Positions 1 through 64,000 of a stretch of DNA of 64,000 nt are shown here, piece after piece. The stretch spans positions 620,001 through 684,000 of the forward strand of contig NZ_SSOC01000001.1 of NCBI RefSeq assembly GCF_004801295.1, written 5' to 3'. Source of the stretch: Pseudothauera nasutitermitis. GTDB taxonomy: Bacteria; Pseudomonadota; Gammaproteobacteria; Burkholderiales; Rhodocyclaceae. The notes below the pieces were generated by a model. That model was not told where the DNA came from. It was given only the letters and a program-made list of their open reading frames with translations, and did no database searches. Numbering within the stretch: the first letter of the stretch is position 1; each line of letters begins with the position of its first letter. A program made the position numbers and the translations under genes.

Positions 1-1005
1 AAGGTGCTCGACAAGATCTCCGTGCACTACAACATCGGCCACCTGATGACCATGGAAGGCGATTCGGTCGATCCCAAGGGCCGCTACCTGGTGGCGCTCA
101 ACAAGCTGTCCATCGACCGCTTCAACCCTGTGGGGCCGCTGCATCCGCAGAACCACCAGCTCATCGACATCAGCAACGACAAGATGCAACTGCTGTACGA
201 CATGCCGTTGCCGCTCGGCGAGCCGCACTACGTGGTGGCCATCGAGGCGTCCAAGCTGAAGCCGGGCGTGCGCTACAAGGTCGGCACCAACAGCCGCACC
301 GACGAGCCGCATCCGGGCAAGGTGCGCGCCGGCGAGGAGCGCATCGAGCGCGACGGCAACAAGGTGACGGTGTACGGCACGCTGATCCGCTCGCACATCA
401 CCCCCGAGACCATCGAGGTCGAGGTCGGCGACGAGGTGACGATCAACCTGACCAACCTGGAACGCGCGCAGGACGAGACCCACGGCTTCGCGGTATCGAC
501 CTACAACGTGCATGCCTCCATCGAGCCGGGCAAGAGCGTGTCGGTGAAGTTCAAGGCGGACAAGGAAGGCGTCTATCCGTACTACTGCACCGAGTTCTGC
601 TCCGCGCTGCACCTGGAGATGCAGGGCTACCTGCTGGTCAAGCCGAAGGGCTGGAAGGCCACCACGAAGGAAATCGCCAAGGCGGCCTACACCGAAAGCG
701 ACTACCAGACGACCTTGAAGAAGGTGGTCGATACCCAGGCGGTGATCGACTCGGTGGTGGCCTTCATCACCAGCACCAACTACAAGGACTTCCCCGACGT
801 GGTGAACATGGTCGAGGACGCCACCGACCAGCTCGGCAAGGCGGCCGACGCCAAGTCCCGCCACGAGGCCGCCGCGGCCAAGCAGGACTGGGAGCAGGCC
901 AATCTGTGGGCCGAGCAGGTCTGGCAGTACCAGGTGAAGGCGGCCGACATCGGCATCCGCGCCAAGACCTACCTCGAACAGAACGGGGCCAAGAAGATCC
1001 AGTGA
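1..1005 (+). CDS. nosZ: Nitrous-oxide reductase NosZ, C-terminal part (5' truncated by window)
   Basis: NosZ is the periplasmic multicopper enzyme that reduces N2O to N2. The frame is open from base 1, so the CuZ propeller and signal peptide lie outside the window; about 334 C-terminal residues remain. The CuA cupredoxin motif is at 586-621, reading C-T-E-F-C followed by H and M ligands (C-x3-C-x3-H-x2-M). The residue between the cysteines is Glu, as in cytochrome oxidase subunit II. After CuA comes a helical, Lys/Ala-rich tail of about 110 residues with no CxxCH haem motif. The downstream genes (two cytochromes, NosB-like, NosD, NosG, NosH, NosF, NosY) point to the clade II (atypical) form rather than a nosR-nosX operon. 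Confidence 0.95.
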   Translation, partial: KVLDKISVHYNIGHLMTMEGDSVDPKGRYLVALNKLSIDRFNPVGPLHPQNHQLIDISNDKMQLLYDMPLPLGEPHYVVAIEASKLKPGVRYKVGTNSRTDEPHPGKVRAGEERIERDGNKVTVYGTLIRSHITPETIEVEVGDEVTINLTNLERAQDETHGFAVSTYNVHASIEPGKSVSVKFKADKEGVYPYYCTEFCSALHLEMQGYLLVKPKGWKATTKEIAKAAYTESDYQTTLKKVVDTQAVIDSVVAFITSTNYKDFPDVVNMVEDATDQLGKAADAKSRHEAAAAKQDWEQANLWAEQVWQYQVKAADIGIRAKTYLEQNGAKKIQ

Positions 1006-1019
1006 TCGGCTGATGCCCG

Positions 1020-1046
1020 CCGGCGGGGCCTTCGGGACCCCGCCGG
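1020..1046 (+). other. Intercistronic stem-loop after nosZ
   Basis: A perfect 9-bp GC arm (1020-1028 with 1038-1046) is closed through a UUCG loop at 1031-1034. It lies between the nosZ stop and the first cytochrome gene and has no T-run. It therefore looks like an mRNA-stability or partial-readthrough element that could keep nosZ mRNA more abundant than the downstream message. The structure is seen in the sequence; its role is inferred. Confidence 0.55.
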
Positions 1047-1073
1047 TTCCACCCCACACGGACAAGGAAACCC

Positions 1074-1385
1074 ATGAAACGACAACTCATCCTCGCGCTC
1101 GGCCCGCTGCTCGTCTGCTCGGCGGCCGTCGCCGCGCCCGATGGCGCCAAGCTGTACGTCGAGAAGACCTGTGTGGCCTGTCACGGCCCCAAGGGCGACA
1201 AGCCGCTGCTGCCGAGCTATCCGCGCATCGCCGGACAGAACGCGGCCTACGCCGAGCAGCAGATGAAGGACATCAAGAGCGGTGCGCGCAACAACGGGCA
1301 GGCCGTGGCCATGCAGGGCGTCATGCACCTCGTCGATGACGAAGAGATCAAGGCGCTGGCCGTCTACCTGGAAAGCCTGAGGTGA
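1074..1385 (+). CDS. nosC1: Periplasmic monohaem cytochrome c (NosC1-type)
   Basis: This is a 103-residue protein with a Sec signal peptide (about residues 1-21, ending A-V-A-A) and one haem c site, C-V-A-C-H, at residues 33-37. Met residues in the C-terminal half can serve as axial ligand. It resembles small class I cytochromes (c553/c5 type). In clade II nos clusters, one or two such cytochromes are thought to carry electrons from the NosG/NosH/NosB membrane module to NosZ; this copy directly follows nosZ. The exact electron partner is inferred from position. Confidence 0.85.
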   Translation: MKRQLILALGPLLVCSAAVAAPDGAKLYVEKTCVACHGPKGDKPLLPSYPRIAGQNAAYAEQQMKDIKSGARNNGQAVAMQGVMHLVDDEEIKALAVYLESLR

Positions 1386-1437
1386 ACCGTTCCGGCCCCG
1401 GCGCGCCGCACACCACCCATAAAGAGAGGAAACCGAA

Positions 1438-2157
1438 ATGAAAGCATCCGTTCTGTTGATCGCCCTGCTGGGTGCCAGCGTCGCAATGGCCGCGCCGCCC
1501 GCGCCGAAGAAGGAGGGCATCGAAAGCCAGGACTACACCTGGAACGCCCAGGAAGGCGAAAAGATGGAGGCGCTCAAGCTCAAGGGCGACAAGGTCGCCG
1601 GCGAAGAAGCCTATGAAGTGTGCGGCGCCTGTCACCTGCCCTCCGGCGCGGGGCGGCCGGACGGCACCTTCCCGCAGCTCGCCGGCCAGCACACCACCGT
1701 GCTGATCAAGCAGATGGCCGACATCCGCGCCGGCCTGCGCGACAACCCGACCATGTACCCGTTCGCGGTCACGCTGGTCGATCCGCAGGAACTCGCCGAC
1801 GTCTCGGCCTACATCGAGAACCTGTGCATTCCGGTGGACCACGGCAAGTACGAAGGGCCCGACGCGGCCATCCAGGTCGCCAAGGGCAAGGAACTCTACG
1901 AAAAGCAATGCCTGGAGTGCCACGGCAAGAACGGCGAGGGCGACAAGGAGCAGTTCTACCCGGTGATCGCCGGCCAGCACTACAAGTACCTGCTGCGCCA
2001 GATGACCGAGATCCGCGACGGCCACCGGCGCAACGCCAACCCGGACATGGTGAAGGTCATCAAGCCCTACACCGACGAACAGCTGGTGGCCATTTCAGCC
2101 TACCAGGCGAGCCTGAAGATGCCGGGTGCGATGTGCGAGCCCAAGGCCGCCAAGTAA
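1438..2157 (+). CDS. nosC2: Periplasmic dihaem cytochrome c (NosC2-type, cytochrome c4-like)
   Basis: This 239-residue protein has a signal peptide (about 1-19) and two class I haem domains with C-G-A-C-H at 62-66 and C-L-E-C-H at 158-162. A tandem c4-like layout is clear, since both halves repeat a G-Q-H-x2-x-L-x-K/R-Q-M pattern. A purine-rich Shine-Dalgarno (AGAGAGG) precedes the ATG. It lies between the monohaem cytochrome and the NosB-like gene, which fits electron delivery to NosZ. In clade II operons the cytochrome genes often come after nosG; here both sit directly behind nosZ. Confidence 0.85.
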   Translation: MKASVLLIALLGASVAMAAPPAPKKEGIESQDYTWNAQEGEKMEALKLKGDKVAGEEAYEVCGACHLPSGAGRPDGTFPQLAGQHTTVLIKQMADIRAGLRDNPTMYPFAVTLVDPQELADVSAYIENLCIPVDHGKYEGPDAAIQVAKGKELYEKQCLECHGKNGEGDKEQFYPVIAGQHYKYLLRQMTEIRDGHRRNANPDMVKVIKPYTDEQLVAISAYQASLKMPGAMCEPKAAK

Positions 2158-2258
2158 CCTGCTTCGCATAGAAGAATCGGTGCCCCGTCCGCGTTGCGGG
2201 CGGGCGTGGCGCCGGACAGCAGCAAGGCCGTCACGTCCCATTTCCGAGAGAGAAGCAG

Positions 2259-3236
2259 ATGGACAAGCAGAACAGAATCGTCGGCGGGCTGGCCATGATC
2301 GCCCTGGTCGCCCTGGTCGCCGCCTACTTTTCGCCGATCTGGTGGGTGTCGCTCACCGCGCCCAACTATCCCGAGGATGCCTTCCCCGACGGCATCCGCA
2401 TCCATTTCCACTTCGACGGCGTGTACAACGGCTGCAAGGCGGCGGGCAAGGGCACGCGCATGGCCGACGAGATCATCCAGAAGGACCTCTCCCACGAGGA
2501 TGAACGCTGGAACCCCATCCTGGACGCGCAGAAGAACGTGGACCACGGCGCCGAGGGGCTGGACTGCGTACATGAGATGAACACCATCAACCACTACGTC
2601 GGCATGTTCCCCATCGACACCGGCGCGCCGGTGGAAAAACCGCTGGCGAAGTTCTTCTTCGGCTTCTTCGCCACCATGATCGTGGCCTTCGCGGTGCCGC
2701 GCAAACGCGCCCGGCTGATCGTGCTGGCCACCGGCTTCGCCGCCGTGGCGGTATGGATGATCGGCGACCAGTTCGCGCTGGGCCGGCTGGAGGCCCACGT
2801 GCAGCACTACGTCAAGGAGGCCGGCACCTTCTTCAAGGAGCCCGAGCGCATCCAGGGCTGGGGCAACAACGTGCGGCTGATCTCGCAGATCGTCATCGTC
2901 GCGCTGATCGCGGTGATGGGCGGGGTGATCGCGGGCGTCGTGCGGCTGCGCAGCTTCCAGCTGCTGCTGGCCCTAGTGCCGGCGCTGCTGCCGCTGTTCT
3001 TCCTGGTCACCTACTCGGGCTGGCTGTGGTTCTTCGGCCACAACCTGCACCCCTGGGGCGCGTTCACGGTGAAACCCTTCATGCCCACGGTGTTCGGCGA
3101 GGGCAAGGTGGCGCAGTTTTCCACCTACTCCTATCCGTACTGGGGCTACGCGCTGCTCATGCTGATCTTCGTCTGCCTGATGCTGGCGCTGCTGATCCGC
3201 CGCAAGCAACTGCGCGAGCACGCGGAGATGGAGTAG
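2259..3236 (+). CDS. nosB: NosB-like polytopic membrane protein of the nos cluster
   Basis: The product has 325 residues with an N-terminal membrane anchor (about 8-30), a hydrophilic loop of roughly 100 residues rich in charged and His residues, and then about five hydrophobic segments to the C-terminus. It contains no Cys-rich cluster motif. Membrane proteins of this length and topology between nosZ and nosD are a hallmark of clade II clusters (NosB), where they are thought to be part of the electron-transfer path or of enzyme maturation. The molecular function is not established; the name rests on position and topology. It ends 3 bases before nosD. Confidence 0.75.
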   Translation: MDKQNRIVGGLAMIALVALVAAYFSPIWWVSLTAPNYPEDAFPDGIRIHFHFDGVYNGCKAAGKGTRMADEIIQKDLSHEDERWNPILDAQKNVDHGAEGLDCVHEMNTINHYVGMFPIDTGAPVEKPLAKFFFGFFATMIVAFAVPRKRARLIVLATGFAAVAVWMIGDQFALGRLEAHVQHYVKEAGTFFKEPERIQGWGNNVRLISQIVIVALIAVMGGVIAGVVRLRSFQLLLALVPALLPLFFLVTYSGWLWFFGHNLHPWGAFTVKPFMPTVFGEGKVAQFSTYSYPYWGYALLMLIFVCLMLALLIRRKQLREHAEME

Positions 3237-3239
3237 AGC

Positions 3240-4601
3240 GTGCCTGGCCTGCCAAAGCGTCTGCGCACCGGGCTGGCCGCCGCGCTGGTGCTGGCCTGCG
3301 CGCAGGCCGGCGCCGAAGCGGAGGCACCGGGCGCCAACGCCGATTTCAGCACCGCGCCGCGGGTCACCATCGACCGCCCCAAACCGATCTACATGCTGAT
3401 CGAGCGCGACCCGCGCATCTACGGCCTGAAGCCCTTCCAGGATCTCGTCGATGCCGCGGCGCCGGGCGCGGTGCTGCGCCCGCCGCCCGGCGCCTACGCC
3501 GGCCCGGTGACCATCGACAAGCCGCTGACCATCGACGGCGGCGGCCAGGTGAGCATCGACGCCGGCGGCAAGGGCACGGTGATGGTGCTCAACGCCGACG
3601 GCGCCGTGCTGCGCGGCCTGCACCTGACCGGCTCGGGCGACTCCCACGACACCGACGATTCCTGCCTGGACGTGCGCGGCCACCACAACGTGATCGAGAA
3701 CCTGGAGATCGACGACTGCCTGTTCGGCATCGATCTCAAGCAGTCCAACCACAGCGTGGTGCGCGGCAACCGCGTGCGCTCCAAGGACCTGGAACTGGGC
3801 GTGCGCGGCGACGGCCTGCGCCTGTGGTACAGCCACGACAACCTGATCGAAGGCAACGAGGTGATCGATTCGCGCGACATGGTGGCCTGGTATTCGCACC
3901 GCAACGTGTTCCGCGACAACCTCGGGCGGCGCAGCCGCTATTCCATCCACTTCATGTTCGCCCACGACAACCTGGTGGAAAACAACCGCTTCCAAGACAA
4001 CGCGGTGGGCGTGTACTTCATGTACACCCAGGGCGGCGCGGCGCGCGGCAACCTCATCTCGCACGCCACCGGCGCCACCGGCATGGGGGTCGGCTTCAAG
4101 GAGGCTTCCGGCACGGTGATCGAGAACAACGAGATCATCTACTGCGCCATCGGCGTGGGCTCCGACCTGTCGCCCTTCGAGCCGGACACCACCATCGAAC
4201 TGCGCGGCAACCGCTTCGCCTACAACGGCATCGCCGTGCAGTTCAACTCGGAGACCGGCGGCAACAACCTGCGCGACAACGTCTTCGAGGGCAACCTCAC
4301 CCAGGTGAGCTACGGCGGGCGCAGCGACAACCCGGAAAAGAACTTCTGGGAAGGCAACTACTGGGACGACTACCAGGGCTTCGACCGCGACCACGACGGC
4401 TACGGCGACCAGCCCCACGAAATCCGCGCCTACGCCGACCAGATCTGGATGGAATTCCCCGTGGCGCGCTTCTTCCGCAGCGCGCCGGTGCTGGAGCTGC
4501 TGGATTTCCTGGAGCGCCTGGCGCCGTTCTCCACCCCCGACCTCATCCTGCGCGACGCCAGGCCGCGCTTCGTCAAACCCCAACGGGAGAGTTTGCTGTG
4601 A
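3240..4601 (+). CDS. nosD: NosD, periplasmic parallel beta-helix copper-maturation protein
   Basis: The protein has 453 residues. A GTG start at 3240 gives a good Sec signal peptide (hydrophobic LAAALVLACA core, Ala-rich cleavage region near residue 25). The body is a right-handed beta-helix made of repeated N-x-I/V-x-x-N turns, ending in a conserved tail (FFRSAPVLELLDFLERL). NosD works with the NosF/NosY ABC complex to assemble the CuZ site of NosZ in the periplasm. Its last four bases are shared with the nosG start (GTGA), suggesting translational coupling. A paralogue lies at 11659-12864. Confidence 0.95.
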   Translation: MPGLPKRLRTGLAAALVLACAQAGAEAEAPGANADFSTAPRVTIDRPKPIYMLIERDPRIYGLKPFQDLVDAAAPGAVLRPPPGAYAGPVTIDKPLTIDGGGQVSIDAGGKGTVMVLNADGAVLRGLHLTGSGDSHDTDDSCLDVRGHHNVIENLEIDDCLFGIDLKQSNHSVVRGNRVRSKDLELGVRGDGLRLWYSHDNLIEGNEVIDSRDMVAWYSHRNVFRDNLGRRSRYSIHFMFAHDNLVENNRFQDNAVGVYFMYTQGGAARGNLISHATGATGMGVGFKEASGTVIENNEIIYCAIGVGSDLSPFEPDTTIELRGNRFAYNGIAVQFNSETGGNNLRDNVFEGNLTQVSYGGRSDNPEKNFWEGNYWDDYQGFDRDHDGYGDQPHEIRAYADQIWMEFPVARFFRSAPVLELLDFLERLAPFSTPDLILRDARPRFVKPQRESLL

Positions 4602-5458
4602 GCGCTCCTGATACCAACGACAAGGCCGCCCCGAAGCGGCCGCCCGTATCCCTCGAAAAGGCGCGCAAGGCGCGCCGCAAGTTCATCCGCTCGGCGGGGC
4701 TGACCGCCGGCGTGATCGGCCTTTCGCTGCTCGGCTACATCCCCGTGCTCGACGCGCGCGCGCCGCGCCTGCGCCCGCCGGGCGCGCTCGACGAGGCGGA
4801 TTTCCTCGCCTCCTGCATCAAGTGCGGCCAGTGCGTGCAGGTCTGCCCGGTGAGCGCGATCCGCCTCGGCGACCTGACCGATGGCTTCGGCATCGGCGTG
4901 CCCTACATCGACGCCCGCGAACAGGCCTGTGATTTCTCCTGCGACGCGGTGCAGTGCATCCTCGCCTGTCCCACCGGCGCGCTCACCTACACCAAGCCGG
5001 ACTTCCTGCCGGTGCGCCACGGCGCCGCGCTCGCCCAGGCGCCGGTGCTGAAGGCCAAGGCGCAAGACCCGGAACCCACCCTCAACCTCAAGGAACGCTT
5101 CGGCCTGGCGCGCCTGGCGCGCCCGGAAGCCTGTCTGGCGGTACAGGGCAGGGGGTTCTCCGGGCAGGCGCGCGGGCCGGCCTTCAAGGGGCGCATGCGC
5201 TACGTGGAGGTGGACCGCTGGCAGCCCATCGCGCTGCGCGACCACCCCTACGAACGCGAGCTGTGCGACCTGTGCGTCACCGAATGCCCGATCGAAAACG
5301 CCATCGCCATGGAATCCTTCACCGGCGCGGACGGCGTCGCCCGTTTCCGCCCGGTGGTGGGCGAGCAGTGCGTGGGCTGCGGGGTGTGCGAGATGGTCTG
5401 TCCGGCCGAACCCGCCGCCATCGTGGTCGATGCGCAGGCCGTGTGGAAGGAGGGCTGA
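4598..5458 (+). CDS. nosG: NosG, NapG-like periplasmic ferredoxin (four 4Fe-4S clusters)
   Basis: The 286-residue product starts with GTG overlapping the nosD stop. A twin-arginine signal (A-R-R-K-F-I near residue 26) and a hydrophobic segment to about residue 50 predict Tat export or anchoring of a folded Fe-S protein. Four cysteine clusters follow: C-x2-C-x2-C-x3-CP near residue 73, a second set with C-I-L-A-C-P, a third (C-D-L-C-V-T-E-C-P) and a fourth (C-V-G-C-G-V-C-E-M-V-C-P). NapG/NosG proteins pair with NapH/NosH to oxidise (mena)quinol and pass electrons to periplasmic cytochromes. Confidence 0.92.
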   Translation: MSAPDTNDKAAPKRPPVSLEKARKARRKFIRSAGLTAGVIGLSLLGYIPVLDARAPRLRPPGALDEADFLASCIKCGQCVQVCPVSAIRLGDLTDGFGIGVPYIDAREQACDFSCDAVQCILACPTGALTYTKPDFLPVRHGAALAQAPVLKAKAQDPEPTLNLKERFGLARLARPEACLAVQGRGFSGQARGPAFKGRMRYVEVDRWQPIALRDHPYERELCDLCVTECPIENAIAMESFTGADGVARFRPVVGEQCVGCGVCEMVCPAEPAAIVVDAQAVWKEG

Positions 5459-5461
5459 GCC

Positions 5462-6427
5462 ATGGGCCGTTTCGCCGATCTCTTCCTGGGCATGCTGGGC
5501 GCCGAACCGAAGAAGCCGGAAAAGGTTTCCGAGGACGTGCGCCGCATCATGATCGTCAAGTACGAGGACAAGGAGCGCTACATCAAGGAGAAGCTGCACG
5601 CGCGCGCCCACCACCACCCCAGCCACGTCTGGCGCAACCGGCGCTGGGCGGTGCTGCTGGCGGTGAACCTGTTGTTCGTCGTGTCCTTCTGGCTGGACAT
5701 CCAGATCCTCGAAGGCGCGCTGACCGCCTCGCGCTTCGTCGGCTTCCACATGGTGGACCTGAACTCCGCGCTGCACGTGATGCTGGCCCACAAGCACATC
5801 ATCGTGAACCTGTTCATCGGCACCTTCACCGTGTTCCTGCTGTGGGTGATGCTGGGCGGGCGCACGTTCTGCTCCTGGGTGTGCCCCTACCATCTGGTCG
5901 CGGAACTCACCGAGAAAATCCACCTGGCGCTGGTCAAACGCAAGTGGGTCACCGACCACGAATTCCATCGCGGCACGCGCACGGTGTTCTGGGCGCTGTT
6001 CGCGGTAATGTCCTTCGTGACCGGCTACACCATCTTCGAGACCCTGTCGCCCACCGGCATCCTGTCGCGCGCGCTGATCTACGGGCCGGGGCTGGCGCTG
6101 GGCTGGGTGTTCCTGCTGCTGCTCTTCGAGGTGTTCTGGTCGCGCCGCGCCTGGTGCCGCTACATCTGCCCGATCGGCCTGACCTACGGGGTGGTGGGCG
6201 CCATCTCGCCGCTGCGGGTGAGCTACCGCGTCGAACACTGCTTCCACGAGGGCGACTGCCGCAAGGTGTGCCTGGTGCCCCACGTGCTGGACGTCACCAT
6301 CAAGGGGCGCGCCAGCGAGGCCAGCATGGGCCTGGGCCCGGACTGCACGCGCTGCGGCCTGTGCGTGGATGCCTGTCCCACCGGCGCGCTGCGCTATGAA
6401 GTCAAAGGGCTGTCGCAACTGCTCTGA
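5462..6427 (+). CDS. nosH: NosH, NapH-like quinol dehydrogenase membrane subunit
   Basis: This is a 321-residue membrane protein with about four transmembrane helices. Two C-x3-CP motifs face the cytoplasmic loops (C-S-W-V-C-P near residue 137 and C-R-Y-I-C-P near 233), and a C-terminal ferredoxin site reads C-T-R-C-G-L-C-V-D-A-C-P. The layout is that of NapH. It lies 3 bases after nosG. Together they would form a quinol-oxidising branch feeding N2O reduction; in related systems the donor is usually menaquinol, which makes the MenA-like gene downstream relevant. Confidence 0.92.
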   Translation: MGRFADLFLGMLGAEPKKPEKVSEDVRRIMIVKYEDKERYIKEKLHARAHHHPSHVWRNRRWAVLLAVNLLFVVSFWLDIQILEGALTASRFVGFHMVDLNSALHVMLAHKHIIVNLFIGTFTVFLLWVMLGGRTFCSWVCPYHLVAELTEKIHLALVKRKWVTDHEFHRGTRTVFWALFAVMSFVTGYTIFETLSPTGILSRALIYGPGLALGWVFLLLLFEVFWSRRAWCRYICPIGLTYGVVGAISPLRVSYRVEHCFHEGDCRKVCLVPHVLDVTIKGRASEASMGLGPDCTRCGLCVDACPTGALRYEVKGLSQLL

Positions 6428-6443
6428 CCTGGACCGTATTGCC

Positions 6444-7295
6444 ATGATCCTGCTCGAAAACCTCACCAAGACCTTCCGCCGCGCGCCGGTGCTCAACGGC
6501 ATCGACCTCGCCGTCGGCCTGGGCGAGCGCGTCGCGCTGATCGGCTCCAACGGCGCCGGCAAGACCACCCTGATCCGCTGCCTGCTGGGCGAATACGCCT
6601 GCGAGGGCCGGGTGCGCATCGACGGCCTCGACCCGCGCCGGCAGCGCACCGCGGTGCTCGGCCAGATCGGCTTCGTGCCGCAGCTGCCGCCGCCGCTGCG
6701 CATGCCGGTGGGGCCGCTGATCGAATTCTCCGCCGCCCTGTGCGGCACCGACCCGGCGCGCATCGCTGCGGTCGCCGGCCGCCTCGGGCTGGACGTGGCG
6801 GCGATCCGCGCGCGTCCGTTCGTGCGCCTGTCCGGGGGCATGAAGCAGAAGCTGCTGATCGCCATTGCCCTGGGCCGCGACGCGCGCCTGCTCATCATGG
6901 ACGAGCCGGCGGCCAACCTCGACCCCGAGGCGCGCAAGATCTTCTTCGACCTGCTCGCCGAGCGCCTGGCGGACGCCACCATGATCATCTCCAGCCACCG
7001 CCTGGACGAGGTGTCCGCGCTGGTCAACCGCGTGGTGGAGATGGACACCGGCCGCGTGGTGCTCGACGACAAGGTGGCCGAGGACGTTGCGCTGACCAGC
7101 AGACTGGTCTGCCGGATCGCGCTGAAGCGCTTCGAGCCGGCCTTCGCCAAGGCGCTGGACGGCTGGAACTTCGCCGCCGACGCCGGGCAACTGGTCTGGC
7201 GGGGCAGCATCGCCGGCGCGGACCGCCTGCGCTTCCTCGGCATCCTCTCGCGCTACACCGGCCTGGTGAGCGATCTTTCGCTGATGGAGTCCTGA
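6444..7295 (+). CDS. nosF: NosF, ABC-type ATPase for NosZ maturation
   Basis: The product has 283 residues. Walker A (GSNGAGKTT) has its Lys at residue 40; the signature LSGGMKQK and Walker B LLIMDEPAANLDP follow. The ATG at 6444 starts the protein at the conserved M-I-L-L-E-N-L strand. NosF pairs with the NosY permease and works with NosD in copper-sulfide site assembly. The gap to nosL is 2 bases. Confidence 0.93.
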   Translation: MILLENLTKTFRRAPVLNGIDLAVGLGERVALIGSNGAGKTTLIRCLLGEYACEGRVRIDGLDPRRQRTAVLGQIGFVPQLPPPLRMPVGPLIEFSAALCGTDPARIAAVAGRLGLDVAAIRARPFVRLSGGMKQKLLIAIALGRDARLLIMDEPAANLDPEARKIFFDLLAERLADATMIISSHRLDEVSALVNRVVEMDTGRVVLDDKVAEDVALTSRLVCRIALKRFEPAFAKALDGWNFAADAGQLVWRGSIAGADRLRFLGILSRYTGLVSDLSLMES

Positions 7296-7297
7296 CC

Positions 7298-7822
7298 ATG
7301 TGCGATGCCCATACAACATGCCACGGTGACGCCTTCCGCCCGCCGCGCCGCGACTTCCTCCTGCGCGCCGGCGCCGCGCCGCTGCTGCTCGGCCCGCTCG
7401 CCGGCCTGCTCGCCGGCTGCGGCAAGGACGGCGACTGGCCCGAGGGCATGGCGCCGATCCGCTGGGACCGCGACACCTGCGCGCGCTGCAACATGGTGAT
7501 CTCCGACCGCCGCTTCGCCGCCCAGCTGCGCGGCGGCGCGGCCGGCACCGCGTTCAAGTTCGACGACCTCGGCTGCCTGCTGTTCTGGATGCAGGAAAAG
7601 GCGCAGGCCCATCCATGGATGGGCGAGGCCGCCACCCGCCTGTGGGTGGCCGACTTCACCAGCCCCAGCCGCGAGGCCATGCGCTGGCTGGACCCGCGCC
7701 AGGCCCAGTACGTGGAACGCAGCTCGCCGATGGGCTACAACTTCGCCGCGCTGGCGGCGGTAGAGGAACAGGCCATCGGTTTCGAAGAAATGCGCCGGCG
7801 CACGCTGGCAAAGGGGAAGTGA
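7298..7822 (+). CDS. nosL: NosL, copper chaperone (lipoprotein with possible Tat signal)
   Basis: The protein has 174 residues and carries the NosL signature C-A-R-C-N-M, the Cu(I)-binding Cys-x2-Cys-x-Met site, in the context D-T-C-A-R-C-N-M-V-I-S-D. The N-terminus combines a twin-arginine-like motif (P-R-R-D-F-L-L-R) with a hydrophobic stretch and a lipobox (L-A-G-C), suggesting an outer- or inner-membrane-anchored lipoprotein. It delivers copper to apo-NosZ. The gene lies between nosF and nosY, touching both. Confidence 0.92.
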   Translation: MCDAHTTCHGDAFRPPRRDFLLRAGAAPLLLGPLAGLLAGCGKDGDWPEGMAPIRWDRDTCARCNMVISDRRFAAQLRGGAAGTAFKFDDLGCLLFWMQEKAQAHPWMGEAATRLWVADFTSPSREAMRWLDPRQAQYVERSSPMGYNFAALAAVEEQAIGFEEMRRRTLAKGK

Positions 7823-8650
7823 ATGAAGCAATTGTTCCTCACCGCCCGGCTGGACATCGTCGAATCGCTGCGCGCGCGCTGGTTCCAGATCTACACCCTG
7901 GTGTTCGGCGGCATCGTCGCGCTGCTGTTCGTCTTCGGGCTCACCGAATCGCGCGTACTGGGCTTCATCGGGCTGTCGCGCCTGCTGGTCACCTACATCC
8001 AGCTCACCATGGCGATCCTGCCCATCTTCGTGCTCATCACCACCGTGCGCTCGGTGGCCGGCGACCGCGAGGCGGGGGTGTTCGAATACCTGCTGGCCCT
8101 GCCGGTGTCGCTGGGCGCCTGGTTCTGGGGCAAGATCCTCGGCCGCTACGTGGTGGTGTTCGCCCCGGTGTTCCTCGCCATGCTGGGCGCGGTGATCTGG
8201 GGGCACGTGGACGGCATCGAGATTCCCTGGAGCATGTTCGCCTATTACACCGCGCTGCTCGCGGCCATGGCGCTGTGCTTCCTCGGCCTGGGCATGTTCA
8301 TCTCCGCGCTCGCGCGCACCACCGACATGGCCCAGGGCGCGGCCTTCCTGGTGTGGCTGGCGCTGCTGCTGTTCCTCGACCTGATCCTGCTCGGGGTGAT
8401 GATCCAGGGCCGCATCGACCCCGAACTGGCGGTCACCATCGCCCTGGCCAACCCGCTGCAGGTGTTCCGCACCGCCGCGCTGGCGATGTTCGACCCGCAG
8501 TTGGTGGTGCTCGGCCCGGCCGCCTACGTGATTCTCGACCTGTTCGGCACGGCGGGCTTCCAGTTCTTCGCGCTGGCCTATCCGGCCGCGCTGGGCATGG
8601 GCGCGGCGCTGTGCGGCTACTGGCTTTTCCGCCGGGGGGACCTGCTGTGA
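7823..8650 (+). CDS. nosY: NosY, ABC permease for NosZ maturation
   Basis: This is a 275-residue ABC-2 type membrane protein with about six transmembrane helices and the conserved R-S-V-A-G-D-R-E-A-G-V-F-E-Y-L-L cytoplasmic coupling segment near residue 75. It is the partner of NosF; the NosDFY complex is required for the CuZ site. The ATG follows the nosL stop directly, and the TGA overlaps the GTG start of the thioredoxin-like gene. Confidence 0.92.
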   Translation: MKQLFLTARLDIVESLRARWFQIYTLVFGGIVALLFVFGLTESRVLGFIGLSRLLVTYIQLTMAILPIFVLITTVRSVAGDREAGVFEYLLALPVSLGAWFWGKILGRYVVVFAPVFLAMLGAVIWGHVDGIEIPWSMFAYYTALLAAMALCFLGLGMFISALARTTDMAQGAAFLVWLALLLFLDLILLGVMIQGRIDPELAVTIALANPLQVFRTAALAMFDPQLVVLGPAAYVILDLFGTAGFQFFALAYPAALGMGAALCGYWLFRRGDLL

Positions 8651-9141
8651 AACGCTTCATGGGAAGGGTGCTGCTGTGCTGCGCCGTGGCCTTCGCCCCG
8701 AACGCGGGCGCGGCCGGCGTGGATTCGCTGTTCGCCGCCACGCTGGTGGGCACGGACGGCGGCGAAATGGCGCTGGCCGACTACCGGGGCAAGCCGCTGG
8801 TGGTCAACTTCTGGGCGCGCTGGTGCGTGCCGTGCCGCACCGAACTGCCGGAACTGGCCGCCTTGCAGGCCGAGTATGCCGAACGCGGGCTGACCGTGCT
8901 GGGCATCGCGGTGGAGGACGACCCGGCGGCGGTGCGCGAATTCCTCGCCGCCTACGGGGTGAAATACCCGGTGGGGCTGGGGCGCAGCAAGGCCATCTGG
9001 CTGATGCAGACGCTGGGCAATACGGGCTCCGGCATGCCGTTCACCCTGGTCATCGACCGCCACGGCGAAATCGTCCTGCGCAAGCTGGGGCTGTTCCACA
9101 AGGCGGACTTCGAGGCGGTCGCCGGGAGCCTGCTGGAGTGA
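8647..9141 (+). CDS. TlpA/ResA-like periplasmic thioredoxin
   Basis: The 164-residue product has a short N-terminal membrane or signal segment and a thioredoxin fold with W-C-V-P-C (Cys60 and Cys63). The cis-Pro loop is G-M-P-F-T. The GTG start overlaps the nosY stop; an in-frame ATG at 8659 is an alternative. TlpA/ResA proteins keep cytochrome c and CuA-site cysteines reduced during maturation. Its place in the nos operon suggests it prepares the NosZ CuA cysteines or the NosC haem sites (inference). Confidence 0.85.
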   Translation: MKRFMGRVLLCCAVAFAPNAGAAGVDSLFAATLVGTDGGEMALADYRGKPLVVNFWARWCVPCRTELPELAALQAEYAERGLTVLGIAVEDDPAAVREFLAAYGVKYPVGLGRSKAIWLMQTLGNTGSGMPFTLVIDRHGEIVLRKLGLFHKADFEAVAGSLLE

Positions 9142-9863
9142 CCGCCGAGACCCCGGATTCGGCCCGCTTCGGCCGCTTCGCGGTGTCGCCCGAGGAGCGC
9201 CGCCGGCGCATCCGCGCGCTGTTCGAGGCCGTCGCGCCGCGCTACGACCTGATGAACGACCTGATGAGCTTCGGCATCCACCGCCTGTGGAAGCGCACCC
9301 TGGCGCGGCGCTGCGCCGGGCAGGGCGGGGTGGTGGTGGACCTGGCCGGCGGCACCGGCGACCTGGCCAGGCTGCTGTGCGCGGAAGGGCGCACGGTGAT
9401 CGTCTGCGATCCGTCGTGGGGAATGATGGCCGTGGGCCGGCGGCGCGGCGTGCCCGCCGCGTGGAGCGCGGGCGAGGCCGAGCGCATGCCCTTCGCCAGC
9501 GCCAGCGTGGACCTGCTGACCATCTCCTTCGGCCTGCGCAACGCCACCGAGATCGGCGCGGCGCTCGCCGAAATCCACCGCGTGCTGAAGCCCGGCGGGC
9601 GCTTCGTGTGCCTGGAATTCTCCCGCCCGGCCTGGTGGCTGGCGCCGTTCTACGACCTATACTCGCGTCTGGTCATCCCGCGCCTGGGCGCCCTGGTGGC
9701 GCGCAACCCGGGGGCCTACGACTACCTCGTCGAATCCATCCGGCGCTTTCCCGACCAACCGACCCTGGCCGCGACCCTCTCGGCGGCGGGCTTCGAGTCG
9801 GTGTGCTGGGAAAACCTCTCCTTCGGAATCGCATGCATACACTACGCCAGACGTTCCCCCTGA
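9138..9863 (+). CDS. UbiE/MenG-like quinone C-methyltransferase
   Basis: This 241-residue class I SAM-dependent methyltransferase starts with GTG overlapping the previous stop. Motif I is D-L-A-G-G-T-G-D-L-A, and the UbiE/COQ5 features R-Y-D-L-M-N-D-L-M-S near the N-terminus and S-F-G-L-R-N-A-T are present. UbiE/MenG methylates the ring of demethylmenaquinol or the ubiquinone precursor. Being in the nos operon and overlapping a MenA-like gene by 31 bases suggests a dedicated quinone-modifying pair rather than the housekeeping ubiE. Confidence 0.8.
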   Translation: MTAETPDSARFGRFAVSPEERRRRIRALFEAVAPRYDLMNDLMSFGIHRLWKRTLARRCAGQGGVVVDLAGGTGDLARLLCAEGRTVIVCDPSWGMMAVGRRRGVPAAWSAGEAERMPFASASVDLLTISFGLRNATEIGAALAEIHRVLKPGGRFVCLEFSRPAWWLAPFYDLYSRLVIPRLGALVARNPGAYDYLVESIRRFPDQPTLAATLSAAGFESVCWENLSFGIACIHYARRSP

Positions 9864-10768
9864 GCCGCTCCTCGCCGCAGCGCCATGCCGCGCCGCGCGT
9901 CTGGTGGGCCGCCATCCGCCCGCGCACGCTGGGCATCGCGGTGGCCCCGGTGATGGTGGGCACGGCGCTCGCCGTGGCCGACGGCGCGGCGCTCGACTGG
10001 CTGGTGCTGCTGGCCGCGCTGGGCAGCGCGGTGCTGATCCAGATCGGCACCAACCTCTACAACGACGCGGCCGATTTCGAGCGCGGCACCGACGGGCCGC
10101 GCCGCGTGGGGCCGCTGCGGGTCACCGCGGCCGGGCTGGCGAGCGCCACGGCGGTCAAGCGCGGCGCGTGGCTGTCGTTCGCCGCCGCGCTGGCGCTGGG
10201 CGGCTATCTGGTGGCGGTGGGCGGCCCGTTCATCCTCGCCATCGGCATCGCCTCGCTGCTGGCCGGCTGGGCCTATTCGGGCGGGCCCCGGCCGATCTCG
10301 CACACGCCGCTGGGCGAATGCTTCGTGCTGGTGTTCTTCGGCGTGTTGGCGGTGTGCGGCAGCCACTGGTTGCAGGCCCAGGCGCTCTCGGCCGCCGCGG
10401 TGGTGGCGGGGCTGGCGGCCGGCGCGCCAGCCGCCGCCGTGCTGCTGGTGAACAATTACCGTGATCTCGATACCGATCTGCTGAGCGGGCGGCGCACGCT
10501 GGCCGCGCTGCTGGGCCGCGTCGGCTGCCTGCGCGCCTATGGGCTGCTGGTGCTGCTGCCGCTGCCGCTGCTCGGCGTGCTGGCGCTCGCCGGCCATCCC
10601 GGCGCGCTGCTCGGCCTGCTGTGCGCCCCGGCGCTGCTGCGTCTGGCCGGGCGTTTCCGCGCCGCGTCCGGGCCGGGCTTCAACGCCGTGCTCACCGATA
10701 CCGCGCGCCAGGGCAGCCTGCTGGGGCTGTCCATGGCCGCCGGCCTGCTGTTGCAGAGCGTGCTCTGA
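9833..10768 (+). CDS. MenA-like (UbiA family) polyprenyltransferase
   Basis: The protein has 311 residues and about eight to nine hydrophobic helices. The UbiA superfamily Asp motifs are visible as N-L-Y-N-D-A-A-D-F and N-N-Y-R-D-L-D-T-D, the latter typical of 1,4-dihydroxy-2-naphthoate prenyltransferases. The P-R-T-L motif near the N-terminus (I-R-P-R-T-L) is also MenA-like. It would attach a prenyl chain to DHNA, the step that makes demethylmenaquinone. No other men gene is in this window, so it cannot be shown that the host makes menaquinone. Confidence 0.8.
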   Translation: MHTLRQTFPLSRSSPQRHAAPRVWWAAIRPRTLGIAVAPVMVGTALAVADGAALDWLVLLAALGSAVLIQIGTNLYNDAADFERGTDGPRRVGPLRVTAAGLASATAVKRGAWLSFAAALALGGYLVAVGGPFILAIGIASLLAGWAYSGGPRPISHTPLGECFVLVFFGVLAVCGSHWLQAQALSAAAVVAGLAAGAPAAAVLLVNNYRDLDTDLLSGRRTLAALLGRVGCLRAYGLLVLLPLPLLGVLALAGHPGALLGLLCAPALLRLAGRFRAASGPGFNAVLTDTARQGSLLGLSMAAGLLLQSVL

Positions 10769-10780
10769 ACGTTGCCCGTC

Positions 10781-11656
10781 ATGCTGGCCGAGATGCTGCT
10801 GCCCGCCGCGCTGGCGTTCATCATGTTCTCGGTGGGGTTGTCGCTGCGCACGGCGGATTTCCGCCTGGTCTTCGCGCGGCCGGCGGCGCTGGCCGCCGGG
10901 CTGGCCGGGCAGTTGCTGCTGATGCCCCTGGTGGCCTTCGCGGTGGTCCTGCTCACTGGTATGCCGGATGAACTCGCGGTCGGCCTGATGATCCTCGCCG
11001 CCTGCCCGGGCGGCGCCAGCTCAGCCTTCCTGACCCGGCTGGCGCGCGGCAACGCCGCGCTCTCGCTGTCCATCACCGTCCTCAGCAGCCTCGCGGCGCT
11101 GCTCACCTTTCCGCTGCTGGTCAAGCTGGTGTTCGTGCATCTTGCCGGGGGCGCCTTCGCCGAGGGCACCCGCCACCTCGGCGCCTTGCCGATGGAGCGG
11201 CTGGTGGGCAGCGTGCTGGCGGTCAGCACCCTGCCCACCGCGCTCGGGGTGCTGCTGCGGCACTGGAGCGGGCCGTGTGCGGCGGCGCTGGAGCGGGTGG
11301 TCGGCCGGGTGGCGCTGGTGTTCTTCGCCGCCATCGTGCTGGGCACCTTTCTGGCCCACAGCGAGACGATCCTCGCCAGCCTTGCGACGCTGGGGCCGGC
11401 CGCGCTGCTGCTCAACGTGCTGGCGATGGCGGGCGGCTACATGCTGGTGGCGGCGGTGGGCGCCGGGCGCCGCGACGCCGTGGCCGGGGCGATGGAGTGC
11501 GGCTTGCAGAACGCCGGCCTGGGCATCTTCGTCGCCATCACCCTGTTGCAGCGTCCGCCGATGGCCGCGCCCAGCGTGGTGTATGCGCTGATGATGAACG
11601 TCGGCGCGCTGGCGCTGGTGTATCTGGCGCGCACCCGCCTGCTGCGAGGGCTGTAG
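10781..11656 (+). CDS. Bile acid:sodium symporter (BASS) family transporter
   Basis: This is a 291-residue membrane protein with about nine to ten helices and the BASS signatures G-L-M-I-L-A-A-C-P-G-G and A-M-E-C-G-L-Q-N-A-G-L-G. The ATG at 10781 was chosen; a TTG at 10772 is in frame but unlikely. Family members take up organic anions (bile acids, pantothenate, pyruvate, other small acids) with sodium. It is the last gene of the nos-linked run and converges with the nosD paralogue 2 bases away. The substrate cannot be read from sequence. Confidence 0.8.
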   Translation: MLAEMLLPAALAFIMFSVGLSLRTADFRLVFARPAALAAGLAGQLLLMPLVAFAVVLLTGMPDELAVGLMILAACPGGASSAFLTRLARGNAALSLSITVLSSLAALLTFPLLVKLVFVHLAGGAFAEGTRHLGALPMERLVGSVLAVSTLPTALGVLLRHWSGPCAAALERVVGRVALVFFAAIVLGTFLAHSETILASLATLGPAALLLNVLAMAGGYMLVAAVGAGRRDAVAGAMECGLQNAGLGIFVAITLLQRPPMAAPSVVYALMMNVGALALVYLARTRLLRGL

Positions 11657-11658
11657 CG

Positions 11659-12864
11659 TTACAGCATGCGCGGCGCGGTGTCGCGCAGGATCAGGTTGGG
11701 GGCGGAGAAGGGCGCCAGGCGTTCGAGGAAGTCGAGCAGTTCGAGCACCGGCGAGCTGCGGAAGAAGGTGGCCTGCGGGGTTTCCAGCCAGATGCGGTCG
11801 GCGTAGGTGTAGATTTCGTGGGGCCGGTCGCCGCGCCCGTCGCCGTCCAGATCGAAGCCCTCGTAGTTGTCCCAGGCGTTGCCCCACCAGGTGTCGTTGA
11901 GCGGGTCGCCGTCACCGACGATGGTGACCGGCCACAGGTTGCCGCGGAAGGTGTTGTCCACCGCGATGTGGCCGCCGCGCACGCCGTAGAAGTGGATGCC
12001 GGTGACGTTGTGGGCGATCAGGTTGCCGGCGAACACCACGCGGTTGAGCGGATTGGTGGGTGAATCGGCCATGATGCCGTGGGCGCAGTGCACGATTTCG
12101 TTGTCCTGGACCAGCGCGGCGGAAATCTCCTTCAGCGCGATGCATGCGCCCCCGGCCTCGACGGCGTGCAGGATGTGGTTGCGGCGCACCAGCAGCCCAT
12201 CGGAGTTGAGCGCCACGACGCCGGCCGAGTTGTGTTCGAACAGATTGTCCTGCACGAGGCTGCGGTGGGCGAAGAGGAAGTTCAGCGCGCGCCGGCTCTC
12301 GCGCACGGTGTTGCCGCTGAAGCGGTTGCGCGGCGAGTTGCTCACCGTGAGATCGCGCACCCGCGCGATGTCGTTGCCCTCGATGCGGTTGTGTGTGCTG
12401 TACCACAGGCGCAGGCCGTCGCCCCGGTCGGCCGGGTCGGCGCCGCGCGAGCGGATGCGGTTGCCGCGTACCGTGCTGTGGTGGGTGTTGTGCAGGGAGA
12501 TGCCGAAGAGGACGTCCTCGATCACGTTGTCCTCGATCAGCAGGGCGCGCCCTTCGGCCATGATGCCGCCGTCGAGGGCGTCGTGGGAATCGCCGCTGCC
12601 ACGGATGGTCAGGCCGCGCAGGGTGACGCCGTCGGCGCGCACGGTGAGCACGGTGCCCCGCCCGCCGCCATCGATGACCGCTTCGTGGTTGCCGTCGAGG
12701 ACGAGGGGCTTGTCGATGGTCGCCGGGCCGGCATACAGGCCTGCGGGCAGGCGCAGCACGCTGCCGGCGGGCACCGCGTCGATCCAGGCTTGCAGGGACT
12801 GGCCCGCGAGGGCGGCGCCGGTGCCGGACAGACAGGCCAGCAGGAAGAGGAGAGTGCGCAACAT
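11659..12864 (-). CDS. NosD paralogue (beta-helix, NosD/CASH domain)
   Basis: The product is about 401 residues from the ATG at 12864, preceded by an ACAGG Shine-Dalgarno; an in-frame ATG at 12876 would add four residues. It has a signal peptide followed by repeated beta-helix turns (N-x-I-x-x-N). The C-terminus FFRSSPVLELLDFLERL matches that of nosD (3240-4601) almost exactly, although the middle has diverged. This supports an old duplication. A second NosD could serve the same NosFY transporter or mature another copper enzyme. It is preceded by an AraC-type regulator in the same orientation. Confidence 0.88.
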   Translation of the reverse strand: MLRTLLFLLACLSGTGAALAGQSLQAWIDAVPAGSVLRLPAGLYAGPATIDKPLVLDGNHEAVIDGGGRGTVLTVRADGVTLRGLTIRGSGDSHDALDGGIMAEGRALLIEDNVIEDVLFGISLHNTHHSTVRGNRIRSRGADPADRGDGLRLWYSTHNRIEGNDIARVRDLTVSNSPRNRFSGNTVRESRRALNFLFAHRSLVQDNLFEHNSAGVVALNSDGLLVRRNHILHAVEAGGACIALKEISAALVQDNEIVHCAHGIMADSPTNPLNRVVFAGNLIAHNVTGIHFYGVRGGHIAVDNTFRGNLWPVTIVGDGDPLNDTWWGNAWDNYEGFDLDGDGRGDRPHEIYTYADRIWLETPQATFFRSSPVLELLDFLERLAPFSAPNLILRDTAPRML

Positions 12865-12962
12865 GGTACCTGTCATTGTCGCGCCAGGAGCCCCGCAGGC
12901 TTTCGATCTGGATCAAGCCTTGGGGATTCTTCCGGCCGCTTCGGCGTTCGCCGTCTGGCGTT

Positions 12963-13901
12963 TCAGTGCGAAAGCAGCGCGGCGGATCTGGCGGGGGCGT
13001 TTCTGCGCGTGCGCTGGTAGGCGCCGGGCTGTTCGCCGATCACCTTCTTGAACGCGCGGGTGAACGCGGCCTGGGAGTGGTAGCCGACGTGTTCGGCGGC
13101 GCGCAGCACGCTGTCGCCCCCACGCAGGCGATGCGCGGCGATGCGCATGCGCAGGCCGAGCAGGAACTGCGCGGGCGGCTGGCCGCAGGTGTCCAGGAAG
13201 TGCTTGAAGAAGCTGGCGCGCGACATGTTGGCGATGCGCGCCATGTCTTCCACCGACCAGTCGCGCCCCGGTTCGCGCAGCAGGCGCTCCACCAGCGGGG
13301 CGAACTGCGGCTTGCGCCACACCGCCCACAGGCCGGCCTCGATGTCCTGGTGATGGGCGAGTTCGCGCACCAGGTAGAAGAACAGCAGTTCGGTGAGGCG
13401 TTCGATCAGCGGCGAGGCGGCCTCGCCATCGCGCTCGGCCTCGGTCAGCAGCAGGTCGAACAAGGGCGCGACGGCCGCCAGCGCGGGGTTGCCGGCGCGC
13501 AGCAGCAGGCAGTCCGGGAAGGCGGCGGTGAGCAGGTCGCCCGGCAGCGCGCGGAAATCGAAGAAGCCGCAGGCCAGCGTGGTGCCGCCGACCATGGGCG
13601 GCTGCGCGGGCAGCATGGCGCGCGGCCCGCAGGCCGGGCCGGGGTCGCGCTGGGCGGTCAGCGAGTGGGGCAGGTCGCGCAGCAGGAACACCGCCTCGCG
13701 CGGGCCGAGCTGCAGGGATTCGGCACCTTCGCGGTGCAGCCAGCAGTGCCCGCGCAGCACCAGATGGAAGCTGGCGCGCGCCCGTCCGGCGGTGGAGGCC
13801 CGCCAGTCGCTGCCGCAGTACTGGCCCACGTGGAACACCGAGGCCCGGGGCTCCAGGCCGCTGACCAGCCAGTCGACGATGCGGTCGGTATCGGCGTGCA
13901 T
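12963..13901 (-). CDS. AraC-family transcriptional regulator with N-terminal cupin
   Basis: The protein has 312 residues: an N-terminal cupin-like ligand domain (about 1-170) and a C-terminal pair of helix-turn-helix units (A-R-I-A-N-M-S-R-A-S-F-F-K-H-F; H-V-G-Y-H-S-Q-A-A-F-T-R-A-F). The start at 13901 gives M-H-A-D-T-D-R-I-V-D, typical of the AraC_binding/cupin_6 group; the frame runs open further upstream but through non-conserved sequence. It lies about 100 bp upstream of the nosD paralogue and might control it. A 22-bp motif shared with the metY promoter lies 52 bp before the start. Confidence 0.88.
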   Translation of the reverse strand: MHADTDRIVDWLVSGLEPRASVFHVGQYCGSDWRASTAGRARASFHLVLRGHCWLHREGAESLQLGPREAVFLLRDLPHSLTAQRDPGPACGPRAMLPAQPPMVGGTTLACGFFDFRALPGDLLTAAFPDCLLLRAGNPALAAVAPLFDLLLTEAERDGEAASPLIERLTELLFFYLVRELAHHQDIEAGLWAVWRKPQFAPLVERLLREPGRDWSVEDMARIANMSRASFFKHFLDTCGQPPAQFLLGLRMRIAAHRLRGGDSVLRAAEHVGYHSQAAFTRAFKKVIGEQPGAYQRTRRNAPARSAALLSH

Positions 13902-13952
13902 GGGGATCGCCTCTGCAGGGAAACGCACCGATTGTCCGGTGCCGCCGCCGGC

Positions 13953-13974
13953 CGGCGAACCAAGAAAAACGGCA
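13953..13974 (-). promoter_or_regulatory. 22-bp motif shared with the metY upstream region
   Basis: These 22 bases are identical to 48092-48113 and in the same orientation relative to the following gene. On the transcribed strand the core reads TGCCGTTTTTCTTGGTTCG. It begins 52 bases upstream of the AraC-regulator start. Nothing in the coding context explains the identity, so a shared regulator site or promoter element is likely. A diverged form lies before metN (41950-41968). Confidence 0.5.
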
Positions 13975-14028
13975 GAGCTTTTCCGTTTTCCCGCTGCAGG
14001 CGCCGGAAGGCGCAGGCCGTGCCCGTGC

Positions 14029-15003
14029 TCAGTGCGGCCCGCTCCGGCCCAGGATGTCCAGCACCTGTTCGGCCACCAAGGTGCTGACCCTGACATTGGC
14101 TTCGCGGCTCAGGCCGGCGACGTGCGGCGTCAGCCAGACGTTTCTCAGGTTGGCGAGCGGGCTGCCGGCGGGTAACGGTTCCTGCCCGAACACGTCGATG
14201 GCGGCGCCGCTCAGATGGCCGCTGCGCAGAGCCCCGGCCAGTGCGGTTTCGTCCACGATGCCGCCGCGCGCGGTGTTGATGAATACCGCGCCGGGACGGA
14301 TGCGGGCCAGGGTGGCTGCGTCGAACAGGCCGCGCGTGCTTTCGTTCAGGGGCACATGCAGCGAGACCGCATGCGAGCGTTCAAGCAATGCTTCCAGACT
14401 GACGCCCTCTACCCCGCTGCGTTGCCAGAACTCGGGGGTGTGAGCCGGATCGGTGGCGATCACGTGCAGGCCGATGGCCTGCGCCAGGCGTGCGGTGAGC
14501 TGGCCGATGTTGCCGAATCCGACCAGTCCCAGCGTCTTGCCATCGGCTTCCTGCCCATCGATGAGCGCGGTGCGGGGCCACGTTCCCGCCGCCATGTCGG
14601 CGCCCACGGCAGGATTGTGGAGCCCGCGCAGGGTGACCAGGACGGCGGTGAGCGCGTATTCGGCCACGGCCCGGGCGTTCGCGCCACGGGCTGGGCAAAC
14701 GGCGATGCGGCGTTCGGCTGCGGCCTCCAGGTCGATGTTGTCCAGGCCGACGCCGAGGCGGCCGATCACCTTGAGTCGGGGGGCCGCGTCCAGCAGGGCA
14801 CGGGTGACCTGGGTGCGGTTGCGCACGATCAGGCCCTGTGCCTGGCCGAGCAGGTCGGCGAGTTTTCCCGGTTGCCCGGCGAGGTCGGGATCATGGTGGA
14901 CGTCGTGATGCGCGCGCAGGGCGTCCACGGCGGGGGTGTCCATGAATTCGCTGATGACGATGCGCACGGGTGCAGTGGATGGGGGTGGAGAGGCCGGGGG
15001 CAT
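14029..15003 (-). CDS. D-isomer-specific 2-hydroxyacid dehydrogenase (possible SlcC-like sulfolactate dehydrogenase)
   Basis: The protein has 324 residues and the NAD-binding loop G-L-V-G-F-G-N-I-G near residue 150. The family catalytic Arg lies in N-T-A-R-G-G-I-V-D-E, and the catalytic His in L-T-P-H-V-A-G. Enzymes of this fold include 3-phosphoglycerate dehydrogenase and (S)-sulfolactate dehydrogenase SlcC. It sits 10 bases downstream of the cysteate sulfo-lyase-like gene and two genes behind a sulfonate-type permease. A role in sulfolactate/sulfopyruvate interconversion is therefore plausible but not proven; a serA-like or general 2-hydroxyacid role is the alternative. Confidence 0.8.
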   Translation of the reverse strand: MPPASPPPSTAPVRIVISEFMDTPAVDALRAHHDVHHDPDLAGQPGKLADLLGQAQGLIVRNRTQVTRALLDAAPRLKVIGRLGVGLDNIDLEAAAERRIAVCPARGANARAVAEYALTAVLVTLRGLHNPAVGADMAAGTWPRTALIDGQEADGKTLGLVGFGNIGQLTARLAQAIGLHVIATDPAHTPEFWQRSGVEGVSLEALLERSHAVSLHVPLNESTRGLFDAATLARIRPGAVFINTARGGIVDETALAGALRSGHLSGAAIDVFGQEPLPAGSPLANLRNVWLTPHVAGLSREANVRVSTLVAEQVLDILGRSGPH

Positions 15004-15013
15004 GGCGGGTTTT

Positions 15014-16027
15014 CTAAGCTGCGGCGTGCAGCGGATCGAAGGTGTCGCGGTAGCCGAACAGGCCCACGGCGCCGCCGGTATGCACGAACACCACGTTCTC
15101 GTCCTGGCGGAAATGCCCCTTGCGGATCAGGTCGAGCAGGCCGGCGAAGCCCTTGCCGGAGTACACCGGGTCGAGCAGGATGCCTTCGGTGCGCGCGAGC
15201 AGGGTCAGGGCCTCGACCATCTCCGGGGTGGGTCGGCCGTAGCCGGCGCCCACGTAGTCGCTGTTGGCGCGTACCGCCTCGCGCGGCAGCGGTGCGGAAA
15301 CGCCCAGGTGCTGCAGCGTGCGGCTGGCCAGTTGCCACACCTTGTCTTCCTGCGCCGCACGTTCGGCGCGCACGCTGATGCCCAGCACCGGCACGCCGCT
15401 GTGGCTGCCCTGGAAGCCGGCCACCAGGCCGGCCTGGGTGCCGGTGCTGCCGGTGGCGTGCACCACGTGATGCACCACGATGCCGGCCGCGTCGGCCTGC
15501 TGCAGGATTTCCTGCGCGCTCGCCACGTAGCCCAGCGCGCCGATGTGGTTGGAGCCGCCGCCCGGAATGGCGTAGGCCTTTTCGCCCTGTTCGCGCAGCC
15601 GCGCGGCGTACTGTTCGACCTCCGCGTTCATGTCCAGCCCGGCCGGGCGGTGTTCCAGCCGCGCGCCGAACAGGCGGTCGAGGAACACGTTGCCGCTGTT
15701 GCGGTATTCCACGCTGCCGTCGGCGATGCGCGCTTCCAGCAGGGCGGTGCATTGCAGCCCCAGGCGGGCCGCGGCGGCGGCAGTCTGGCGCACGTGGTTG
15801 GATTGCGTGGCGCCGTGGGTGACGATGTGCGTGGCGCCCTGGGCCAGGGCGTCGCCGAGCAGGAATTCCAGTTTGCGCGTCTTGTTGCCGCCGGTGGCCA
15901 GCCCGGTGCAGTCGTCGCGTTTGATGTACAGGCGCGGGCCGCCGAGCTGTTCGGTGAGCCGGGGCAGGAATTCCAGCGGCGTGGGGGCGTGGACCAGGCG
16001 GACGCGGGGGAAGCGGGCGAGATGCAT
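15014..16027 (-). CDS. cuyA: PLP enzyme of the D-cysteine desulfhydrase / L-cysteate sulfo-lyase family
   Basis: The ATG at 16027 (GGAG Shine-Dalgarno 5 bases before) gives 337 residues starting M-H-L-A-R-F-P-R. The PLP lysine is K49 in A-T-G-G-N-K-T-R-K-L-E, and the substrate-binding S-N-H-V-R-Q-T-A-A-A-A-A helix follows near residue 77. The family includes ACC deaminase, D-cysteine desulfhydrase (DcyD) and L-cysteate sulfo-lyase (CuyA, cysteate to pyruvate, ammonia and sulfite). The linked sulfonate-type ABC transporter and hydroxyacid dehydrogenase favour CuyA, but DcyD activity cannot be excluded from sequence. Confidence 0.82.
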   Translation of the reverse strand: MHLARFPRVRLVHAPTPLEFLPRLTEQLGGPRLYIKRDDCTGLATGGNKTRKLEFLLGDALAQGATHIVTHGATQSNHVRQTAAAAARLGLQCTALLEARIADGSVEYRNSGNVFLDRLFGARLEHRPAGLDMNAEVEQYAARLREQGEKAYAIPGGGSNHIGALGYVASAQEILQQADAAGIVVHHVVHATGSTGTQAGLVAGFQGSHSGVPVLGISVRAERAAQEDKVWQLASRTLQHLGVSAPLPREAVRANSDYVGAGYGRPTPEMVEALTLLARTEGILLDPVYSGKGFAGLLDLIRKGHFRQDENVVFVHTGGAVGLFGYRDTFDPLHAAA

Positions 16028-16049
16028 GAAAACTCCGGGCAATGAACGG

Positions 16050-16808
16050 TCAGGTGGTGGTGCGTGGTTGTTGCTGCCACCAGCGCACGCAGGCGCGTGC
16101 CAGGGCGCGGGTGGCGTCGATTTGCGCGGGCAGGCCAGCGGGGTCCAGGCGGGCGAGAGCGGGCGGCACTTCGGTGCAGGCCAGCAGCAGGCGTTCCGCG
16201 CCGCGTTCGGCGAGGCGGGCGGCGGCCTCGCCGAGCAGGCGGGCGCCGCGCTCCAGGTCGCCGGCCTTCACGGCGTAGCAGCCCGGGGTGAACCAGGCGT
16301 CGAATTCGTCGTCGCGGTTGTGCAGCACCTCGATGCCGCGCGCGCCCAGGCGCTGCTGGTAGAAGCCGGCACGCAGCGTGCCTTGCGTGGCGAGCAGGCC
16401 CACCCGGGCGGGGGCCGGGCCATCGGCCAGCCCATCGGACAGTACCTCGGCGACGGCGTCGGCGATGTGGATCAGCGGCGCGCGGCTGTGCGCCGCCAGC
16501 GTGTCGAACCAGATGTGCGCGGTATTGCACGGCATGGCGATACAGCCCGCGCCGATGGCGTTGAGGCGGGCGATGCCGGCGTGCATCGCGGGCAGCGGCG
16601 AAGGGCCGTCGCCGGCGACGAAGCGCTGGCGGTCGGGAATCTGCGCGACGTTGTGGGCGACCACCGGCACGTGGTCCTGGTCGATGCCCGCCGGGGTTTC
16701 CTCGATGATCTTGGCGAGCAGATCCACGGTGGCCAGCGGCCCCATGCCGCCGAGCACGCCGACGAAGGGGCCGAGGACCGCGCTGGCGTCTGCGTGCATG
16801 CTGCTCAT
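16050..16808 (-). CDS. Aspartate/glutamate racemase family protein
   Basis: The product has 252 residues with both catalytic cysteines of the family: C94 in A-M-P-C-N-T-A-H and C211 in L-L-A-C-T-E-V. The N-terminal G-V-L-G-G-M-G-P-L-A-T motif is typical. Its ATG overlaps the stop of the ABC permease gene (ATGA), so the two are translationally coupled. Beside a cysteate lyase-like gene it could interconvert D- and L-cysteate (an aspartate analogue with a sulfonate); this is inference. Aspartate racemization is the default reading. Confidence 0.85.
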   Translation of the reverse strand: MSSMHADASAVLGPFVGVLGGMGPLATVDLLAKIIEETPAGIDQDHVPVVAHNVAQIPDRQRFVAGDGPSPLPAMHAGIARLNAIGAGCIAMPCNTAHIWFDTLAAHSRAPLIHIADAVAEVLSDGLADGPAPARVGLLATQGTLRAGFYQQRLGARGIEVLHNRDDEFDAWFTPGCYAVKAGDLERGARLLGEAAARLAERGAERLLLACTEVPPALARLDPAGLPAQIDATRALARACVRWWQQQPRTTT

Positions 16809-17686
16809 GCCTGGCGCTGCATGCCCCAGCGCCGCACCGTGAAGCGTTCGAGCACGTTGAACACCAGGTTCTCGACGATGAGGCCGATGAGGATCACCGC
16901 GACCAGGCCGGCGAACACGCGGTCGGTGTACAACTCGTTGCGGTTCTGGAAGATGTACCAGCCCAGGCCGCCCTGGCCGGAGGAAGCGCCGAACACCAGC
17001 TCCGCGGCGATCAGCGTGCGCCAGGCGAAGGCCCAGCCGATGCGCAGGCCGGCGAGGATGGACGGCAGCGCCGCCGGCACCAGGATCTGCAGCACGTAGC
17101 GCAGCCCGCTCAGGCCGTAGTTGCGCCCGCCCATGCGCAGGGTTTCCGAGACGCCGAGAAAGCCGGAGTAGGTATTGACGGCCAGCGCCCACAGCACCGA
17201 GTGCACCAGCACGAAGATCAGGCTGCCTTCGCCCAGGCCGAACCACAGCAGGGCCAGCGGAAGCAGCGCGATGGCCGGCAGCGGGTTGAACATGGCGGTG
17301 AGCGTGGACAGCAGGTCGCGCCCCAGTTGGGTGGAGACGGCCAGCGTGGTCAGCACGAAGGCCGCGACGATGCCGATCAGATAGCCCTTGGTCAGCACCA
17401 GCAGCGAGCGCCCGGCGCGGTCGAACAGCTCGCCGCTGACCAGGCCGTCGAAGAAGGCGGCGGCGGTCTGCAGGAAGCTGGGCAGCAGCAGATCGTTGTT
17501 CTGCCAGCGTGCGGCGATTTCCCACAGCAGCGCGAGCACGGCGAGCACCAGCGCCTTGCGCAGCCAGCCCTGCTGCCACAGGCGCTGGTGCAGGCGCAGG
17601 GGGATCTCGGCGGGCAGATCGTCGAGCGGTTCCAGCGGGCGTTCGTATTCCGGGCGCCGCGCCAGTGCGGTGGTCGGGGTGGTCAT
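16805..17686 (-). CDS. ABC transporter permease, sulfonate/taurine (SsuC/TauC) type
   Basis: The product has 293 residues from the ATG at 17686, with about six transmembrane helices and the binding-protein-dependent permease loop (Y-V-L-Q-I-L-V-P-A-A-L-P-S-I-L-A-G-L-R-I-G). It belongs to the nitrate/sulfonate/taurine importer family. Its ATPase (17796-18743) and binding protein (18747-19781) are immediately upstream in the same direction. Confidence 0.88.
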   Translation of the reverse strand: MTTPTTALARRPEYERPLEPLDDLPAEIPLRLHQRLWQQGWLRKALVLAVLALLWEIAARWQNNDLLLPSFLQTAAAFFDGLVSGELFDRAGRSLLVLTKGYLIGIVAAFVLTTLAVSTQLGRDLLSTLTAMFNPLPAIALLPLALLWFGLGEGSLIFVLVHSVLWALAVNTYSGFLGVSETLRMGGRNYGLSGLRYVLQILVPAALPSILAGLRIGWAFAWRTLIAAELVFGASSGQGGLGWYIFQNRNELYTDRVFAGLVAVILIGLIVENLVFNVLERFTVRRWGMQRQA

Positions 17687-17795
17687 GTCGGAGACTCCGT
17701 GGCTAGGGTCTGTTGCCCATGAAGCGCATCGCAACAGGCCCTAGATCTGCGCCCGGTTGGGCGGTGGCGCGACCGCCGGGGATAGTGTGCCTGCC

Positions 17796-18743
17796 CTAAA
17801 GTGCAAAGCGCAGATCGGTGGGCGAGAGCAGCTGCGCAGGGTCGGCGCGCCCCGGTGGCGGCGCGTCGGGGAACAGCAGGTGGTGGATGCGCTGCACGGT
17901 GTTCTGGAAGCGTTCGCTGCCCAGCCCGGCGAGGTCGAAATCGGCGGTGTCCAGTTCGGCGCGCACGCGTCCCGGGTGCGGGGAAAGCAGCAGCACGCGG
18001 TTGCCGACGATCACCGCTTCCTCGATGGAATGGGTGACGAACAGCAGGGTGAAGCGCACGTCGTCCCACAGCGCCAGCAGTTCTTCCTGCATCTTGCGGC
18101 GGGTCAGCGCGTCGAGCGCGGCGAACGGCTCGTCCATCAGCAGGATCTTGGGCTGCATGGCCAGCGCGCGGGCAATCGCCACGCGCTGCTTCATGCCGCC
18201 GGACAGGGTATGCGGGTAGGCTTCGGCGAAGGCTGCCAGACCCACCTTGTCCAGATAGTGCAGCGCGCGCTCGGCGGCTTCCCTGCGTCCCAGCGTGCGC
18301 GAGGCGAGCAGCGGGAACATCACGTTCTGCTTCACCGTCTTCCAGGGCGGGAGCTGGTCGAACTCCTGGAACACCACGATGCGGTCCGGGCCGGGGCCGC
18401 GTACCCGTTGGCCGTCGAGCAGGATTTCGCCGTCACGCGGACGCAGAAAGCCGGCCACCGCCTTGAGCAGCGTGGATTTGCCGCAGCCCGAGGGGCCGAG
18501 CAGCACGAAGCGGTCCGCCGGCAGCACGTCGAAGCTGACCTTGTGGGTGGCGCGCACCACGCTCTGCGCGGTGCGGTACTCCAGTCCCACGTTGTCGACG
18601 TGCAGCAGCGGGGCCGGCGCGCTGCCCGCCTCGGCGGCAGGGGGAGGGGCCGCCTGCAGGGCCGCGCGCCGGCCGGTGTCCGCGGCGGCAGCCGGCGGCG
18701 CGTCGACGGCGGAAGCCGTCGCGCGCAATTGCCGTGCACTCAT
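17796..18743 (-). CDS. ABC transporter ATPase, sulfonate/taurine (SsuB/TauB) type
   Basis: The 315-residue protein has Walker A G-P-S-G-C-G-K-S-T, Q-loop V-F-Q-E-F-D-Q-L-P-P-W, signature L-S-G-G-M-K-Q-R and Walker B I-L-L-M-D-E-P-F-A-A-L-D. A Pro/Ala-rich N-terminal extension of about 45 residues precedes the nucleotide-binding domain. The P-P-W in the Q-loop region is common in the nitrate/taurine subfamily. It starts 3 bases after the binding-protein gene; 109 bases separate it from the permease. Confidence 0.9.
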   Translation of the reverse strand: MSARQLRATASAVDAPPAAAADTGRRAALQAAPPPAAEAGSAPAPLLHVDNVGLEYRTAQSVVRATHKVSFDVLPADRFVLLGPSGCGKSTLLKAVAGFLRPRDGEILLDGQRVRGPGPDRIVVFQEFDQLPPWKTVKQNVMFPLLASRTLGRREAAERALHYLDKVGLAAFAEAYPHTLSGGMKQRVAIARALAMQPKILLMDEPFAALDALTRRKMQEELLALWDDVRFTLLFVTHSIEEAVIVGNRVLLLSPHPGRVRAELDTADFDLAGLGSERFQNTVQRIHHLLFPDAPPPGRADPAQLLSPTDLRFAL

Positions 18744-18746
18744 CGT

Positions 18747-19781
18747 TCAGCTGCCGGACGCGGTCAGCGGATCGTCGAAGAAGTAGTCCTTCCACGACGC
18801 CGGCTTGTTCTTGATGGCGCCCACGTCGAAGAGGAATTCGGCCAGCTTGTAGGTGTTGCTCGGCGCGGTGTTGAAGCGGATCTCGGGGTTTTCCAGGATG
18901 CGGATGAGGAAATCGCGATCGATCTTGGCGCCGGTGACACGGATGTAGGTGTCGGCCGCCGCCGCCTTGTTGGCGGCGATGAACTCGGAGGCTTCCTTCA
19001 GCGCCGCCTGGAAGGCCGCGTAGGTTTTCGGGTTTTCCTGGCGGAATTTCTCGGTGGCGTACAGCGCGGTGGGCGAGTTGGGACCCAGCACGTCATAGGA
19101 ATTGAGCACCACGCGCACGTTGGGGTTCTCCAGCGCCTGGTACTGGAACGGCGGATTGGAGAAATGCGCAGTCAGTTCGGTGCCGCCCGAGATCAGCGCG
19201 GCGGTGGCGTCCGGGTGCGGAATCGCCACGCTGAACTTGTCGAGGCGGTTGAACTGGTCCTTGCCCCACTTCTGCGCCACGGCATATTGCAGGAAGCGCG
19301 ACTGTACCGACACGCCGACGGCCGGCAGCGCGATGCGGTCCTTGTCGCTGAAGTCCTCGATGCTCTTGACGTTCGGGTTGTTGGTCAGCAGGTAGTAGGG
19401 GAATTCACCCAGCGAGGCCACGCCGCGCACGTTCTGGCGGTCCTTGGTGCGGTCCCAGATGGTCAGCAGCGGGCCGATGCCGGCACCGGCGATGTCGATG
19501 TTGCCGGACAGCAGGGCATCGTTGATCGCCGCGCCGCCGGACAGGCGGGCCCATTCCACCTGGATGTCCACCCCGGCGGACTTGCCGTGCTTCTCGATCA
19601 GGTTCTGATCGCGCACCACGTTGAGCAGCAGGTAGACGATGCCGAACTGTTCGGCGATGCGGATCTTGCCTTCGGCATGCGCGGGCGCGGCCACGCCCAG
19701 CGTGCCGGCGGCGATGCCGAAGCTGAGGCCAAGGGCGCCGAGCAGGCGGCCGAACTTGCGGGAAAGGATGGGGGCTTGCAT
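18747..19781 (-). CDS. Periplasmic substrate-binding protein of sulfonate-type ABC importer (SsuA/TauA-like)
   Basis: This 344-residue protein has a Sec signal peptide ending A-A-P-A-H-A and an NMT1/SsuA-type body. The family's A-A-I-N-D-A-L-L-S-G-N-I-D-I-A-G-A-G segment is near residue 75. The ATG at 19781 follows a GGAGT Shine-Dalgarno and starts directly at the signal peptide. The first gene of the minus-strand import operon, it lies downstream of an AT-rich promoter region. The ligand is unknown; neighbours suggest a C3 sulfonate such as cysteate or sulfolactate. Confidence 0.88.
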   Translation of the reverse strand: MQAPILSRKFGRLLGALGLSFGIAAGTLGVAAPAHAEGKIRIAEQFGIVYLLLNVVRDQNLIEKHGKSAGVDIQVEWARLSGGAAINDALLSGNIDIAGAGIGPLLTIWDRTKDRQNVRGVASLGEFPYYLLTNNPNVKSIEDFSDKDRIALPAVGVSVQSRFLQYAVAQKWGKDQFNRLDKFSVAIPHPDATAALISGGTELTAHFSNPPFQYQALENPNVRVVLNSYDVLGPNSPTALYATEKFRQENPKTYAAFQAALKEASEFIAANKAAAADTYIRVTGAKIDRDFLIRILENPEIRFNTAPSNTYKLAEFLFDVGAIKNKPASWKDYFFDDPLTASGS

Positions 19782-19821
19782 GGGACACGGACTCCAGGGG
19801 AACAAGGTCCGGCCGATTGTA

Positions 19822-19843
19822 GGAATGCGGAATAATGCATTCC
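19822..19843. promoter_or_regulatory. Inverted repeat GGAATGC-N8-GCATTCC upstream of the sulfonate importer
   Basis: A perfect 7-bp dyad with an 8-bp spacer lies 41-62 bases upstream of the binding-protein start, next to an AT-rich block (19848-19885) that probably holds the promoter. It may be an operator for a sulfur-status or substrate-specific regulator. No regulator gene is adjacent. Confidence 0.4.
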
Positions 19844-19898
19844 AGCAATTAAAAAATATTTTGTTATATGTAGAAATGATTTTTTCGCATATGCCCGC

Positions 19899-20705
19899 TC
19901 AAACCGCGAGCAGCAAGGGGGCGCGCTTTTCCACACCCTGCGGCAGATCGCGGCCATCGCGGAAGTAGCGCAATTCGCCAGGCTGCAGCGCTTGCCAGGA
20001 CTCGTCCTCGGTCAATGGGGCGGTGGCCACCAGGCACATGCGGTCGTCCAGATGATTGTGGTGGCCGAGTTCCACGGCAACGCCGTCATCGACCCGGCGC
20101 GCGCGGCTGAAGGGGTAGCCGCGCTCCAGCACGTGCAGGGTGGTGGAGCAGTGGGCGAACAGCCCGGCGCCGTCGGAGAGCAGGAAATTGAAACTGCCGC
20201 AGGCGGAAATTTCGCGCGCCAGCTCGGCCAGCGCGGCATACAGCGCGGCGGGTTGCGGGGCGCGGTGGCCGAACTGGCGCACCAGCGTTTCCAGCAGGTA
20301 GCAGAACGCGTGTTCGCTGTCGGTGGTGCCCACCGGAGTGAAGCGCCCGCGCAGCGGCAGGTGCGGATCCTTCAGGTTGCCGTTGTGGGCGAAGGCCCAC
20401 TGGCGGCCCCACAGTTCGCGCACGAAGGGGTGGCAGTTCTCCAGCGCCACCGCGCCGCGCGTGGCCTTGCGCACGTGCGCGATGATGTTGCGAGAGCGCA
20501 GGGGCTGACGGTGCAGCCAGTCGGCCAGCGCGGAATCGGCGGAGGGCGCGGTTTCCACCAGCAGCCGGCAGGCGGGCCCGTCGAAATAGGCCGCGCCCCA
20601 GCCGTCGCTGTGCTCGCCGGTGCGTCCGCCACGGCACAGGAAGCCCGCCAGCGAGAAATGCAGGGAGGCGGGTTTGTTGGCGTTCATGCCGAGCAGCTGG
20701 CACAT
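19899..20705 (-). CDS. Class II glutamine amidotransferase (YafJ-like)
   Basis: The protein has 268 residues. The ATG at 20705 places Cys at position 2 (M-C-Q-L-L-G-M-N), the N-terminal nucleophile after Met removal in Ntn-type amidotransferases. Further conserved pieces are G-E-H-S-D-G-W-G, H-V-R-K-A-T-R-G, F-A-H-N-G-N-L and T-D-S-E-H-A-F. It would hydrolyse glutamine or a related gamma-glutamyl compound (the family includes YafJ/EgtC-like hydrolases). It is divergent from the encapsulin and separated from the importer by 117 bases. Confidence 0.88.
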   Translation of the reverse strand: MCQLLGMNANKPASLHFSLAGFLCRGGRTGEHSDGWGAAYFDGPACRLLVETAPSADSALADWLHRQPLRSRNIIAHVRKATRGAVALENCHPFVRELWGRQWAFAHNGNLKDPHLPLRGRFTPVGTTDSEHAFCYLLETLVRQFGHRAPQPAALYAALAELAREISACGSFNFLLSDGAGLFAHCSTTLHVLERGYPFSRARRVDDGVAVELGHHNHLDDRMCLVATAPLTEDESWQALQPGELRYFRDGRDLPQGVEKRAPLLLAV

Positions 20706-20956
20706 GGGGCTTGGTGTCCGGTGCGGGTGGGGATGACGCGGATTCTTGCGCGCGTGCGCGGCCAGGCCAACGAAGCAATCGCGCATTGGATATTCCGTGG
20801 GGCGAATTGCGTGTGTGCGCGGAGGCGGGCAGGGTGGCGGCGCGTCTTTGCGGCGGCGCGGCATTGCTTATCCGAAATCATTGGTTCGGCCGCCGGGGGT
20901 GGGCGCGGAATACTGCTGCGGACGTCTTCCTCCCCACGCGCAGCTGCGCGTGTTGT

Positions 20957-20986
20957 GTCCGGCGGCGGGGGCCGCCGGACTTTTTT
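20957..20986 (+). terminator. Strong intrinsic terminator with no upstream + strand gene
   Basis: A perfect 10-bp stem (GTCCGGCGGC with GCCGCCGGAC), loop GGGG, is followed by TTTTTT. The T-run is only on the + strand side. The nearest gene upstream (19899-20705) is on the other strand, so the terminator must end a non-coding or leader transcript, or insulate the encapsulin promoter. Confidence 0.8.
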
Positions 20987-21088
20987 CTACATGACGAAGT
21001 GTCGATTCCGCGATCGCGGAGGAGTGGACGGCTGGTTCGCGGAAATTTCCGATACAACAGAAGCGTATCTGCTAACGAAGATGAAAGC

Positions 21089-21111
21089 GCTTATAAAACA
21101 TATGGATAAGC
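21089..21111 (+). promoter_or_regulatory. LysR-type dyad GCTTAT-N11-ATAAGC upstream of encapsulin
   Basis: The inner bases give T-N11-A, the classic LysR-family binding geometry, within a 6-bp dyad. It lies about 91 bases upstream of the encapsulin ATG. CysB/Cbl-type LysR regulators control sulfur-starvation genes in proteobacteria and use TTAT/ATAA-rich sites, so control by such a regulator is plausible. The dyad is seen; the regulator is inferred. Confidence 0.4.
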
Positions 21112-21201
21112 TTCACAGAAAAAATTCTTAGCCCTATCCTCGAACATGCATTCCGGCTGTGCCGGAAACCCGAACATCACTGACCGTAACGGAGCATCAA
21201 C

Positions 21202-22131
21202 ATGGCCAAGGAATCCCTGATCCATACCGCGCTGGGCGACGTCGCCGCCCGCCAGCTGGCGAACGCGACCAAGACCGTCCCGCAGATGTCCAGCATCACC
21301 CCGCGCTGGCTCACCCACCTGCTGCACTGGCTGCCCGTGGAGGCCGGCATCTACCGTGTGAACAAGGTCAAGGACGCCGATTCGGTGGAAGTGGACTGCT
21401 CCGGCCGCGACGAGCGCGAACTGCCGCAGACCTTCGTGGATTACGAGGAAAGCCCGCGCGAGTACATGCTGTCCGCGGTGAATACCGTGCTCGACGTGCA
21501 TACCCGCGTGTCGGACCTCTACAGCAGCCCGCACAACCAGATCGCCGAGCAACTGCGCCTGACCATCGAGACCATCAAGGAGCGCCAGGAAAGCGAACTG
21601 ATCAACAACAAGGAATACGGCCTGCTGGCCAACGTACACGCCAACCAGCGTCTGAAGACGCGCGGCGGCGCGCCCACCCCGGACGATCTGGACGAACTGC
21701 TGGTGCGCGTGTGGAAGGAACCCGGCTTCTTCCTGGCACACCCGCGCACCATCGCCGCCTTCGGCCGCGAATGTACCCGGCGCGGCGTGCCGCCCCCGAC
21801 GGTGTCGCTGTTCGGCTCGCAGTTCATCACCTGGCGCGGCGTGCCGCTGATCCCGTCCGACAAGATCGGCATCGAGGACGGCAAGTCCAGCATCCTGCTG
21901 CTGCGCACCGGCGAGAGCCGCCAGGGCGTGGTCGGCCTGTACCAGCCCAACCTGCCGGGCGAACAAAGCCCCGGCCTGTCGGTGCGCTTCATGGGCATCA
22001 ACGACCGCGCCATCGCCTCCTATCTGGTGTCGCTGTACTGCTCGCTGGCCGTGCTGACCGAAGATGCGCTGGCCGTGCTCGATGACGTGGAAGTGGGCAA
22101 GTACCATGCGTACGAACACACCTACGCCTGA
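21202..22131 (+). CDS. Family 2A encapsulin shell protein (SrpI-like)
   Basis: The 309-residue protein, starting M-A-K-E-S-L, has the length and sequence character of the SrpI/MMPI family 2A encapsulins: an N-terminal arm (residues 1-30), R-V-S-D-L-Y-S-S-P-H-N-Q near residue 115, the N-K-E-Y-G-L-L-A-N segment near 135 and W-R-G-V-P-L-I-P-S-D-K near 210. Such HK97-fold proteins self-assemble into protein nanocompartments in the cytoplasm. Family 2A shells package a cysteine desulfurase, and precisely that gene overlaps the 3' end here by 26 bases. Sulfur storage or sequestration is the known role in characterised systems. Confidence 0.92.
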   Translation: MAKESLIHTALGDVAARQLANATKTVPQMSSITPRWLTHLLHWLPVEAGIYRVNKVKDADSVEVDCSGRDERELPQTFVDYEESPREYMLSAVNTVLDVHTRVSDLYSSPHNQIAEQLRLTIETIKERQESELINNKEYGLLANVHANQRLKTRGGAPTPDDLDELLVRVWKEPGFFLAHPRTIAAFGRECTRRGVPPPTVSLFGSQFITWRGVPLIPSDKIGIEDGKSSILLLRTGESRQGVVGLYQPNLPGEQSPGLSVRFMGINDRAIASYLVSLYCSLAVLTEDALAVLDDVEVGKYHAYEHTYA

Positions 22132-23854
22132 TCCGGCGGGCCTCGGCCTGCCCGATACGGCGACGCTGCAGCGCCTGGCCAACGAGTTCTTCGCCTCGTT
22201 GCCGGGCAGCCAGCAGGAAGCGCCGCGCGCGCCGCTGCCGGCGCCGGACCGCTTCGCCACCGCCTCGGCGGTGAGCGCCAGCCCCACCGGCACCGGCCAG
22301 GTGCCGGCGCTCGCGCCCGCCGCTGCTTCGCTGGCCTCGGCCGAACCCGCGCTGCCGCCCCTGCCGCACGACCCCAGCCTGCTGCACGGCAGCCGGCTGG
22401 TGCCGGGCGGGGTGGATCCAGTGCTGTTCGGCGTGCCCGGCGAACAGGAACTGCGCGGTCTGCTGGCGCCGTCCCTGCCGGCCTCGCCCAAGGGCGTGGA
22501 GCCGGCACGGGTGAGCAGCGCGCCGTCGTACTACTTCCTGGAAAGTGCGCGTTTCGGCGAACCGGGCATCCGCGTGCCCGGCTATGAGCATGACGCGGCC
22601 CAAGCGGTGCCGCAGGCCGCGCGTCCGCCGCTGGACGTGAACCTGATCCGGCGCGACTTCCCCATCCTCTCGGAACGGGTCAATGGCCGCCAGCTGGTCT
22701 GGCTGGACAACGCCGCCACCACCCAGAAGCCGCAGTCGGTGATCGACCGCATCAGTTACTTCTACGAGCACGAGAATTCCAACATCCACCGTGCCGCGCA
22801 TGAGCTGGCGGCGCGCGCCACCGACGCCTACGAGGCCGCCCGCGAGAAGGTGCGCGGCTTCCTCAACGCGCGCTCGGTGAATGAAGTGGTGTTCGTGCGC
22901 GGCGCCACCGAGGCCATCAACCTGGTGGCGCAGAGCTGGGGGCGGGCCAACATCCGCGAGGGCGACGAAATCGTCGTCAGCCATCTGGAGCATCACGCCA
23001 ACATCGTGCCGTGGAAGCATCTGGCGGACGAGAAGGGCGCCAAGCTGCGCGTGGCTCCGGTGGATGAAAGCGGCCAGATCATCCTGGACGAGTACGCCAG
23101 GCTGCTCGGCCCGCGCACCAGGCTGGTGGCCTTCACCCAGGTGTCGAACGCGCTGGGCACCATTACCCCGGCCAAGCGCATGGTGGAGCTGGCCCACGCG
23201 GCCGGCGCCACGGTGCTGGTCGATGGCGCGCAGTCGGTCTCGCACATGGCGGTGGACGTGCAGGATCTGGACGCGGACTTCTTCGTGTTCTCCGGGCACA
23301 AGGTGTTCGCGCCCACCGGCATCGGCGTGGTGTACGGCAAGGAAGCCATCCTCAACGCCACGCCGCCGTGGCAGGGCGGCGGCAACATGATCCGCGACGT
23401 CACCTTCGAGCACATCGAGTACCACGACGCACCGGGCCGCTTCGAAGCCGGCACCGGCAACATCGCCGATGCGGTGGGGCTGGGTGCGGCCATCGACTAC
23501 GTCAGCGCGCTGGGCATGGACAACATCGCGCGCTACGAGCATGAGTTGCTGCTGTACGCCACCCGTCTGCTCAAGGACGTGCCGGGCCTCACCCTGGTGG
23601 GCACGGCGGCCGACAAGGCCAGCGTGCTGTCCTTCACCCTGGCCGGCTTCAAGACCGAGGACGTGGGCGCGGCGCTCAACAAGGAAGGCATCGCGGTGCG
23701 CTCCGGCCACCACTGCGCCCAGCCCATCCTGCGCCGTTTCGGCCTGGAAGCCACGGTGCGCCCGTCGCTGGCGTTCTACAACACCTGCGCGGACGTGGAT
23801 GCGCTGGTGAGTGCGCTGTATCGTCTGGTGAGCGGGCGCCGGCCGATCTACTGA
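22106..23854 (+). CDS. Encapsulin cargo: SufS-like cysteine desulfurase with N-terminal targeting extension
   Basis: The 582-residue protein starts at the ATG at 22106, inside the end of the encapsulin gene. Residues 1-175 are Pro/Ala-rich and low-complexity, with short hydrophobic or aromatic islands (N-E-F-F-A-S-L-P; P-V-L-F-G-V-P-G; Y-Y-F-L-E), typical of the disordered cargo-loading domain of family 2A. From about 176 it is a group II (SufS/CsdA) aminotransferase-class V enzyme: PLP Lys399 in F-S-G-H-K and persulfide Cys537 in R-S-G-H-H-C-A-Q-P. It converts cysteine to alanine and enzyme-bound sulfane sulfur, here presumably inside the shell. Confidence 0.93.
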   Translation: MRTNTPTPDPAGLGLPDTATLQRLANEFFASLPGSQQEAPRAPLPAPDRFATASAVSASPTGTGQVPALAPAAASLASAEPALPPLPHDPSLLHGSRLVPGGVDPVLFGVPGEQELRGLLAPSLPASPKGVEPARVSSAPSYYFLESARFGEPGIRVPGYEHDAAQAVPQAARPPLDVNLIRRDFPILSERVNGRQLVWLDNAATTQKPQSVIDRISYFYEHENSNIHRAAHELAARATDAYEAAREKVRGFLNARSVNEVVFVRGATEAINLVAQSWGRANIREGDEIVVSHLEHHANIVPWKHLADEKGAKLRVAPVDESGQIILDEYARLLGPRTRLVAFTQVSNALGTITPAKRMVELAHAAGATVLVDGAQSVSHMAVDVQDLDADFFVFSGHKVFAPTGIGVVYGKEAILNATPPWQGGGNMIRDVTFEHIEYHDAPGRFEAGTGNIADAVGLGAAIDYVSALGMDNIARYEHELLLYATRLLKDVPGLTLVGTAADKASVLSFTLAGFKTEDVGAALNKEGIAVRSGHHCAQPILRRFGLEATVRPSLAFYNTCADVDALVSALYRLVSGRRPIY

Positions 23855-23874
23855 GCGGCCCCGGCGGCACAAGG

Positions 23875-23913
23875 GGGAGCAGGGCCTGGCAACGGGCCTT
23901 GCTCCCTTTTTTT
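23875..23913 (+). terminator. Intrinsic terminator of the encapsulin operon
   Basis: GGGAGCAGGGCC pairs with GGGCCTTGCTCCC (one G-U pair), followed by TTTTTTT. It lies 21 bases after the desulfurase stop and ends the two-gene unit, showing that encapsulin and cargo form a compact operon. Confidence 0.85.
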
Positions 23914-23927
23914 CGCATGCCGGAGAA

Positions 23928-24629
23928 TCAGTCCCCGGTGGGCGAGATGCGGAACGAGCGCACCCGCTCGTCACCCAGCAGGTGATCGGACAGCGCACGG
24001 GCGCTCGCCTCGTCGGAAGCGCGGATGACCATGCGGTACTCGAAGCTGGCGCCCTCGTCGTCCAGCCGGTAGCTGAGGTTGTGCACAGCGAAGCCGTGGC
24101 GGGTCAGCAGTCCGCGCACCTCGTCCTCGCCGGGCACTTCGCTGCGCTTGAAGCGCAGCATGCAGTGCGCGTAGGACTGCGAAGGCATGCGCGCCTCGAT
24201 CCAGCGGAACCCCGACAGGATGCCCAGCGTGAACAGCGTGGCCAGTATGGCGGGGAAGTGGAAACCCACGCCGAACAGGATGCCGATGGCCGCCGTCATC
24301 CAGATCGACGCGGCGGTGGTCAGCCCGCGCACGCTCAGGCCTTCCTTGAAGATCACCCCCGCGCCGAGAAAGCCGATGCCGGTCATGATGCCCTGGGCCA
24401 TGCGGGTGGGGTCCGTGCGCACGGTATCGAGCGGAATGCCCGGCAGCCATTGCCACTGGAACAGCGTCACCAGCATCAGCAGGCTGGAGGCCAGGCACAC
24501 CAGCGTGTGGGTGCGGAAGCCCGCCGGGCGCGCGTGATAGCTGCGCTCCAGGCCGATGGCGGCGCCGGCGGCGAGCGCGGCGCCCAGATGGATGGCAACG
24601 ACCGGGTAATCGGTAAAGCTGGTGTTCAT
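23928..24629 (-). CDS. MgtC/SapB family membrane protein
   Basis: The product has 233 residues: four to five N-terminal transmembrane helices with the MgtC signatures A-I-G-L-E-R, G-F-R-T-H-T-L-V and G-I-G-F-L-G-A-G-V-I-F-K, then a soluble ACT-like C-terminal domain (about 150-233). MgtC proteins are linked to Mg2+ limitation and modulate F-type ATPase or phosphate homeostasis in pathogens; SapB-type members in free-living bacteria are poorly defined. It converges with the encapsulin operon. Confidence 0.85.
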   Translation of the reverse strand: MNTSFTDYPVVAIHLGAALAAGAAIGLERSYHARPAGFRTHTLVCLASSLLMLVTLFQWQWLPGIPLDTVRTDPTRMAQGIMTGIGFLGAGVIFKEGLSVRGLTTAASIWMTAAIGILFGVGFHFPAILATLFTLGILSGFRWIEARMPSQSYAHCMLRFKRSEVPGEDEVRGLLTRHGFAVHNLSYRLDDEGASFEYRMVIRASDEASARALSDHLLGDERVRSFRISPTGD

Positions 24630-24783
24630 GGGGATGCTCCATGCCGGCCATGGGGTGCGTCACCCGTTTCGACGCTGCCACAGGGTATTCCGTTTGTCGC
24701 GCGGCCGCATTCCGCATTTTTGGAAAATTCTAAGCAGAACTTCTTCGTTTCTCCCCCGATGAGCGCACTTTAGACTCCGGCTA

Positions 24784-24799
24784 ACTTGTCATTACAAGT
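24784..24799 (+). promoter_or_regulatory. HutC/NagR-type GntR operator ACTTGT-CATT-ACAAGT
   Basis: A perfect 6-bp dyad with 4-bp spacer closely resembles the known operator pattern of HutC-subfamily GntR regulators (ACTTGTnnnnACAAGT). It ends 11 bases before the GTG start of a HutC-type regulator gene, overlapping the likely ribosome-binding region, so autorepression is probable. Confidence 0.65.
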
Positions 24800-24810
24800 C
24801 ATGCCAAAAA

Positions 24811-25572
24811 GTGCAAAGCAAATCAAAACTCGAACTCGTCAGCGGCGCGCCGACGCCCTTGTACACCCAGCTCAAGGATCTGCTGCGCGGGCGCATCCTG
24901 GACGGCAGCTATCCGCCGCACAGCCGCATGCCCTCGGAACATGAACTGTGCGCGCACTTCGGCGTGAGCCGCATCACCGTGCGCCAGGCCCTGGGCGACC
25001 TGCAGAAGGAAGGGCTGATCTTCCGCATCCACGGCAAGGGCACCTTCGTCTCGCGCCCCAAGGCCTTCCAGAACGTCACTTCCCTGCAGGGCTTCGCGGA
25101 GGCGATGTCGTCCATGGGCTACGAAATCCTCAACCGCGTGCTGGACTTTTCCTTCGTGCCGGCCGATGCGCGCATCGCCGAACGCCTGGGCATCGCCGAG
25201 GGCGACGAGGTGGCGGCGATCCGCCGCGTGCGCCTGCTCAACCGCGAGCCGGTGTCGCTGGAGCTGACCTGGATTCCGTCGCCGCTGGCACGCCGTCTGG
25301 AGCATGCCGATCTGGTCACCCGCGATGTCTTCCTGATCCTGGAAAACGACTGTGAGACGCCGCTCGGCCATGCCGACCTGGCCATCGACGCGGTGCTCGC
25401 CGACGACGAACTCACCGAGGCGCTGCGCATCGAGGAAGGCGCGCCGGTGCTGCGCATCGAACGGCTGACCCACGACACGGCAGGCCGGCCGATCGACTTC
25501 GAACACCTGTATTTCCGCGGCGATGCCTTCCAGTACCGCCTGCGCACCGACCGCCAACGCAATGGAGCCTGA
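24811..25572 (+). CDS. GntR-family (HutC/UTRA) transcriptional regulator
   Basis: The 253-residue protein has an N-terminal winged helix (L-Y-T-Q-L-K-D-L-L-R-G-R; M-P-S-E-H-E-L-C; S-R-I-T-V-R-Q-A-L) and a C-terminal UTRA ligand-binding domain (about 90-245). The GTG at 24811 is the only start that leaves the HTH intact; no clear Shine-Dalgarno precedes it. The first gene of the block, it probably controls the ABC/AprA-like operon that follows 169 bases downstream. The effector is unknown. Confidence 0.88.
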   Translation: MQSKSKLELVSGAPTPLYTQLKDLLRGRILDGSYPPHSRMPSEHELCAHFGVSRITVRQALGDLQKEGLIFRIHGKGTFVSRPKAFQNVTSLQGFAEAMSSMGYEILNRVLDFSFVPADARIAERLGIAEGDEVAAIRRVRLLNREPVSLELTWIPSPLARRLEHADLVTRDVFLILENDCETPLGHADLAIDAVLADDELTEALRIEEGAPVLRIERLTHDTAGRPIDFEHLYFRGDAFQYRLRTDRQRNGA

Positions 25573-25652
25573 CATGCCCGAGGCAGCCCAGATCAGAACG
25601 TCCTGTCCCCGCGTGCGGTGCCGCTGTCCGCTCGGCGCCGCGCGGCGTGATG

Positions 25653-25670
25653 CCCGGCCCTGCGGCCGGG
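25653..25670 (+). other. Short GC stem-loop between regulator and transporter genes
   Basis: CCCGGCC pairs with GGCCGGG across a CTGC loop. There is no T-run. It lies in the 169-base leader of the binding-protein gene and could attenuate read-through from the regulator gene. Confidence 0.4.
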
Positions 25671-25741
25671 TGTCCGGCGTCCGGTGTCGGTAGGCAAGTT
25701 CAACCCACTCGGCAACCCATCACCGCATTCAGGGGATATTC

Positions 25742-27151
25742 ATGAAAATCGGAGCATTGCTCGCCGGCGCGGCTTTATCGCTGACCGCGCTCACGGCCTC
25801 GGCGCAGACCATTCGCGTCGCCATCGGCACCCAGGACACCACCATCAATTGCGCCACCGCCGGCCTGCTGGTGCGCGAACTCAATCTGCTGGAAAAGTAT
25901 TTGCCGCGCGACGGCAAGTACAAGGACGTGAAGTACGACATCCAATGGAAGAACTTCACCTCCGGGCCGCCGCTGACCAACGAGATGGTCGCCGACAAGC
26001 TCGACTTCGGCGTGATGGCCGAATTTCCCGGCACCCTCAACGTCACCGCCTTCCAGCGCGCCGGCAAGCGCAGCTTCTTCATCGCGCCGATTTCCGGCAG
26101 CGTGATCGGCAGCGGCAACGGCGTGGTGGTGCCGGTGAATTCGCCCGTGCAGTCGTTCGGCGAACTCAAGGGCAAGACCATCTCGGTGCCCTTCGGCTCC
26201 ACCGCGCACGGCGTGCTGCTGCGCGCCGTGGCCGCGCAGGGCTGGGACCCGGCGCGCGACGTGAATCTGATCTCGCAGGCGCCCGAGGTCGGCGGCTCCG
26301 CCTTGCAGGCCGGCAGCATCGATGCGCATGCCAACTTCGTGCCCTTCCCGGACCTGTTCCCGTTCCGCGGCTTCGCCCGCAAGATCTTCGACGGTTCGCA
26401 GACCAACGCGCCGACCTTCCATGGCGCGCTGGTCAATGCCGAGTACGCCGAGAAGTATCCGGAAGTCGTGGTGGCCTATCTGCGCGCGGTGCTGGAGGCC
26501 GAGCGCCTGTTCGTCGCCGAGCCGGAAAAGCACAGCGAACTGATCGCCAAGGTCGCCGGCATCGACGCCGAGGTGAACTACCTGTTCCACGGTCCGATCG
26601 GCCTGCAAACGCGCGACTACACGTGGAAGCCGGAGTTCTACAGCGCCATCGAGACCGCCATCAGCACGCTGCGCCTGCTCGACCGCCCGGTGGCCGATCT
26701 GAAACCGCAGGAACTGGTCGATGAACGCTACATCCGCGAGGCCTACCGGCTCTCCGGGCTGGACTACGAGGCGCGCCTGAAGGTGTACGACAAGCTGCCG
26801 CTGCAGGCCAGGGACGCGGCCAGCGGCGCGCAGATCACCGACTTCAAGAACGCCGCGCACCTCTGGCTGAAGGGGGAGCCCGGCGCGCGCCACTACGCCT
26901 CCCCGCAAGCCGCCCTGGCCGCGCTGAAGCAGGCCGAGGCCGCTGGCCAGGAAGCCCGCGTGGTGTTCGTGCATGACCGCAACACCGGGCTGAAGCTGTT
27001 TGCCAACCAGGCCTGGTACGTGCGCGACGGCAACGGGCTGGCGGCCTTCCTGCTCAAGGACGATGCCGAGGCGTGGGCCAAGTCCCATGGCGGCAGCGTG
27101 AATTCCTTCGCCGATGCGAAGAACGCGGCGGTGGCCGTCGCCAGCCGGTGA
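25742..27151 (+). CDS. ABC substrate-binding protein (NrtA/TauA-like) with NosL-like C-terminal domain
   Basis: The 469-residue protein is longer than usual for this family (about 320-400). A signal peptide (1-22, cleaved after A-S-A) is followed by an NMT1/NrtA-like binding domain to about residue 370. The last ~95 residues (A-H-L-W-L-K-G, F-V-H-D-R-N-T-G, A-E-A-W-A-K-S-H-G-G-S-V-N-S-F) resemble the beta-rich core and D-A-E-A-F/W-A-K-x-x-G-G motif of NosL-type proteins but lack the Cys-x2-Cys copper site. It heads an operon with permease, ATPase and AprA-like flavoprotein. The ligand is unknown; a sulfonate or other oxyanion is likely. Confidence 0.8.
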   Translation: MKIGALLAGAALSLTALTASAQTIRVAIGTQDTTINCATAGLLVRELNLLEKYLPRDGKYKDVKYDIQWKNFTSGPPLTNEMVADKLDFGVMAEFPGTLNVTAFQRAGKRSFFIAPISGSVIGSGNGVVVPVNSPVQSFGELKGKTISVPFGSTAHGVLLRAVAAQGWDPARDVNLISQAPEVGGSALQAGSIDAHANFVPFPDLFPFRGFARKIFDGSQTNAPTFHGALVNAEYAEKYPEVVVAYLRAVLEAERLFVAEPEKHSELIAKVAGIDAEVNYLFHGPIGLQTRDYTWKPEFYSAIETAISTLRLLDRPVADLKPQELVDERYIREAYRLSGLDYEARLKVYDKLPLQARDAASGAQITDFKNAAHLWLKGEPGARHYASPQAALAALKQAEAAGQEARVVFVHDRNTGLKLFANQAWYVRDGNGLAAFLLKDDAEAWAKSHGGSVNSFADAKNAAVAVASR

Positions 27152-27158
27152 GGCGCAG

Positions 27159-28019
27159 ATGAGCAGCGCGAAACTCGAACTCGCGCCGGCCGTGCCCCTG
27201 TCCCCAGCCACCGGCGGTTCCAGACCGCCGGCCTGGCTGGGGCCGGCACTGCGCTGGCTGCTGCGCCTGGGCTCGCTGGTCGCCTGTGTGCTGGTCTGGG
27301 AGTTTGCCGCCGCCAGCCGGCTGAATCTCGGCCTGGTGACTTTCGCCAACGTGCCGCCGCCCAGCGAGGTGGGGCCGGCGATCTGGAAACTGGTCAGTTC
27401 GCCGAAGTTTTCCAACCACGTCGGCGCCAGCCTCACCCGGGTGTTTTCCGGCTTCTTCGCCGCGGCCCTGGCCGGCGTGCTGCTCGGCCTGCTGGTCGGC
27501 CGCTCGCGCCGCCTGGAGGACGTGGTGATGCCGCCGCTCGAAGCGCTGCGGCCGATTCCGGCGGTGTCGTGGATTCCGTTGGCGATATTGATGTTTCCGT
27601 CCTCGGAGCTGTCGATGATCTTCATCACCTTCATCGGCGCGCTGTTCCCGGTGCTGCTCAACACCGTGCATGGGGTGCACGCGGTGGACGGCCGCCTGGT
27701 GGCCGCCGCGCGCAGCCTGGGCGCCGGGCGCATCGCGGTGCTGCGCGAGGTGGTGCTGCCGGGTGCGGCGCCCAGCATCGTCACCGGGCTGACCATCGGC
27801 ATGGGCACCTCGTGGTTCTGCCTGGTCACCGCGGAAATGATCGCCGGGCAGTACGGCATCGGCTACTACACCTGGGAGTCCTACACCTTGCAGAACTACG
27901 CGGACATCGTCGTCGGCATGGTGTTCATCGGCCTGTTCGGCATGGCCAGCAGCGCCGCGCTGCGCCGCCTGGGCGCACTGGCCACGCCGTGGTACCGGCT
28001 GCGGGAGAAGCAATCGTGA
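27159..28019 (+). CDS. ABC transporter permease (nitrate/sulfonate/taurine family)
   Basis: The product has 286 residues and six predicted helices, with the coupling loop A-A-A-R-S-L-G-A-G-R-I-A-V-L-R near residue 185. The ATG at 27159 follows the binding-protein stop by 7 bases. The stop overlaps the GTG of the ATPase gene. Confidence 0.88.
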   Translation: MSSAKLELAPAVPLSPATGGSRPPAWLGPALRWLLRLGSLVACVLVWEFAAASRLNLGLVTFANVPPPSEVGPAIWKLVSSPKFSNHVGASLTRVFSGFFAAALAGVLLGLLVGRSRRLEDVVMPPLEALRPIPAVSWIPLAILMFPSSELSMIFITFIGALFPVLLNTVHGVHAVDGRLVAAARSLGAGRIAVLREVVLPGAAPSIVTGLTIGMGTSWFCLVTAEMIAGQYGIGYYTWESYTLQNYADIVVGMVFIGLFGMASSAALRRLGALATPWYRLREKQS

Positions 28020-28864
28020 ATACCACCGCCACCCCGCAGGGGAACATCGAAATCCGCCATCTGGACATCCACTTCGGCCGCGGCGCGGCACGCTTCCAGG
28101 CGGTCAGCGACGTGGACATCCAGGTGCCCGGCGGGCAGTTCGTCTGCCTGCTGGGGCCGTCGGGCTGCGGCAAGTCCACCGTGCTGGGCGCGCTGGCCGG
28201 GCATCTGGCCCCCAGCCGGGGGGAATTGCGCCTGGACGGCGAGGCGATTTCCGGGCCGCACCCGGAACGCGGGCTGGTGTTCCAGCACCACACCCTGTTC
28301 CCGTGGAAGCGGGTGATCGACAACGTTGCCTTCGGCCTCAAGATGAAGGGGCTGGCACGCGCCGAACGCGAGGGCAGGGCGCGCGAACTGCTGCACCTGA
28401 TGGGCCTGGAAGGCTTCGAGCGCCACTATCCGGCGCAGCTCTCCGGCGGCATGCAGCAGCGTGTGGAAATCGCCCGCTCGCTGATCAACCGCCCGCGCGT
28501 GCTGCTGATGGACGAACCCTTCGGCGCGCTCGACGCGCAGACCCGGCTGCTGATGCAGGAACTGCTGCTCGACGTGTGGACCCGGGTGCGCACCACGGTG
28601 CTGTTCGTCACCCATGACATCGACGAGGCGCTGTTCCTCGCCGACCGCATCCTGGTCATGAGCGCCCGCCCGGGACGCATCATCGAAGACCTAGCGGTGG
28701 ATTTCGCCCGCCCGCGCGACGCGCTGCTGACCACCACCGAGGACTTCAACCGCCTCAAGCGCCATTGCATGGACCTGCTGCACCACGACCGCGGCGAACG
28801 GGTGCTCGAACGCCTGTCGCCGATCGGCGAGGCCAACGCCAAGTCATTGAGCTTCGCCGTCTGA
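28016..28864 (+). CDS. ABC transporter ATPase (nitrate/sulfonate/taurine family)
   Basis: The product has 282 residues with a GTG start overlapping the permease stop (GTGA). It has Walker A G-P-S-G-C-G-K-S-T, Q-loop V-F-Q-H-H-T-L-F-P-W, signature L-S-G-G-M-Q-Q-R and Walker B L-L-M-D-E-P-F-G-A-L-D. It completes the second oxyanion/sulfonate-type importer in the window. Confidence 0.9.
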   Translation: MNTTATPQGNIEIRHLDIHFGRGAARFQAVSDVDIQVPGGQFVCLLGPSGCGKSTVLGALAGHLAPSRGELRLDGEAISGPHPERGLVFQHHTLFPWKRVIDNVAFGLKMKGLARAEREGRARELLHLMGLEGFERHYPAQLSGGMQQRVEIARSLINRPRVLLMDEPFGALDAQTRLLMQELLLDVWTRVRTTVLFVTHDIDEALFLADRILVMSARPGRIIEDLAVDFARPRDALLTTTEDFNRLKRHCMDLLHHDRGERVLERLSPIGEANAKSLSFAV

Positions 28865-28866
28865 AC

Positions 28867-28890
28867 GCGCGGCGGGTCCGCCCGCCGCGC
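28867..28890 (+). other. Intercistronic stem-loop before the AprA-like gene
   Basis: A perfect 10-bp stem (GCGCGGCGGG with CCCGCCGCGC) with a TCCG loop lies between the ATPase and the flavoprotein genes. There is no T-run, so it is probably an mRNA processing or stability element separating transporter and enzyme expression. Confidence 0.5.
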
Positions 28891-28916
28891 CCAACCCCCA
28901 ATGGAATGACCGAACC

Positions 28917-30644
28917 ATGGAAACACGCCATCTCGAAGCCGACGTGCTGGTCATCGGCGGCGGCACCGCCGGCCCCATCGCCGCCATCAAGGCCAAGGCG
29001 AAGAACCCGCAATTGAAGGTGCTGCTGCTCGACAAGGCCAACGTCAAGCGCGCCGGGGCCATCGCCGAAGGCATGGACAGCGTCAACAACGCCATCGTCC
29101 CCGGCTTCGCCACCCCCGAGCAGTACGTCAAGGAAATCACCATCGCCAACGATGGCATCGTCAACCAGGCGGCGATCAACGCCTACGCGGTGCGCAGCTA
29201 CGCCATGATCCGCGAGCTGGACGAGTGGGGGGTGAAGTTCGAGAAGGACGAAACCGGCGACTACGCGGTGAAGAAGGTGCACCACCTGGGCGCCTACGTG
29301 CTGCCCATGCCGGAAGGCTACGACGTCAAGAAGGTGATCTTCCGCCAGTTGCGCAAGCACGGCGTGCAGGTCTCCAACCGCCTGGTCACCACGCGCCTGC
29401 TGGTAGGCGAGGGCGGGCGCGTGGCCGGGGCGATGGCGCTGGACTCGCGCAGCGGCGAATTCGTCGTCATCCGCGCCAAGGCGGTGGTGCTGTGCACCGG
29501 TGCCGCCGGGCGGCTGGGCCTGCCCAGTTCCGGTTATCTGTTCGGCACCTACGAGAACCCCACCAACGCCGGCGACGGCTACAGCATGGCCTACCATGCC
29601 GGCGCGGAACTCTCCGGCCTGGAATGCTTCCAGATCAATCCGCTGATCAAGGACTACAACGGCCCGGCCTGCGCCTACGTCACCGGTCCGTTCGGCGGCT
29701 ACACGGTCAATGCCAAGGGCGAGCGCTTCATCAAGAGCGACTACTGGAGCGGGCAGATGATGCTGGAATTCTGGCGCGAGCTGGAAGGCGGCAACGGCCC
29801 GGTGTTCCTCAAGCTCGACCACCTTGCCGACGAGACCGTGACCCGCATCGAGAACGTCCTGCACATCACCGAACGCCCCACGCGCGGGCGCTTCCACGAG
29901 GGGCGCGGCACCGACTACCGCAGCGACCTGGTGGAGATGCACATCTCCGAGATCGGCCTGTGCGGCGGGCACAGCGCCTCCGGCGTGTGGGTGGACGAGC
30001 ACGCGCGCACCACGGTGCCGGGGCTGTATGCCGCCGGCGACCTGTGCAACGTGGCGCACAACTACATGCTGGGCGCCATGGTGTATGGCCAGATTGCCGG
30101 CGAGGACGCGGTGGACTTCATTGCCGGCAAGGATTTCGCCGGCTTCGACGAAGATCAGGTGGCGCTCGAACGCCAACGCGTGTTCGCCCCCCTGCTGCGC
30201 GCGGACGGCCTGCCCCCCACCCAGGTGGAATACAAGCTGCGGCGCATGGTCAACGACTACCTGCAGCCGCCCAAGGTCACCCGCAAGATGGAAATCGGCC
30301 TGCAGCGCTTTGCCGAGATCCGCGCCGACCTCGCCCAGTTGAAGGCGAACAACCCGCACGAACTGATGCGCGCCATGGAGGTGTACGCCATCCTCGACTG
30401 CGCCGAACTGGCCGCGCAAGCCTCGTTGTACCGCACCGAAAGCCGCTGGGGTCTGTACCACTACCGCGTCGAGTACGAAGGGCGCAACGATGCCGAGTGG
30501 TTCGCCTTCGTGCAGGTGAAGAAGGGTGCGGACGGCCGTCCGCACTGCTTCAAGCGCGCAGTGCCAGCGTATCTGTACCCCATCGATGCCTCCGAGCGCG
30601 ACGCCTACGACCGTCTGCGCTTCGAAGAGCCCGCAACCGTCTGA
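28917..30644 (+). CDS. AprA/AsfA-like FAD oxidoreductase (fumarate reductase/APS reductase superfamily)
   Basis: The 575-residue protein has the Rossmann FAD site V-I-G-G-G-T-A-G-P near residue 12. The fumarate reductase-type flavin domain (A-G-D-L-C-N-V-A-H-N-Y near residue 380) and a helical C-terminal domain follow. The segment A-G-A-I-A-E-G-M-D-S-V-N-N resembles APS reductase alpha rather than succinate dehydrogenase. It is followed 15 bases later by an AprB-like ferredoxin. AsfA/AsfB pairs with this layout are known from aromatic sulfonate desulfurization in proteobacteria; together with the ABC importer this is the best guess. True dissimilatory AprA is larger (about 620-660 residues). 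Confidence 0.78.
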   Translation: METRHLEADVLVIGGGTAGPIAAIKAKAKNPQLKVLLLDKANVKRAGAIAEGMDSVNNAIVPGFATPEQYVKEITIANDGIVNQAAINAYAVRSYAMIRELDEWGVKFEKDETGDYAVKKVHHLGAYVLPMPEGYDVKKVIFRQLRKHGVQVSNRLVTTRLLVGEGGRVAGAMALDSRSGEFVVIRAKAVVLCTGAAGRLGLPSSGYLFGTYENPTNAGDGYSMAYHAGAELSGLECFQINPLIKDYNGPACAYVTGPFGGYTVNAKGERFIKSDYWSGQMMLEFWRELEGGNGPVFLKLDHLADETVTRIENVLHITERPTRGRFHEGRGTDYRSDLVEMHISEIGLCGGHSASGVWVDEHARTTVPGLYAAGDLCNVAHNYMLGAMVYGQIAGEDAVDFIAGKDFAGFDEDQVALERQRVFAPLLRADGLPPTQVEYKLRRMVNDYLQPPKVTRKMEIGLQRFAEIRADLAQLKANNPHELMRAMEVYAILDCAELAAQASLYRTESRWGLYHYRVEYEGRNDAEWFAFVQVKKGADGRPHCFKRAVPAYLYPIDASERDAYDRLRFEEPATV

Positions 30645-30659
30645 TCAGGAAGCCGAAGC

Positions 30660-30893
30660 ATGTCCGTCCTCGTCAACCAGAATGTTGTCTCGGTGATCGT
30701 CGATCACGACAAATGCATCGCCGGCAAGGGCTGCCGGGTGTGCATCGACGTCTGTCCCACCGACATCCTTGCGCTCGACCAGGAGGACGGCAAGGTGAAG
30801 ATGGTGTACGACGAATGCTGGTACTGCCTGCCTTGCGAGCACGACTGCCCGACCAAGGCCATCCACGTTGAAATCCCCTACCTGTTGCGCTGA
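30660..30893 (+). CDS. AprB/AsfB-like 2x[4Fe-4S] ferredoxin
   Basis: The product has 77 residues. Cys cluster one is C19, C25, C28, C32 (C-x5-C-x2-C-x3-C-P); cluster two is C53, C56, C59, C63 (C-W-Y-C-L-P-C-E-H-D-C-P). The C-W-x-C spacing of the second site matches the AprB pattern. It would shuttle electrons to or from the flavoprotein just upstream. It ends 7 bases before the HEAT-repeat gene. Confidence 0.85.
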   Translation: MSVLVNQNVVSVIVDHDKCIAGKGCRVCIDVCPTDILALDQEDGKVKMVYDECWYCLPCEHDCPTKAIHVEIPYLLR

Positions 30894-30900
30894 GGCGGGC

Positions 30901-31866
30901 ATGCCGGAGTTCGAGGATCATCCCCTGCTCGGCGGACTGGCCGGGCTGCTCGCCCACGCAGACCCCGAAGTGCGCCGCATCGCCCTGTTGCAGGCCGCCG
31001 AACTGGTGGACGCCGACGACGTGGCGGTATTCGTCCACGCCAGCCGCGACGCCGATCCAGGCGTGCGCCTGGAAGCCCTGCGTGCGCTGGAAGGCAGCGC
31101 CGCGGCGGACGGCGTGGCCGCGCTGCTCGGCGGGCTGGCCGACCCGGACGCCGAAGTGCGCGAGGCCGCCGCGCTGTCGTTGGCCGAAATCCGCGACCCG
31201 GCGGCCGGCGCCGCACTGGTCGCCGCCTTCGACGGTGCCGGCTCCCCGGCGCGCGCGGCCATTCTGGGCGCGCTGCGCAAGCTGCGCGTAGCCGAGGCGC
31301 GGGCGCCGGCGCTGGCGGCGCTGGCCGACCCCGCGGCGGAAACCCGCCGGCAGGCGGTGGGCGTGCTGGCCTGGCTGCGCGACCCGGCGGCCTTGCCCGC
31401 GCTCGCCGCCGCCCTGAGTGATGGGGCCGCCGAAGTGCGGCGCGCCGCCGCCGGCGCCTTGAGCTACGCGGGCGGGAAGGCAGCAACCGTGCTGCCCGCA
31501 CTGCTCGGTGCATTGGCCGACGAGGACTGGCAGGTGCGCGAGGAAAGCGCGGAGACGCTGCGCAAGCTGGGCCATGCGGACGCCGCCGGCGGGCTGATCG
31601 CCGCGCTGCAAAGCGATGCGTTCTGGCAGGTGCGCCTGAAGGCCGCCTCCGCGCTGGGCGCCCTGCGCGCCGTTGCCGCCGTGCCCGCCCTGGCCGGCGC
31701 GCTGGAACACCCGGTCAGCAATCTGCGCAAGGAAGCCGCCGCCGTGCTCGGCGCCATCGGCGCCGCGGATGCCGCGCCGGCGCTGCGCGCCGCCCTGGAC
31801 GACCCCGACGTGGACGTGCGCAAGACCGCCGCGCACGCACTGGCCAGCCTGCGGGCCGCGCAGTGA
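30901..31866 (+). CDS. HEAT-repeat (PBS lyase-type) protein
   Basis: The 321-residue protein is almost entirely ~31-residue helical repeats of the type D-P-x-x-x-V-R-x-x-A-A-x-A-L-x-x-L, about ten in number. There is no signal peptide or transmembrane segment. Such proteins are scaffolds or cofactor-lyase-like factors. Lying between an Fe-S ferredoxin and a membrane Fe-S protein, it probably organises or matures the redox complex (inference). It has strong Ala/Asp/Arg bias and its stop overlaps the next GTG start. Confidence 0.82.
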   Translation: MPEFEDHPLLGGLAGLLAHADPEVRRIALLQAAELVDADDVAVFVHASRDADPGVRLEALRALEGSAAADGVAALLGGLADPDAEVREAAALSLAEIRDPAAGAALVAAFDGAGSPARAAILGALRKLRVAEARAPALAALADPAAETRRQAVGVLAWLRDPAALPALAAALSDGAAEVRRAAAGALSYAGGKAATVLPALLGALADEDWQVREESAETLRKLGHADAAGGLIAALQSDAFWQVRLKAASALGALRAVAAVPALAGALEHPVSNLRKEAAAVLGAIGAADAAPALRAALDDPDVDVRKTAAHALASLRAAQ

Positions 31867-33203
31867 GCGTTCCGGCGGCGCGCCAACCGGGCGACGAACG
31901 CAAGGAGGTTCTCGGCGCGGCCCTGCGCGCGTTCGGCGACACCCTGCGGCGCCGGCAGGACGTGGTGCGCGCGCTGCAATGGGGCTTCGTCGCCCTCTAT
32001 CTGTTCCTGCTCTTCGTGCCGCTGCTGGCGCCGCTCGCACCGGCCCACGGGGCCTTCTTCGCCCGCGTCGCGCACTGGGCGGAAGCTCTGTTCTGGGGCT
32101 TCTGGTGGCCGGCGGTAATCCTCAGCATGATGCTGTTCGGCCAGTTCTGGTGCGGGGTGTTCTGCCCCGACGGCGCGCTGACCGAATTCGCCAGCCGGCG
32201 TGGCCTGGGGCGCAAGATCCCGCCATGGATGCGGCGCGCGGCGTTGCCGCTGGCATTGTTCGCGCTGATCGTGGTGTACGAGCACCTGAGCGGCGCGCGC
32301 CACAGCCACGGCGGCACGCTGCTGGTGCTGGGCACGGTGTCGCTGGGCGCCGTGCTCACCGGCCTGCTGTACGGGCGCGGCAAGCGGGTATGGTGCCGCT
32401 ACCTGTGCCCCACGGCGAGCATCTTCTCCATGCTGGCGCGCTGCGCGGTGCTGCATTTCAAGGTGGATCGGGAAGCCTGGGACCGTGCGCCGCGCCCGCT
32501 GCCGGGCGCGGTGGACTGCCCGCTGCTGCTTGACGTGCGCCGCCTCAGATCGAACGAGAAATGCAGCATGTGCGGGCGCTGCAGCGGCCACCGCGACGCG
32601 GTGCGGCTGGCCTGGCGCGCGCCGGGGCAGGAGCTCGCCACCCTGGGCGACGGCGAGGTGCGCGAGTGGGAGGCGGTTGGCATCCTGTTCGTGCTGATCG
32701 GCCTGTTCTACGGCGCCATGCACTGGCAGGGCAGCGCCTGGCACGGCTGGCTGGCCGCTGCCCTTGGCGGGGCCGGAGGGTGGAGGGGCGGCACGGCGGC
32801 CGCGCTGCTCGCCATCCTGCTTGCCGCCGGCACGCTGGGGGGCACGATCGGATTACTGCTGCTCGCCGCCGCGCGCGGGCGTTACCGCGAGGCCTGCCGC
32901 CTCGCCTACGGGCTGATCCCGCTCGGCGGCGCGGGCCTGATGCTGGGCGCCATGGAGCATTCCTTCGCCATCCTGCGGCGGGCGGACGTGCTGCTGGATG
33001 CCACGCACCTGCATGCGCTGCGCGCGATGGTGCTGATGGTCGCAGCGGCCTGGAGCGTGGTACTGGGAATGCGCATGCAGCGTGCCGTTGGCCGCGCGCG
33101 TGGCTTCTATCCGATGAGCGTGCTGCTGCTCCTCATCGCCTATCTGTTCGCGCCGGTATCCCCGGCGATCCTTGCCGGACTGCAAGCTGTAGCGGCGGCT
33201 TGA
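31863..33203 (+). CDS. NapH/NosR-like membrane protein with 4Fe-4S-type cysteines
   Basis: The product has 446 residues and about nine to ten hydrophobic segments. Cys motifs are F-W-C-G-V-F-C-P (C-x3-CP, near residue 98), C-R-Y-L-C-P (near 179) and C-S-M-C-G-R-C (near 235); the last lacks the final C-P of a complete ferredoxin site. The C-x3-CP pair in membrane loops is the NapH/NosR hallmark. It likely links the quinone pool to the AprB-like ferredoxin. The second half (about 270-446) is an extra membrane domain absent from NapH. It starts with GTG overlapping the HEAT gene stop. Confidence 0.78.
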   Translation: MSVPAARQPGDERKEVLGAALRAFGDTLRRRQDVVRALQWGFVALYLFLLFVPLLAPLAPAHGAFFARVAHWAEALFWGFWWPAVILSMMLFGQFWCGVFCPDGALTEFASRRGLGRKIPPWMRRAALPLALFALIVVYEHLSGARHSHGGTLLVLGTVSLGAVLTGLLYGRGKRVWCRYLCPTASIFSMLARCAVLHFKVDREAWDRAPRPLPGAVDCPLLLDVRRLRSNEKCSMCGRCSGHRDAVRLAWRAPGQELATLGDGEVREWEAVGILFVLIGLFYGAMHWQGSAWHGWLAAALGGAGGWRGGTAAALLAILLAAGTLGGTIGLLLLAAARGRYREACRLAYGLIPLGGAGLMLGAMEHSFAILRRADVLLDATHLHALRAMVLMVAAAWSVVLGMRMQRAVGRARGFYPMSVLLLLIAYLFAPVSPAILAGLQAVAAA

Positions 33204-33282
33204 AGACGGAATTGTTCAGAATGGGCTCGGGGCTCTGGAGCAGGGCGCTCTGTTCGCCTGCCATTTTTTCAGGGACAATAGG

Positions 33283-33301
33283 AATGGGAATGGTTCTCAT
33301 T
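33283..33301 (+). promoter_or_regulatory. Fur-box-like dyad upstream of the ECF sigma gene
   Basis: AATGgGAA-TGG-TTCtCATT is an 8-bp dyad (arms complementary except at one position) that fits the GAGAAT/ATTCTC-type iron boxes of beta- and gammaproteobacteria. It lies 77-95 bases upstream of the sigma factor start, where Fur would repress the iron-uptake operon. Confidence 0.6.
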
Positions 33302-33377
33302 GTTTGATTGATCAGGTCAGCCACGTTTCCAGCCAGCCTGCCGTTGGATTCCTTCACGCCGAGCCGTCGGATATTTC

Positions 33378-33914
33378 GTGGTTACCCGCTATTACCGAGA
33401 ACTGCTGGCTTTTTGCATCCGTGTCGTCCGCGACCGGGATGCGGCCGCCGATGCCGTCCAGGAAAGCTATGCCCGCTTCCTGAGCATCGAGCAATCCAGT
33501 GTCCCCGTCCTGGAGCCGCGCGCCTTGCTGTTCCAGACCGCGCGCCGCGTGATGGTGGACCAATACCGTCGCGGCAAGCTGCGCCTGCACGAGGATCTTG
33601 CCACCCTGGCCGAAGCCGAGCAGCCGAGGCTGCCGGCACAGCAGCAGCCGGAAGCGATCCTTGCCGGGAAGCAGGCTGTCGAGGCGTATGTGGCGGCCAT
33701 TGCCGGATTGCCGCCGCGCTGCCGCGAGGTGTTCATCCTGCACGTCTTCGACAATCTGTCGCATGCGCAGATCGCCGAATGCCTGGGGATGACGGTGAGC
33801 ATGGTGGAGAAGCACGTCGCCCGGGGGCGTTTGACCTGCCGTGCCTGCGAACGGGAAATCCAGGGCCTGCCCGCCCAGCCCGGGGCGGAAAGCAAAGGCA
33901 GGCAAAAAACATGA
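33378..33914 (+). CDS. ECF RNA polymerase sigma factor, FecI type
   Basis: The 178-residue protein has sigma-70 region 2 (A-A-D-A-V-Q-E-S-Y-A-R-F-L) and region 4 (L-P-P-R-C-R-E-V-F-I-L-H; L-S-H-A-Q-I-A-E-C-L-G). The GTG at 33378 is used. Followed by a FecR-type gene and a TonB receptor carrying a signalling domain, it fits cell-surface signalling: ferric siderophore binding releases this sigma factor to transcribe the receptor gene. Confidence 0.9.
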   Translation: MVTRYYRELLAFCIRVVRDRDAAADAVQESYARFLSIEQSSVPVLEPRALLFQTARRVMVDQYRRGKLRLHEDLATLAEAEQPRLPAQQQPEAILAGKQAVEAYVAAIAGLPPRCREVFILHVFDNLSHAQIAECLGMTVSMVEKHVARGRLTCRACEREIQGLPAQPGAESKGRQKT

Positions 33915-33975
33915 TTTTCCCCTGCCGACGACCTGCGGTTTCGCCTGCTTCGTGCGACGATATATGTGACGCCCG

Positions 33976-35115
33976 ATGAAATCCCTCGTTTTTTCCATGG
34001 CCAACACGACCCGCCGGCACGACCCCGATGAACGCGAATTCGACGATTATGCGTGTACGCAGGATGCCGTCGAACTCGATGCCGCGCTGTGGGCGACGCG
34101 TCGTGAAGCCGGGCTCGATGCTGCCGGGGAGGCCGAGTTCGCTGCCTGGCTGGCCGCCGATCCGGCGCATGCGGCGGCCTATGGGGAGATGACCCGGAGC
34201 TTCGAGCGCGTGCGCGCGCTGCCCGACGACGCGGTGCGGGCGCTCAGGGCCGGACTGGGCGAAAGCGCCGCCGGATCCGGTGCGTCCACCGCGCCTCCGG
34301 CGACGCCGTCGGCGCCTCGCCGGGGCTGGCTGGATGCGTTCGGCAGCCTGTTCCTCCCCCGCCTGGCGACGGCCGCCATCGTGCTGGCCGTGGCCGGCGG
34401 TGGCTGGCTGGGCTGGGCGCATTGGTATGGCCAGCCGGTGTTCACCGCCGACTATGCGACCGAACGCGGCCAGCGCCTGGCCGTCGATCTGCCCGACGGC
34501 AGCGCCCTCCTGCTCGACACCGCCACGCGCATCGAGGTCCGCCTGTACCGGAAACGCCGCGAGGTGCACCTGGCCGACGGCCAGGTCATGTTCGACGTGG
34601 CAGGCGACGGCGCCAGGCCCTTTGCCGTGCTTGCCGGCGCTGCCCGCGTCACCGTGGTCGGCACGCGTTTCTCGGTGCGCCATACGCAGGCCGGGCTGGC
34701 GGCGGGGCAGACCGTCGTCGCCGTCGAGTCGGGGACGGTCCGGGTCGCCGGCGACCGCCTCCTGCCGAGCGGCACGGCGGGCGTGGCGCTGACCGCCGGC
34801 CAGGGCGTCAGCGCCGGCCGGGGTGGGCAGTTGGCGCCGGTTGTGAGCTTTCCGGCCGAAGGCGTCGGCGCCTGGCGCAACAGCCGCGTCAGTTTCGACG
34901 ACACGCCGCTGGCCGACGCGCTGGCCGAGTTCGAGCGCTACGAGGATACCGGCCTGGTGGTGCGCGATCCGCGGGTCGGTGCGCTGCGCCTGGGCGGAAG
35001 CTTCGACCTGCGGCAGGCCCGGACTTTTGCCCAGACCCTGCCGCTGATGCTGCCGGTCAGGCTGGAGCAGCGCGGCACCGAAACCGAGATCGTCGCGCTG
35101 GACCAAGCGGACTGA
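33976..35115 (+). CDS. FecR-type transmembrane anti-sigma/sigma regulator
   Basis: The product has up to 379 residues (an in-frame ATG at 33997 is an equally possible start; neither has a clear Shine-Dalgarno). The N-terminal cytoplasmic anti-sigma part carries W-L-A-A-D-P-A-H-A-A-A-Y. One transmembrane helix lies near 120-140, and the periplasmic FecR domain (G-Q-R-L-A-V-D-L-P-D-G-S; V-V-G-T-R-F-S-V) and a C-terminal STN-like segment follow. It lies 61 bases after the sigma gene and passes the receptor signal to it. Confidence 0.9.
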   Translation: MKSLVFSMANTTRRHDPDEREFDDYACTQDAVELDAALWATRREAGLDAAGEAEFAAWLAADPAHAAAYGEMTRSFERVRALPDDAVRALRAGLGESAAGSGASTAPPATPSAPRRGWLDAFGSLFLPRLATAAIVLAVAGGGWLGWAHWYGQPVFTADYATERGQRLAVDLPDGSALLLDTATRIEVRLYRKRREVHLADGQVMFDVAGDGARPFAVLAGAARVTVVGTRFSVRHTQAGLAAGQTVVAVESGTVRVAGDRLLPSGTAGVALTAGQGVSAGRGGQLAPVVSFPAEGVGAWRNSRVSFDDTPLADALAEFERYEDTGLVVRDPRVGALRLGGSFDLRQARTFAQTLPLMLPVRLEQRGTETEIVALDQAD

Positions 35116-35166
35116 CGCAAAAAAATTTCAGGTCGACCTGAGGGTTGTGCGGGCTCGTGCGACTTC

Positions 35167-35199
35167 AACAGTAGTAATTCTCGTTTCGATACTACTGTT
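35167..35199 (+). promoter_or_regulatory. Perfect 10-bp inverted repeat in the TonB-receptor leader
   Basis: AACAGTAGTA and TACTACTGTT are separated by 13 bases and end just before the GGAG Shine-Dalgarno (35201-35204) of the receptor gene. It could be a protein operator or an RNA hairpin next to the ribosome-binding site. The receptor gene's own promoter (FecI-type sigma) should be in the same 97-base gap. Confidence 0.55.
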
Positions 35200-35212
35200 T
35201 GGAGATCAACCC

Positions 35213-37693
35213 ATGCGGCAACCGCGTTCCGCACTCGCGCCCCTGGCCCTCGCCATCCTTCTCGCAGCCGCTCCAGGCCAAGTCATGGCCCAGACGGCCG
35301 CAGCCACCCCGCTCGACATCACGATCACGGCGCAGCCGCTCGGCCAGGCACTCAACGAACTTGCCCGGCAGGCCGATCTGCAACTGCTGTTTCCGCCGGC
35401 GCTGGTGGCCGGAAAAATGGCTCCGGAAGTCGTCGGCAAGCTGACGCCGCGACAGGCGGTCGACCGCCTGCTTGCCGGCAGCGGCCTGGTGGCGATCCAG
35501 GAGGGGCAGGCCATCGTCGTCAGGGCCGTGCCGTCAGGCGGTGCCGGCACGATGCTGGAACCGGTGACGGTGACCGCCACCGCCGAACGCAATGCCAGCA
35601 CCGAAGGCAGCGGCCGCTACGGCAGCAACGTCGGCACCACGGCGCTGCCGTTCAACGCGACCCTGCGCGATACGCCGCAATCGATCAGCATCATCAGCAG
35701 CCAGTTGATCGAGGACCGCAAGATCGACCGCCTGTTCGACGTCATCGAGCAGGCCACCGGGCTGTCGGTGAATCGCTATGAAAGCAACCGCGGCAGCCTG
35801 TTCGCACGCGGTTTCAACATCACCAACTATCTGATCGACGGCGCCCCCACCGGCATCAACGAACAGTGGAGCGCCGGCGAAGTGTTCAGCAACACGGCGA
35901 TCTACGACCGCGTCGAGATCCTGCGTGGTTCGGATGGCCTGATGACCGGCGTCGGCAATCCGTCGGCAATCATCAACATGGTGCGCAAGCGGGCGGACAG
36001 CAAGGTGTTCAAGGGCTCGGTCTCAGCCGAGGTCGGGAGCTGGTCGCAGCGCGGTCTGACGGCGGACGTCAGCACGCCCCTGAACGCAAGCGGCTCGACC
36101 CGGGCGCGCTTCGTCGCCGATTACGAGGAGGGCAAAAGCTACATCGACCGCCTGAAGAACCGCGAGAAGATCTTCTACGCCACGATCGAGCAGGACATCG
36201 GCGACCGGTCGCTGATATCGGGCGGGATCAGCCGCCAGGACAACCATACCGGCAGCCCGACCTGGGGCGGCGTTCCCGCCTGGCTGGCGACCAATGCCAA
36301 CGATGCCGTGCGCTCGAACTGGAGCCGCAGCAAGACCACGGCGCCGCACTGGTCGTACTGGGATGCCGACTACACCAACTGGTTCGTGCGCGGCGAGCAC
36401 GACTTCGGCAATGGCTGGCAGATCAAGGCCAACTACACGCGGGGCGAGCGCAACTCGGAGGCGAAGCTGGCCAATTTCTACCAGTACGGCACCCTCCATC
36501 CCGTGCTCGGAACCTCCTTCATCCATATGGAGCTGTTCCCCGGTTTCACTTACAGCATGCCGATGTCGGGGTATGCCGGGCTGTACTATGTGGATAACGT
36601 CAAGGAAGACACCAACTTCCAGGTCGATGGCGAATTCCGGCTGTTCGGGCGCGATCACCAGCTGGCTTTTGGCTACGATCATTCCCGGGAAAGCCTGAAG
36701 ACGATCGGCAATCCGGGGAATACCAGCGCCGCGGTGCTTCCCGCCCCGAACCTGCACACTTGGGACGGGCACGGCCATGAACCGACTTATGCCTATCCGG
36801 TGGGCGGTGGTGGCGTCTACATCGATCAGAAGGTCACGCAGAAAGCCTGGTATCTGGCCGGCCGGTTTTCGCTCGCCGAGCCGCTCAAGCTGATCCTCGG
36901 CACCCGGGTGATCGATTACAGCGTCGTCGATCACAAGGATCGCAACAACGATTTCAAGGCCGACAACGAGGTGATTCCTTATGCGGGCGTGGTCTTCGAC
37001 CTGACCCGCAACCTCTCGGCCTATGCCAGCTACACCACCATCTTCGAGCCGCAGAGCAAGCGCGATGCGAGCAACAAGCAACTGGCGCCGATCGAGGGCA
37101 ACACGCGCGAGATCGGTCTGAAAGGCGCCTTCTTCGACAATCGCCTGAACGCCAGCCTCTCCGTGTTCAAGATGCAGCAGGAGAACGTGGCGCGGGCCAG
37201 CGGCCTGATTCCCGGCATCACGCCGCCACAGACCGCCTATGTCGAAGTGGACGGGGTGGTCAGCAAGGGTTTCGAGGTGGAGATCGCCGGTGAAATCCGG
37301 CCGGGCTGGAATGCCAGCATCGGCTATGCCAAGTTCCGGGCCAAGACTGCCGACGGCGTCGAAGTCAATTCCCTGATGCCGCGCCAGCAGTTCAACGCCT
37401 TCACCAGCTACCGCCTGCCCGGCGCCTGGAGCGGGCTGACCGTCGGCGGCGGCGTCCGCTGGCAGAGCAGGACCTACGCCGATGTGCTGTTCCTGACCGG
37501 CAAGAAGCTGGAGCAGAAGGCCTATTCCGTCGTCGACCTGATGGCGCGTTACGAGATCGACAGGCAGTGGTCGCTGCAGCTCAACGTCAAGAACGTGTTC
37601 GACAAGAAATATTTCGCGCCGCCCGAAAGCGGCCTGGAAATTTTCTGGCAGGAGCCGCGCAACGCCAGCCTCAGCCTGAAGTACGAGTTCTGA
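35213..37693 (+). CDS. TonB-dependent siderophore receptor with STN signalling domain
   Basis: The 826-residue protein (ATG at 35213, GGAG Shine-Dalgarno 8 bases before) has a signal peptide, an STN/secretin-like N-terminal signalling domain (about 35-95; L-D-I-T-I-T-A-Q-P-L-G-Q-A-L), a plug domain (D-T-P-Q-S-I-S-I-I-S) and a 22-strand barrel ending in the outer-membrane sorting residue Phe (L-S-L-K-Y-E-F). The plug and barrel resemble FpvA/FhuE/FoxA-type ferric-hydroxamate or pyoverdine receptors. With FecI and FecR it forms a surface-signalling uptake system; the siderophore is not deducible. Confidence 0.93.
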   Translation: MRQPRSALAPLALAILLAAAPGQVMAQTAAATPLDITITAQPLGQALNELARQADLQLLFPPALVAGKMAPEVVGKLTPRQAVDRLLAGSGLVAIQEGQAIVVRAVPSGGAGTMLEPVTVTATAERNASTEGSGRYGSNVGTTALPFNATLRDTPQSISIISSQLIEDRKIDRLFDVIEQATGLSVNRYESNRGSLFARGFNITNYLIDGAPTGINEQWSAGEVFSNTAIYDRVEILRGSDGLMTGVGNPSAIINMVRKRADSKVFKGSVSAEVGSWSQRGLTADVSTPLNASGSTRARFVADYEEGKSYIDRLKNREKIFYATIEQDIGDRSLISGGISRQDNHTGSPTWGGVPAWLATNANDAVRSNWSRSKTTAPHWSYWDADYTNWFVRGEHDFGNGWQIKANYTRGERNSEAKLANFYQYGTLHPVLGTSFIHMELFPGFTYSMPMSGYAGLYYVDNVKEDTNFQVDGEFRLFGRDHQLAFGYDHSRESLKTIGNPGNTSAAVLPAPNLHTWDGHGHEPTYAYPVGGGGVYIDQKVTQKAWYLAGRFSLAEPLKLILGTRVIDYSVVDHKDRNNDFKADNEVIPYAGVVFDLTRNLSAYASYTTIFEPQSKRDASNKQLAPIEGNTREIGLKGAFFDNRLNASLSVFKMQQENVARASGLIPGITPPQTAYVEVDGVVSKGFEVEIAGEIRPGWNASIGYAKFRAKTADGVEVNSLMPRQQFNAFTSYRLPGAWSGLTVGGGVRWQSRTYADVLFLTGKKLEQKAYSVVDLMARYEIDRQWSLQLNVKNVFDKKYFAPPESGLEIFWQEPRNASLSLKYEF

Positions 37694-37764
37694 CGGGCCG
37701 ACGATGAAGGTGCCGGATCGAACGGCAGCCGGCACGCATTCGTAATCGAACGTATGGGAGCATC

Positions 37765-38910
37765 ATGTTCAAGCGTCGTTTCTATATTTCAGCACTGATC
37801 TTCGTCTTTCTTGCCCTGGGTGGCCTGGCGTGGTGGCTGCTCTGGTCGGGCGAGGCGGCGCAGCCGCTCTCGCCGGACAGGGAGCAAGGCGCACTTGCCG
37901 CCCCGGACGGCACGCTGAGCAAAGTGCTGTCCCATGGTCTCTACCAGGCCGTCCACAACCCCCGGGACGGATTGCTGTACGTCGCCTCGGCCGAAATGGC
38001 GCCCGACGTACGGGGCGGCACGATCTACCAACTGGACCCGCAGACCCTGGATGTCAAAGGGCTGATCCATACCGACGAAAAGAACTTCGGCCTGGCCCTG
38101 AATGCCGCCGGCGACGCCCTGTTCGTCACCAACAGCCTGGCCTCGGCCGTCACGCGGGTGGGCCTGTCGGACAAAGGCGAAGTCAGACGCACCCGCTTCA
38201 CGGACAAGAGCCGCGACAGTTCCAGCCTGGGTGCGCGCACGGTACGCTACGACGCCGTGCGCAACCGCATCTACGTCGGCGGCGTGGGCGATCCCGGGGT
38301 CATCTGGGTACTGGACGCGGAGAGCATGGACCTGGTCGCCACCATCGGCGATGCGGGCAAGTGGGTGACCGGGCTGCTGCTCGACCCCGAGGCCGATCGC
38401 CTGTACGCGGCCAATGGCGACGGCGAGGTGCTCGTCATCGATCTGAAGGAAGACCGTATCGCGCAGCGCTGGAAGCTGGCGGGAGAGGCCGAGGCGCTAC
38501 CGCTGAACTTCGCCCTGGACCATAAGCGCAAGCGCTTGTACGTCACGGAAACCCAGCACGAGAAGACCGTGTTCGTGCTGGATGCGTCCGATGGCAAGGT
38601 TCTGCAACGCCTGCCAGTGGGCGACGCCATGGATGTGCTCTACGATCCGGCGCGCGACGAGCTGTACCTGACGCATCGCGAGCAGGGCAAGGTGTCGATC
38701 CTTGACGGGGAGACGCATGCGGTCAAGGCCGCATACAGCCTGCCGACCCATCCCAACAGCCTCAGCCTGGGAGAAGGCGGCCAGTTGTACGTCACGGTCA
38801 AGGAGCCATTCAGGTTGTATACGACCCGGCAGAATCTGCTGGCCCCGCAGTACTACGCCAGTACGCGTGAGCGGGTGGTGCGTATCGATCTGGACAAGGC
38901 CGCTCGCTGA
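37765..38910 (+). CDS. YncE-like beta-propeller protein, membrane-anchored
   Basis: The 381-residue product has one N-terminal transmembrane or signal segment (6-28) and then blade-like repeats (G-L-L-Y-V-A-S; D-R-L-Y-A-A-N-G-D; K-R-L-Y-V-T-E; D-E-L-Y-L-T-H; G-Q-L-Y-V-T-V), about six to seven blades. YncE-type propellers are periplasmic and often iron-regulated. It lies 71 bases downstream of the receptor and is likely cotranscribed. The function is unknown; a periplasmic partner of siderophore uptake is possible. Confidence 0.8.
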   Translation: MFKRRFYISALIFVFLALGGLAWWLLWSGEAAQPLSPDREQGALAAPDGTLSKVLSHGLYQAVHNPRDGLLYVASAEMAPDVRGGTIYQLDPQTLDVKGLIHTDEKNFGLALNAAGDALFVTNSLASAVTRVGLSDKGEVRRTRFTDKSRDSSSLGARTVRYDAVRNRIYVGGVGDPGVIWVLDAESMDLVATIGDAGKWVTGLLLDPEADRLYAANGDGEVLVIDLKEDRIAQRWKLAGEAEALPLNFALDHKRKRLYVTETQHEKTVFVLDASDGKVLQRLPVGDAMDVLYDPARDELYLTHREQGKVSILDGETHAVKAAYSLPTHPNSLSLGEGGQLYVTVKEPFRLYTTRQNLLAPQYYASTRERVVRIDLDKAAR

Positions 38911-38960
38911 CCGTGTGGGTGATTCCTGCAAATGAAATGACGGAAGTATCTGATCCCCCA

Positions 38961-39326
38961 TTACTGCCGGCTTTCCAGATGGCCGTCCTTTGGTTTTCGA
39001 GAGGTTTTTTTGATGGCTATGCCAATTATGTAAATAAATATTCCTGATGGTATGGATATTATTGATCCAAACGCTGAAATGTAGTGCCAAAGAAGGGCTG
39101 TGTTTTCTCCAAGAATTGATGAAAATATTGACGTGAATAAAAATACAAAGATGGGGCCAAAAGCCACTGCAAAACCGATTCGCGTGATCAGAATGCCAAG
39201 AGATTCATTGCTCTCTTCGCTGGAAATGGCATTGGCGCGCGCGGGAGCTTCGCAGTGTCGACATGCCTCTGTATGAGGAAGGTTCGTTGCTTCGCACTCG
39301 GAACATTTCCATTTATATGACGGCAT
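38961..39326 (-). CDS. Small zinc-ribbon membrane protein in an AT-rich patch (hypothetical)
   Basis: The product is about 121 residues from the ATG at 39326 (an in-frame start at 39353 adds nine). An N-terminal zinc ribbon (C-S-E-C-E-A-T-N and C-R-H-C-E) is followed by two hydrophobic helices (I-G-F-A-V-A-F-G-P-I-F-V-F-L-F; I-S-I-P-S-G-I-F-I-Y-I-I-G) and a Lys-rich tail. The gene is visibly AT-rich against its GC-rich neighbours, which suggests recent acquisition. It is isolated between the iron locus and metQ. No function is assignable. Confidence 0.6.
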   Translation of the reverse strand: MPSYKWKCSECEATNLPHTEACRHCEAPARANAISSEESNESLGILITRIGFAVAFGPIFVFLFTSIFSSILGENTALLWHYISAFGSIISIPSGIFIYIIGIAIKKTSRKPKDGHLESRQ

Positions 39327-39400
39327 CTGCTTCCCGGCATTCGAGGTAACCAACCTGAGTGTGGATCAATGCGACAAAGATGAAAAGGCCTGTTTTTAGA

Positions 39401-39442
39401 TGAAAAATGCGGAAGCCCGTCGTATAGACGGGCTTCCGCATT
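39401..39442 (-). terminator. Terminator of the metNIQ operon
   Basis: A perfect 16-bp stem (39406-39421 with 39427-39442) with a 5-base loop is followed on the minus strand by TTTTT. It lies 39 bases after the metQ stop. Confidence 0.88.
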
Positions 39443-39480
39443 GCGTTGGCGCTGGCACCTTTGCGGTGCTGTCCGGAGGC

Positions 39481-40299
39481 TTACTGCAGCGTGGCCGGGC
39501 GAGCGTAGCCGGGGAAGTGCTTGTCCAGCACGTCCTTGAAGAACGGCGCCTTGAAGGCTTCCTGCAGGTCGGCGACCCACGGTTGGTCCTTGTCGGCGGT
39601 GCGCGTGGCGGCGACCAGCAGGTAGTAGTCCGGGGTCTTTTCCAGCGCGACGGCTTCGGTCAGCTTGAGGCCGGAGGAGATGGCGAAGTTGCCGTTGATC
39701 ACGGAGAAGTCGGTGTCCTCCAGCGCGCGCGGCAACTGGGCGGCTTCCAGCGGGACGAAGCGCAGCTTCTTCGGGTTTTCGGCGATGTCGCGTTCGCTGA
39801 CCTTCAGTGGATCGACGCCCGCCTTGGCCTTGACCAGGCCGTACTGTTCCAGGAAGACGAAGGTGCGTGCGAGGTTGGTCGGGTCGTTGGGCACGGCGAT
39901 GCGCGCGCCTTCGCGGATGTCGTCGATGCTCTTGAACTTCTTGGAGTACAGGCCGAGCGGGGCGATGGGGCCTTGCACCACGTCCACCAGATCCAGCTTG
40001 TTCTTCTCGGCGAAGTTCTTCAGGTAGATGATGTGCTGGAAGTAGTTGGCGTCCAGCGAGCCCTGGGCGAGCGCGTGGTTGGGCTGCACGTAGTCGCTGA
40101 ATTCGACCAGCTTGACCTTGTAGCCCTTCTGTTCGAGCTGGGGCTGGATGCCGCGCCTGAGCACTTCGATGTTGGAACCGGCGGTGGTGCCGATGACCAG
40201 TTCGCTCTTCTTGGCCTGGGCGTGCGCGGCCAGCGGGGAGAGCAGGGCGGTGCCGGAGGCCAGCAGGGCGATCAGCAGGTTGCGGCGGAAAGAACGCAT
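39481..40299 (-). CDS. metQ: MetQ, methionine-binding protein (NlpA family)
   Basis: The 272-residue product has a signal peptide ending A-A-H-A. It lacks a lipobox Cys, so it appears soluble rather than a lipoprotein. The NlpA family core is seen as L-V-I-G-T-T, D-A-N-Y-F-Q-H-I-I-Y-L, A-V-P-N-D-P-T-N-L-A-R and V-I-N-G-N-F-A. It is the third gene of the metN-metI-metQ D/L-methionine importer, 48 bases after metI. Confidence 0.92.
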   Translation of the reverse strand: MRSFRRNLLIALLASGTALLSPLAAHAQAKKSELVIGTTAGSNIEVLRRGIQPQLEQKGYKVKLVEFSDYVQPNHALAQGSLDANYFQHIIYLKNFAEKNKLDLVDVVQGPIAPLGLYSKKFKSIDDIREGARIAVPNDPTNLARTFVFLEQYGLVKAKAGVDPLKVSERDIAENPKKLRFVPLEAAQLPRALEDTDFSVINGNFAISSGLKLTEAVALEKTPDYYLLVAATRTADKDQPWVADLQEAFKAPFFKDVLDKHFPGYARPATLQ

Positions 40300-40347
40300 G
40301 GAACGTTGCTCCTTGGGTAATGGCGATTGAGACGGTGGAAGAGGGGT

Positions 40348-41010
40348 TCAGCGCTTGTCGAGGCGGTGCGCGATGGCGTTGCCGCCGAACTGGATGATCT
40401 GCACGATGACGATCAGCAGGGCCACGGTGAGCAGCATCACGTCGGTCTGGAAGCGGTAGTAGCCGTAGCGGATGGCCAGGTCGCCGATGCCGCCGCCGCC
40501 CACCACCCCGGCGATGGCCGAGTAGGACAGGAAGCTCACCGCTAGCACGGTGAGCGCCAGCACCAGGCCGGAGCGCGCCTCGCGCACCAGCACGCGCCAG
40601 ACGATCTGCAGTTCCGAGGCGCCCATGGCGTGGGCGGCCTCGATGACGCCGCGCGGCACTTCACGGATGGTCTGCTCGACCAGCCGGGCGAAGTAGGGGA
40701 TGGCGGCCACCGACAGCGGCACGGCCGCGGCCAGCGGGCCGATGGAGGTGCCGGCCACGATGCGGGTGAAGGGCACCAGCGCGACCATCAGGATGATGAA
40801 CGGGAAGGAGCGCACGGTGTTCACCACCCAGCTCAGCACCAGATAGGCGGGCCGGTTGGCCAGCGACTGGCCGGGGCTGAGCATGAACAGCAGCACGCCC
40901 AGCGGGCCGCCGAGGATCACCGCAGCGCTCAGGCCGATGCCCAGCATCAGGAAGGTTTGCCCGATGGCCACCCACAGTTCGGGCAGCAGTTCGATCAGCG
41001 AGTCATGCAT
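40348..41010 (-). CDS. metI: MetI, methionine ABC transporter permease
   Basis: The product has 220 residues and five helices, with the M-G-A-S-E-L-Q-I-V-W-R-V-L coupling loop and the MetI motif A-G-V-V-G-G-G-G-I-G-D-L-A-I. The ATG at 41010 overlaps the end of metN by 8 bases. Confidence 0.93.
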   Translation of the reverse strand: MHDSLIELLPELWVAIGQTFLMLGIGLSAAVILGGPLGVLLFMLSPGQSLANRPAYLVLSWVVNTVRSFPFIILMVALVPFTRIVAGTSIGPLAAAVPLSVAAIPYFARLVEQTIREVPRGVIEAAHAMGASELQIVWRVLVREARSGLVLALTVLAVSFLSYSAIAGVVGGGGIGDLAIRYGYYRFQTDVMLLTVALLIVIVQIIQFGGNAIAHRLDKR

Positions 41011-41860
41011 TGGAGGCCTTCGGGAAGGAGATGACGGAGGAGGATTCGCTGCCGGCGGCCAGTTCGGCACGGCGGCGGCGTTCGCGTACCAGATCGGCCA
41101 GTTCGCGGCCCAGCACGCTGGTGCGTTCGGCGGAAATGTCCTCGATGGCGAACTGTTCGATGAAGCGGCCCTGCTCCAGCACGGCGGCGTGGTCGCACAG
41201 CTGATCGACCACCGGCAGTTCGTGGGTGACGATGACGATGGTCACCCCCAGCTTCTCGTTGATGTCGCGCAGGGTCTGCAGCAGCGAGCGGGTGGTTTCG
41301 CTGTCGAGCGCGGAGGTGGGCTCGTCGCACAGCAGCACCTCGGGGTGCGGCGCCAGCGCGCGGGCGATGGCCACGCGCTGCTTCTGGCCGCCGGAAAGGC
41401 GCGCCGGGTAGGACTGCAGCTTGTCGGAAAGGCCCACCAGCTCCAGGCATTCGCGCACCCGCGCGTCGATCTCGGCGCGCGAGTGGCGGCCGTGGATGCG
41501 CAGCGGGAAGGCGACGTTTTCATACACCGTGGCGTTTTGCAGCAGGTTGAACTGCTGGAAGATCATGCCGATGTTCTGGCGCGCCTCGCGTAGTGCGCGG
41601 CGACCCAGCACGGTGAGCTCGCGCCCGGCCACGGTGACGCGGCCGGCGTCCGGGCGCTCCAGCAGGTTGATCAGGCGCAGCAGGGTGGATTTGCCTGCGC
41701 CGCTCTTGCCGACCAGACCGAAGACGTCGCCCCGGGCGATTTCCAGCGAGATGGGCTGAACGGCGTCGAAACGGCCCCCATCCGGAAGGATGAAGGTCTT
41801 GCGCACCGAATCGAGCTGGATGATCGGAGTGCTCGGCGGGGAGGAGGCGGTCTGGGTCAT
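41003..41860 (-). CDS. metN: MetN, methionine ABC transporter ATPase lacking the NIL domain
   Basis: The product has 285 residues: Walker A G-K-S-G-A-G-K-S-T, signature L-S-G-G-Q-K-Q-R, Walker B L-L-C-D-E-P-T-S-A-L-D. Typical MetN is about 340 residues with a C-terminal NIL (ACT-like) domain that binds methionine and shuts off transport. This copy ends about 30 residues after the S-V-L-G-R-E segment, so that regulatory domain is missing. First gene of the operon. Confidence 0.92.
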   Translation of the reverse strand: MTQTASSPPSTPIIQLDSVRKTFILPDGGRFDAVQPISLEIARGDVFGLVGKSGAGKSTLLRLINLLERPDAGRVTVAGRELTVLGRRALREARQNIGMIFQQFNLLQNATVYENVAFPLRIHGRHSRAEIDARVRECLELVGLSDKLQSYPARLSGGQKQRVAIARALAPHPEVLLCDEPTSALDSETTRSLLQTLRDINEKLGVTIVIVTHELPVVDQLCDHAAVLEQGRFIEQFAIEDISAERTSVLGRELADLVRERRRRAELAAGSESSSVISFPKASNA

Positions 41861-41949
41861 GGCAATGGTGGAACGGGTGGCCGAAAGTTGTTGTTTACCC
41901 GCGCGGCGCGCGGGCGAAGGCCGAGTATCCGGAAATCCGTGTGGATATA

Positions 41950-41968
41950 GAACGAATAAAAATGGCTA
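41950..41968 (-). promoter_or_regulatory. Diverged copy of the shared met/AraC upstream motif
   Basis: On the transcribed strand it reads TAGCCATTTTTATTCGTTC and agrees with the metY-upstream motif at most positions. It lies about 90 bases before the metN start. The match is imperfect, so the call is tentative. Confidence 0.3.
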
Positions 41969-42082
41969 TCCTCATAACGGACGGGAATAAGTCTGCAAAA
42001 ACGGAAGTCTTGCCGCGCATGGCGGACATGGAAGGCAGAGGCGGATTGTCCGAACAGGGGAAGGTGCTGCCCGCCGCGCCGT

Positions 42083-42760
42083 TCAGCCGTCCGCGCGCGG
42101 GTAGGTCTTCACCAGATAGAGCAGCGCGTCGCTGTCGGCCAGGTTGCGGAAGGCGTGCGCCTCGTCGGCGATGAACTGGATGGCGTCGCCGGTGGCCAGC
42201 GGGTATTCCTCTTCGCCGACCACCACGGCGACGGAGCCGTGCACCACCACCAGATTGGCGCGCGTGCCCGGCGGGCTGGCCGGCAGGTGCTCTTCGGCCA
42301 GGCGGCTCAGGCGCAGTTCGAAGAATTCGGTGCGCGTGGGCGGATCGGCCGGGAACAGCGCGCGGGTGCTCACCTTGCCGCGCGCGGAGAGCACCACGCG
42401 GGTTTCGGCGGCGCGCAGCACCACGTTGCCCGGCTCGTGGCGGGCGCCGAGGAAGCTGGTCACCGGCACTTCCAGCGCGCGCGCCACCTTGTACAGCACG
42501 GTGATCGACGGCACGCTGCGGCCCAGTTCCACCTGGCCGAGCATGGCGCGGCTGACGCCGGACAAGCGCGCCAGCGCGTCCAGCGAAAGCTGGTGCTGGG
42601 TGCGCAGGCGGCGCAGGTTGATGCCCACCGACTGGGCGATCTGGGCATCCGGGTCGGCGGCCAGGGGGGCGGCCGGGGCGGTGCGGCGGAACACCGGCGT
42701 GGCCGGCGCGGCGGTCTTCAGGGCCGCCGCCGAGAGGATGGGTTCGCCGAGCAGGTTCAT
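42083..42760 (-). CDS. XRE-family regulator with C-terminal cupin
   Basis: The product has 225 residues: an HTH_3 domain at about 45-100 (L-R-R-L-R-T-Q-H-Q-L-S-L-D-A-L-A-R-L-S-G) and a cupin sensor domain to the end (A-T-G-D-A-I-Q-F-I-A-D-E). The ATG overlaps the epsC stop by four bases. MerR/XRE-cupin regulators respond to small ligands. Its tight coupling to the serine acetyltransferase and acireductone dioxygenase-like genes suggests control of sulfur amino acid genes. Confidence 0.87.
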   Translation of the reverse strand: MNLLGEPILSAAALKTAAPATPVFRRTAPAAPLAADPDAQIAQSVGINLRRLRTQHQLSLDALARLSGVSRAMLGQVELGRSVPSITVLYKVARALEVPVTSFLGARHEPGNVVLRAAETRVVLSARGKVSTRALFPADPPTRTEFFELRLSRLAEEHLPASPPGTRANLVVVHGSVAVVVGEEEYPLATGDAIQFIADEAHAFRNLADSDALLYLVKTYPRADG

Positions 42761-43701
42761 GGGTTGGGCACCTCGTGCTGGGAATGCGCTTGGGTCACGT
42801 GGCTGCCGGGCGGTACGCTGCGGGTCAGCCAGACGTTGCCGCCGATGGAGGAACCCCGGCCGATGGTGACGCGGCCCAGGATGGTGGCGCCGGCGTAGAT
42901 CACCACGTCGTCCTCGACGATGGGATGGCGCGGCAGGCCTTTTTCCAGGCCGCCGTCCTCGCCCACCGGGAAGCGCTTGGCGCCCAGCGTGACGGCCTGA
43001 TAGATGCGCACGCGCTCGCCGATCACCGCGGTTTCGCCGATCACCACGCCGGTGCCGTGGTCGATGAAGAAGCTGTTGCCGATGCTCGCGCCGGGATGGA
43101 TGTCGATGCCGGTCTCGGAATGGGCGATCTCGGCGATGATGCGCGCCACCAGCGGGGCGCCCAGGGCGTACAGGGTATGTGCCAGACGGTGGTGGATGAT
43201 GGCCAGCAGGCCCGGGTAGCACAGCACCACCTCATCCACCGTGCGTGCCGCCGGATCGCCGCGGAAGGCGGCCTCCACGTCGGTGTCGAGCTGTTCGCGC
43301 ACGCCGGGCAGGGCGTCGGCGAAGCGCTGCAGGATGTAGGCGGCCTGGCGGTCTGGATCGTTGCCCGCCTCGCCCTCGCGGCGCGCGTGGTTGTGCAGTT
43401 CCAGCTTCACCTCGTTGAGCAGGGCGTAGAGTGCCGCGTCCAGCGTGTGGCCGACGTAGTAGTCCTCGCTCTCCTGGCGCAGGTCGGCCGGCCCCAGGCG
43501 CATCGGGAACAGCGCGCCGCTGAGCTTCAGGGCGACCTCGCGCAGCGCCTCGCGCGAGGGAAACTCCCGCCCGCCCAGATGGCGGTCGCGCTGCTGGCCC
43601 TCGCGCCAGCGTCCGCGGATGGCCCGCAGGCGGGTGACGATGCGGTCCAGGTTCCAATGCACCGGGTCTTCGGCGGCTTCGGGGCGGTAGGGAGCGTTCA
43701 T
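42757..43701 (-). CDS. epsC: EpsC-type serine O-acetyltransferase (CysE family)
   Basis: The 314-residue product (ATG at 43701; an in-frame GTG two codons earlier is less likely) has an N-terminal helical domain. The left-handed beta-helix acetyltransferase core follows: D-I-H-P-G-A-S-I-G-N-S-F-F-I-D-H-G near residue 200, then G-A-T-I-L-G-R-V-T-I-G. The enzyme makes O-acetylserine for CysK. Longer CysE variants of this type also occur next to family 2A encapsulins in other genomes. The stop overlaps the XRE-cupin start. Confidence 0.9.
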   Translation of the reverse strand: MNAPYRPEAAEDPVHWNLDRIVTRLRAIRGRWREGQQRDRHLGGREFPSREALREVALKLSGALFPMRLGPADLRQESEDYYVGHTLDAALYALLNEVKLELHNHARREGEAGNDPDRQAAYILQRFADALPGVREQLDTDVEAAFRGDPAARTVDEVVLCYPGLLAIIHHRLAHTLYALGAPLVARIIAEIAHSETGIDIHPGASIGNSFFIDHGTGVVIGETAVIGERVRIYQAVTLGAKRFPVGEDGGLEKGLPRHPIVEDDVVIYAGATILGRVTIGRGSSIGGNVWLTRSVPPGSHVTQAHSQHEVPNP

Positions 43702-43739
43702 GTTCACCAGGCAGGGGCGGGGCGGTGGTCAGACCGGGG

Positions 43740-44291
43740 TCAGGCCGGGGTCAGGGCCGGATCGATGCGGTGGGCGGAGGGGATGGCCACCCATTCCTGC
43801 TGGGTGGCGAAGTAGCGCACCGCCTTCAGGCGCGGGTCGCTGCCCAGCGTGAACCAGTGTTCCGCGCCGCGCGGCACGTTCAGGTAATCGCCGGATTCCA
43901 CTTCCAGCAGGGTCTGGCTGCCGTCCGCGGTGACGAAGCCGAAGTAGCCGGTGCCGCTGAGGATGTAGCGCACCTCGTCGTCCGGATGGCTGTGGATGGT
44001 GGCGAACTTGCGGCGCAGTTCGTCCAGCCCCGGCAGCGCGGCGTGGAATTCCACCAGATCGCGCGCGGCGTGGCTGCCCGGCGGCAGCCAGTCGGCCACG
44101 TGCGCGTCCACGGCGGCGAGCAGGGCGGCCTGGCCGTCTTCGTCGAGCTGGTCGTGGGCGAGCAGGGCATCGATCTGCGCGCCGCCGGGCGGCGGCAGGT
44201 GGCGCAGCTGCGCGCCCAGCCCGGCCACGGCGGCGGTGATCGCCGCGCGGTCGCGTTCTTCGCTGCCATTGGGGAAAATCAAACGGGCCAT
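43740..44291 (-). CDS. mtnD: Acireductone dioxygenase-like cupin (MtnD/ARD)
   Basis: The product has 183 residues. The metal site H-S-H-P-D-D-E (H-x-H-x4-E) near residue 97 and a later His in R-G-A-E-H-W-F match the ARD family, which oxidises the acireductone of the methionine salvage pathway using Fe or Ni. No other mtn gene is in the window. It lies 38 bases before epsC in the same direction, so recycled sulfur and cysteine synthesis may be co-regulated. Confidence 0.85.
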   Translation of the reverse strand: MARLIFPNGSEERDRAAITAAVAGLGAQLRHLPPPGGAQIDALLAHDQLDEDGQAALLAAVDAHVADWLPPGSHAARDLVEFHAALPGLDELRRKFATIHSHPDDEVRYILSGTGYFGFVTADGSQTLLEVESGDYLNVPRGAEHWFTLGSDPRLKAVRYFATQQEWVAIPSAHRIDPALTPA

Positions 44292-44786
44292 GAGGTTCTC
44301 CTTACCGTGAGGCGTATGGGGCGCCCTGGACGGATGCGTGTTCGGTGGCTGCCGTGCCGGGCGCTGGATGCGGGACGCCGGTGGAGTTTGCCATTCGCTG
44401 CGGGATTGCGTGCGCGCTCATCGGATCGCGGCCGGAATCGGACCGGCGGCGTGCGGGCGCGGTGGAGCGGCGGATTCGCCGGAACGCTCGCGCAGCACGG
44501 CCTCCCCGCGTACCAGTGCGCCGCCGCGGCTCAGCACATCGTCGCGGAAGCGCAGGAAACCGCCCGCGGGGCGGGCGTCCGCGTGGAGGCGTTCGGTGGC
44601 GGTGAGCAGGTCGGGGAGCAAGGGAGCGGATTGCCGGAAAACGTGGATGGGCGTACGTCGCACACGATAGACCCTGCTCGCCTCGTGGCGAACCAACAAA
44701 AATTCACAAGGAATTCTGATGGCGCGCATTGGCCCGGGTGCCGACGCATCCAGGCGTGTCGGCGCGTGCCGCCCGGTCGACGCAAA
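44292..44786. other. About 500-bp region without a convincing gene
   Basis: Open frames exist on both strands here; the best is minus 44418-44729, about 103 codons, Arg/Pro-rich. None has a recognisable family, a good Shine-Dalgarno or the codon pattern of the neighbours. The part nearest 44292 should hold the promoter of the mtnD-epsC operon. A small AT-richer stretch lies at 44660-44720. Confidence 0.4.
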
Positions 44787-44813
44787 CCGGGAACGCCAAA
44801 GAGGCGTTCCCGG
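44787..44813 (-). terminator. Terminator downstream of the phasin gene
   Basis: A perfect 11-bp stem (CCGGGAACGCC with GGCGTTCCCGG) has a 5-base loop and a short TTT on the minus-strand side. It is 24 bases after the phasin stop. Confidence 0.7.
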
Positions 44814-44837
44814 CCGCGATGGAATGTCGTGCGAGGC

Positions 44838-45398
44838 TTAGGCCGCCTTGCGGGCAGCGCTGCGCGAGGCGCCGGATGCGCTCTTCACCGCCGCGCTGGC
44901 GGCTGCGGCAACGTTGGCATCGGTGATTTCGGCGACCTTGCGGCTGGCCTGGCTGATGTTCTCCAGCGTGTTGCGCGTGGCCGAGAGCGCGGTGCGCACC
45001 GCGGCGATGCCGTGCTCGGAGCCGGAGGGGGCGTTGCGCTCGGCCTGATCGAGCAGGCTGGCGAGCGACTTGTTCACTTCGGAGAGCAGGGCCTCGCCCT
45101 CGCGGGACAGGCTCTGCTGGCTGTTCGAGGAGATCTCGTACAGGCCGCGCGACCAGCCTACCAGTTCCTCGATGCCAGGCTGGGCGAGCTTGGGCGCCTG
45201 TGCCCAGAAGGTCTGCGGGGTGTCCGCCTCGGCGAGCGTGCGCAGGGTGGCCAGGTTGTGTTCGAACAGGCTGCGCGTGGTGCGCAGATTGAGGGCGAGC
45301 GTTTGTTCGGTGGCGTTGAGCAGGGTGCCGCCGATGGTCTGGATGCTGTCGATCGATTGGCGGCTGAGTACGCCGATGGGAGGATTGCCGGATGCCAT
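44838..45398 (-). CDS. Phasin family protein (PHA granule-associated)
   Basis: The 186-residue, almost wholly helical and Ala-rich protein belongs to the phasin_2 type (repeated L-x-x-N-L-x-T-T/L-R motifs; F-W-A-Q-A-P-K). It ends in an Ala/Ser/Lys tail. Phasins coat polyhydroxyalkanoate granules, implying that the organism stores PHA. It stands alone with its own terminator; the ATG at 45398 follows a GGAG-type Shine-Dalgarno. Confidence 0.85.
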   Translation of the reverse strand: MASGNPPIGVLSRQSIDSIQTIGGTLLNATEQTLALNLRTTRSLFEHNLATLRTLAEADTPQTFWAQAPKLAQPGIEELVGWSRGLYEISSNSQQSLSREGEALLSEVNKSLASLLDQAERNAPSGSEHGIAAVRTALSATRNTLENISQASRKVAEITDANVAAAASAAVKSASGASRSAARKAA

Positions 45399-45535
45399 GG
45401 TGGGAGTCTCCGTGGGGGAAGGGTGGGCGGGCATGGGCCGCGCGGCAAGCGGAACGTCCGCCTGTCGATCGCGGCCCATTGTTCCAGTATGGATGCTGAT
45501 CCGGCGTCTGGAAATATGAATTTCTTCGATCGATT

Positions 45536-48120
<2,585 letters not shown>

Positions 48121-48161
48121 TCAGCCCCGGCGCGCAGCGCAACGCGTCGGCGGCGGACAAG

Positions 48162-48187
48162 AAAAAACCGGCCAGCGGCCGGTTTTT
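48162..48187 (-). terminator. Terminator of the rhodanese-cysK operon
   Basis: An 11-bp stem (AAAAACCGGCC with GGCCGGTTTTT) with a 3-base loop is followed on the minus strand by T-rich sequence. It is 22 bases after the cysK stop and insulates the metY promoter. Confidence 0.85.
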
Positions 48188-48209
48188 CCGTGAGCAGCAG
48201 GGCTGTCGT

Positions 48210-49196
<987 letters not shown>

Positions 49197-49239
49197 GTGC
49201 GTTCCTTCCTGAGCGGTGTGCGTGGCGGCGGCGGACGGA

Positions 49240-49737
49240 TCAGTCCCGCGTCCACGGCAGGCCGCGCTGCTGCCAGCCGTTGCCGTGCCCGAGTGTGCGG
49301 TCGCCCTCGAAACCTTCCAGCACGTTGAAAACCAGACTGTACCCCGCTTCGGTGGCCGTGCGTGCGGCGGCCACCGAACGCTTGCCGCTGCGGCACAACA
49401 GCAGCACCGGTTCGTCGCGCGCGATCAGGTCGGCCAGGCGGTCGAGGAAATAGGGGTTGCGCTCCATGCGCACGCCGATCGCCCAGGGCAGGTGCTGCGC
49501 ACCTTCCACGCGGCCGATGTCGCGCAGCTCTTCCGCGGTGCGCACGTCGATCAGCAGCACGCCGCCCTGCTGGTGCAGCGCCCAGGCTTCTGCCGGGGTG
49601 ACGTTGCCGGCGTAGCCCAGGCCGGAAACGATGGCCGCCTGGCGCGCACCTTCCAGGGTGGGGTGGAGTCTGGTGCCGGCGCTCTGCGAGGCGGGGCGGA
49701 ACGCGGTGGTGGCGTGCGTGGTGGCGGCGAGCGACAT
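49240..49737 (-). CDS. Rhodanese-like sulfurtransferase
   Basis: The product has 165 residues, a single rhodanese domain with active-site loop C-R-S-G-K-R-S near residue 115 and L-L-I-D-V-R-T near residue 60. The N-terminal 40 residues are Ala/Thr-rich and lack a clear export signal. It would transfer sulfane sulfur. Transcribed ahead of cysK, it may feed sulfur from thiosulfate or persulfide into cysteine synthesis. Rhodanese genes also accompany family 2A encapsulins elsewhere. Confidence 0.88.
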
Positions 49738-49892
49738 GGTGTTCTCCTGTTCGGGGGGCGGCCGCCGCTTGGCGGGCGGCCCGCGAGATCAACCTTAGCG
49801 ATGCGCCGGATGCGGGAGAACCAATTATTGACGCGAAGTTTCGCAGGAAAACTGCGATGCGTGCCGCGTCTCTTCGCGTGCGGTGCCGGGGC

Positions 49893-50687
49893 TCAGCCCT
49901 TGCGGCGCAGCATGCCGGTTTCGTCCACCTGGCGCAGCGCGGCCAGTTCTTCCCCGTCCGGCGGCGGAATCCGCCCGGCGTGCGGGAATACCTTCAGCGC
50001 CCAGCCGGTGGCCGTGCGGATCTCCTCGGCGCTGGAGAACTCGAACCAGCCGTCCAGCCAGAATTCGCGCGTTTCCGGATGCGGGCGCAGGATGCCCAGG
50101 GTGGTGACGATGGCGCTCGGCCCGCCGCCGGCGAAGCCGTAGCGCTCGCGCGCGTCGCCGCCTTCCAGATAGCCGGGCGAGGAGATGTAATCCACCTGCT
50201 CGACGAAGCGTTTTTTCTCGTGGCTCACCATGATCACCGTGCGCTTGGCGCCGCAGGCGATCTCGTTGGCGCCGCCGCTGCCGGTCAGCCGCGTGCGCGG
50301 CGGGCCGAAGCGTTGCGGGCGTTCGCCCCAGATGCCGGTGGTGTTCACGTTGCCGTGGCGGTCCACCTGGGCGGCGCCGATCAGGCCGAAATCGCAGCGC
50401 CCGGAAGCCACCAGGAAGCCGAGCGCGTCCAGCCCGCTGGTGAAGCTGGTGGCGTTGACCGCCAGGCGGTTGCATTCGATGCCCCAGGGCATGCCGCCCA
50501 TCGGCGTGGCGCCGTACACGCCGCCCTCGGTGATGGCGCGCACGTTGGGGGCGTGGTGGGCCTTGGCGAAGTAGCCGGCGAGCAGCGACAGGCCGACGCC
50601 GAAGATGGCCAGTTCGCCGTCGCGGATCTCGCGCCCGGCGGCGATCGCCATCATTTCCTGGCGGGTGTAGTCGGGTGTGGCGCTCAC
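49893..50687 (-). CDS. CoA-transferase subunit B (glutaconate CoA-transferase-like)
   Basis: The 264-residue type I CoA-transferase beta-like subunit has A-I-T-E-G-G-V-Y-G-A-T-P near residue 55, G-A-A-Q-V-D-R-H-G-N-V-N-T-T near 105 and G-S-G-G-A-N-E-I-A near 135. It pairs with the A subunit 79 bases upstream. The substrate is not deducible; members act on glutaconate or on hydrolytic ring opening in steroid degradation (IpdAB). Confidence 0.82.
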   Translation of the reverse strand: MSATPDYTRQEMMAIAAGREIRDGELAIFGVGLSLLAGYFAKAHHAPNVRAITEGGVYGATPMGGMPWGIECNRLAVNATSFTSGLDALGFLVASGRCDFGLIGAAQVDRHGNVNTTGIWGERPQRFGPPRTRLTGSGGANEIACGAKRTVIMVSHEKKRFVEQVDYISSPGYLEGGDARERYGFAGGGPSAIVTTLGILRPHPETREFWLDGWFEFSSAEEIRTATGWALKVFPHAGRIPPPDGEELAALRQVDETGMLRRKG

Positions 50688-50734
50688 TGGACGACCCTCC
50701 TGTCGCTGCGCGACCTCCTCCCCAAGGGAGGGCG

Positions 50735-50767
50735 AGCGCCCCCTTCGGGTGGCCGGGCGGGGGCGCT
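50735..50767. repeat. Intergenic inverted repeat between CoA-transferase genes
   Basis: AGCGCCCCC and GGGGGCGCT flank a 15-base loop, next to a second small dyad (CCTCC-CCAA-GGGAGG at 50716-50730). The right arm reaches the stop codon of the A-subunit gene. The composition looks like a dispersed short intergenic palindrome, but only one copy is in the window. Confidence 0.35.
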
Positions 50768-51822
50768 CATGCCGGCACCTCCGTGGCGGCGTTCCGTGCG
50801 CTCGTGCCGGCGAGGTTGGCGGCGGCGAGCGCCTCGATGCGCTCGCGCGGCAGGAACCAGCGGCGGTAAGGGTCGAGCAGGAAGGCGGTGGCGGTGTCGG
50901 CCAGCGCGCGCCGGTTGTCCTCGCCGATCAGCGCCAGATAGGCGTCCAGATCCGCGTAGCCGTGCACGTATTCGGCCAGGTAGGCCGCGGTGCCCTCGGC
51001 GCTGCCCAGCGCCTCGTTCATCCTCTTCATGTGTGTCTCGTCGGCGTCATGCACGCCGGGCGAGGCCGCCGGCCAGGCGGAGAACGGCCACCACACCACG
51101 GCCTCGACGATCACGTCGGGAATGCGCACCAGGTTGGGATATTGGCGCATGCAGTCGGTGTCGACGATGTGGTCGGCGATCAGCACCACGCGCCTGGCGG
51201 CGCGCGACAGCTCGAAGCGGCTCCATTCGCTGCCGATCAGGATGCCGTTGCCGCGCGGGTCGGCCAGGGTGACGTGGATGGCCGCTAGGTCCGGGCGCAG
51301 TGGCGACAGCGCGCCGATCTCGCGGCCGCTGAAGGGGTCGCGCACCGGCGGGATCTTGCCGCGCGCGGGCACCTCGTCCGGCGCGTAGGCGCTGAAATGC
51401 TGGATGTCCGAGCCGATGCAGGTGGTGGTCGGCACGAACGGCCAGTTCAGCGCGCCGCCGAGGAAGCGCAGCGGCATGGCGAGGTTGGAATAGTCTTCCA
51501 GCAGCAGCTGGCCGCTTTCCACGGCGCGCCGCAGGCCGTTGGCGAAGCCGAAGCCTTCCAGCCCGGAAAAGCCGCATTCCAGCTTGTCCAGCGCGCCCGC
51601 GCCGGCCAGCAGGTTGCTCTGCTGGGAGTTGCAGTGGAACAGCGCGTGCAGGTTGCGGCGACCCTGGCGCAGCAGTTCGCGGCCGAAGGCGATGGCGTCG
51701 GCGCCCACCGGCAGGGCGGCGCCGGCGGCGTACTGCATGCCGTCGAAGGTGTAGCGCTGGACGGCGCTGGCGAGATCGATCAGGCGGTTGTCCGCCGGCA
51801 GGGCTGGGGGCGTGGTGCTCAA
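50767..51822 (-). CDS. CoA-transferase subunit A
   Basis: The 351-residue product has a type I CoA-transferase alpha-like domain in the middle (G-L-E-G-F-G-F-A-N-G-L-R-R; A-A-I-H-V-T-L-A-D-P-R-G-N-G). The C-terminal ~90 residues are an extra helical part beyond the usual ~300-residue subunit. It is transcribed with the acyl-CoA dehydrogenase-like gene 22 bases upstream. Confidence 0.82.
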   Translation of the reverse strand: MSTTPPALPADNRLIDLASAVQRYTFDGMQYAAGAALPVGADAIAFGRELLRQGRRNLHALFHCNSQQSNLLAGAGALDKLECGFSGLEGFGFANGLRRAVESGQLLLEDYSNLAMPLRFLGGALNWPFVPTTTCIGSDIQHFSAYAPDEVPARGKIPPVRDPFSGREIGALSPLRPDLAAIHVTLADPRGNGILIGSEWSRFELSRAARRVVLIADHIVDTDCMRQYPNLVRIPDVIVEAVVWWPFSAWPAASPGVHDADETHMKRMNEALGSAEGTAAYLAEYVHGYADLDAYLALIGEDNRRALADTATAFLLDPYRRWFLPRERIEALAAANLAGTSARNAATEVPA

Positions 51823-51844
51823 GGGGAAGCTCGTCTTGCAGTGA

Positions 51845-52972
51845 TTAGGTGCCGACCTGCTTCATGCGCCGGTCGAAGCCGGAAAGCTCGCGGCGCAGCT
51901 GGGCGATGGAGGGAGCGGCGGTGCCGATGTAGGCGGCCTCGCGCAGGCGCAGCCAGGCCCCATGCCCGGCGGTCAGGCCGGCGGGGCCGGCGTGCAGCAC
52001 GGCGGCGTTGGCGGCGCGCAGGACCAGTTGCGCGGCGTGCGCGCGCAGGCGCAGCACGTCGCTGAACGCCGCCCGCCCGTTGTCGGCCTGCGCGGCCAGC
52101 CGGCGGGCCTTGGCGCGCGAGGAGGACAGCGCGACGGCGAGGATTTCCTCGTGGTCGAGCTGGTAGGACCCCAGTTCGTCGGTGTCCGGCGATGCGCGCA
52201 TCAGACGCAGGCAGCCCTCGGTGACGCCGAAGATGAAACCGAGCTGGGCGAGCAGCAGGGGCACGCGCAGGCGTCCGGCCAGATCGTCCCCGTCTTCCGG
52301 CGCGGCCAGCACGCCTGCCGGGCCGATCCGCACGTCCTTGAACACGACCTCCGCGGGCAGGGCGCCGGCCAGCACCGTGGGGGATTCGGCCGGATGGATT
52401 TCCAGGCCCGCGGCATCGCCGCGCACGGCGAAGCACAGCGGGGCGCCGTCGTTGCCGGCCATGCCGGCGGTGGCGATCAGCAGATGACCGGGCGCGGCCT
52501 GCAGCACGCCGCGCAGCCGGCCGTCGATGCGGTAGGCCTCCTGCACGGGGCGGGCCCGCAGGCCGGATTCCGCTTCGTCGCCCGGCAGGCGCAGCAGATC
52601 GGCGGGGGCGCAGCCGGCGGCCAGGGTGCCGTCGAGCACGCTGGCCAGCCAGGCCTCGCGCGGCGTGGCACGCGGCGCTTCGGCGAGCAGCGCGATGCAG
52701 GCGTGGCGCAGCCAGTAGAGCAGGGCGGTGGTACCGCAGGCCGCACCGAGCGCGTCGCCGACGGCGATGGGAATGGTATGCCCCAGCCCGGCGCCGCCCA
52801 GCGCGCGTGCCAGCGGCGTGCGCCAGGCGCCCACGCTGGCCAGGGTGCGCAGCACCTCGGCCGGGTAGCGCGCGTGCCGGTCGATGTCGGCGGCGTGGGG
52901 AACGAGTTCCTGCGTGGCGAGATGGCGGACCTGGGTGAGCAGGGTATCGGCGGACAGCAGCGGACTGCGCAT
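51845..52972 (-). CDS. Acyl-CoA dehydrogenase-family protein
   Basis: The product has 375 residues with the three-part ACAD layout: helical N-terminal domain (L-A-R-A-L-G-G-A-G-L-G-H-T), beta middle domain (P-A-E-V-V-F-K-D-V-R-I-G) and helical C-terminal domain. The catalytic Glu position near the C-terminus is not obvious. The family also holds flavin monooxygenase-like desulfurization enzymes (DszC/SfnB type), so a role in organosulfur metabolism is possible but unproven. ATG at 52972, 5 bases after the preceding hydrolase gene. Confidence 0.75.
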   Translation of the reverse strand: MRSPLLSADTLLTQVRHLATQELVPHAADIDRHARYPAEVLRTLASVGAWRTPLARALGGAGLGHTIPIAVGDALGAACGTTALLYWLRHACIALLAEAPRATPREAWLASVLDGTLAAGCAPADLLRLPGDEAESGLRARPVQEAYRIDGRLRGVLQAAPGHLLIATAGMAGNDGAPLCFAVRGDAAGLEIHPAESPTVLAGALPAEVVFKDVRIGPAGVLAAPEDGDDLAGRLRVPLLLAQLGFIFGVTEGCLRLMRASPDTDELGSYQLDHEEILAVALSSSRAKARRLAAQADNGRAAFSDVLRLRAHAAQLVLRAANAAVLHAGPAGLTAGHGAWLRLREAAYIGTAAPSIAQLRRELSGFDRRMKQVGT

Positions 52973-52977
52973 GAAAC

Positions 52978-53604
52978 TCAGTACAGCGGTGCGAAGCCGT
53001 TCAGGCTGGCCGCCACGGCGCTGTCTGTCTGCGTGCCGATGCCGTTGCGTGGCGCGCGGCGGGCGCGGGGCGGCAGCGCGGTCGGGCGCAGTACCGAGGC
53101 GACCAGCGATTCGTACAGTTCGAAGCCTTCCGGCCACGGGCCGAAACCGGCGTCCACGTTGATGTGGCCCTGGTCGCCGACGTTGATGAAGCGGCTGGCC
53201 CAGCGTCCCGCCCAATGGCGGGCGGTGGCCAGCGATACCCAGGGGTCGTTGGCGCTGGCCACGACGATGCTGGGAAAGCCCAGATGGCCGGCCGGCAGCA
53301 ACTGGCTGACGCCGAACTTGCGCGGATCGGCGGGCGCCACCAGCAGCGCGGCGGCGATGCGGTCGGGCTGGCGGGCGGCGGCGGCCACGCTGGCCAGACA
53401 GCCGAAGCTGTGCGCCACCAGCACCACGCGGCCGACGGAGGCGTCGATGCTCGCCTGCACGCGCTCGCGCCAGCGCGGCAGATCGGCGGTGCTCCAGTCG
53501 TCCTGGACCACACGGCGCGCCTCGGGCAGCAGCTGTTCGAACCAGCTTTGCCAGTGCGTGGGGCCGCTGCCGTTGAGCCCCGGCACGATCAGGGTGCTCA
53601 GCAT
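52978..53604 (-). CDS. RBBP9/YdeN-type alpha/beta hydrolase
   Basis: The product has 208 residues. N-terminal strand I-V-P-G-L-N-G-S-G-P-T-H-W, nucleophile A-H-S-F-G near residue 66, Asp in A-S-A-N-D-P-W and catalytic His in G-D-Q-G-H-I-N match the serine-hydrolase RBBP9/YdeN family. Many bacterial members are found beside sulfonate-use genes. It is the first gene of the minus-strand operon with the acyl-CoA dehydrogenase and CoA-transferase genes. Confidence 0.85.
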   Translation of the reverse strand: MLSTLIVPGLNGSGPTHWQSWFEQLLPEARRVVQDDWSTADLPRWRERVQASIDASVGRVVLVAHSFGCLASVAAAARQPDRIAAALLVAPADPRKFGVSQLLPAGHLGFPSIVVASANDPWVSLATARHWAGRWASRFINVGDQGHINVDAGFGPWPEGFELYESLVASVLRPTALPPRARRAPRNGIGTQTDSAVAASLNGFAPLY

Positions 53605-53822
53605 CTCTAGCTCCTTGGGTGTCCGTTGCGGCAGAGTATCGTCAGCCCGTGCGTCGCCGCGAACGAAGATTTTCTGCTTTGCTTATCCGGGTCCGGCTGT
53701 GCGCAGCGCGTCCGGGTGGAGCGCGTTCGCAGGGCGCCGATATGCTTCGCAGTTCTTCTTGGTTGGGTGCCCGGCGCGTGCTGGCTAGACTGCCGCTTCG
53801 ATCAAGCAGCGAAGCATCCGGC

Positions 53823-54644
53823 ATGAGGTGGGCGATGGAGACGAACAAGGACAAGAGAGGCGAACGCTTCGACTGGTTGCCGCTGGACTGGCAGCCGGGG
53901 CAATCCCTGCGCCGTCTGGATTCGGGCGTGGTGGTCGGGCGCTTCCTGGGCGCCGAGCTGTCCAGCGTCTATCAGCCCATCATCGAAGTCGGCAGCGGCC
54001 GGCAGGTGGGCCGCGAGGCCTTCGTGCGCTGCCATGCCGGCGGCGAGGCGGCGCTGTCGCCGTGGAATCTGTTCTCGCTGGTGGCCGACGACGTTACCCT
54101 GGTGGGCCTGGACCGTCTGTGCCGCACCCTGCACGCGCTCAACGATCCGCGCACCGACGAGGACGAACTGCTGTTCCTCAACGTGCATGGCCGCCTGCTC
54201 GCGGCGGTCAGCGAGGACCACGGCGCGGCGTTCCGCCGCGTGCTCGACGTGCTGCGCCTGAAGGCCGCCAACGTGGTCATCGAGACGCCCGAGGTGACCT
54301 GCCGCGATCCGCGCCTGCTGTCCTTCGTGCACGCCAATTACCGCATCAACGGCTTCCGCGTGGCGGCCAACCTCGGTTCATTGGCCGATGCGCGCACGGT
54401 GTTCGCGCAACTGCGGCCGAACTTCGTCAAGATCGACCCCCGCAACCTGCGCAGTGCCGAGGAACGCGCCGAACTGCTGGCGCTGGCCGCCGCGCACGGC
54501 ACCGCCGTGGTGTTCACCCGGGTCGGCGAATATCGCCAGCTCGACGAGTTGGGTACCGACGCCGGGGTGTATGCGCAGGGTTATGCGATCGCCGACGTCT
54601 CGCCGCCGGGGCGCCGCGCGCCGGCGGCTTCGCTGGCGGCCTGA
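53823..54644 (+). CDS. Degenerate EAL-domain protein
   Basis: The product is about 273 residues (ATG at 53823, or 53835). The EAL fold is recognisable: G-R-E-A-F-V-R in place of E-A-L-x-R, L-F-L-N-V-H-G for the metal-binding Asn, V-V-I-E-T-P-E, F-V-K-I-D-P and Y-A-Q-G-Y-A. The D-D-F-G motif is replaced by A-A-N-L-G, so catalytic Asp residues are lost and c-di-GMP hydrolysis is unlikely. It may bind c-di-GMP or a protein partner. No GGDEF or sensor domain is present. Confidence 0.82.
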   Translation: MRWAMETNKDKRGERFDWLPLDWQPGQSLRRLDSGVVVGRFLGAELSSVYQPIIEVGSGRQVGREAFVRCHAGGEAALSPWNLFSLVADDVTLVGLDRLCRTLHALNDPRTDEDELLFLNVHGRLLAAVSEDHGAAFRRVLDVLRLKAANVVIETPEVTCRDPRLLSFVHANYRINGFRVAANLGSLADARTVFAQLRPNFVKIDPRNLRSAEERAELLALAAAHGTAVVFTRVGEYRQLDELGTDAGVYAQGYAIADVSPPGRRAPAASLAA

Positions 54645-54656
54645 GCCCGCCGCGCT

Positions 54657-55781
54657 TTACGGCGCGGGCCCGTCGGGCGGCGGGGCATCCGCCGGAGCGG
54701 GTGCCGAGGTCTTCTGCGGCAGGGGCGTCAGGTGGGCGTCCTCGATCCATTCCCGCCACACTGCCATCAGCACGGCGAGGATCACCGGGCCGAGGAACAG
54801 CCCGACCAGGCCGAAGGCCGCCAGCCCGCCCAGCACGCCGAACATCACCAGCAGGAAGGGAATGCGTGTGGCGTTGCTGATCACCAGCGGACGCACCAGA
54901 TTGTCCACCCAGCTGACCACCAGCACGCCCCAGGCGAGCAGTCCGATGCCTTCCACCATGTCGCCGCGCACCAGCAGCCAGACGGCCACCGAACCCCAGG
55001 CGAACGGTGTGCCGAACGGAATCAGCGCGATCAGCGCGGTGATCGCGCCGAGCAGCACCGGCGCCTGCACGCCGGCCCACCAGTAGCCCAGCCCGGCGAC
55101 GAAGCCCTGCGCCAGCGCGGTGGCCACCAGCCCCCACACCACCGCCTTGGTCATGCTGCCGACCGCAGCCAGATAGCCGTCGATGCGCGCGCCGAGGAAA
55201 TGGTAGAGCACGCGGCGTACCTGGCGCAGTACGTTTTCGCCGTCGCGGAACAGGAAGAACACGGTGATCAGCGCGAAGCCCAGCTTGGCCGCGTTGCGGC
55301 CGACGTCGCCGACCAGGGCCATCAGCGCGTCGGCGCCCTTGCTGACCCAGCCGGTCATCTGCTGGCGGATGGATTCCGGGTCGCGCATCACGTTGTCGAT
55401 CAAGGCCTGCAGGTAGTCGCCCAGCCAGGGCAGGCCGCGTATGAAATCGGGCAGGGTGGGCGGCCCCTGGCGGATCTGCGCGACCAGCGCGCTGATCGCC
55501 GCGCCCAGTTCGCCGCGCAGCAGCACGGCGATCCACAGCGCCGGCAGCACGAATGCGGCGGTGAGCAGCAGGGTCATCAGCAGTGCGCTGGCGGTGCGGT
55601 GATGCACCACGCGGTCGCGCAGGCGCTGGTACAGCGGCCAGGTGGCGTAGGCGACGATGACCGCCCAGGCCACCGGCACGATGAACAGATGCAGTACGGA
55701 ATAGCTCAGCAGCAGCAGGCCGCCGAGCAGGAAGGCGAGGATGAGTCGGCGCACCAGCCGTTCGGCGACTTCGTCGATCAT
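54657..55781 (-). CDS. AI-2E family transporter (PerM/YdiK-type)
   Basis: This 374-residue membrane protein has about seven to eight helices. A long amphipathic central region (Q-I-R-Q-G-P-P-T-L-P-D-F) is followed by the family core A-L-I-P-F-G-T-P-F-A-W-G and G-G-L-A-A-F-G-L-V-G-L-F-L-G-P-V. Despite the name, functions range from autoinducer export to Na+/H+ exchange. It converges with the EAL-like gene. Confidence 0.85.
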   Translation of the reverse strand: MIDEVAERLVRRLILAFLLGGLLLLSYSVLHLFIVPVAWAVIVAYATWPLYQRLRDRVVHHRTASALLMTLLLTAAFVLPALWIAVLLRGELGAAISALVAQIRQGPPTLPDFIRGLPWLGDYLQALIDNVMRDPESIRQQMTGWVSKGADALMALVGDVGRNAAKLGFALITVFFLFRDGENVLRQVRRVLYHFLGARIDGYLAAVGSMTKAVVWGLVATALAQGFVAGLGYWWAGVQAPVLLGAITALIALIPFGTPFAWGSVAVWLLVRGDMVEGIGLLAWGVLVVSWVDNLVRPLVISNATRIPFLLVMFGVLGGLAAFGLVGLFLGPVILAVLMAVWREWIEDAHLTPLPQKTSAPAPADAPPPDGPAP

Positions 55782-55884
55782 GGCCGGCGGCGCGCTCCGG
55801 AGCGGGGCGCGTGGCGGGAAAGCGGCGGCATGCGTTTCATCGATGGCTCCGCACGGACAGGAACGGACGGCACCGGGGTGGGGC

Positions 55885-57219
55885 TCAGTTGTCGCCCGGT
55901 GCGGCCGCTTCGCCTTGGATGGGGGTATCGCCCTCGGGTTCCGGCAGGCGGCTTGCCAGCACCTTGTCGATGCGCTTGCCGTCCAGATCGACCACCTCCA
56001 GACGCCAGCCTTCCCAGGTGGCCACGTCGCCGGTGCCCGGCAGGCGGCCGAGCAGCCACATCATCATGCCCGAAAGCGTGTGGTAGCGCCCCTTTTCCTC
56101 TTCCGGCACGGTATGCAGGCCCAGGCGGTCCTTCATCTCGACGATGGGGATCAGGCCGTCGAGCAGCCAGGAGCCGTCCTCGCGCTGCACCGCCCAGCCT
56201 TCCTCGGTGTCGCTCGGCACGAACTCGCCGGTGACCGATTCGATCAGGTCGTGCAGGGTGACGATGCCCTGGATCTCGCCGTATTCGTCGATGACGAACA
56301 CCATGTGCGTGCCCGAGGCGCGGAACTGGTCGAGCAGTTCCATGCCGGTGAGCGATTCGGGCACATACACCGGCGGCTGCAGATCCTGCTCCAGGTTCAT
56401 CGCCATGCCGCGCACGGTCTGGTTGAACAGTTGCTTGGCGCCGATCACCCCGAGGATGTCGTCCGGGCCGCCACGGCACACCGGGAAGCGCGAATGGTCG
56501 GTTTCCGCCACCAGGGTGAGGTTTTCCTCCAGCGGGCGGTTGACGTCCAGCCACACGATGTCGGAGCGCGGCACCATCAGCGAGGCGATCTGGCGTTCGT
56601 CCAGGCGGAACACGTTGCGCACCATCTCGTGCTCGCTCTTCTCGATGATGCCGGCCTCCGAGCCTTCGGCGAGCAGGGCGCGGATTTCTTCCTCGGTCAC
56701 GCTCGGCGCCTGGGTCTCGCGCTGGCCGAGCAGGCGCAGCAGCACGGAAGTGGACACGGACAGCAGATGCACGAAGGGCCGCGAGGCCACCGCCAGCATG
56801 TTCATCGGGCGGGCCACCAGGCGGGCGATGCCCTCCGGATTGATCTGCCCCAGGCGCTTGGGCACCAGTTCGCCGATCACGATGGACACGTAGGTGATCA
56901 CCACCACGACCAGCACGGTGGCGCCGATTTCGCTCGGCCGCTGGGCGGCGCCCAGGGTTTGCAGCCATTCGGCCAGCGGGCCGGCCAGGGCCGCCTCACC
57001 GAAGATCCCGCTGAGGATGCCGATCGAGGTGATGCCGATCTGGATGGTGGACAGGAAGCGGGTGGGGTCTTCACCCAGCTTGACCGCGACGGCCGCCGCG
57101 CTGTCGCCTTCCTCGGCCTGCCGGGCGAGCCGTGCACGGCGCGCGGTGACCAGGGCGATCTCGGACATGGCGAAGAGGCCGTTGAGCAGGATCAGAATGA
57201 CGAGTATCAGGATTTCCAT
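55885..57219 (-). CDS. CorC/HlyC family protein (CNNM-DUF21, CBS pair)
   Basis: The 444-residue product has an N-terminal CNNM/DUF21 membrane domain with four helices (about 1-190; G-I-T-S-I-G-I-L-S-G-I-F-G-E), a pair of CBS domains (about 210-335; M-V-P-R-S-D-I-V-W-L-D) and a C-terminal CorC_HlyC domain. Such proteins are Mg2+ or Co2+ efflux or regulatory transporters. The start at 57219 follows a GGGCC-rich leader with no clear partner gene. Confidence 0.88.
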   Translation of the reverse strand: MEILILVILILLNGLFAMSEIALVTARRARLARQAEEGDSAAAVAVKLGEDPTRFLSTIQIGITSIGILSGIFGEAALAGPLAEWLQTLGAAQRPSEIGATVLVVVVITYVSIVIGELVPKRLGQINPEGIARLVARPMNMLAVASRPFVHLLSVSTSVLLRLLGQRETQAPSVTEEEIRALLAEGSEAGIIEKSEHEMVRNVFRLDERQIASLMVPRSDIVWLDVNRPLEENLTLVAETDHSRFPVCRGGPDDILGVIGAKQLFNQTVRGMAMNLEQDLQPPVYVPESLTGMELLDQFRASGTHMVFVIDEYGEIQGIVTLHDLIESVTGEFVPSDTEEGWAVQREDGSWLLDGLIPIVEMKDRLGLHTVPEEEKGRYHTLSGMMMWLLGRLPGTGDVATWEGWRLEVVDLDGKRIDKVLASRLPEPEGDTPIQGEAAAPGDN

Positions 57220-57653
57220 GGTGTAAAGGCCCGTTTGGACAGACGTGCGGCGGCCTGCCGGCGGGCATCTGCAGAGTGGAACAAGTAAGGGGAAACGCGA
57301 CGGTGGCGCGGCGGGATGCGCGCCGGAGTCTGAAAAACGGAACAGCCGCGGGGCGCGGCATGGAGCACCGGCGGGCGACTTCGCCCGGGGGTGTCGGCTT
57401 CGCCGTCGTCTTCGGCGGCGGAAGGGGCCGGCGTGGCGGCCTCGATGGGTGTGAAAAGACTCATAGGGCGGGACAGAATCGGGTCCCGCGATATCCTTCG
57501 TCCGTTGGGATGCCGGCCATCATGCCGCATTCCAGCGCCCTTGTCATCCCTGCCAGGGGCGGCCATATCGAGCCGCTCGAGGCCCCGGGAGAGCTGCCGT
57601 GCGGCGGTGTGACGGCGGCAACTGCTTGCCGCCGTTGCTACGAGCCTGCCGGG
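57220..57653. other. About 430-bp intergenic region
   Basis: No gene is supported here. Open frames on both strands have no family features. It contains the hairpin behind the autotransporter gene (57612-57635) and should contain the promoter of the CorC-type gene. Confidence 0.5.
57612..57635 (-). terminator. Hairpin after the autotransporter gene
   Basis: ACGGCGGCAA and TTGCCGCCGT form a perfect 10-bp stem with a 4-base loop, 18 bases beyond the autotransporter stop on the minus strand. No strong T-run follows, so it may be a Rho-assisted or weak terminator. Confidence 0.5.
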
Positions 57654-59672
57654 TCAGAACGTTTTCTGCCAACCGCCAGCCAGCCAGTAGCTCGGCGTCT
57701 CGCCGCGGCTGGTGGCGTTCAGCGTCAGCGAGGCCCGCCCCCCGGCCAGCCGGCCTTCCAGGCCGATTCCGGCGCGCAGCCAGTTCTGCCGGTTCTTCTC
57801 GCCGTCGAGGGAGAAGCCGAACAGGCCGACCATCTGGCCAGAAGTGCGCGCGCCCTTCTTTTCGAAGCGATGTGCGGCTTCCAGCGTGCCGATGAGGTCC
57901 ACCCCGTTGTCCAGGGGCTTGGCCGCGTGCGCGCCCAGGCGCAGTTCCGTGGCTTTTTCCTTGCGGCGGTCGAAGTGCGCCGGGAAACCGCCGCCGGTTT
58001 CGGTATAGGCCTCCAGCCTGGCCCGGCTGTAGCTCAGATCGACATACGGAGAAAGGCTGCTGCCGGCGACCTGGTAGGCACCGTCCCAGTCCAGCCGGGC
58101 GCGCAGGCCCCAGGTGTCTACATCCGGCCGGCCCTTGGAGGCATCCACCGTACCGGCGTTGAGATAGGCGCGCTTGAGGTCGGCTTCGCTGCGGTGCAGG
58201 TAGGCGCCCACCGTGGTCCACAGCTTTCCGCTAACGGGAATCAGTGCTTCGGCCAGCAGGTACGTGCCGTCCACCTTGGCGCGGCCGTTCAGTGCCTGAT
58301 CCTGCTTCGCCCAGGTGCGGCCGAGCGAAACCTGCACCTGCGCCAGGCCGAAATTGCGGCCGAAGCCGGCTTCGGCCAGCCCGAGATCGCCGGAGCGCGA
58401 GCCATGGTCATCCTTGCCCCAGTCTCCGGCCAGCCAGAAGGTCGTCTGTCCCGCCCCCACGCGGCGGGCCAGCGGCCGGCTGTGCGCACCGTGGAGCAAG
58501 GTGCCGGCGGTGGACAGCGCCATGGCGCCGCCGCTGGCGGTGCCGGCCAGGCTGGCCTGCACGTCGGCGAGGCTGACCAGGCCGCTGCCGGCGCTGCCGA
58601 CGCGGGCGATGAAGGCCTGGTCGTTCGTCAGGCCGCCGACCACCACGCTGCCGTCGCTGTTGGTCGCGTAGGCTCCGTAGGTGATGTCGCCGGCCACCGC
58701 GACGCCGGCGGCGCGCAGCCAGTCCTCGACGCTCTGCATGCCGTCGGCCTGCGTCCAGCGGAAGGCACGCTCGTCCGTATCGCCGGTGATCGCGGCGCGG
58801 CCCACGACCACCGAACCGTCGGCGGACGCGGCGAAGGCGACCGAGTCGGTTCCGCCCAGGGTGCCGAGGTCGGTCATCGCGCCGTTTTCCCAGCGGAAGG
58901 CGTGCCAGGCCATATCGCCGGAAATCGCGGCCTCGCCCACCACCACCGAACCGTCGGCGGAAGTGGCGAAGGCGACCGAGTCGGTTCCGCCCAGGGTGCC
59001 GAGGTCGGCCATCACGCCGTTTTCCCAGCGGAAGGCGTGCCAGGCCATAACCCCGGCAATCGCGGACTCGCCCACGACCACCGCACCGTCGGCGGACACC
59101 GCATAGGCCCTGGAATCGTCGCCGCCCAGGGTGCCGAGGCCGGCCATCACGCCGTTTTCCCAGCGGAAGGCGTGGAAAGCCATATCCCCGGCAAGCCAGG
59201 ACTGGCCCACGACCACCGAGCCGTCGGCGGAGACGCCAGATGCGTCCGAGTAGGCGCCGCCCAGGGTGCCAAGGTCGGTCATGGTGCCGTTCGTCCAGCG
59301 GAAGGCGCGGTATGCCGTATCGCCGGTTGTACCGGCGTAGCCCACGACCACCGCACCGTTGGCGGAGACGCCGGAGGCTTCCGAGAAGGTGCCGCCGAGG
59401 GTGCCGAGATCGGTCATTACACCGTTCGTCCAGCGGAAGGCGCGGTAGGCCGTATCGCCGGTTGCATGAGCGTAGCCTACGACCACCGAGCCGTCGGCGG
59501 AAACGCCGTAGGCGGATGATTCACCCTTGCCGTTCGGCGTGCCGATATCCTCGATGCTGCCTTGCGCCTGGACTGCAGCGCTACCCAGTGCCATGCAGGC
59601 GAGCCAGATCGCCGCCGGGATGTGGCGAAGGCGGAGCAGGCGGAAAGCATTGGGATGGACTGCACGGCGCAT
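57654..59672 (-). CDS. Autotransporter with tandem HAF repeats
   Basis: The 672-residue product (ATG at 59672, AGGAG Shine-Dalgarno 8 bases before) has a signal peptide ending A-A-V-Q-A-Q. Six to seven 45-residue HAF repeats (V-S-A-D-G-S-V-V-V-G; A-F-R-W-x-N-G-x-M-x-D-L-G-T-L-G-G) cover about residues 40-330. A linker is followed by an autotransporter beta-barrel of about 280 residues ending W-Q-K-T-F, with terminal Phe. HAF/beta-propeller-like passengers are surface exposed; the ligand is unknown. Neighbouring repeats are nearly identical at DNA level over 135-base units. Confidence 0.87.
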   Translation of the reverse strand: MRRAVHPNAFRLLRLRHIPAAIWLACMALGSAAVQAQGSIEDIGTPNGKGESSAYGVSADGSVVVGYAHATGDTAYRAFRWTNGVMTDLGTLGGTFSEASGVSANGAVVVGYAGTTGDTAYRAFRWTNGTMTDLGTLGGAYSDASGVSADGSVVVGQSWLAGDMAFHAFRWENGVMAGLGTLGGDDSRAYAVSADGAVVVGESAIAGVMAWHAFRWENGVMADLGTLGGTDSVAFATSADGSVVVGEAAISGDMAWHAFRWENGAMTDLGTLGGTDSVAFAASADGSVVVGRAAITGDTDERAFRWTQADGMQSVEDWLRAAGVAVAGDITYGAYATNSDGSVVVGGLTNDQAFIARVGSAGSGLVSLADVQASLAGTASGGAMALSTAGTLLHGAHSRPLARRVGAGQTTFWLAGDWGKDDHGSRSGDLGLAEAGFGRNFGLAQVQVSLGRTWAKQDQALNGRAKVDGTYLLAEALIPVSGKLWTTVGAYLHRSEADLKRAYLNAGTVDASKGRPDVDTWGLRARLDWDGAYQVAGSSLSPYVDLSYSRARLEAYTETGGGFPAHFDRRKEKATELRLGAHAAKPLDNGVDLIGTLEAAHRFEKKGARTSGQMVGLFGFSLDGEKNRQNWLRAGIGLEGRLAGGRASLTLNATSRGETPSYWLAGGWQKTF

Positions 59673-59745
59673 ATCGTTTCTCCTCTCGTACATGAAGGCG
59701 GGGCCGGCGGGGCCGGTGGGGGCGATGAATGTCGATTCGTTTGGA

Positions 59746-59803
59746 ATCAGAAAATTTGCATATGATGTCAAAATGTAAATTTAAGTGTTTTTCATTTTCT
59801 GAT
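59746..59803. promoter_or_regulatory. 10-bp inverted repeat in the autotransporter promoter region
   Basis: ATCAGAAAAT and ATTTTCTGAT are perfect complements 38 bases apart in an AT-rich stretch (59735-59810) upstream of the autotransporter. A TTGACA-like element lies between them on the minus strand. Likely promoter with a candidate operator. Confidence 0.4.
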
Positions 59804-59871
59804 AGGAGGCTTGAATGGAATGAGGCTGCCCGGGAGGTCGTTCCGGCAGTTTTCGCCGATCTGCGGGGTTG

Positions 59872-59899
59872 TTGACTTTGAAACGCGCTTGCCTACACT
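59872..59899 (+). promoter_or_regulatory. Sigma-70-like promoter for the Mn riboswitch and alx
   Basis: TTGACT (59872-59877) and TACACT (59894-59899) are separated by 16 bases. Transcription would start near 59906, right at the 5' edge of the aptamer. Confidence 0.6.
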
Positions 59900-59904
59900 G
59901 CACG

Positions 59905-60035
59905 CCATCAAGGGGAGTAGCTTCTGAAGCTGCGGCATCGTCATCACGGCAGGCCGGTCAACCCACCGCCTCCCGGTGCCGCGGGCAATCCGGCGATCCG
60001 GTTGCAAGCGAGACCTTGCCGCAGGGCAAGGTACG
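59905..60035 (+). promoter_or_regulatory. yybP-ykoY (manganese) riboswitch
   Basis: The leader contains the conserved AAGGGGAGTAGC element (59910-59921) and the GCAAGCGAGACCTTGCC element (60004-60020), with intervening stems, as in yybP-ykoY RNAs that sense Mn2+. CAAGG (59909-59913) can pair with CCTTG (60014-60018) as the closing helix. The same CCTTG can instead pair downstream (60013-60020 with 60025-60032), giving mutually exclusive folds. It precedes an alx/terC gene, the classic target. Confidence 0.85.
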
Positions 60036-60037
60036 CG

Positions 60038-60061
60038 TTCGTTCAGTGATTCGTTCAGTGA
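60038..60061 (+). repeat. Tandem 12-bp repeat in the riboswitch expression platform
   Basis: TTCGTTCAGTGA occurs twice without a gap between aptamer and terminator. It may be a slippage duplication or part of an alternative pairing that decides termination. Confidence 0.6.
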
Positions 60062-60069
60062 TCCCTCGC

Positions 60070-60109
60070 ATGGCCTGTGTCCTTCCGGAACAGGCCATTT
60101 TTGTTTTTT
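60070..60109 (+). terminator. Leader terminator controlled by the Mn riboswitch
   Basis: ATGGCCTGT pairs with ACAGGCCAT (loop of about 11 bases), followed by TTTTGTTTTTT. It lies inside the alx 5' leader, 14 bases before the GTG start, so readthrough must be regulated; Mn2+ binding by the upstream aptamer is the likely switch. Confidence 0.8.
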
Positions 60110-60122
60110 AGCGGAGTTTCTC

Positions 60123-61085
60123 GTGCATTCGATCGGAACCTGGTGGATGTGGCTGGTGTTCGCCGCCATCGTGCTGGCCATGCTGGCCATCGATCTCTTC
60201 ATCTTCAAGGGGGGCAAGCAGCACCGCGTGTCGCTGAAGGAGGCTGCCGCCTGGTCGGTGGCCTGGGTGAGCGTGGCCCTGCTGTTCTGCCTGGGCCTGT
60301 GGTGGTACCTGGATGCCAGTGCCGGGCGCGCGGTGGCCAACGAGATGTCGCTGCTGTTCCTCACCGGCTATCTGGTGGAGAAATCGCTGGCGGTCGACAA
60401 CGTGTTCGTCTGGATGATGGTCTTCGGTTTCTTCTCGGTGCCGCTGGAACTGCAGCGCCGCGTGCTGCTGTACGGCATCGTCGGCGCCATCGTGCTGCGT
60501 ACCATCATGATCCTCGCGGGCAGCTGGCTGATCACCGAATTCCACTGGATCCTCTATCTCTTCGGAGTGTTCCTGATCCTCACCGGCATCAAGATGGTGT
60601 GGTTTGCCGAGCACGATCCGGATCTGGAAAAGAACCCCTTCATCCGCTGGATCCGCAAGCACTATCCGGTCACCGAGCGGTTGGAGGGCGAGCGCTTCTT
60701 CGTGATGCGCAACGGCGTGCGCATGATGACCCCGCTGTTCCTGGCCCTGGTGCTGGTGGAAATCTCCGACGTGATCTTCGCGGTGGACAGCATTCCGGCG
60801 ATCTTCGCGATCACCACCGATCCGTTCATCGTGCTGACCTCCAACCTGTTCGCCATCCTCGGCCTGCGCGCGATGTACTTCCTGCTCGCCGACCTGGGCG
60901 ACCGCTTCGAACTGCTCAAGTACGGCCTGGCGGCCATCCTGGTGTTCATCGGCACCAAGATGCTGGTGGTCGAATGGGTCAAGGTGCCGGTGGGCGTCTC
61001 GCTGGGCGTGGTGGCCATCATCCTGACCATCTCGGTCGTCGCCAGCCTGTGGGTCAGCGCGTCGCGCAACCGGCACGGCGGCTGA
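60123..61085 (+). CDS. alx: Alx/TerC-family membrane protein
   Basis: This 320-residue product (GTG start) matches the length of Alx. It has about nine helices and conserved acidic motifs: A-V-D-N-V-F-V-W and V-E-I-S-D-V-I-F-A-V-D-S-I-P-A. The family exports or manages Mn2+ (Alx, MeeF) and often lies under yybP-ykoY riboswitches, as here. A P-type ATPase gene follows 37 bases later. Confidence 0.92.
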   Translation: MHSIGTWWMWLVFAAIVLAMLAIDLFIFKGGKQHRVSLKEAAAWSVAWVSVALLFCLGLWWYLDASAGRAVANEMSLLFLTGYLVEKSLAVDNVFVWMMVFGFFSVPLELQRRVLLYGIVGAIVLRTIMILAGSWLITEFHWILYLFGVFLILTGIKMVWFAEHDPDLEKNPFIRWIRKHYPVTERLEGERFFVMRNGVRMMTPLFLALVLVEISDVIFAVDSIPAIFAITTDPFIVLTSNLFAILGLRAMYFLLADLGDRFELLKYGLAAILVFIGTKMLVVEWVKVPVGVSLGVVAIILTISVVASLWVSASRNRHGG

Positions 61086-61122
61086 TGCCGTCCGGCAGGG
61101 TGAGATCTCGGGAGCGGGCGGC

Positions 61123-63789
61123 ATGAGTTCCGGAAAACAGCAGGATGTTCCTTGGCACGCCTATCCCGCCGACCAGGTGGCGGCGGCGTGCCAGGTGGAT
61201 CCGGCGTTCGGCCTGAAGATGGCCGACGCGGCCGGCCGGCTGGCGGCCTACGGGTCGAACCGGTTGGACGAGCGTGCACCGCGCCCCGCGTGGCTGAAAT
61301 TCCTGGACCAGTTCCGCGGCGTGCTGATCCTGATCCTGCTGGGCGCGGCGGCGCTGGCGGGGGCGATCGGCGAACTGAAGGATGCGATCGTCATCCTCGT
61401 GGTGGTGCTGATCAACGCCACGCTGGGCTTCTTCCAGGAGCACCGCGCGGAGAACGCGCTGGCGGCGCTCAAGGACATGCTCGCCCCCAGCGCGCGCCTG
61501 CGCCGCGACGGGCACGTGCAGGTGCTGCCGGCGGAAGACCTGGTGCCGGGCGACATCCTGCTGCTGGAGGCCGGCGACCGCGTGCCGGCCGACGCGCGCA
61601 TCGTGCAGGCACACGGCGTGGAGGTCGCCGAGGCGGCCCTGACGGGCGAATCGCAGCCGGTGGCCAAGAGCGTGGCGGCGGTGGCGGCCGAGGCGGCGCT
61701 GGCCGAGCGTGCCGGCATGGTGTTCATGAACACCGTGGTGACGCGCGGGCGCATCGAGGCGGTGGTGGTGGGCACCGGCATGCATACCGAAATGGGCCGG
61801 CTGGCCGGGCTGCTCGCCGAGACGGCGGAATCGGCCACGCCGCTGCAAGTCCAGCTGGATGTGCTGGGCCGCCGGCTGGCGATGATCGCCGGCGTGGTGG
61901 TGGTGCTGATGTTCTTTGCCGGTCTGCTGCGCGGTGACGATCTGATGACCACCGCGATGACCGCCATCGCCTTGGCCGTGGCCGCCATCCCGGAAGGCCT
62001 GCCGGCCGTGGTGACGGTGACCCTGGCGCTGGGCATGCACCGCATGGCGCGCCGCAACGTCATCGTGAAGCGGCTGGCGGCGGTGGAGACGCTGGGCTGC
62101 ACCTCGGTGATCTGCTCGGACAAAACCGGCACGCTGACCCTCAACCGCATGACCGCGCGTGCGCTGTTCTGCTTCGGCCGCCGGCACGCGGTGGAGGGCG
62201 AGGGCTACGACGTCGAGGGGTGCATCGCTGCGGAGGAAGGCGAGGCAGAGGCCCTGCGCCTGGCGCTGCTGCCCGCCGCGCTGTGCGAGGACGCGCGCCT
62301 GCGCGACGGGCAATTGATCGGCGACCCGACCGAAGGCGCCTTGCTGGCGCTGGCGGCCAAGGGCGGCGTGGAGCGTGCCCGCGAGGCCGAACGCATGCCG
62401 CGCTGCGCGGAGATTCCGTTCGATTCCGCCTACAAATTCATGGCGACCTTCCACCGCAGCGGCAACGAAGTGGTGGTGTGGATCAAGGGCGCACCGGACG
62501 TGCTGGTCGGCCGCGCGGTGAAGGTGCTCGGCGAGGACGGCAAGTCGCGCGCGCTGGAATCCGCGGACCGCCAGCAGTTGCTGGAAGAGAACCAGGCGCT
62601 GGCCGCCGAGGGCATGCGTGTGCTGGCCCTGGCCGCGCGACGCGTGCCGGCGGCCGATTTCGACCCGCAGGGCGACCTGATGCGCTGGGTGGATGAGCTG
62701 ACCGTGTTCGCCCTGGTCGGCATCGTCGATCCGCCACGCGCCTCGGCGCGTGCTTCCATCGAGGAATGCCACGCGGCCGGCGTGCGGGTGAAAATGATCA
62801 CCGGCGACCACCCGCTCACCGCCGCGGCCATCGCCCGCGAGCTGGGCATGTCCGGCGAGGTGTGCGAGGGGCGCGAACTCGATGGCCTGAGTGACGAACA
62901 GCTCGACGAACGGGTGGACAACTGCGCGGTGTTCGCGCGCGTGGCGCCCAAGCACAAGCAGCGCATCGTCGAGGCCCTGCAGCGGCGCGGGCACGTGGTG
63001 GCAATGACCGGCGACGGGGTCAATGACGCGCCCGCGCTGAAGAGCGCCGACATCGGCGTGGCGATGGGCATCACCGGCACCGAGGTCACCAAGGAAGCCG
63101 CCACGCTGGTGCTCACCGACGACAACTTCGCCTCCATCGTGCGCGCGGTGCGCGAAGGGCGCACGATCTACGAGAACATCGTCAAATTCGTGCGCTTCCA
63201 GCTGTCCACCAACATCGGCGCCATCCTCACCGTGCTGGGCGCGCCGCTGTTCGGCTTCGCCACGCCGTTCACCGCCGTGCAGATCCTCTGGGTGAACATC
63301 ATCATGGACGGCCCGCCGGCGATGACCCTGGGCGTGGAGCCGGCGCGCCCCGGCATCATGACGCAGCCGCCGCGCGCGCAGGACGCGGCCATCCTCTCCA
63401 TGGAACGCATGTGGCGCATCGGCCTGTACGGCCTGACCATGGCCGTGGGCACGCTGAGCGTGTATGCCTGGGCGCTGGGCGGCGGGGACGTGGCCCATGC
63501 CACCACGCTGGCGTTCACCACCTTCGTGCTGTTCCAGTTCTTCAACATCTTCAACGCGCGCAACGAGCACGGCAGCGCCTTCAACGCGCAGTTCTTCAGC
63601 AACGGCAAGCTGTGGCTGGCGCTGCTGGGCGTGGTGGTGCTGCAGGCCGTGGTGGTGCATTGGACGCCGGCGCAGGCGGTGTTCGACACCGTGGATCTTT
63701 CCGCGCGGGACTGGGTGGTGGCCGCCGTGGTGGCCTCCAGCACGCTGTTCCTGGAGGAGATCCGCAAGTTCGCGCTGCGCGGGTGGTGA
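61123..63789 (+). CDS. P2A-type cation-transporting ATPase (Ca2+/Mn2+ class)
   Basis: The 888-residue product has an N-terminal cation ATPase domain (about 10-70), TGES (L-T-G-E-S), phosphorylation site C-S-D-K-T-G-T-L-T near residue 330, hinge M-T-G-D-G-V-N-D-A-P and about ten transmembrane helices. TM4 has P-E-G-L-P, typical of SERCA/PMR1-like pumps. Co-transcribed with alx behind a Mn2+ riboswitch, it is likely a Mn2+ (or Ca2+) exporter; some Mn-riboswitch ATPases are known in other bacteria. Metal choice is inferred. Confidence 0.9.
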   Translation: MSSGKQQDVPWHAYPADQVAAACQVDPAFGLKMADAAGRLAAYGSNRLDERAPRPAWLKFLDQFRGVLILILLGAAALAGAIGELKDAIVILVVVLINATLGFFQEHRAENALAALKDMLAPSARLRRDGHVQVLPAEDLVPGDILLLEAGDRVPADARIVQAHGVEVAEAALTGESQPVAKSVAAVAAEAALAERAGMVFMNTVVTRGRIEAVVVGTGMHTEMGRLAGLLAETAESATPLQVQLDVLGRRLAMIAGVVVVLMFFAGLLRGDDLMTTAMTAIALAVAAIPEGLPAVVTVTLALGMHRMARRNVIVKRLAAVETLGCTSVICSDKTGTLTLNRMTARALFCFGRRHAVEGEGYDVEGCIAAEEGEAEALRLALLPAALCEDARLRDGQLIGDPTEGALLALAAKGGVERAREAERMPRCAEIPFDSAYKFMATFHRSGNEVVVWIKGAPDVLVGRAVKVLGEDGKSRALESADRQQLLEENQALAAEGMRVLALAARRVPAADFDPQGDLMRWVDELTVFALVGIVDPPRASARASIEECHAAGVRVKMITGDHPLTAAAIARELGMSGEVCEGRELDGLSDEQLDERVDNCAVFARVAPKHKQRIVEALQRRGHVVAMTGDGVNDAPALKSADIGVAMGITGTEVTKEAATLVLTDDNFASIVRAVREGRTIYENIVKFVRFQLSTNIGAILTVLGAPLFGFATPFTAVQILWVNIIMDGPPAMTLGVEPARPGIMTQPPRAQDAAILSMERMWRIGLYGLTMAVGTLSVYAWALGGGDVAHATTLAFTTFVLFQFFNIFNARNEHGSAFNAQFFSNGKLWLALLGVVVLQAVVVHWTPAQAVFDTVDLSARDWVVAAVVASSTLFLEEIRKFALRGW

Positions 63790-63830
63790 CGGCGGGCGCC
63801 CCGGCCGCCGCGCGGCGCTGAGGGCGCGGC

Positions 63831-64000
63831 GTGCATCCCCCGGACATGCTGGCCTATGGCGGCCTGTGGCTGTCTGCATTCGGTGCGGCCACGCTGCTGC
63901 CCTTGCAGTCGGAAAGCGTGCTCGCCGGCCTGCTCGCGCTCGGCGAGCAGCCGGCCTGGGCCTTGCTGGCGGTGGCCACCTTCGGCAACGTGCTGGGCTC
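63831..64000 (+). CDS. YqaA/DedA-like (SNARE-associated) membrane protein, 3' truncated
   Basis: Only the first ~56 codons are in the window (GTG at 63831 or ATG at 63846). The visible part has two hydrophobic stretches with L-P-L-Q-S-E-S-V-L-A-G-L-L and A-T-F-G-N-V-L-G-S, which match the start of YqaA family proteins. It is 41 bases after the ATPase and may belong to the same unit. Confidence 0.7.
   Translation, partial: MHPPDMLAYGGLWLSAFGAATLLPLQSESVLAGLLALGEQPAWALLAVATFGNVLG

Follow-up and report, generated by a model that had tools for sequence, protein, structure and literature searches.

Two overlapping genes at 21202 to 23854 of the window (the whole stretch of 64,000 nucleotides of Pseudothauera nasutitermitis DNA that we analysed) very probably specify a family 2A encapsulin nanocompartment with a SufS-type cysteine desulfurase as its cargo, functioning as a whole by the mechanism proposed below. 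At the level of sequence this assignment is supported by the identity of shell and cargo, the catalytic residues, both extension motifs, the overlapping genes with their terminator, and an upstream element, and nothing we found contradicts the identity of the pair. Systems of this kind have been described since 2021, and the pair itself is not novel. Less usual are its position beside genes for sulfonate uptake and breakdown and its separation from the partner genes: the usual acetyltransferase, cysteine synthase and rhodanese, which the first-pass annotation missed, lie in the same window but are detached from the pair. The pair and its immediate signals comprise the following features.

21202 to 22131, forward strand: family 2A encapsulin shell protein (SrpI-like), 309 residues
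22106 to 23854, forward strand: cargo cysteine desulfurase, 582 residues
22106 to 22630, forward strand: Pro/Ala-rich N-terminal extension of the cargo, residues 1–175, recognized from composition and motifs
23871 to 23910, forward strand: intrinsic terminator of the pair, recognized from fold energy
21090 to 21113, forward strand: conserved element, candidate operator of the pair, recognized from conservation across three species
20957 to 20980, forward strand: hairpin followed by TTTTTT, 5′ of the 24-base element, from a terminator scan

The shell reading frame runs from the ATG at 21202 to the stop at 22131. Searches against family 2A encapsulin models placed both proteins above curated cut-offs: the shell scores 545 bits against NF041162, the NCBI curated family 2A shell model (cut-off 380), and the cargo 894 bits against NF041166, the corresponding desulfurase cargo model (cut-off 800). 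The shell protein also matches PF19307 (369 bits), and in a phmmer search of solved chains its two closest matches are the SrpI shell 6x8m (1.7e-159) and the Acinetobacter baumannii family 2A shell 8t6r (2.1e-159). Its 77% identity to Synechococcus elongatus SrpI bears out the earlier description of a 309-residue SrpI-like shell and its link to the encapsulin HK97 fold. Two SrpI residues that excerpts of PMC8049743 place near cargo density, F262 and Y273, are kept as F263 and Y274. The shell also passes the 2B model (449 bits, cut-off 400; best stretch, model positions 211–449), but the 2A model outscores it over the full 2A model length, and the 309-residue protein has no match to PF00027, the cNMP-binding domain insert that would mean 2B. 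AlphaFold models were too poor to rely on alone: mean pLDDT was 48 for the shell, modelled from 22 rows, and 38 for the cargo, modelled from 3. A fold search with this poor shell model, by a program that uses sequence too, nevertheless returned seven matches at E 0.001 or better, all of them family 2 encapsulins and the first of them 8t6r. Judged by its sequence, the shell gene is that of a family 2A encapsulin, intact and ordinary.

The SufS model TIGR01979 scores 554 bits on the cargo (cut-off 475), whose best solved chain is 8kg1 (6.4e-179). The program-called cargo reading frame begins at the ATG at 22064 (596 residues, 68-base overlap with the shell gene); the alternative ATG at 22106 gives 582 residues and exactly the 26-base overlap first proposed. 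Numbered from this start, Lys399 (in SGHK) and Cys537 (in HHC) stand where they had been placed, and both catalytic residues are intact in the predicted protein. The extension of about 175 residues is, as claimed, rich in Pro and Ala, which make up 34% of residues 1–175 and 17% of the remainder. It is 47–50% identical to that of two close relatives, compared with 87–89% for the catalytic part. Both published extension motifs, LARLANEFFS and AASPYYFLDG (in excerpts of PMC8049743), are matched, as LQRLANEFF (residues 21–29) and SYYFLE (residues 141–146). Among 42 cargos (the window's and those of 41 loci) a YYF/YFL-type motif occurs in 40 and the strict L.N.FF in 15. The composition and low conservation of the extension are compatible with disorder, and it is presumably disordered and targets the shell; the three-row cargo model, with pLDDT below 50 over residues 1–271, residues of the catalytic part included, is uninformative.

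The terminator of its own that had been ascribed to the pair is a hairpin at 23871–23910 with a run of T behind it (fold energy −39.2 kcal/mol, z −4.6, none of 200 shuffles as stable), although a simple consensus scan passed over it. The claim of a regulated upstream region stood in part. The single sigma-70-like match, at 21112–21140, is near shuffle level (0.5 on average) and is by itself not evidence, but a 24-base element, CTTATAAAACA-N4-GATAAGCTT with the dyad CTTAT-N11-ATAAG, is conserved in two other species, G001 and UBA2346, and occurs once in its own genome. A search of 41 genomes found it without mismatch only in G000 and G001, once each and before the shell gene; two places with three mismatches lie in other genomes, compared with four for the reversed element at the same tolerance. 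We regard the element as a candidate operator for the two genes. The whole window has a single copy of TTAT-N11-ATAA, with no second one at the detached partner genes, and no operator shared between pair and partners was found. When the 4 kb preceding each of 72 shells were surveyed, a dyad spacing of 11 was commonest (11 upstream, 4 in the downstream control), but because a spacing of 13 is close behind (9 and 4) we claim no family-wide operator. The terminator scan found four terminator-like sites, among them the hairpin at 20957–20980, compared with 2.7 on average in shuffles; this hairpin might act as an insulator or attenuator. A similar stem was seen by eye in G001.

The partner genes and those around them are arranged as follows.

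42757 to 43707, reverse strand: long serine O-acetyltransferase (EpsC type), detached partner (NF041874, 162 bits, cut-off 150)
48210 to 49196, reverse strand: cysteine synthase A, detached partner (TIGR01139, 457 bits, cut-off 351)
49240 to 49737, reverse strand: rhodanese-like protein, detached partner (matches to MoeB, GlpE and MoeZ models, all below cut-off)
45536 to 48114, reverse strand: MetX-type acyltransferase (NF001209, 357 bits, cut-off 331) and O-acetylhomoserine/O-acetylserine sulfhydrylase (TIGR01326, 703 bits, cut-off 495), in the same cluster
39481 to 41860, reverse strand: MetNIQ-like ABC importer adjoining the acetyltransferase (best models MetQ, MetI and MetN, all below cut-off)

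We compared this arrangement with that at other shell loci. Thirty-nine genomes exceeded the shell cut-off, including that of the window itself; from the 38 others we took 37, which together with five further relatives gave 42 same-order loci (L061–L102), with G370, a second copy in G065 and a sub-cut-off match in G270 left out. Adding 80 named loci, which are the best 80 of at least 555 confirmed and not a random sample, made 122 shell loci. Once two duplicates were removed, 120 were left, of which 30 fell short of 8 kb of sequence on one side; the other 90 have full flanks, as do 35 of the 42 order-set loci. The controls were 80 regions at hand-picked positions in 33 of the same genomes. Neighbourhood counts rest on tblastn because a simple gene caller missed the shell in two loci.

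The three partners lie 19–25 kb from the pair on the opposite strand. The acetyltransferase is 18.9 kb downstream of the pair and convergent with it, rather than directly upstream of the shell as in the SrpI-type operon. G001 and UBA2346 are arranged alike, the gap measuring 0.8 kb in one and 10 kb in the other, whereas in 31 of the 35 full-flank order-set loci the acetyltransferase precedes the shell at a distance of at most 1.2 kb and shares its strand. A long acetyltransferase is found within 8 kb of the shell in 32 of those 35 loci and in none of the 80 control regions, and full-length homologues occur in all 11 genomes with a cargo over the cut-off (the window's own included) and in 2 of 50 others (Fisher 1.9e-10, kinship ignored). 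Rhodanese homologues stand upstream of the acetyltransferase in many relatives and lie within 8 kb of 23 of the 90 full-flank shells (1 of 80 controls); in L062, L065 and L066 a set resembling the MetNIQ-like importer precedes rhodanese and acetyltransferase. Cysteine synthase homologues at 81–87% identity also occur in six genomes without cargo, and we rejected this enzyme as an encapsulin-specific partner.

The trees suggest a foreign origin of the shell–cargo pair. They include 30 of the 80 named loci, hand-chosen as proteobacterial and not all such loci. Rows without a shell or long acetyltransferase match were dropped, leaving 66 rows for the shell, 65 for the cargo and, for the acetyltransferase, 68 in the quick tree and 67 in the careful tree, from which the long branch L224 was removed. 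The window, G001 and UBA2346 fall in clade II in both the shell tree (fork 90; the clade I fork is starred at 99) and the cargo tree (an 18-row fork starred at 99), and AU tests against placement in clade I gave p values of 0.02 and 0.053, respectively. Both trees come from quick searches only, and the clades got their names only after inspection of the trees. In the acetyltransferase tree, however, the same three fall in clade I with 100/100 support, in agreement with mean identities of 67.6% to clade I and 60.2% to others. A pair from a clade II lineage (Oxalobacteraceae/Sphaerotilaceae-like) might thus have replaced a resident pair and now work with the leftover resident acetyltransferase, to which we would give somewhat less than an even chance. 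AU tests do not reject placement of the acetyltransferase with clade II (p 0.794 in the quick tree, where the constrained tree scored above the unconstrained one, and 0.478 in the careful tree), and we therefore keep this reading only as a suggestion. It is an addition to the best explanation and not its opposite.

That explanation, a sulfur-handling nanocompartment, would work as follows. By analogy with solved and studied relatives, the shell protein would form a closed particle about 25 nm across, to whose inner face the cargo extension would bind, and the desulfurase would convert cysteine to alanine, with the sulfur kept inside as persulfide or sulfane sulfur. The gene content suggests that the acetyltransferase, cysteine synthase and rhodanese work with the pair in trans, building sulfide, obtained for instance by way of sulfite from sulfonates, into cysteine and handing sulfane sulfur onward, and that the system may buffer or store reduced sulfur when organosulfur such as cysteate is the sulfur source. 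Excerpts of a 2025 paper cite sulfur storage for encapsulated desulfurases (PMC12407261), and those of PMC8049743 describe S. elongatus knock-outs without a growth defect.

The shell could instead restrain the desulfurase to spare cytosolic cysteine, handing persulfide to the rhodanese for a few targets, with no storage. Restraint is raised in excerpts of PMC8049743 and persulfide hand-over to rhodanese in those of PMC8346489, and the window's rhodanese and the enrichment of rhodanese near shells fit such a role. However, storage is what PMC12407261 cites, and 67 of the 90 loci have no rhodanese match within 8 kb at the threshold used; we consider this alternative rather unlikely. It is highly improbable that the desulfurase is the genome's SufS for iron–sulfur cluster assembly and the shell incidental. 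The catalytic domain does exceed the TIGR01979 cut-off, but the cargo has a shell-specific extension and overlaps the shell gene, and profiles for SufE and SufB/D found no match in the genome, while SufE was matched in 5 of 14 control genomes and SufB/D in all 14. With neither present, the cargo is not a SUF desulfurase, at least in the simple form of that proposal, and would act outside the SUF pathway. A capsid left over from a phage, beside an ordinary desulfurase, can be dismissed as an account of the shell gene, since HK97-type phage capsids do follow the encapsulins in the fold search but only at E 0.006 or worse, the encapsulin models are passed by far, and a cargo match lies within 8 kb at all 90 full-flank shell loci.

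The genes flanking the pair bear on its possible sulfur source.

15014 to 19805, reverse strand: SsuA-like binding protein, ATPase, permease, CuyB racemase and CuyA sulfo-lyase, recognized by the CuyA and CuyB models
24811 to 28864, forward strand: GntR-type regulator and a second sulfonate/taurine-type ABC importer (binding protein, permease, ATPase), all below substrate-specific cut-offs

The first cluster, syntenic in G001, is probably a cysteate operon: D-cysteate sulfo-lyase CuyA (538 bits, cut-off 450) and cysteate racemase CuyB (249 bits, cut-off 190) both exceed their cut-offs, although its importer subunits do not. The binding protein of the second importer has a weak C-terminal NosL match. 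The first-pass picture of sulfonate importers and desulfonating enzymes beside the pair therefore holds for the adjoining CuyA and CuyB, whereas the two importers, of the sulfonate/taurine/nitrate kind, are sulfonate or taurine transporters by best match only, and CuyA is the only clear desulfonating enzyme among those tested. At its edge the window carries the C-terminal stretch of a NosZ (326 bits against a cut-off of 625), which makes a denitrifying host plausible.

For the sulfonate count the order set was reduced to 34 full-flank loci by dropping G001 (L098), which is syntenic with the window; regions of G001 were kept among the controls. Of the 34 shells, 10 have a sulfonate/taurine-type ABC module no more than 8 kb away, compared with 3 of 80 control regions (p 0.0003), the second 40 of which were added after the first result (10 of 34 versus 2 of 40, p 0.005) was seen. 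The association weakens when each family contributes a single locus (median p 0.028, 90th percentile 0.125), and 24 of the 34 loci have no such module. Matches to SsuD and TauD models occur among the neighbours of module-bearing loci (33 proteins from 9 of the 10, none from L087). A more specific and distinctly speculative picture is that in the host's betaproteobacterial lineage the compartment has turned into a sulfonate-linked sulfur store, in which a foreign pair under its own operator, beside cysteate/taurine-type catabolism, would work in trans with the resident acetyltransferase, cysteine synthase and rhodanese, sulfur passing from sulfonate through sulfite, sulfide and cysteine to the shell.

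The pair bears on which sulfur source family 2A compartments draw on in nature and what physiological role they play. Its position beside cysteate/sulfonate-type genes, with the partners separate, suggests growth with cysteate or taurine as sole sulfur source as a condition to examine, and the separation means that the pair and its cysteine-making partners can each be deleted without the other. The conserved upstream element offers a way toward the regulator. If the link to sulfonate uptake holds on a larger set, it adds to the published neighbourhood of acetyltransferase and rhodanese.

The closest characterized counterpart is SrpI/CyD of S. elongatus PCC 7942 (plasmid pANL), with a shell 77% and a cargo catalytic part 70% identical to those of the window. 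As described in excerpts of PMC8049743, it likewise has a SufS-type cargo with a long extension, 225 residues compared with about 175 here, and both of its cargo-density residues are kept in the window. Both systems have genes for cysteine synthase, EpsC-type acetyltransferase and rhodanese; on pANL, however, the order cysK-epsC-srpI-cyd-rhodanese is contiguous and parallel, unlike the distant, opposite-strand partners of the window. The cargo-loaded family 2A encapsulin of A. baumannii reportedly stores sulfur. Its shell (PDB 8t6r) is, with SrpI, the closest solved one, and ranks first in the fold search. The same-order operons (L061–L102) share with the window a shell gene next to its cargo gene, frequently accompanied by acetyltransferase, rhodanese or cysteine synthase, and most differ in keeping the acetyltransferase close upstream where the window, G001 and UBA2346 have it detached and convergent.

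The shell/cargo pair is of a known kind, and the first-pass annotation was correct in describing it as an encapsulin and its cysteine desulfurase with their own terminator.

21202 (ATG)-22131, + strand: family 2A encapsulin shell ORF, 309 aa
22106 (ATG)-23854, + strand: cargo cysteine desulfurase, 582 aa (mechanical ORF listing starts at 22064)
23871-23910, + strand: terminator of the pair, strong hairpin and T run (-39.2 kcal/mol, z -4.6)
21090-21113, + strand: upstream element CTTATAAAACA-N4-GATAAGCTT, kept in G001 (same genus) and UBA2346

In profile searches the shell scored 545 bits against the NCBIfam family 2A model (cut-off 380) and 369 bits against the Pfam SrpI-like model. The 2B model was likewise passed (449, cut-off 400; best stretch, model positions 211-449 of 450), and no cNMP-binding domain was found in the shell. 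The solved shells nearest in sequence are 6x8m (SrpI) and 8t6r, with 77% identity to SrpI. Residues F262 and Y273 of SrpI, located close to cargo density according to PMC8049743, align with F263 and Y274. A shallow alignment yielded a poor AlphaFold model (mean pLDDT 48); its fold search, by a program that also uses sequence, gave seven PDB hits at E <=0.001, all family 2 encapsulin chains, with phage capsids ranking after them at E 0.006 or worse.

The desulfurase scored 894 against the family 2A cargo model (cut-off 800), and its nearest solved desulfurase chain is 8kg1. With the cargo ATG at 22106, the 26-base overlap with the shell holds, and the catalytic residues are intact as claimed, Lys399 in SGHK and Cys537 in HHC. 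Among the window cargo and those of 41 other loci, SGHK is present in 42/42 and HHC in 41/42. The proposed Pro/Ala-rich N-terminal extension of about 175 residues was also recovered: Pro and Ala make up 34% of residues 1-175 versus 17% of the remainder. This region contains LQRLANEFF and SYYFLE, which match LARLANEFFS and AASPYYFLDG, the motifs that PMC8049743 reports in most cargos of the family 2A desulfurase kind. A YYF/YFL-type motif occurs in 40 of the 42 cargos and strict L.N.FF in 15. Identity to two close relatives is 47-50% in the extension versus 87-89% in the catalytic part, as would be expected for a disordered targeting region. A cargo structure model from three rows was poor.

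The cargo also passes the SufS model (554, cut-off 475). We disfavour reading it as a SUF desulfurase, and a role in that pathway is unlikely, because the genome has no matches to SufE (found in 5/14 control genomes) or SufB/D (14/14). The cargo model has six matches in this genome; those listed after the cargo itself score 123, 115 and 76 bits and are probably other desulfurases or aminotransferases.

The terminator is supported by folding, although a simple terminator scan does not list it. The upstream element is conserved in G001 and in Rhodocyclaceae bacterium UBA2346 (alignment mean column identity, 74%). Across 41 genomes it occurs with zero mismatches once in the window's own genome and once in G001, both times preceding the shell. 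Allowing three mismatches gave two places in other genomes and four hits for a reversed control, so only the exact places carry meaning. The 4.72 Mb genome contains the dyad CTTAT-N11-ATAAG twice; its spacing is reminiscent of LysR-type sites. The element is a candidate operator of the pair. Ahead of it lies a terminator-like hairpin (20957-20980, +), a possible attenuator or insulator; the preceding gene is oriented oppositely.

Serine acetyltransferases and rhodaneses are the top enriched accessory genes in family 2A desulfurase operons, according to PMC8346489. The corresponding genes in the window form a cluster with an O-acetylhomoserine sulfhydrylase, a MetX-type enzyme and a MetNIQ-like importer.

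42757-43707, - strand: long EpsC-type serine acetyltransferase
48210-49196, - strand: cysteine synthase
49240-49737, - strand: rhodanese-like protein, with matches under model cut-offs

Full-length homologues of the acetyltransferase (>=56% identity) occur in 13 of 61 genomes, its own included: in 11/11 with a cargo over the cut-off versus 2/50 others (G045, G051; Fisher 1.9e-10, kinship ignored). Because of this distribution we regard it as an encapsulin partner. Among 35 full-flank shell loci from the same order, the acetyltransferase lies within 8 kb of the shell in 32, and within 1.2 kb upstream on the same strand in 31; it is downstream in L085 and absent within 8 kb in L090, L092 and G001. 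For 90 full-flank loci of all phyla, including some from the best 80 of 555 confirmed, the long form lies within 8 kb in 51 and another acetyltransferase hit in 20; the long form was found in 0/80 hand-picked control regions. A convergent, detached acetyltransferase occurs in three species at a rising gap: ~0.8 kb in UBA2346, ~10 kb in G001 and 18.9 kb in the window. In G036 acetyltransferase and pair are on separate contigs. As read from the DNA rather than from a family search, UBA2346 seems to have a regulator gene in the gap and, just after the acetyltransferase gene, one for a taurine-type binding protein. The cysteine synthase was rejected as an encapsulin-specific partner: six cargo-free genomes (G003, G005, G011, G022, G041, G059) have homologues 81-87% identical, and it is therefore not specific to encapsulin carriers. 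The interval from the MetX-type gene to the acetyltransferase (43740-45479, -) encodes a cupin resembling acireductone dioxygenase and a phasin-like protein. The stretch at 33378-37693 (+), which separates pair from partner module, encodes an ECF-type sigma factor and, past a further gene (33976-35115), a TonB-dependent siderophore receptor.

In the shell and cargo trees, the window falls together with G001 and UBA2346 among Oxalobacteraceae/Sphaerotilaceae-like rows (clade II), away from the clade that holds most of the rest of their family (clade I). Constraining the group to clade I gave p 0.02 for the shell, a rejection, and a borderline p of 0.053 for the cargo. The acetyltransferase tree puts the same three in clade I (support 100/100), with mean identity 67.6% to clade I versus 60.2% otherwise. 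AU tests did not reject a placement of the acetyltransferase in clade II, whether compared with the quick tree (p 0.794; the constrained tree outscored it) or with a careful one (p 0.478), so the trees at most suggest that a foreign pair joined a resident acetyltransferase. Partner exchange may be recurrent, because in three Gallionellaceae-type loci (L074, L172, L175) the trees likewise put the shell in clade II and the acetyltransferase in clade I.

The setting among sulfonate importers and desulfonating enzymes stands in part. Upstream lie an SsuA-like importer, CuyB (249, cut-off 190) and CuyA (538, cut-off 450). Enzymes of the CuyB and CuyA families racemise cysteate and desulfonate it to sulfite, and the set probably serves cysteate uptake, racemisation and desulfonation. 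Downstream come MgtC and a GntR-type regulator, followed by a second importer, which is of the sulfonate/taurine/nitrate kind. No listed match of either importer's subunits reached a substrate-specific cut-off, and the substrates are therefore putative. Beyond lie an AprA/fumarate-reductase-like flavoprotein, a small ferredoxin, and HEAT-repeat and NapH-like proteins (28917-33203, +), a putative redox system. In the second importer, the SsuA-like binding protein (25742-27151, +) weakly matches NosL at its C-terminal end (24.4 bits over aa 371-463, gathering score 24), a fusion that looks unusual; the strain also carries nos genes, and the C-terminal part of a nitrous-oxide reductase lies at the window edge (4-1005, +; 326 bits, cut-off 625).

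CuyA exceeds its cut-off in 3/61 genomes (the window's own, G001 and G053), and within the genus, of which six genomes were covered, CuyA and the cargo occur in the same two. By tblastn thresholds, and with G001 left out, a sulfonate/taurine-type ATPase-permease module lies within 8 kb of the shell in 10/34 order-set loci versus 3/80 control regions (p 0.0003; 2/40, p 0.005, against the first 40 controls alone). Drawing one locus for each of 12 families gave a median p of 0.028 (90th percentile, 0.125). Among 33 neighbour proteins from nine module loci, scanned at E 1e-8 or better with not all cut-offs displayed, 8 matched the SsuA-family model, 7 TauA (the two sets overlap), 4 SsuD and 3 TauD, consistent with their Pfam matches. 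Literature searches found no paper on encapsulin, desulfurase and sulfonate, and for encapsulin and taurine a single one, on microcompartments. Neither PMC8049743 nor PMC8346489 uses the word 'sulfonate' or 'taurine' in its main text; their neighbourhood tables are in supplements, and we claim no novelty for the link. We consider the association of shell and module across the order set moderate.

What the analysis observed are gene identities, layout and conservation; every flux described here is inferred. By knowledge of family 2A systems, the window's shell protein would assemble, with the extension placing the desulfurase inside; cysteine would be converted to alanine and its sulfur retained as persulfide or sulfane sulfur. 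The gene content suggests a supply route to the shell, in which sulfite released from cysteate or other sulfonates would be reduced to sulfide and then fixed by way of the acetyltransferase and cysteine synthase. PMC8049743 reports enhanced desulfurase activity upon encapsulation, and PMC12407261 (2025) cites sulfur storage for encapsulated desulfurase cargos.

The detached partner module, conserved upstream element and sulfonate setting are modest additions to an ordinary pair, and together they render the physiological question testable. The type locus on pANL has the order cysK-epsC-srpI-cyd-rhodanese; in the window, by contrast, the acetyltransferase, cysteine synthase and rhodanese-like genes stand apart from the pair, on the opposite strand.
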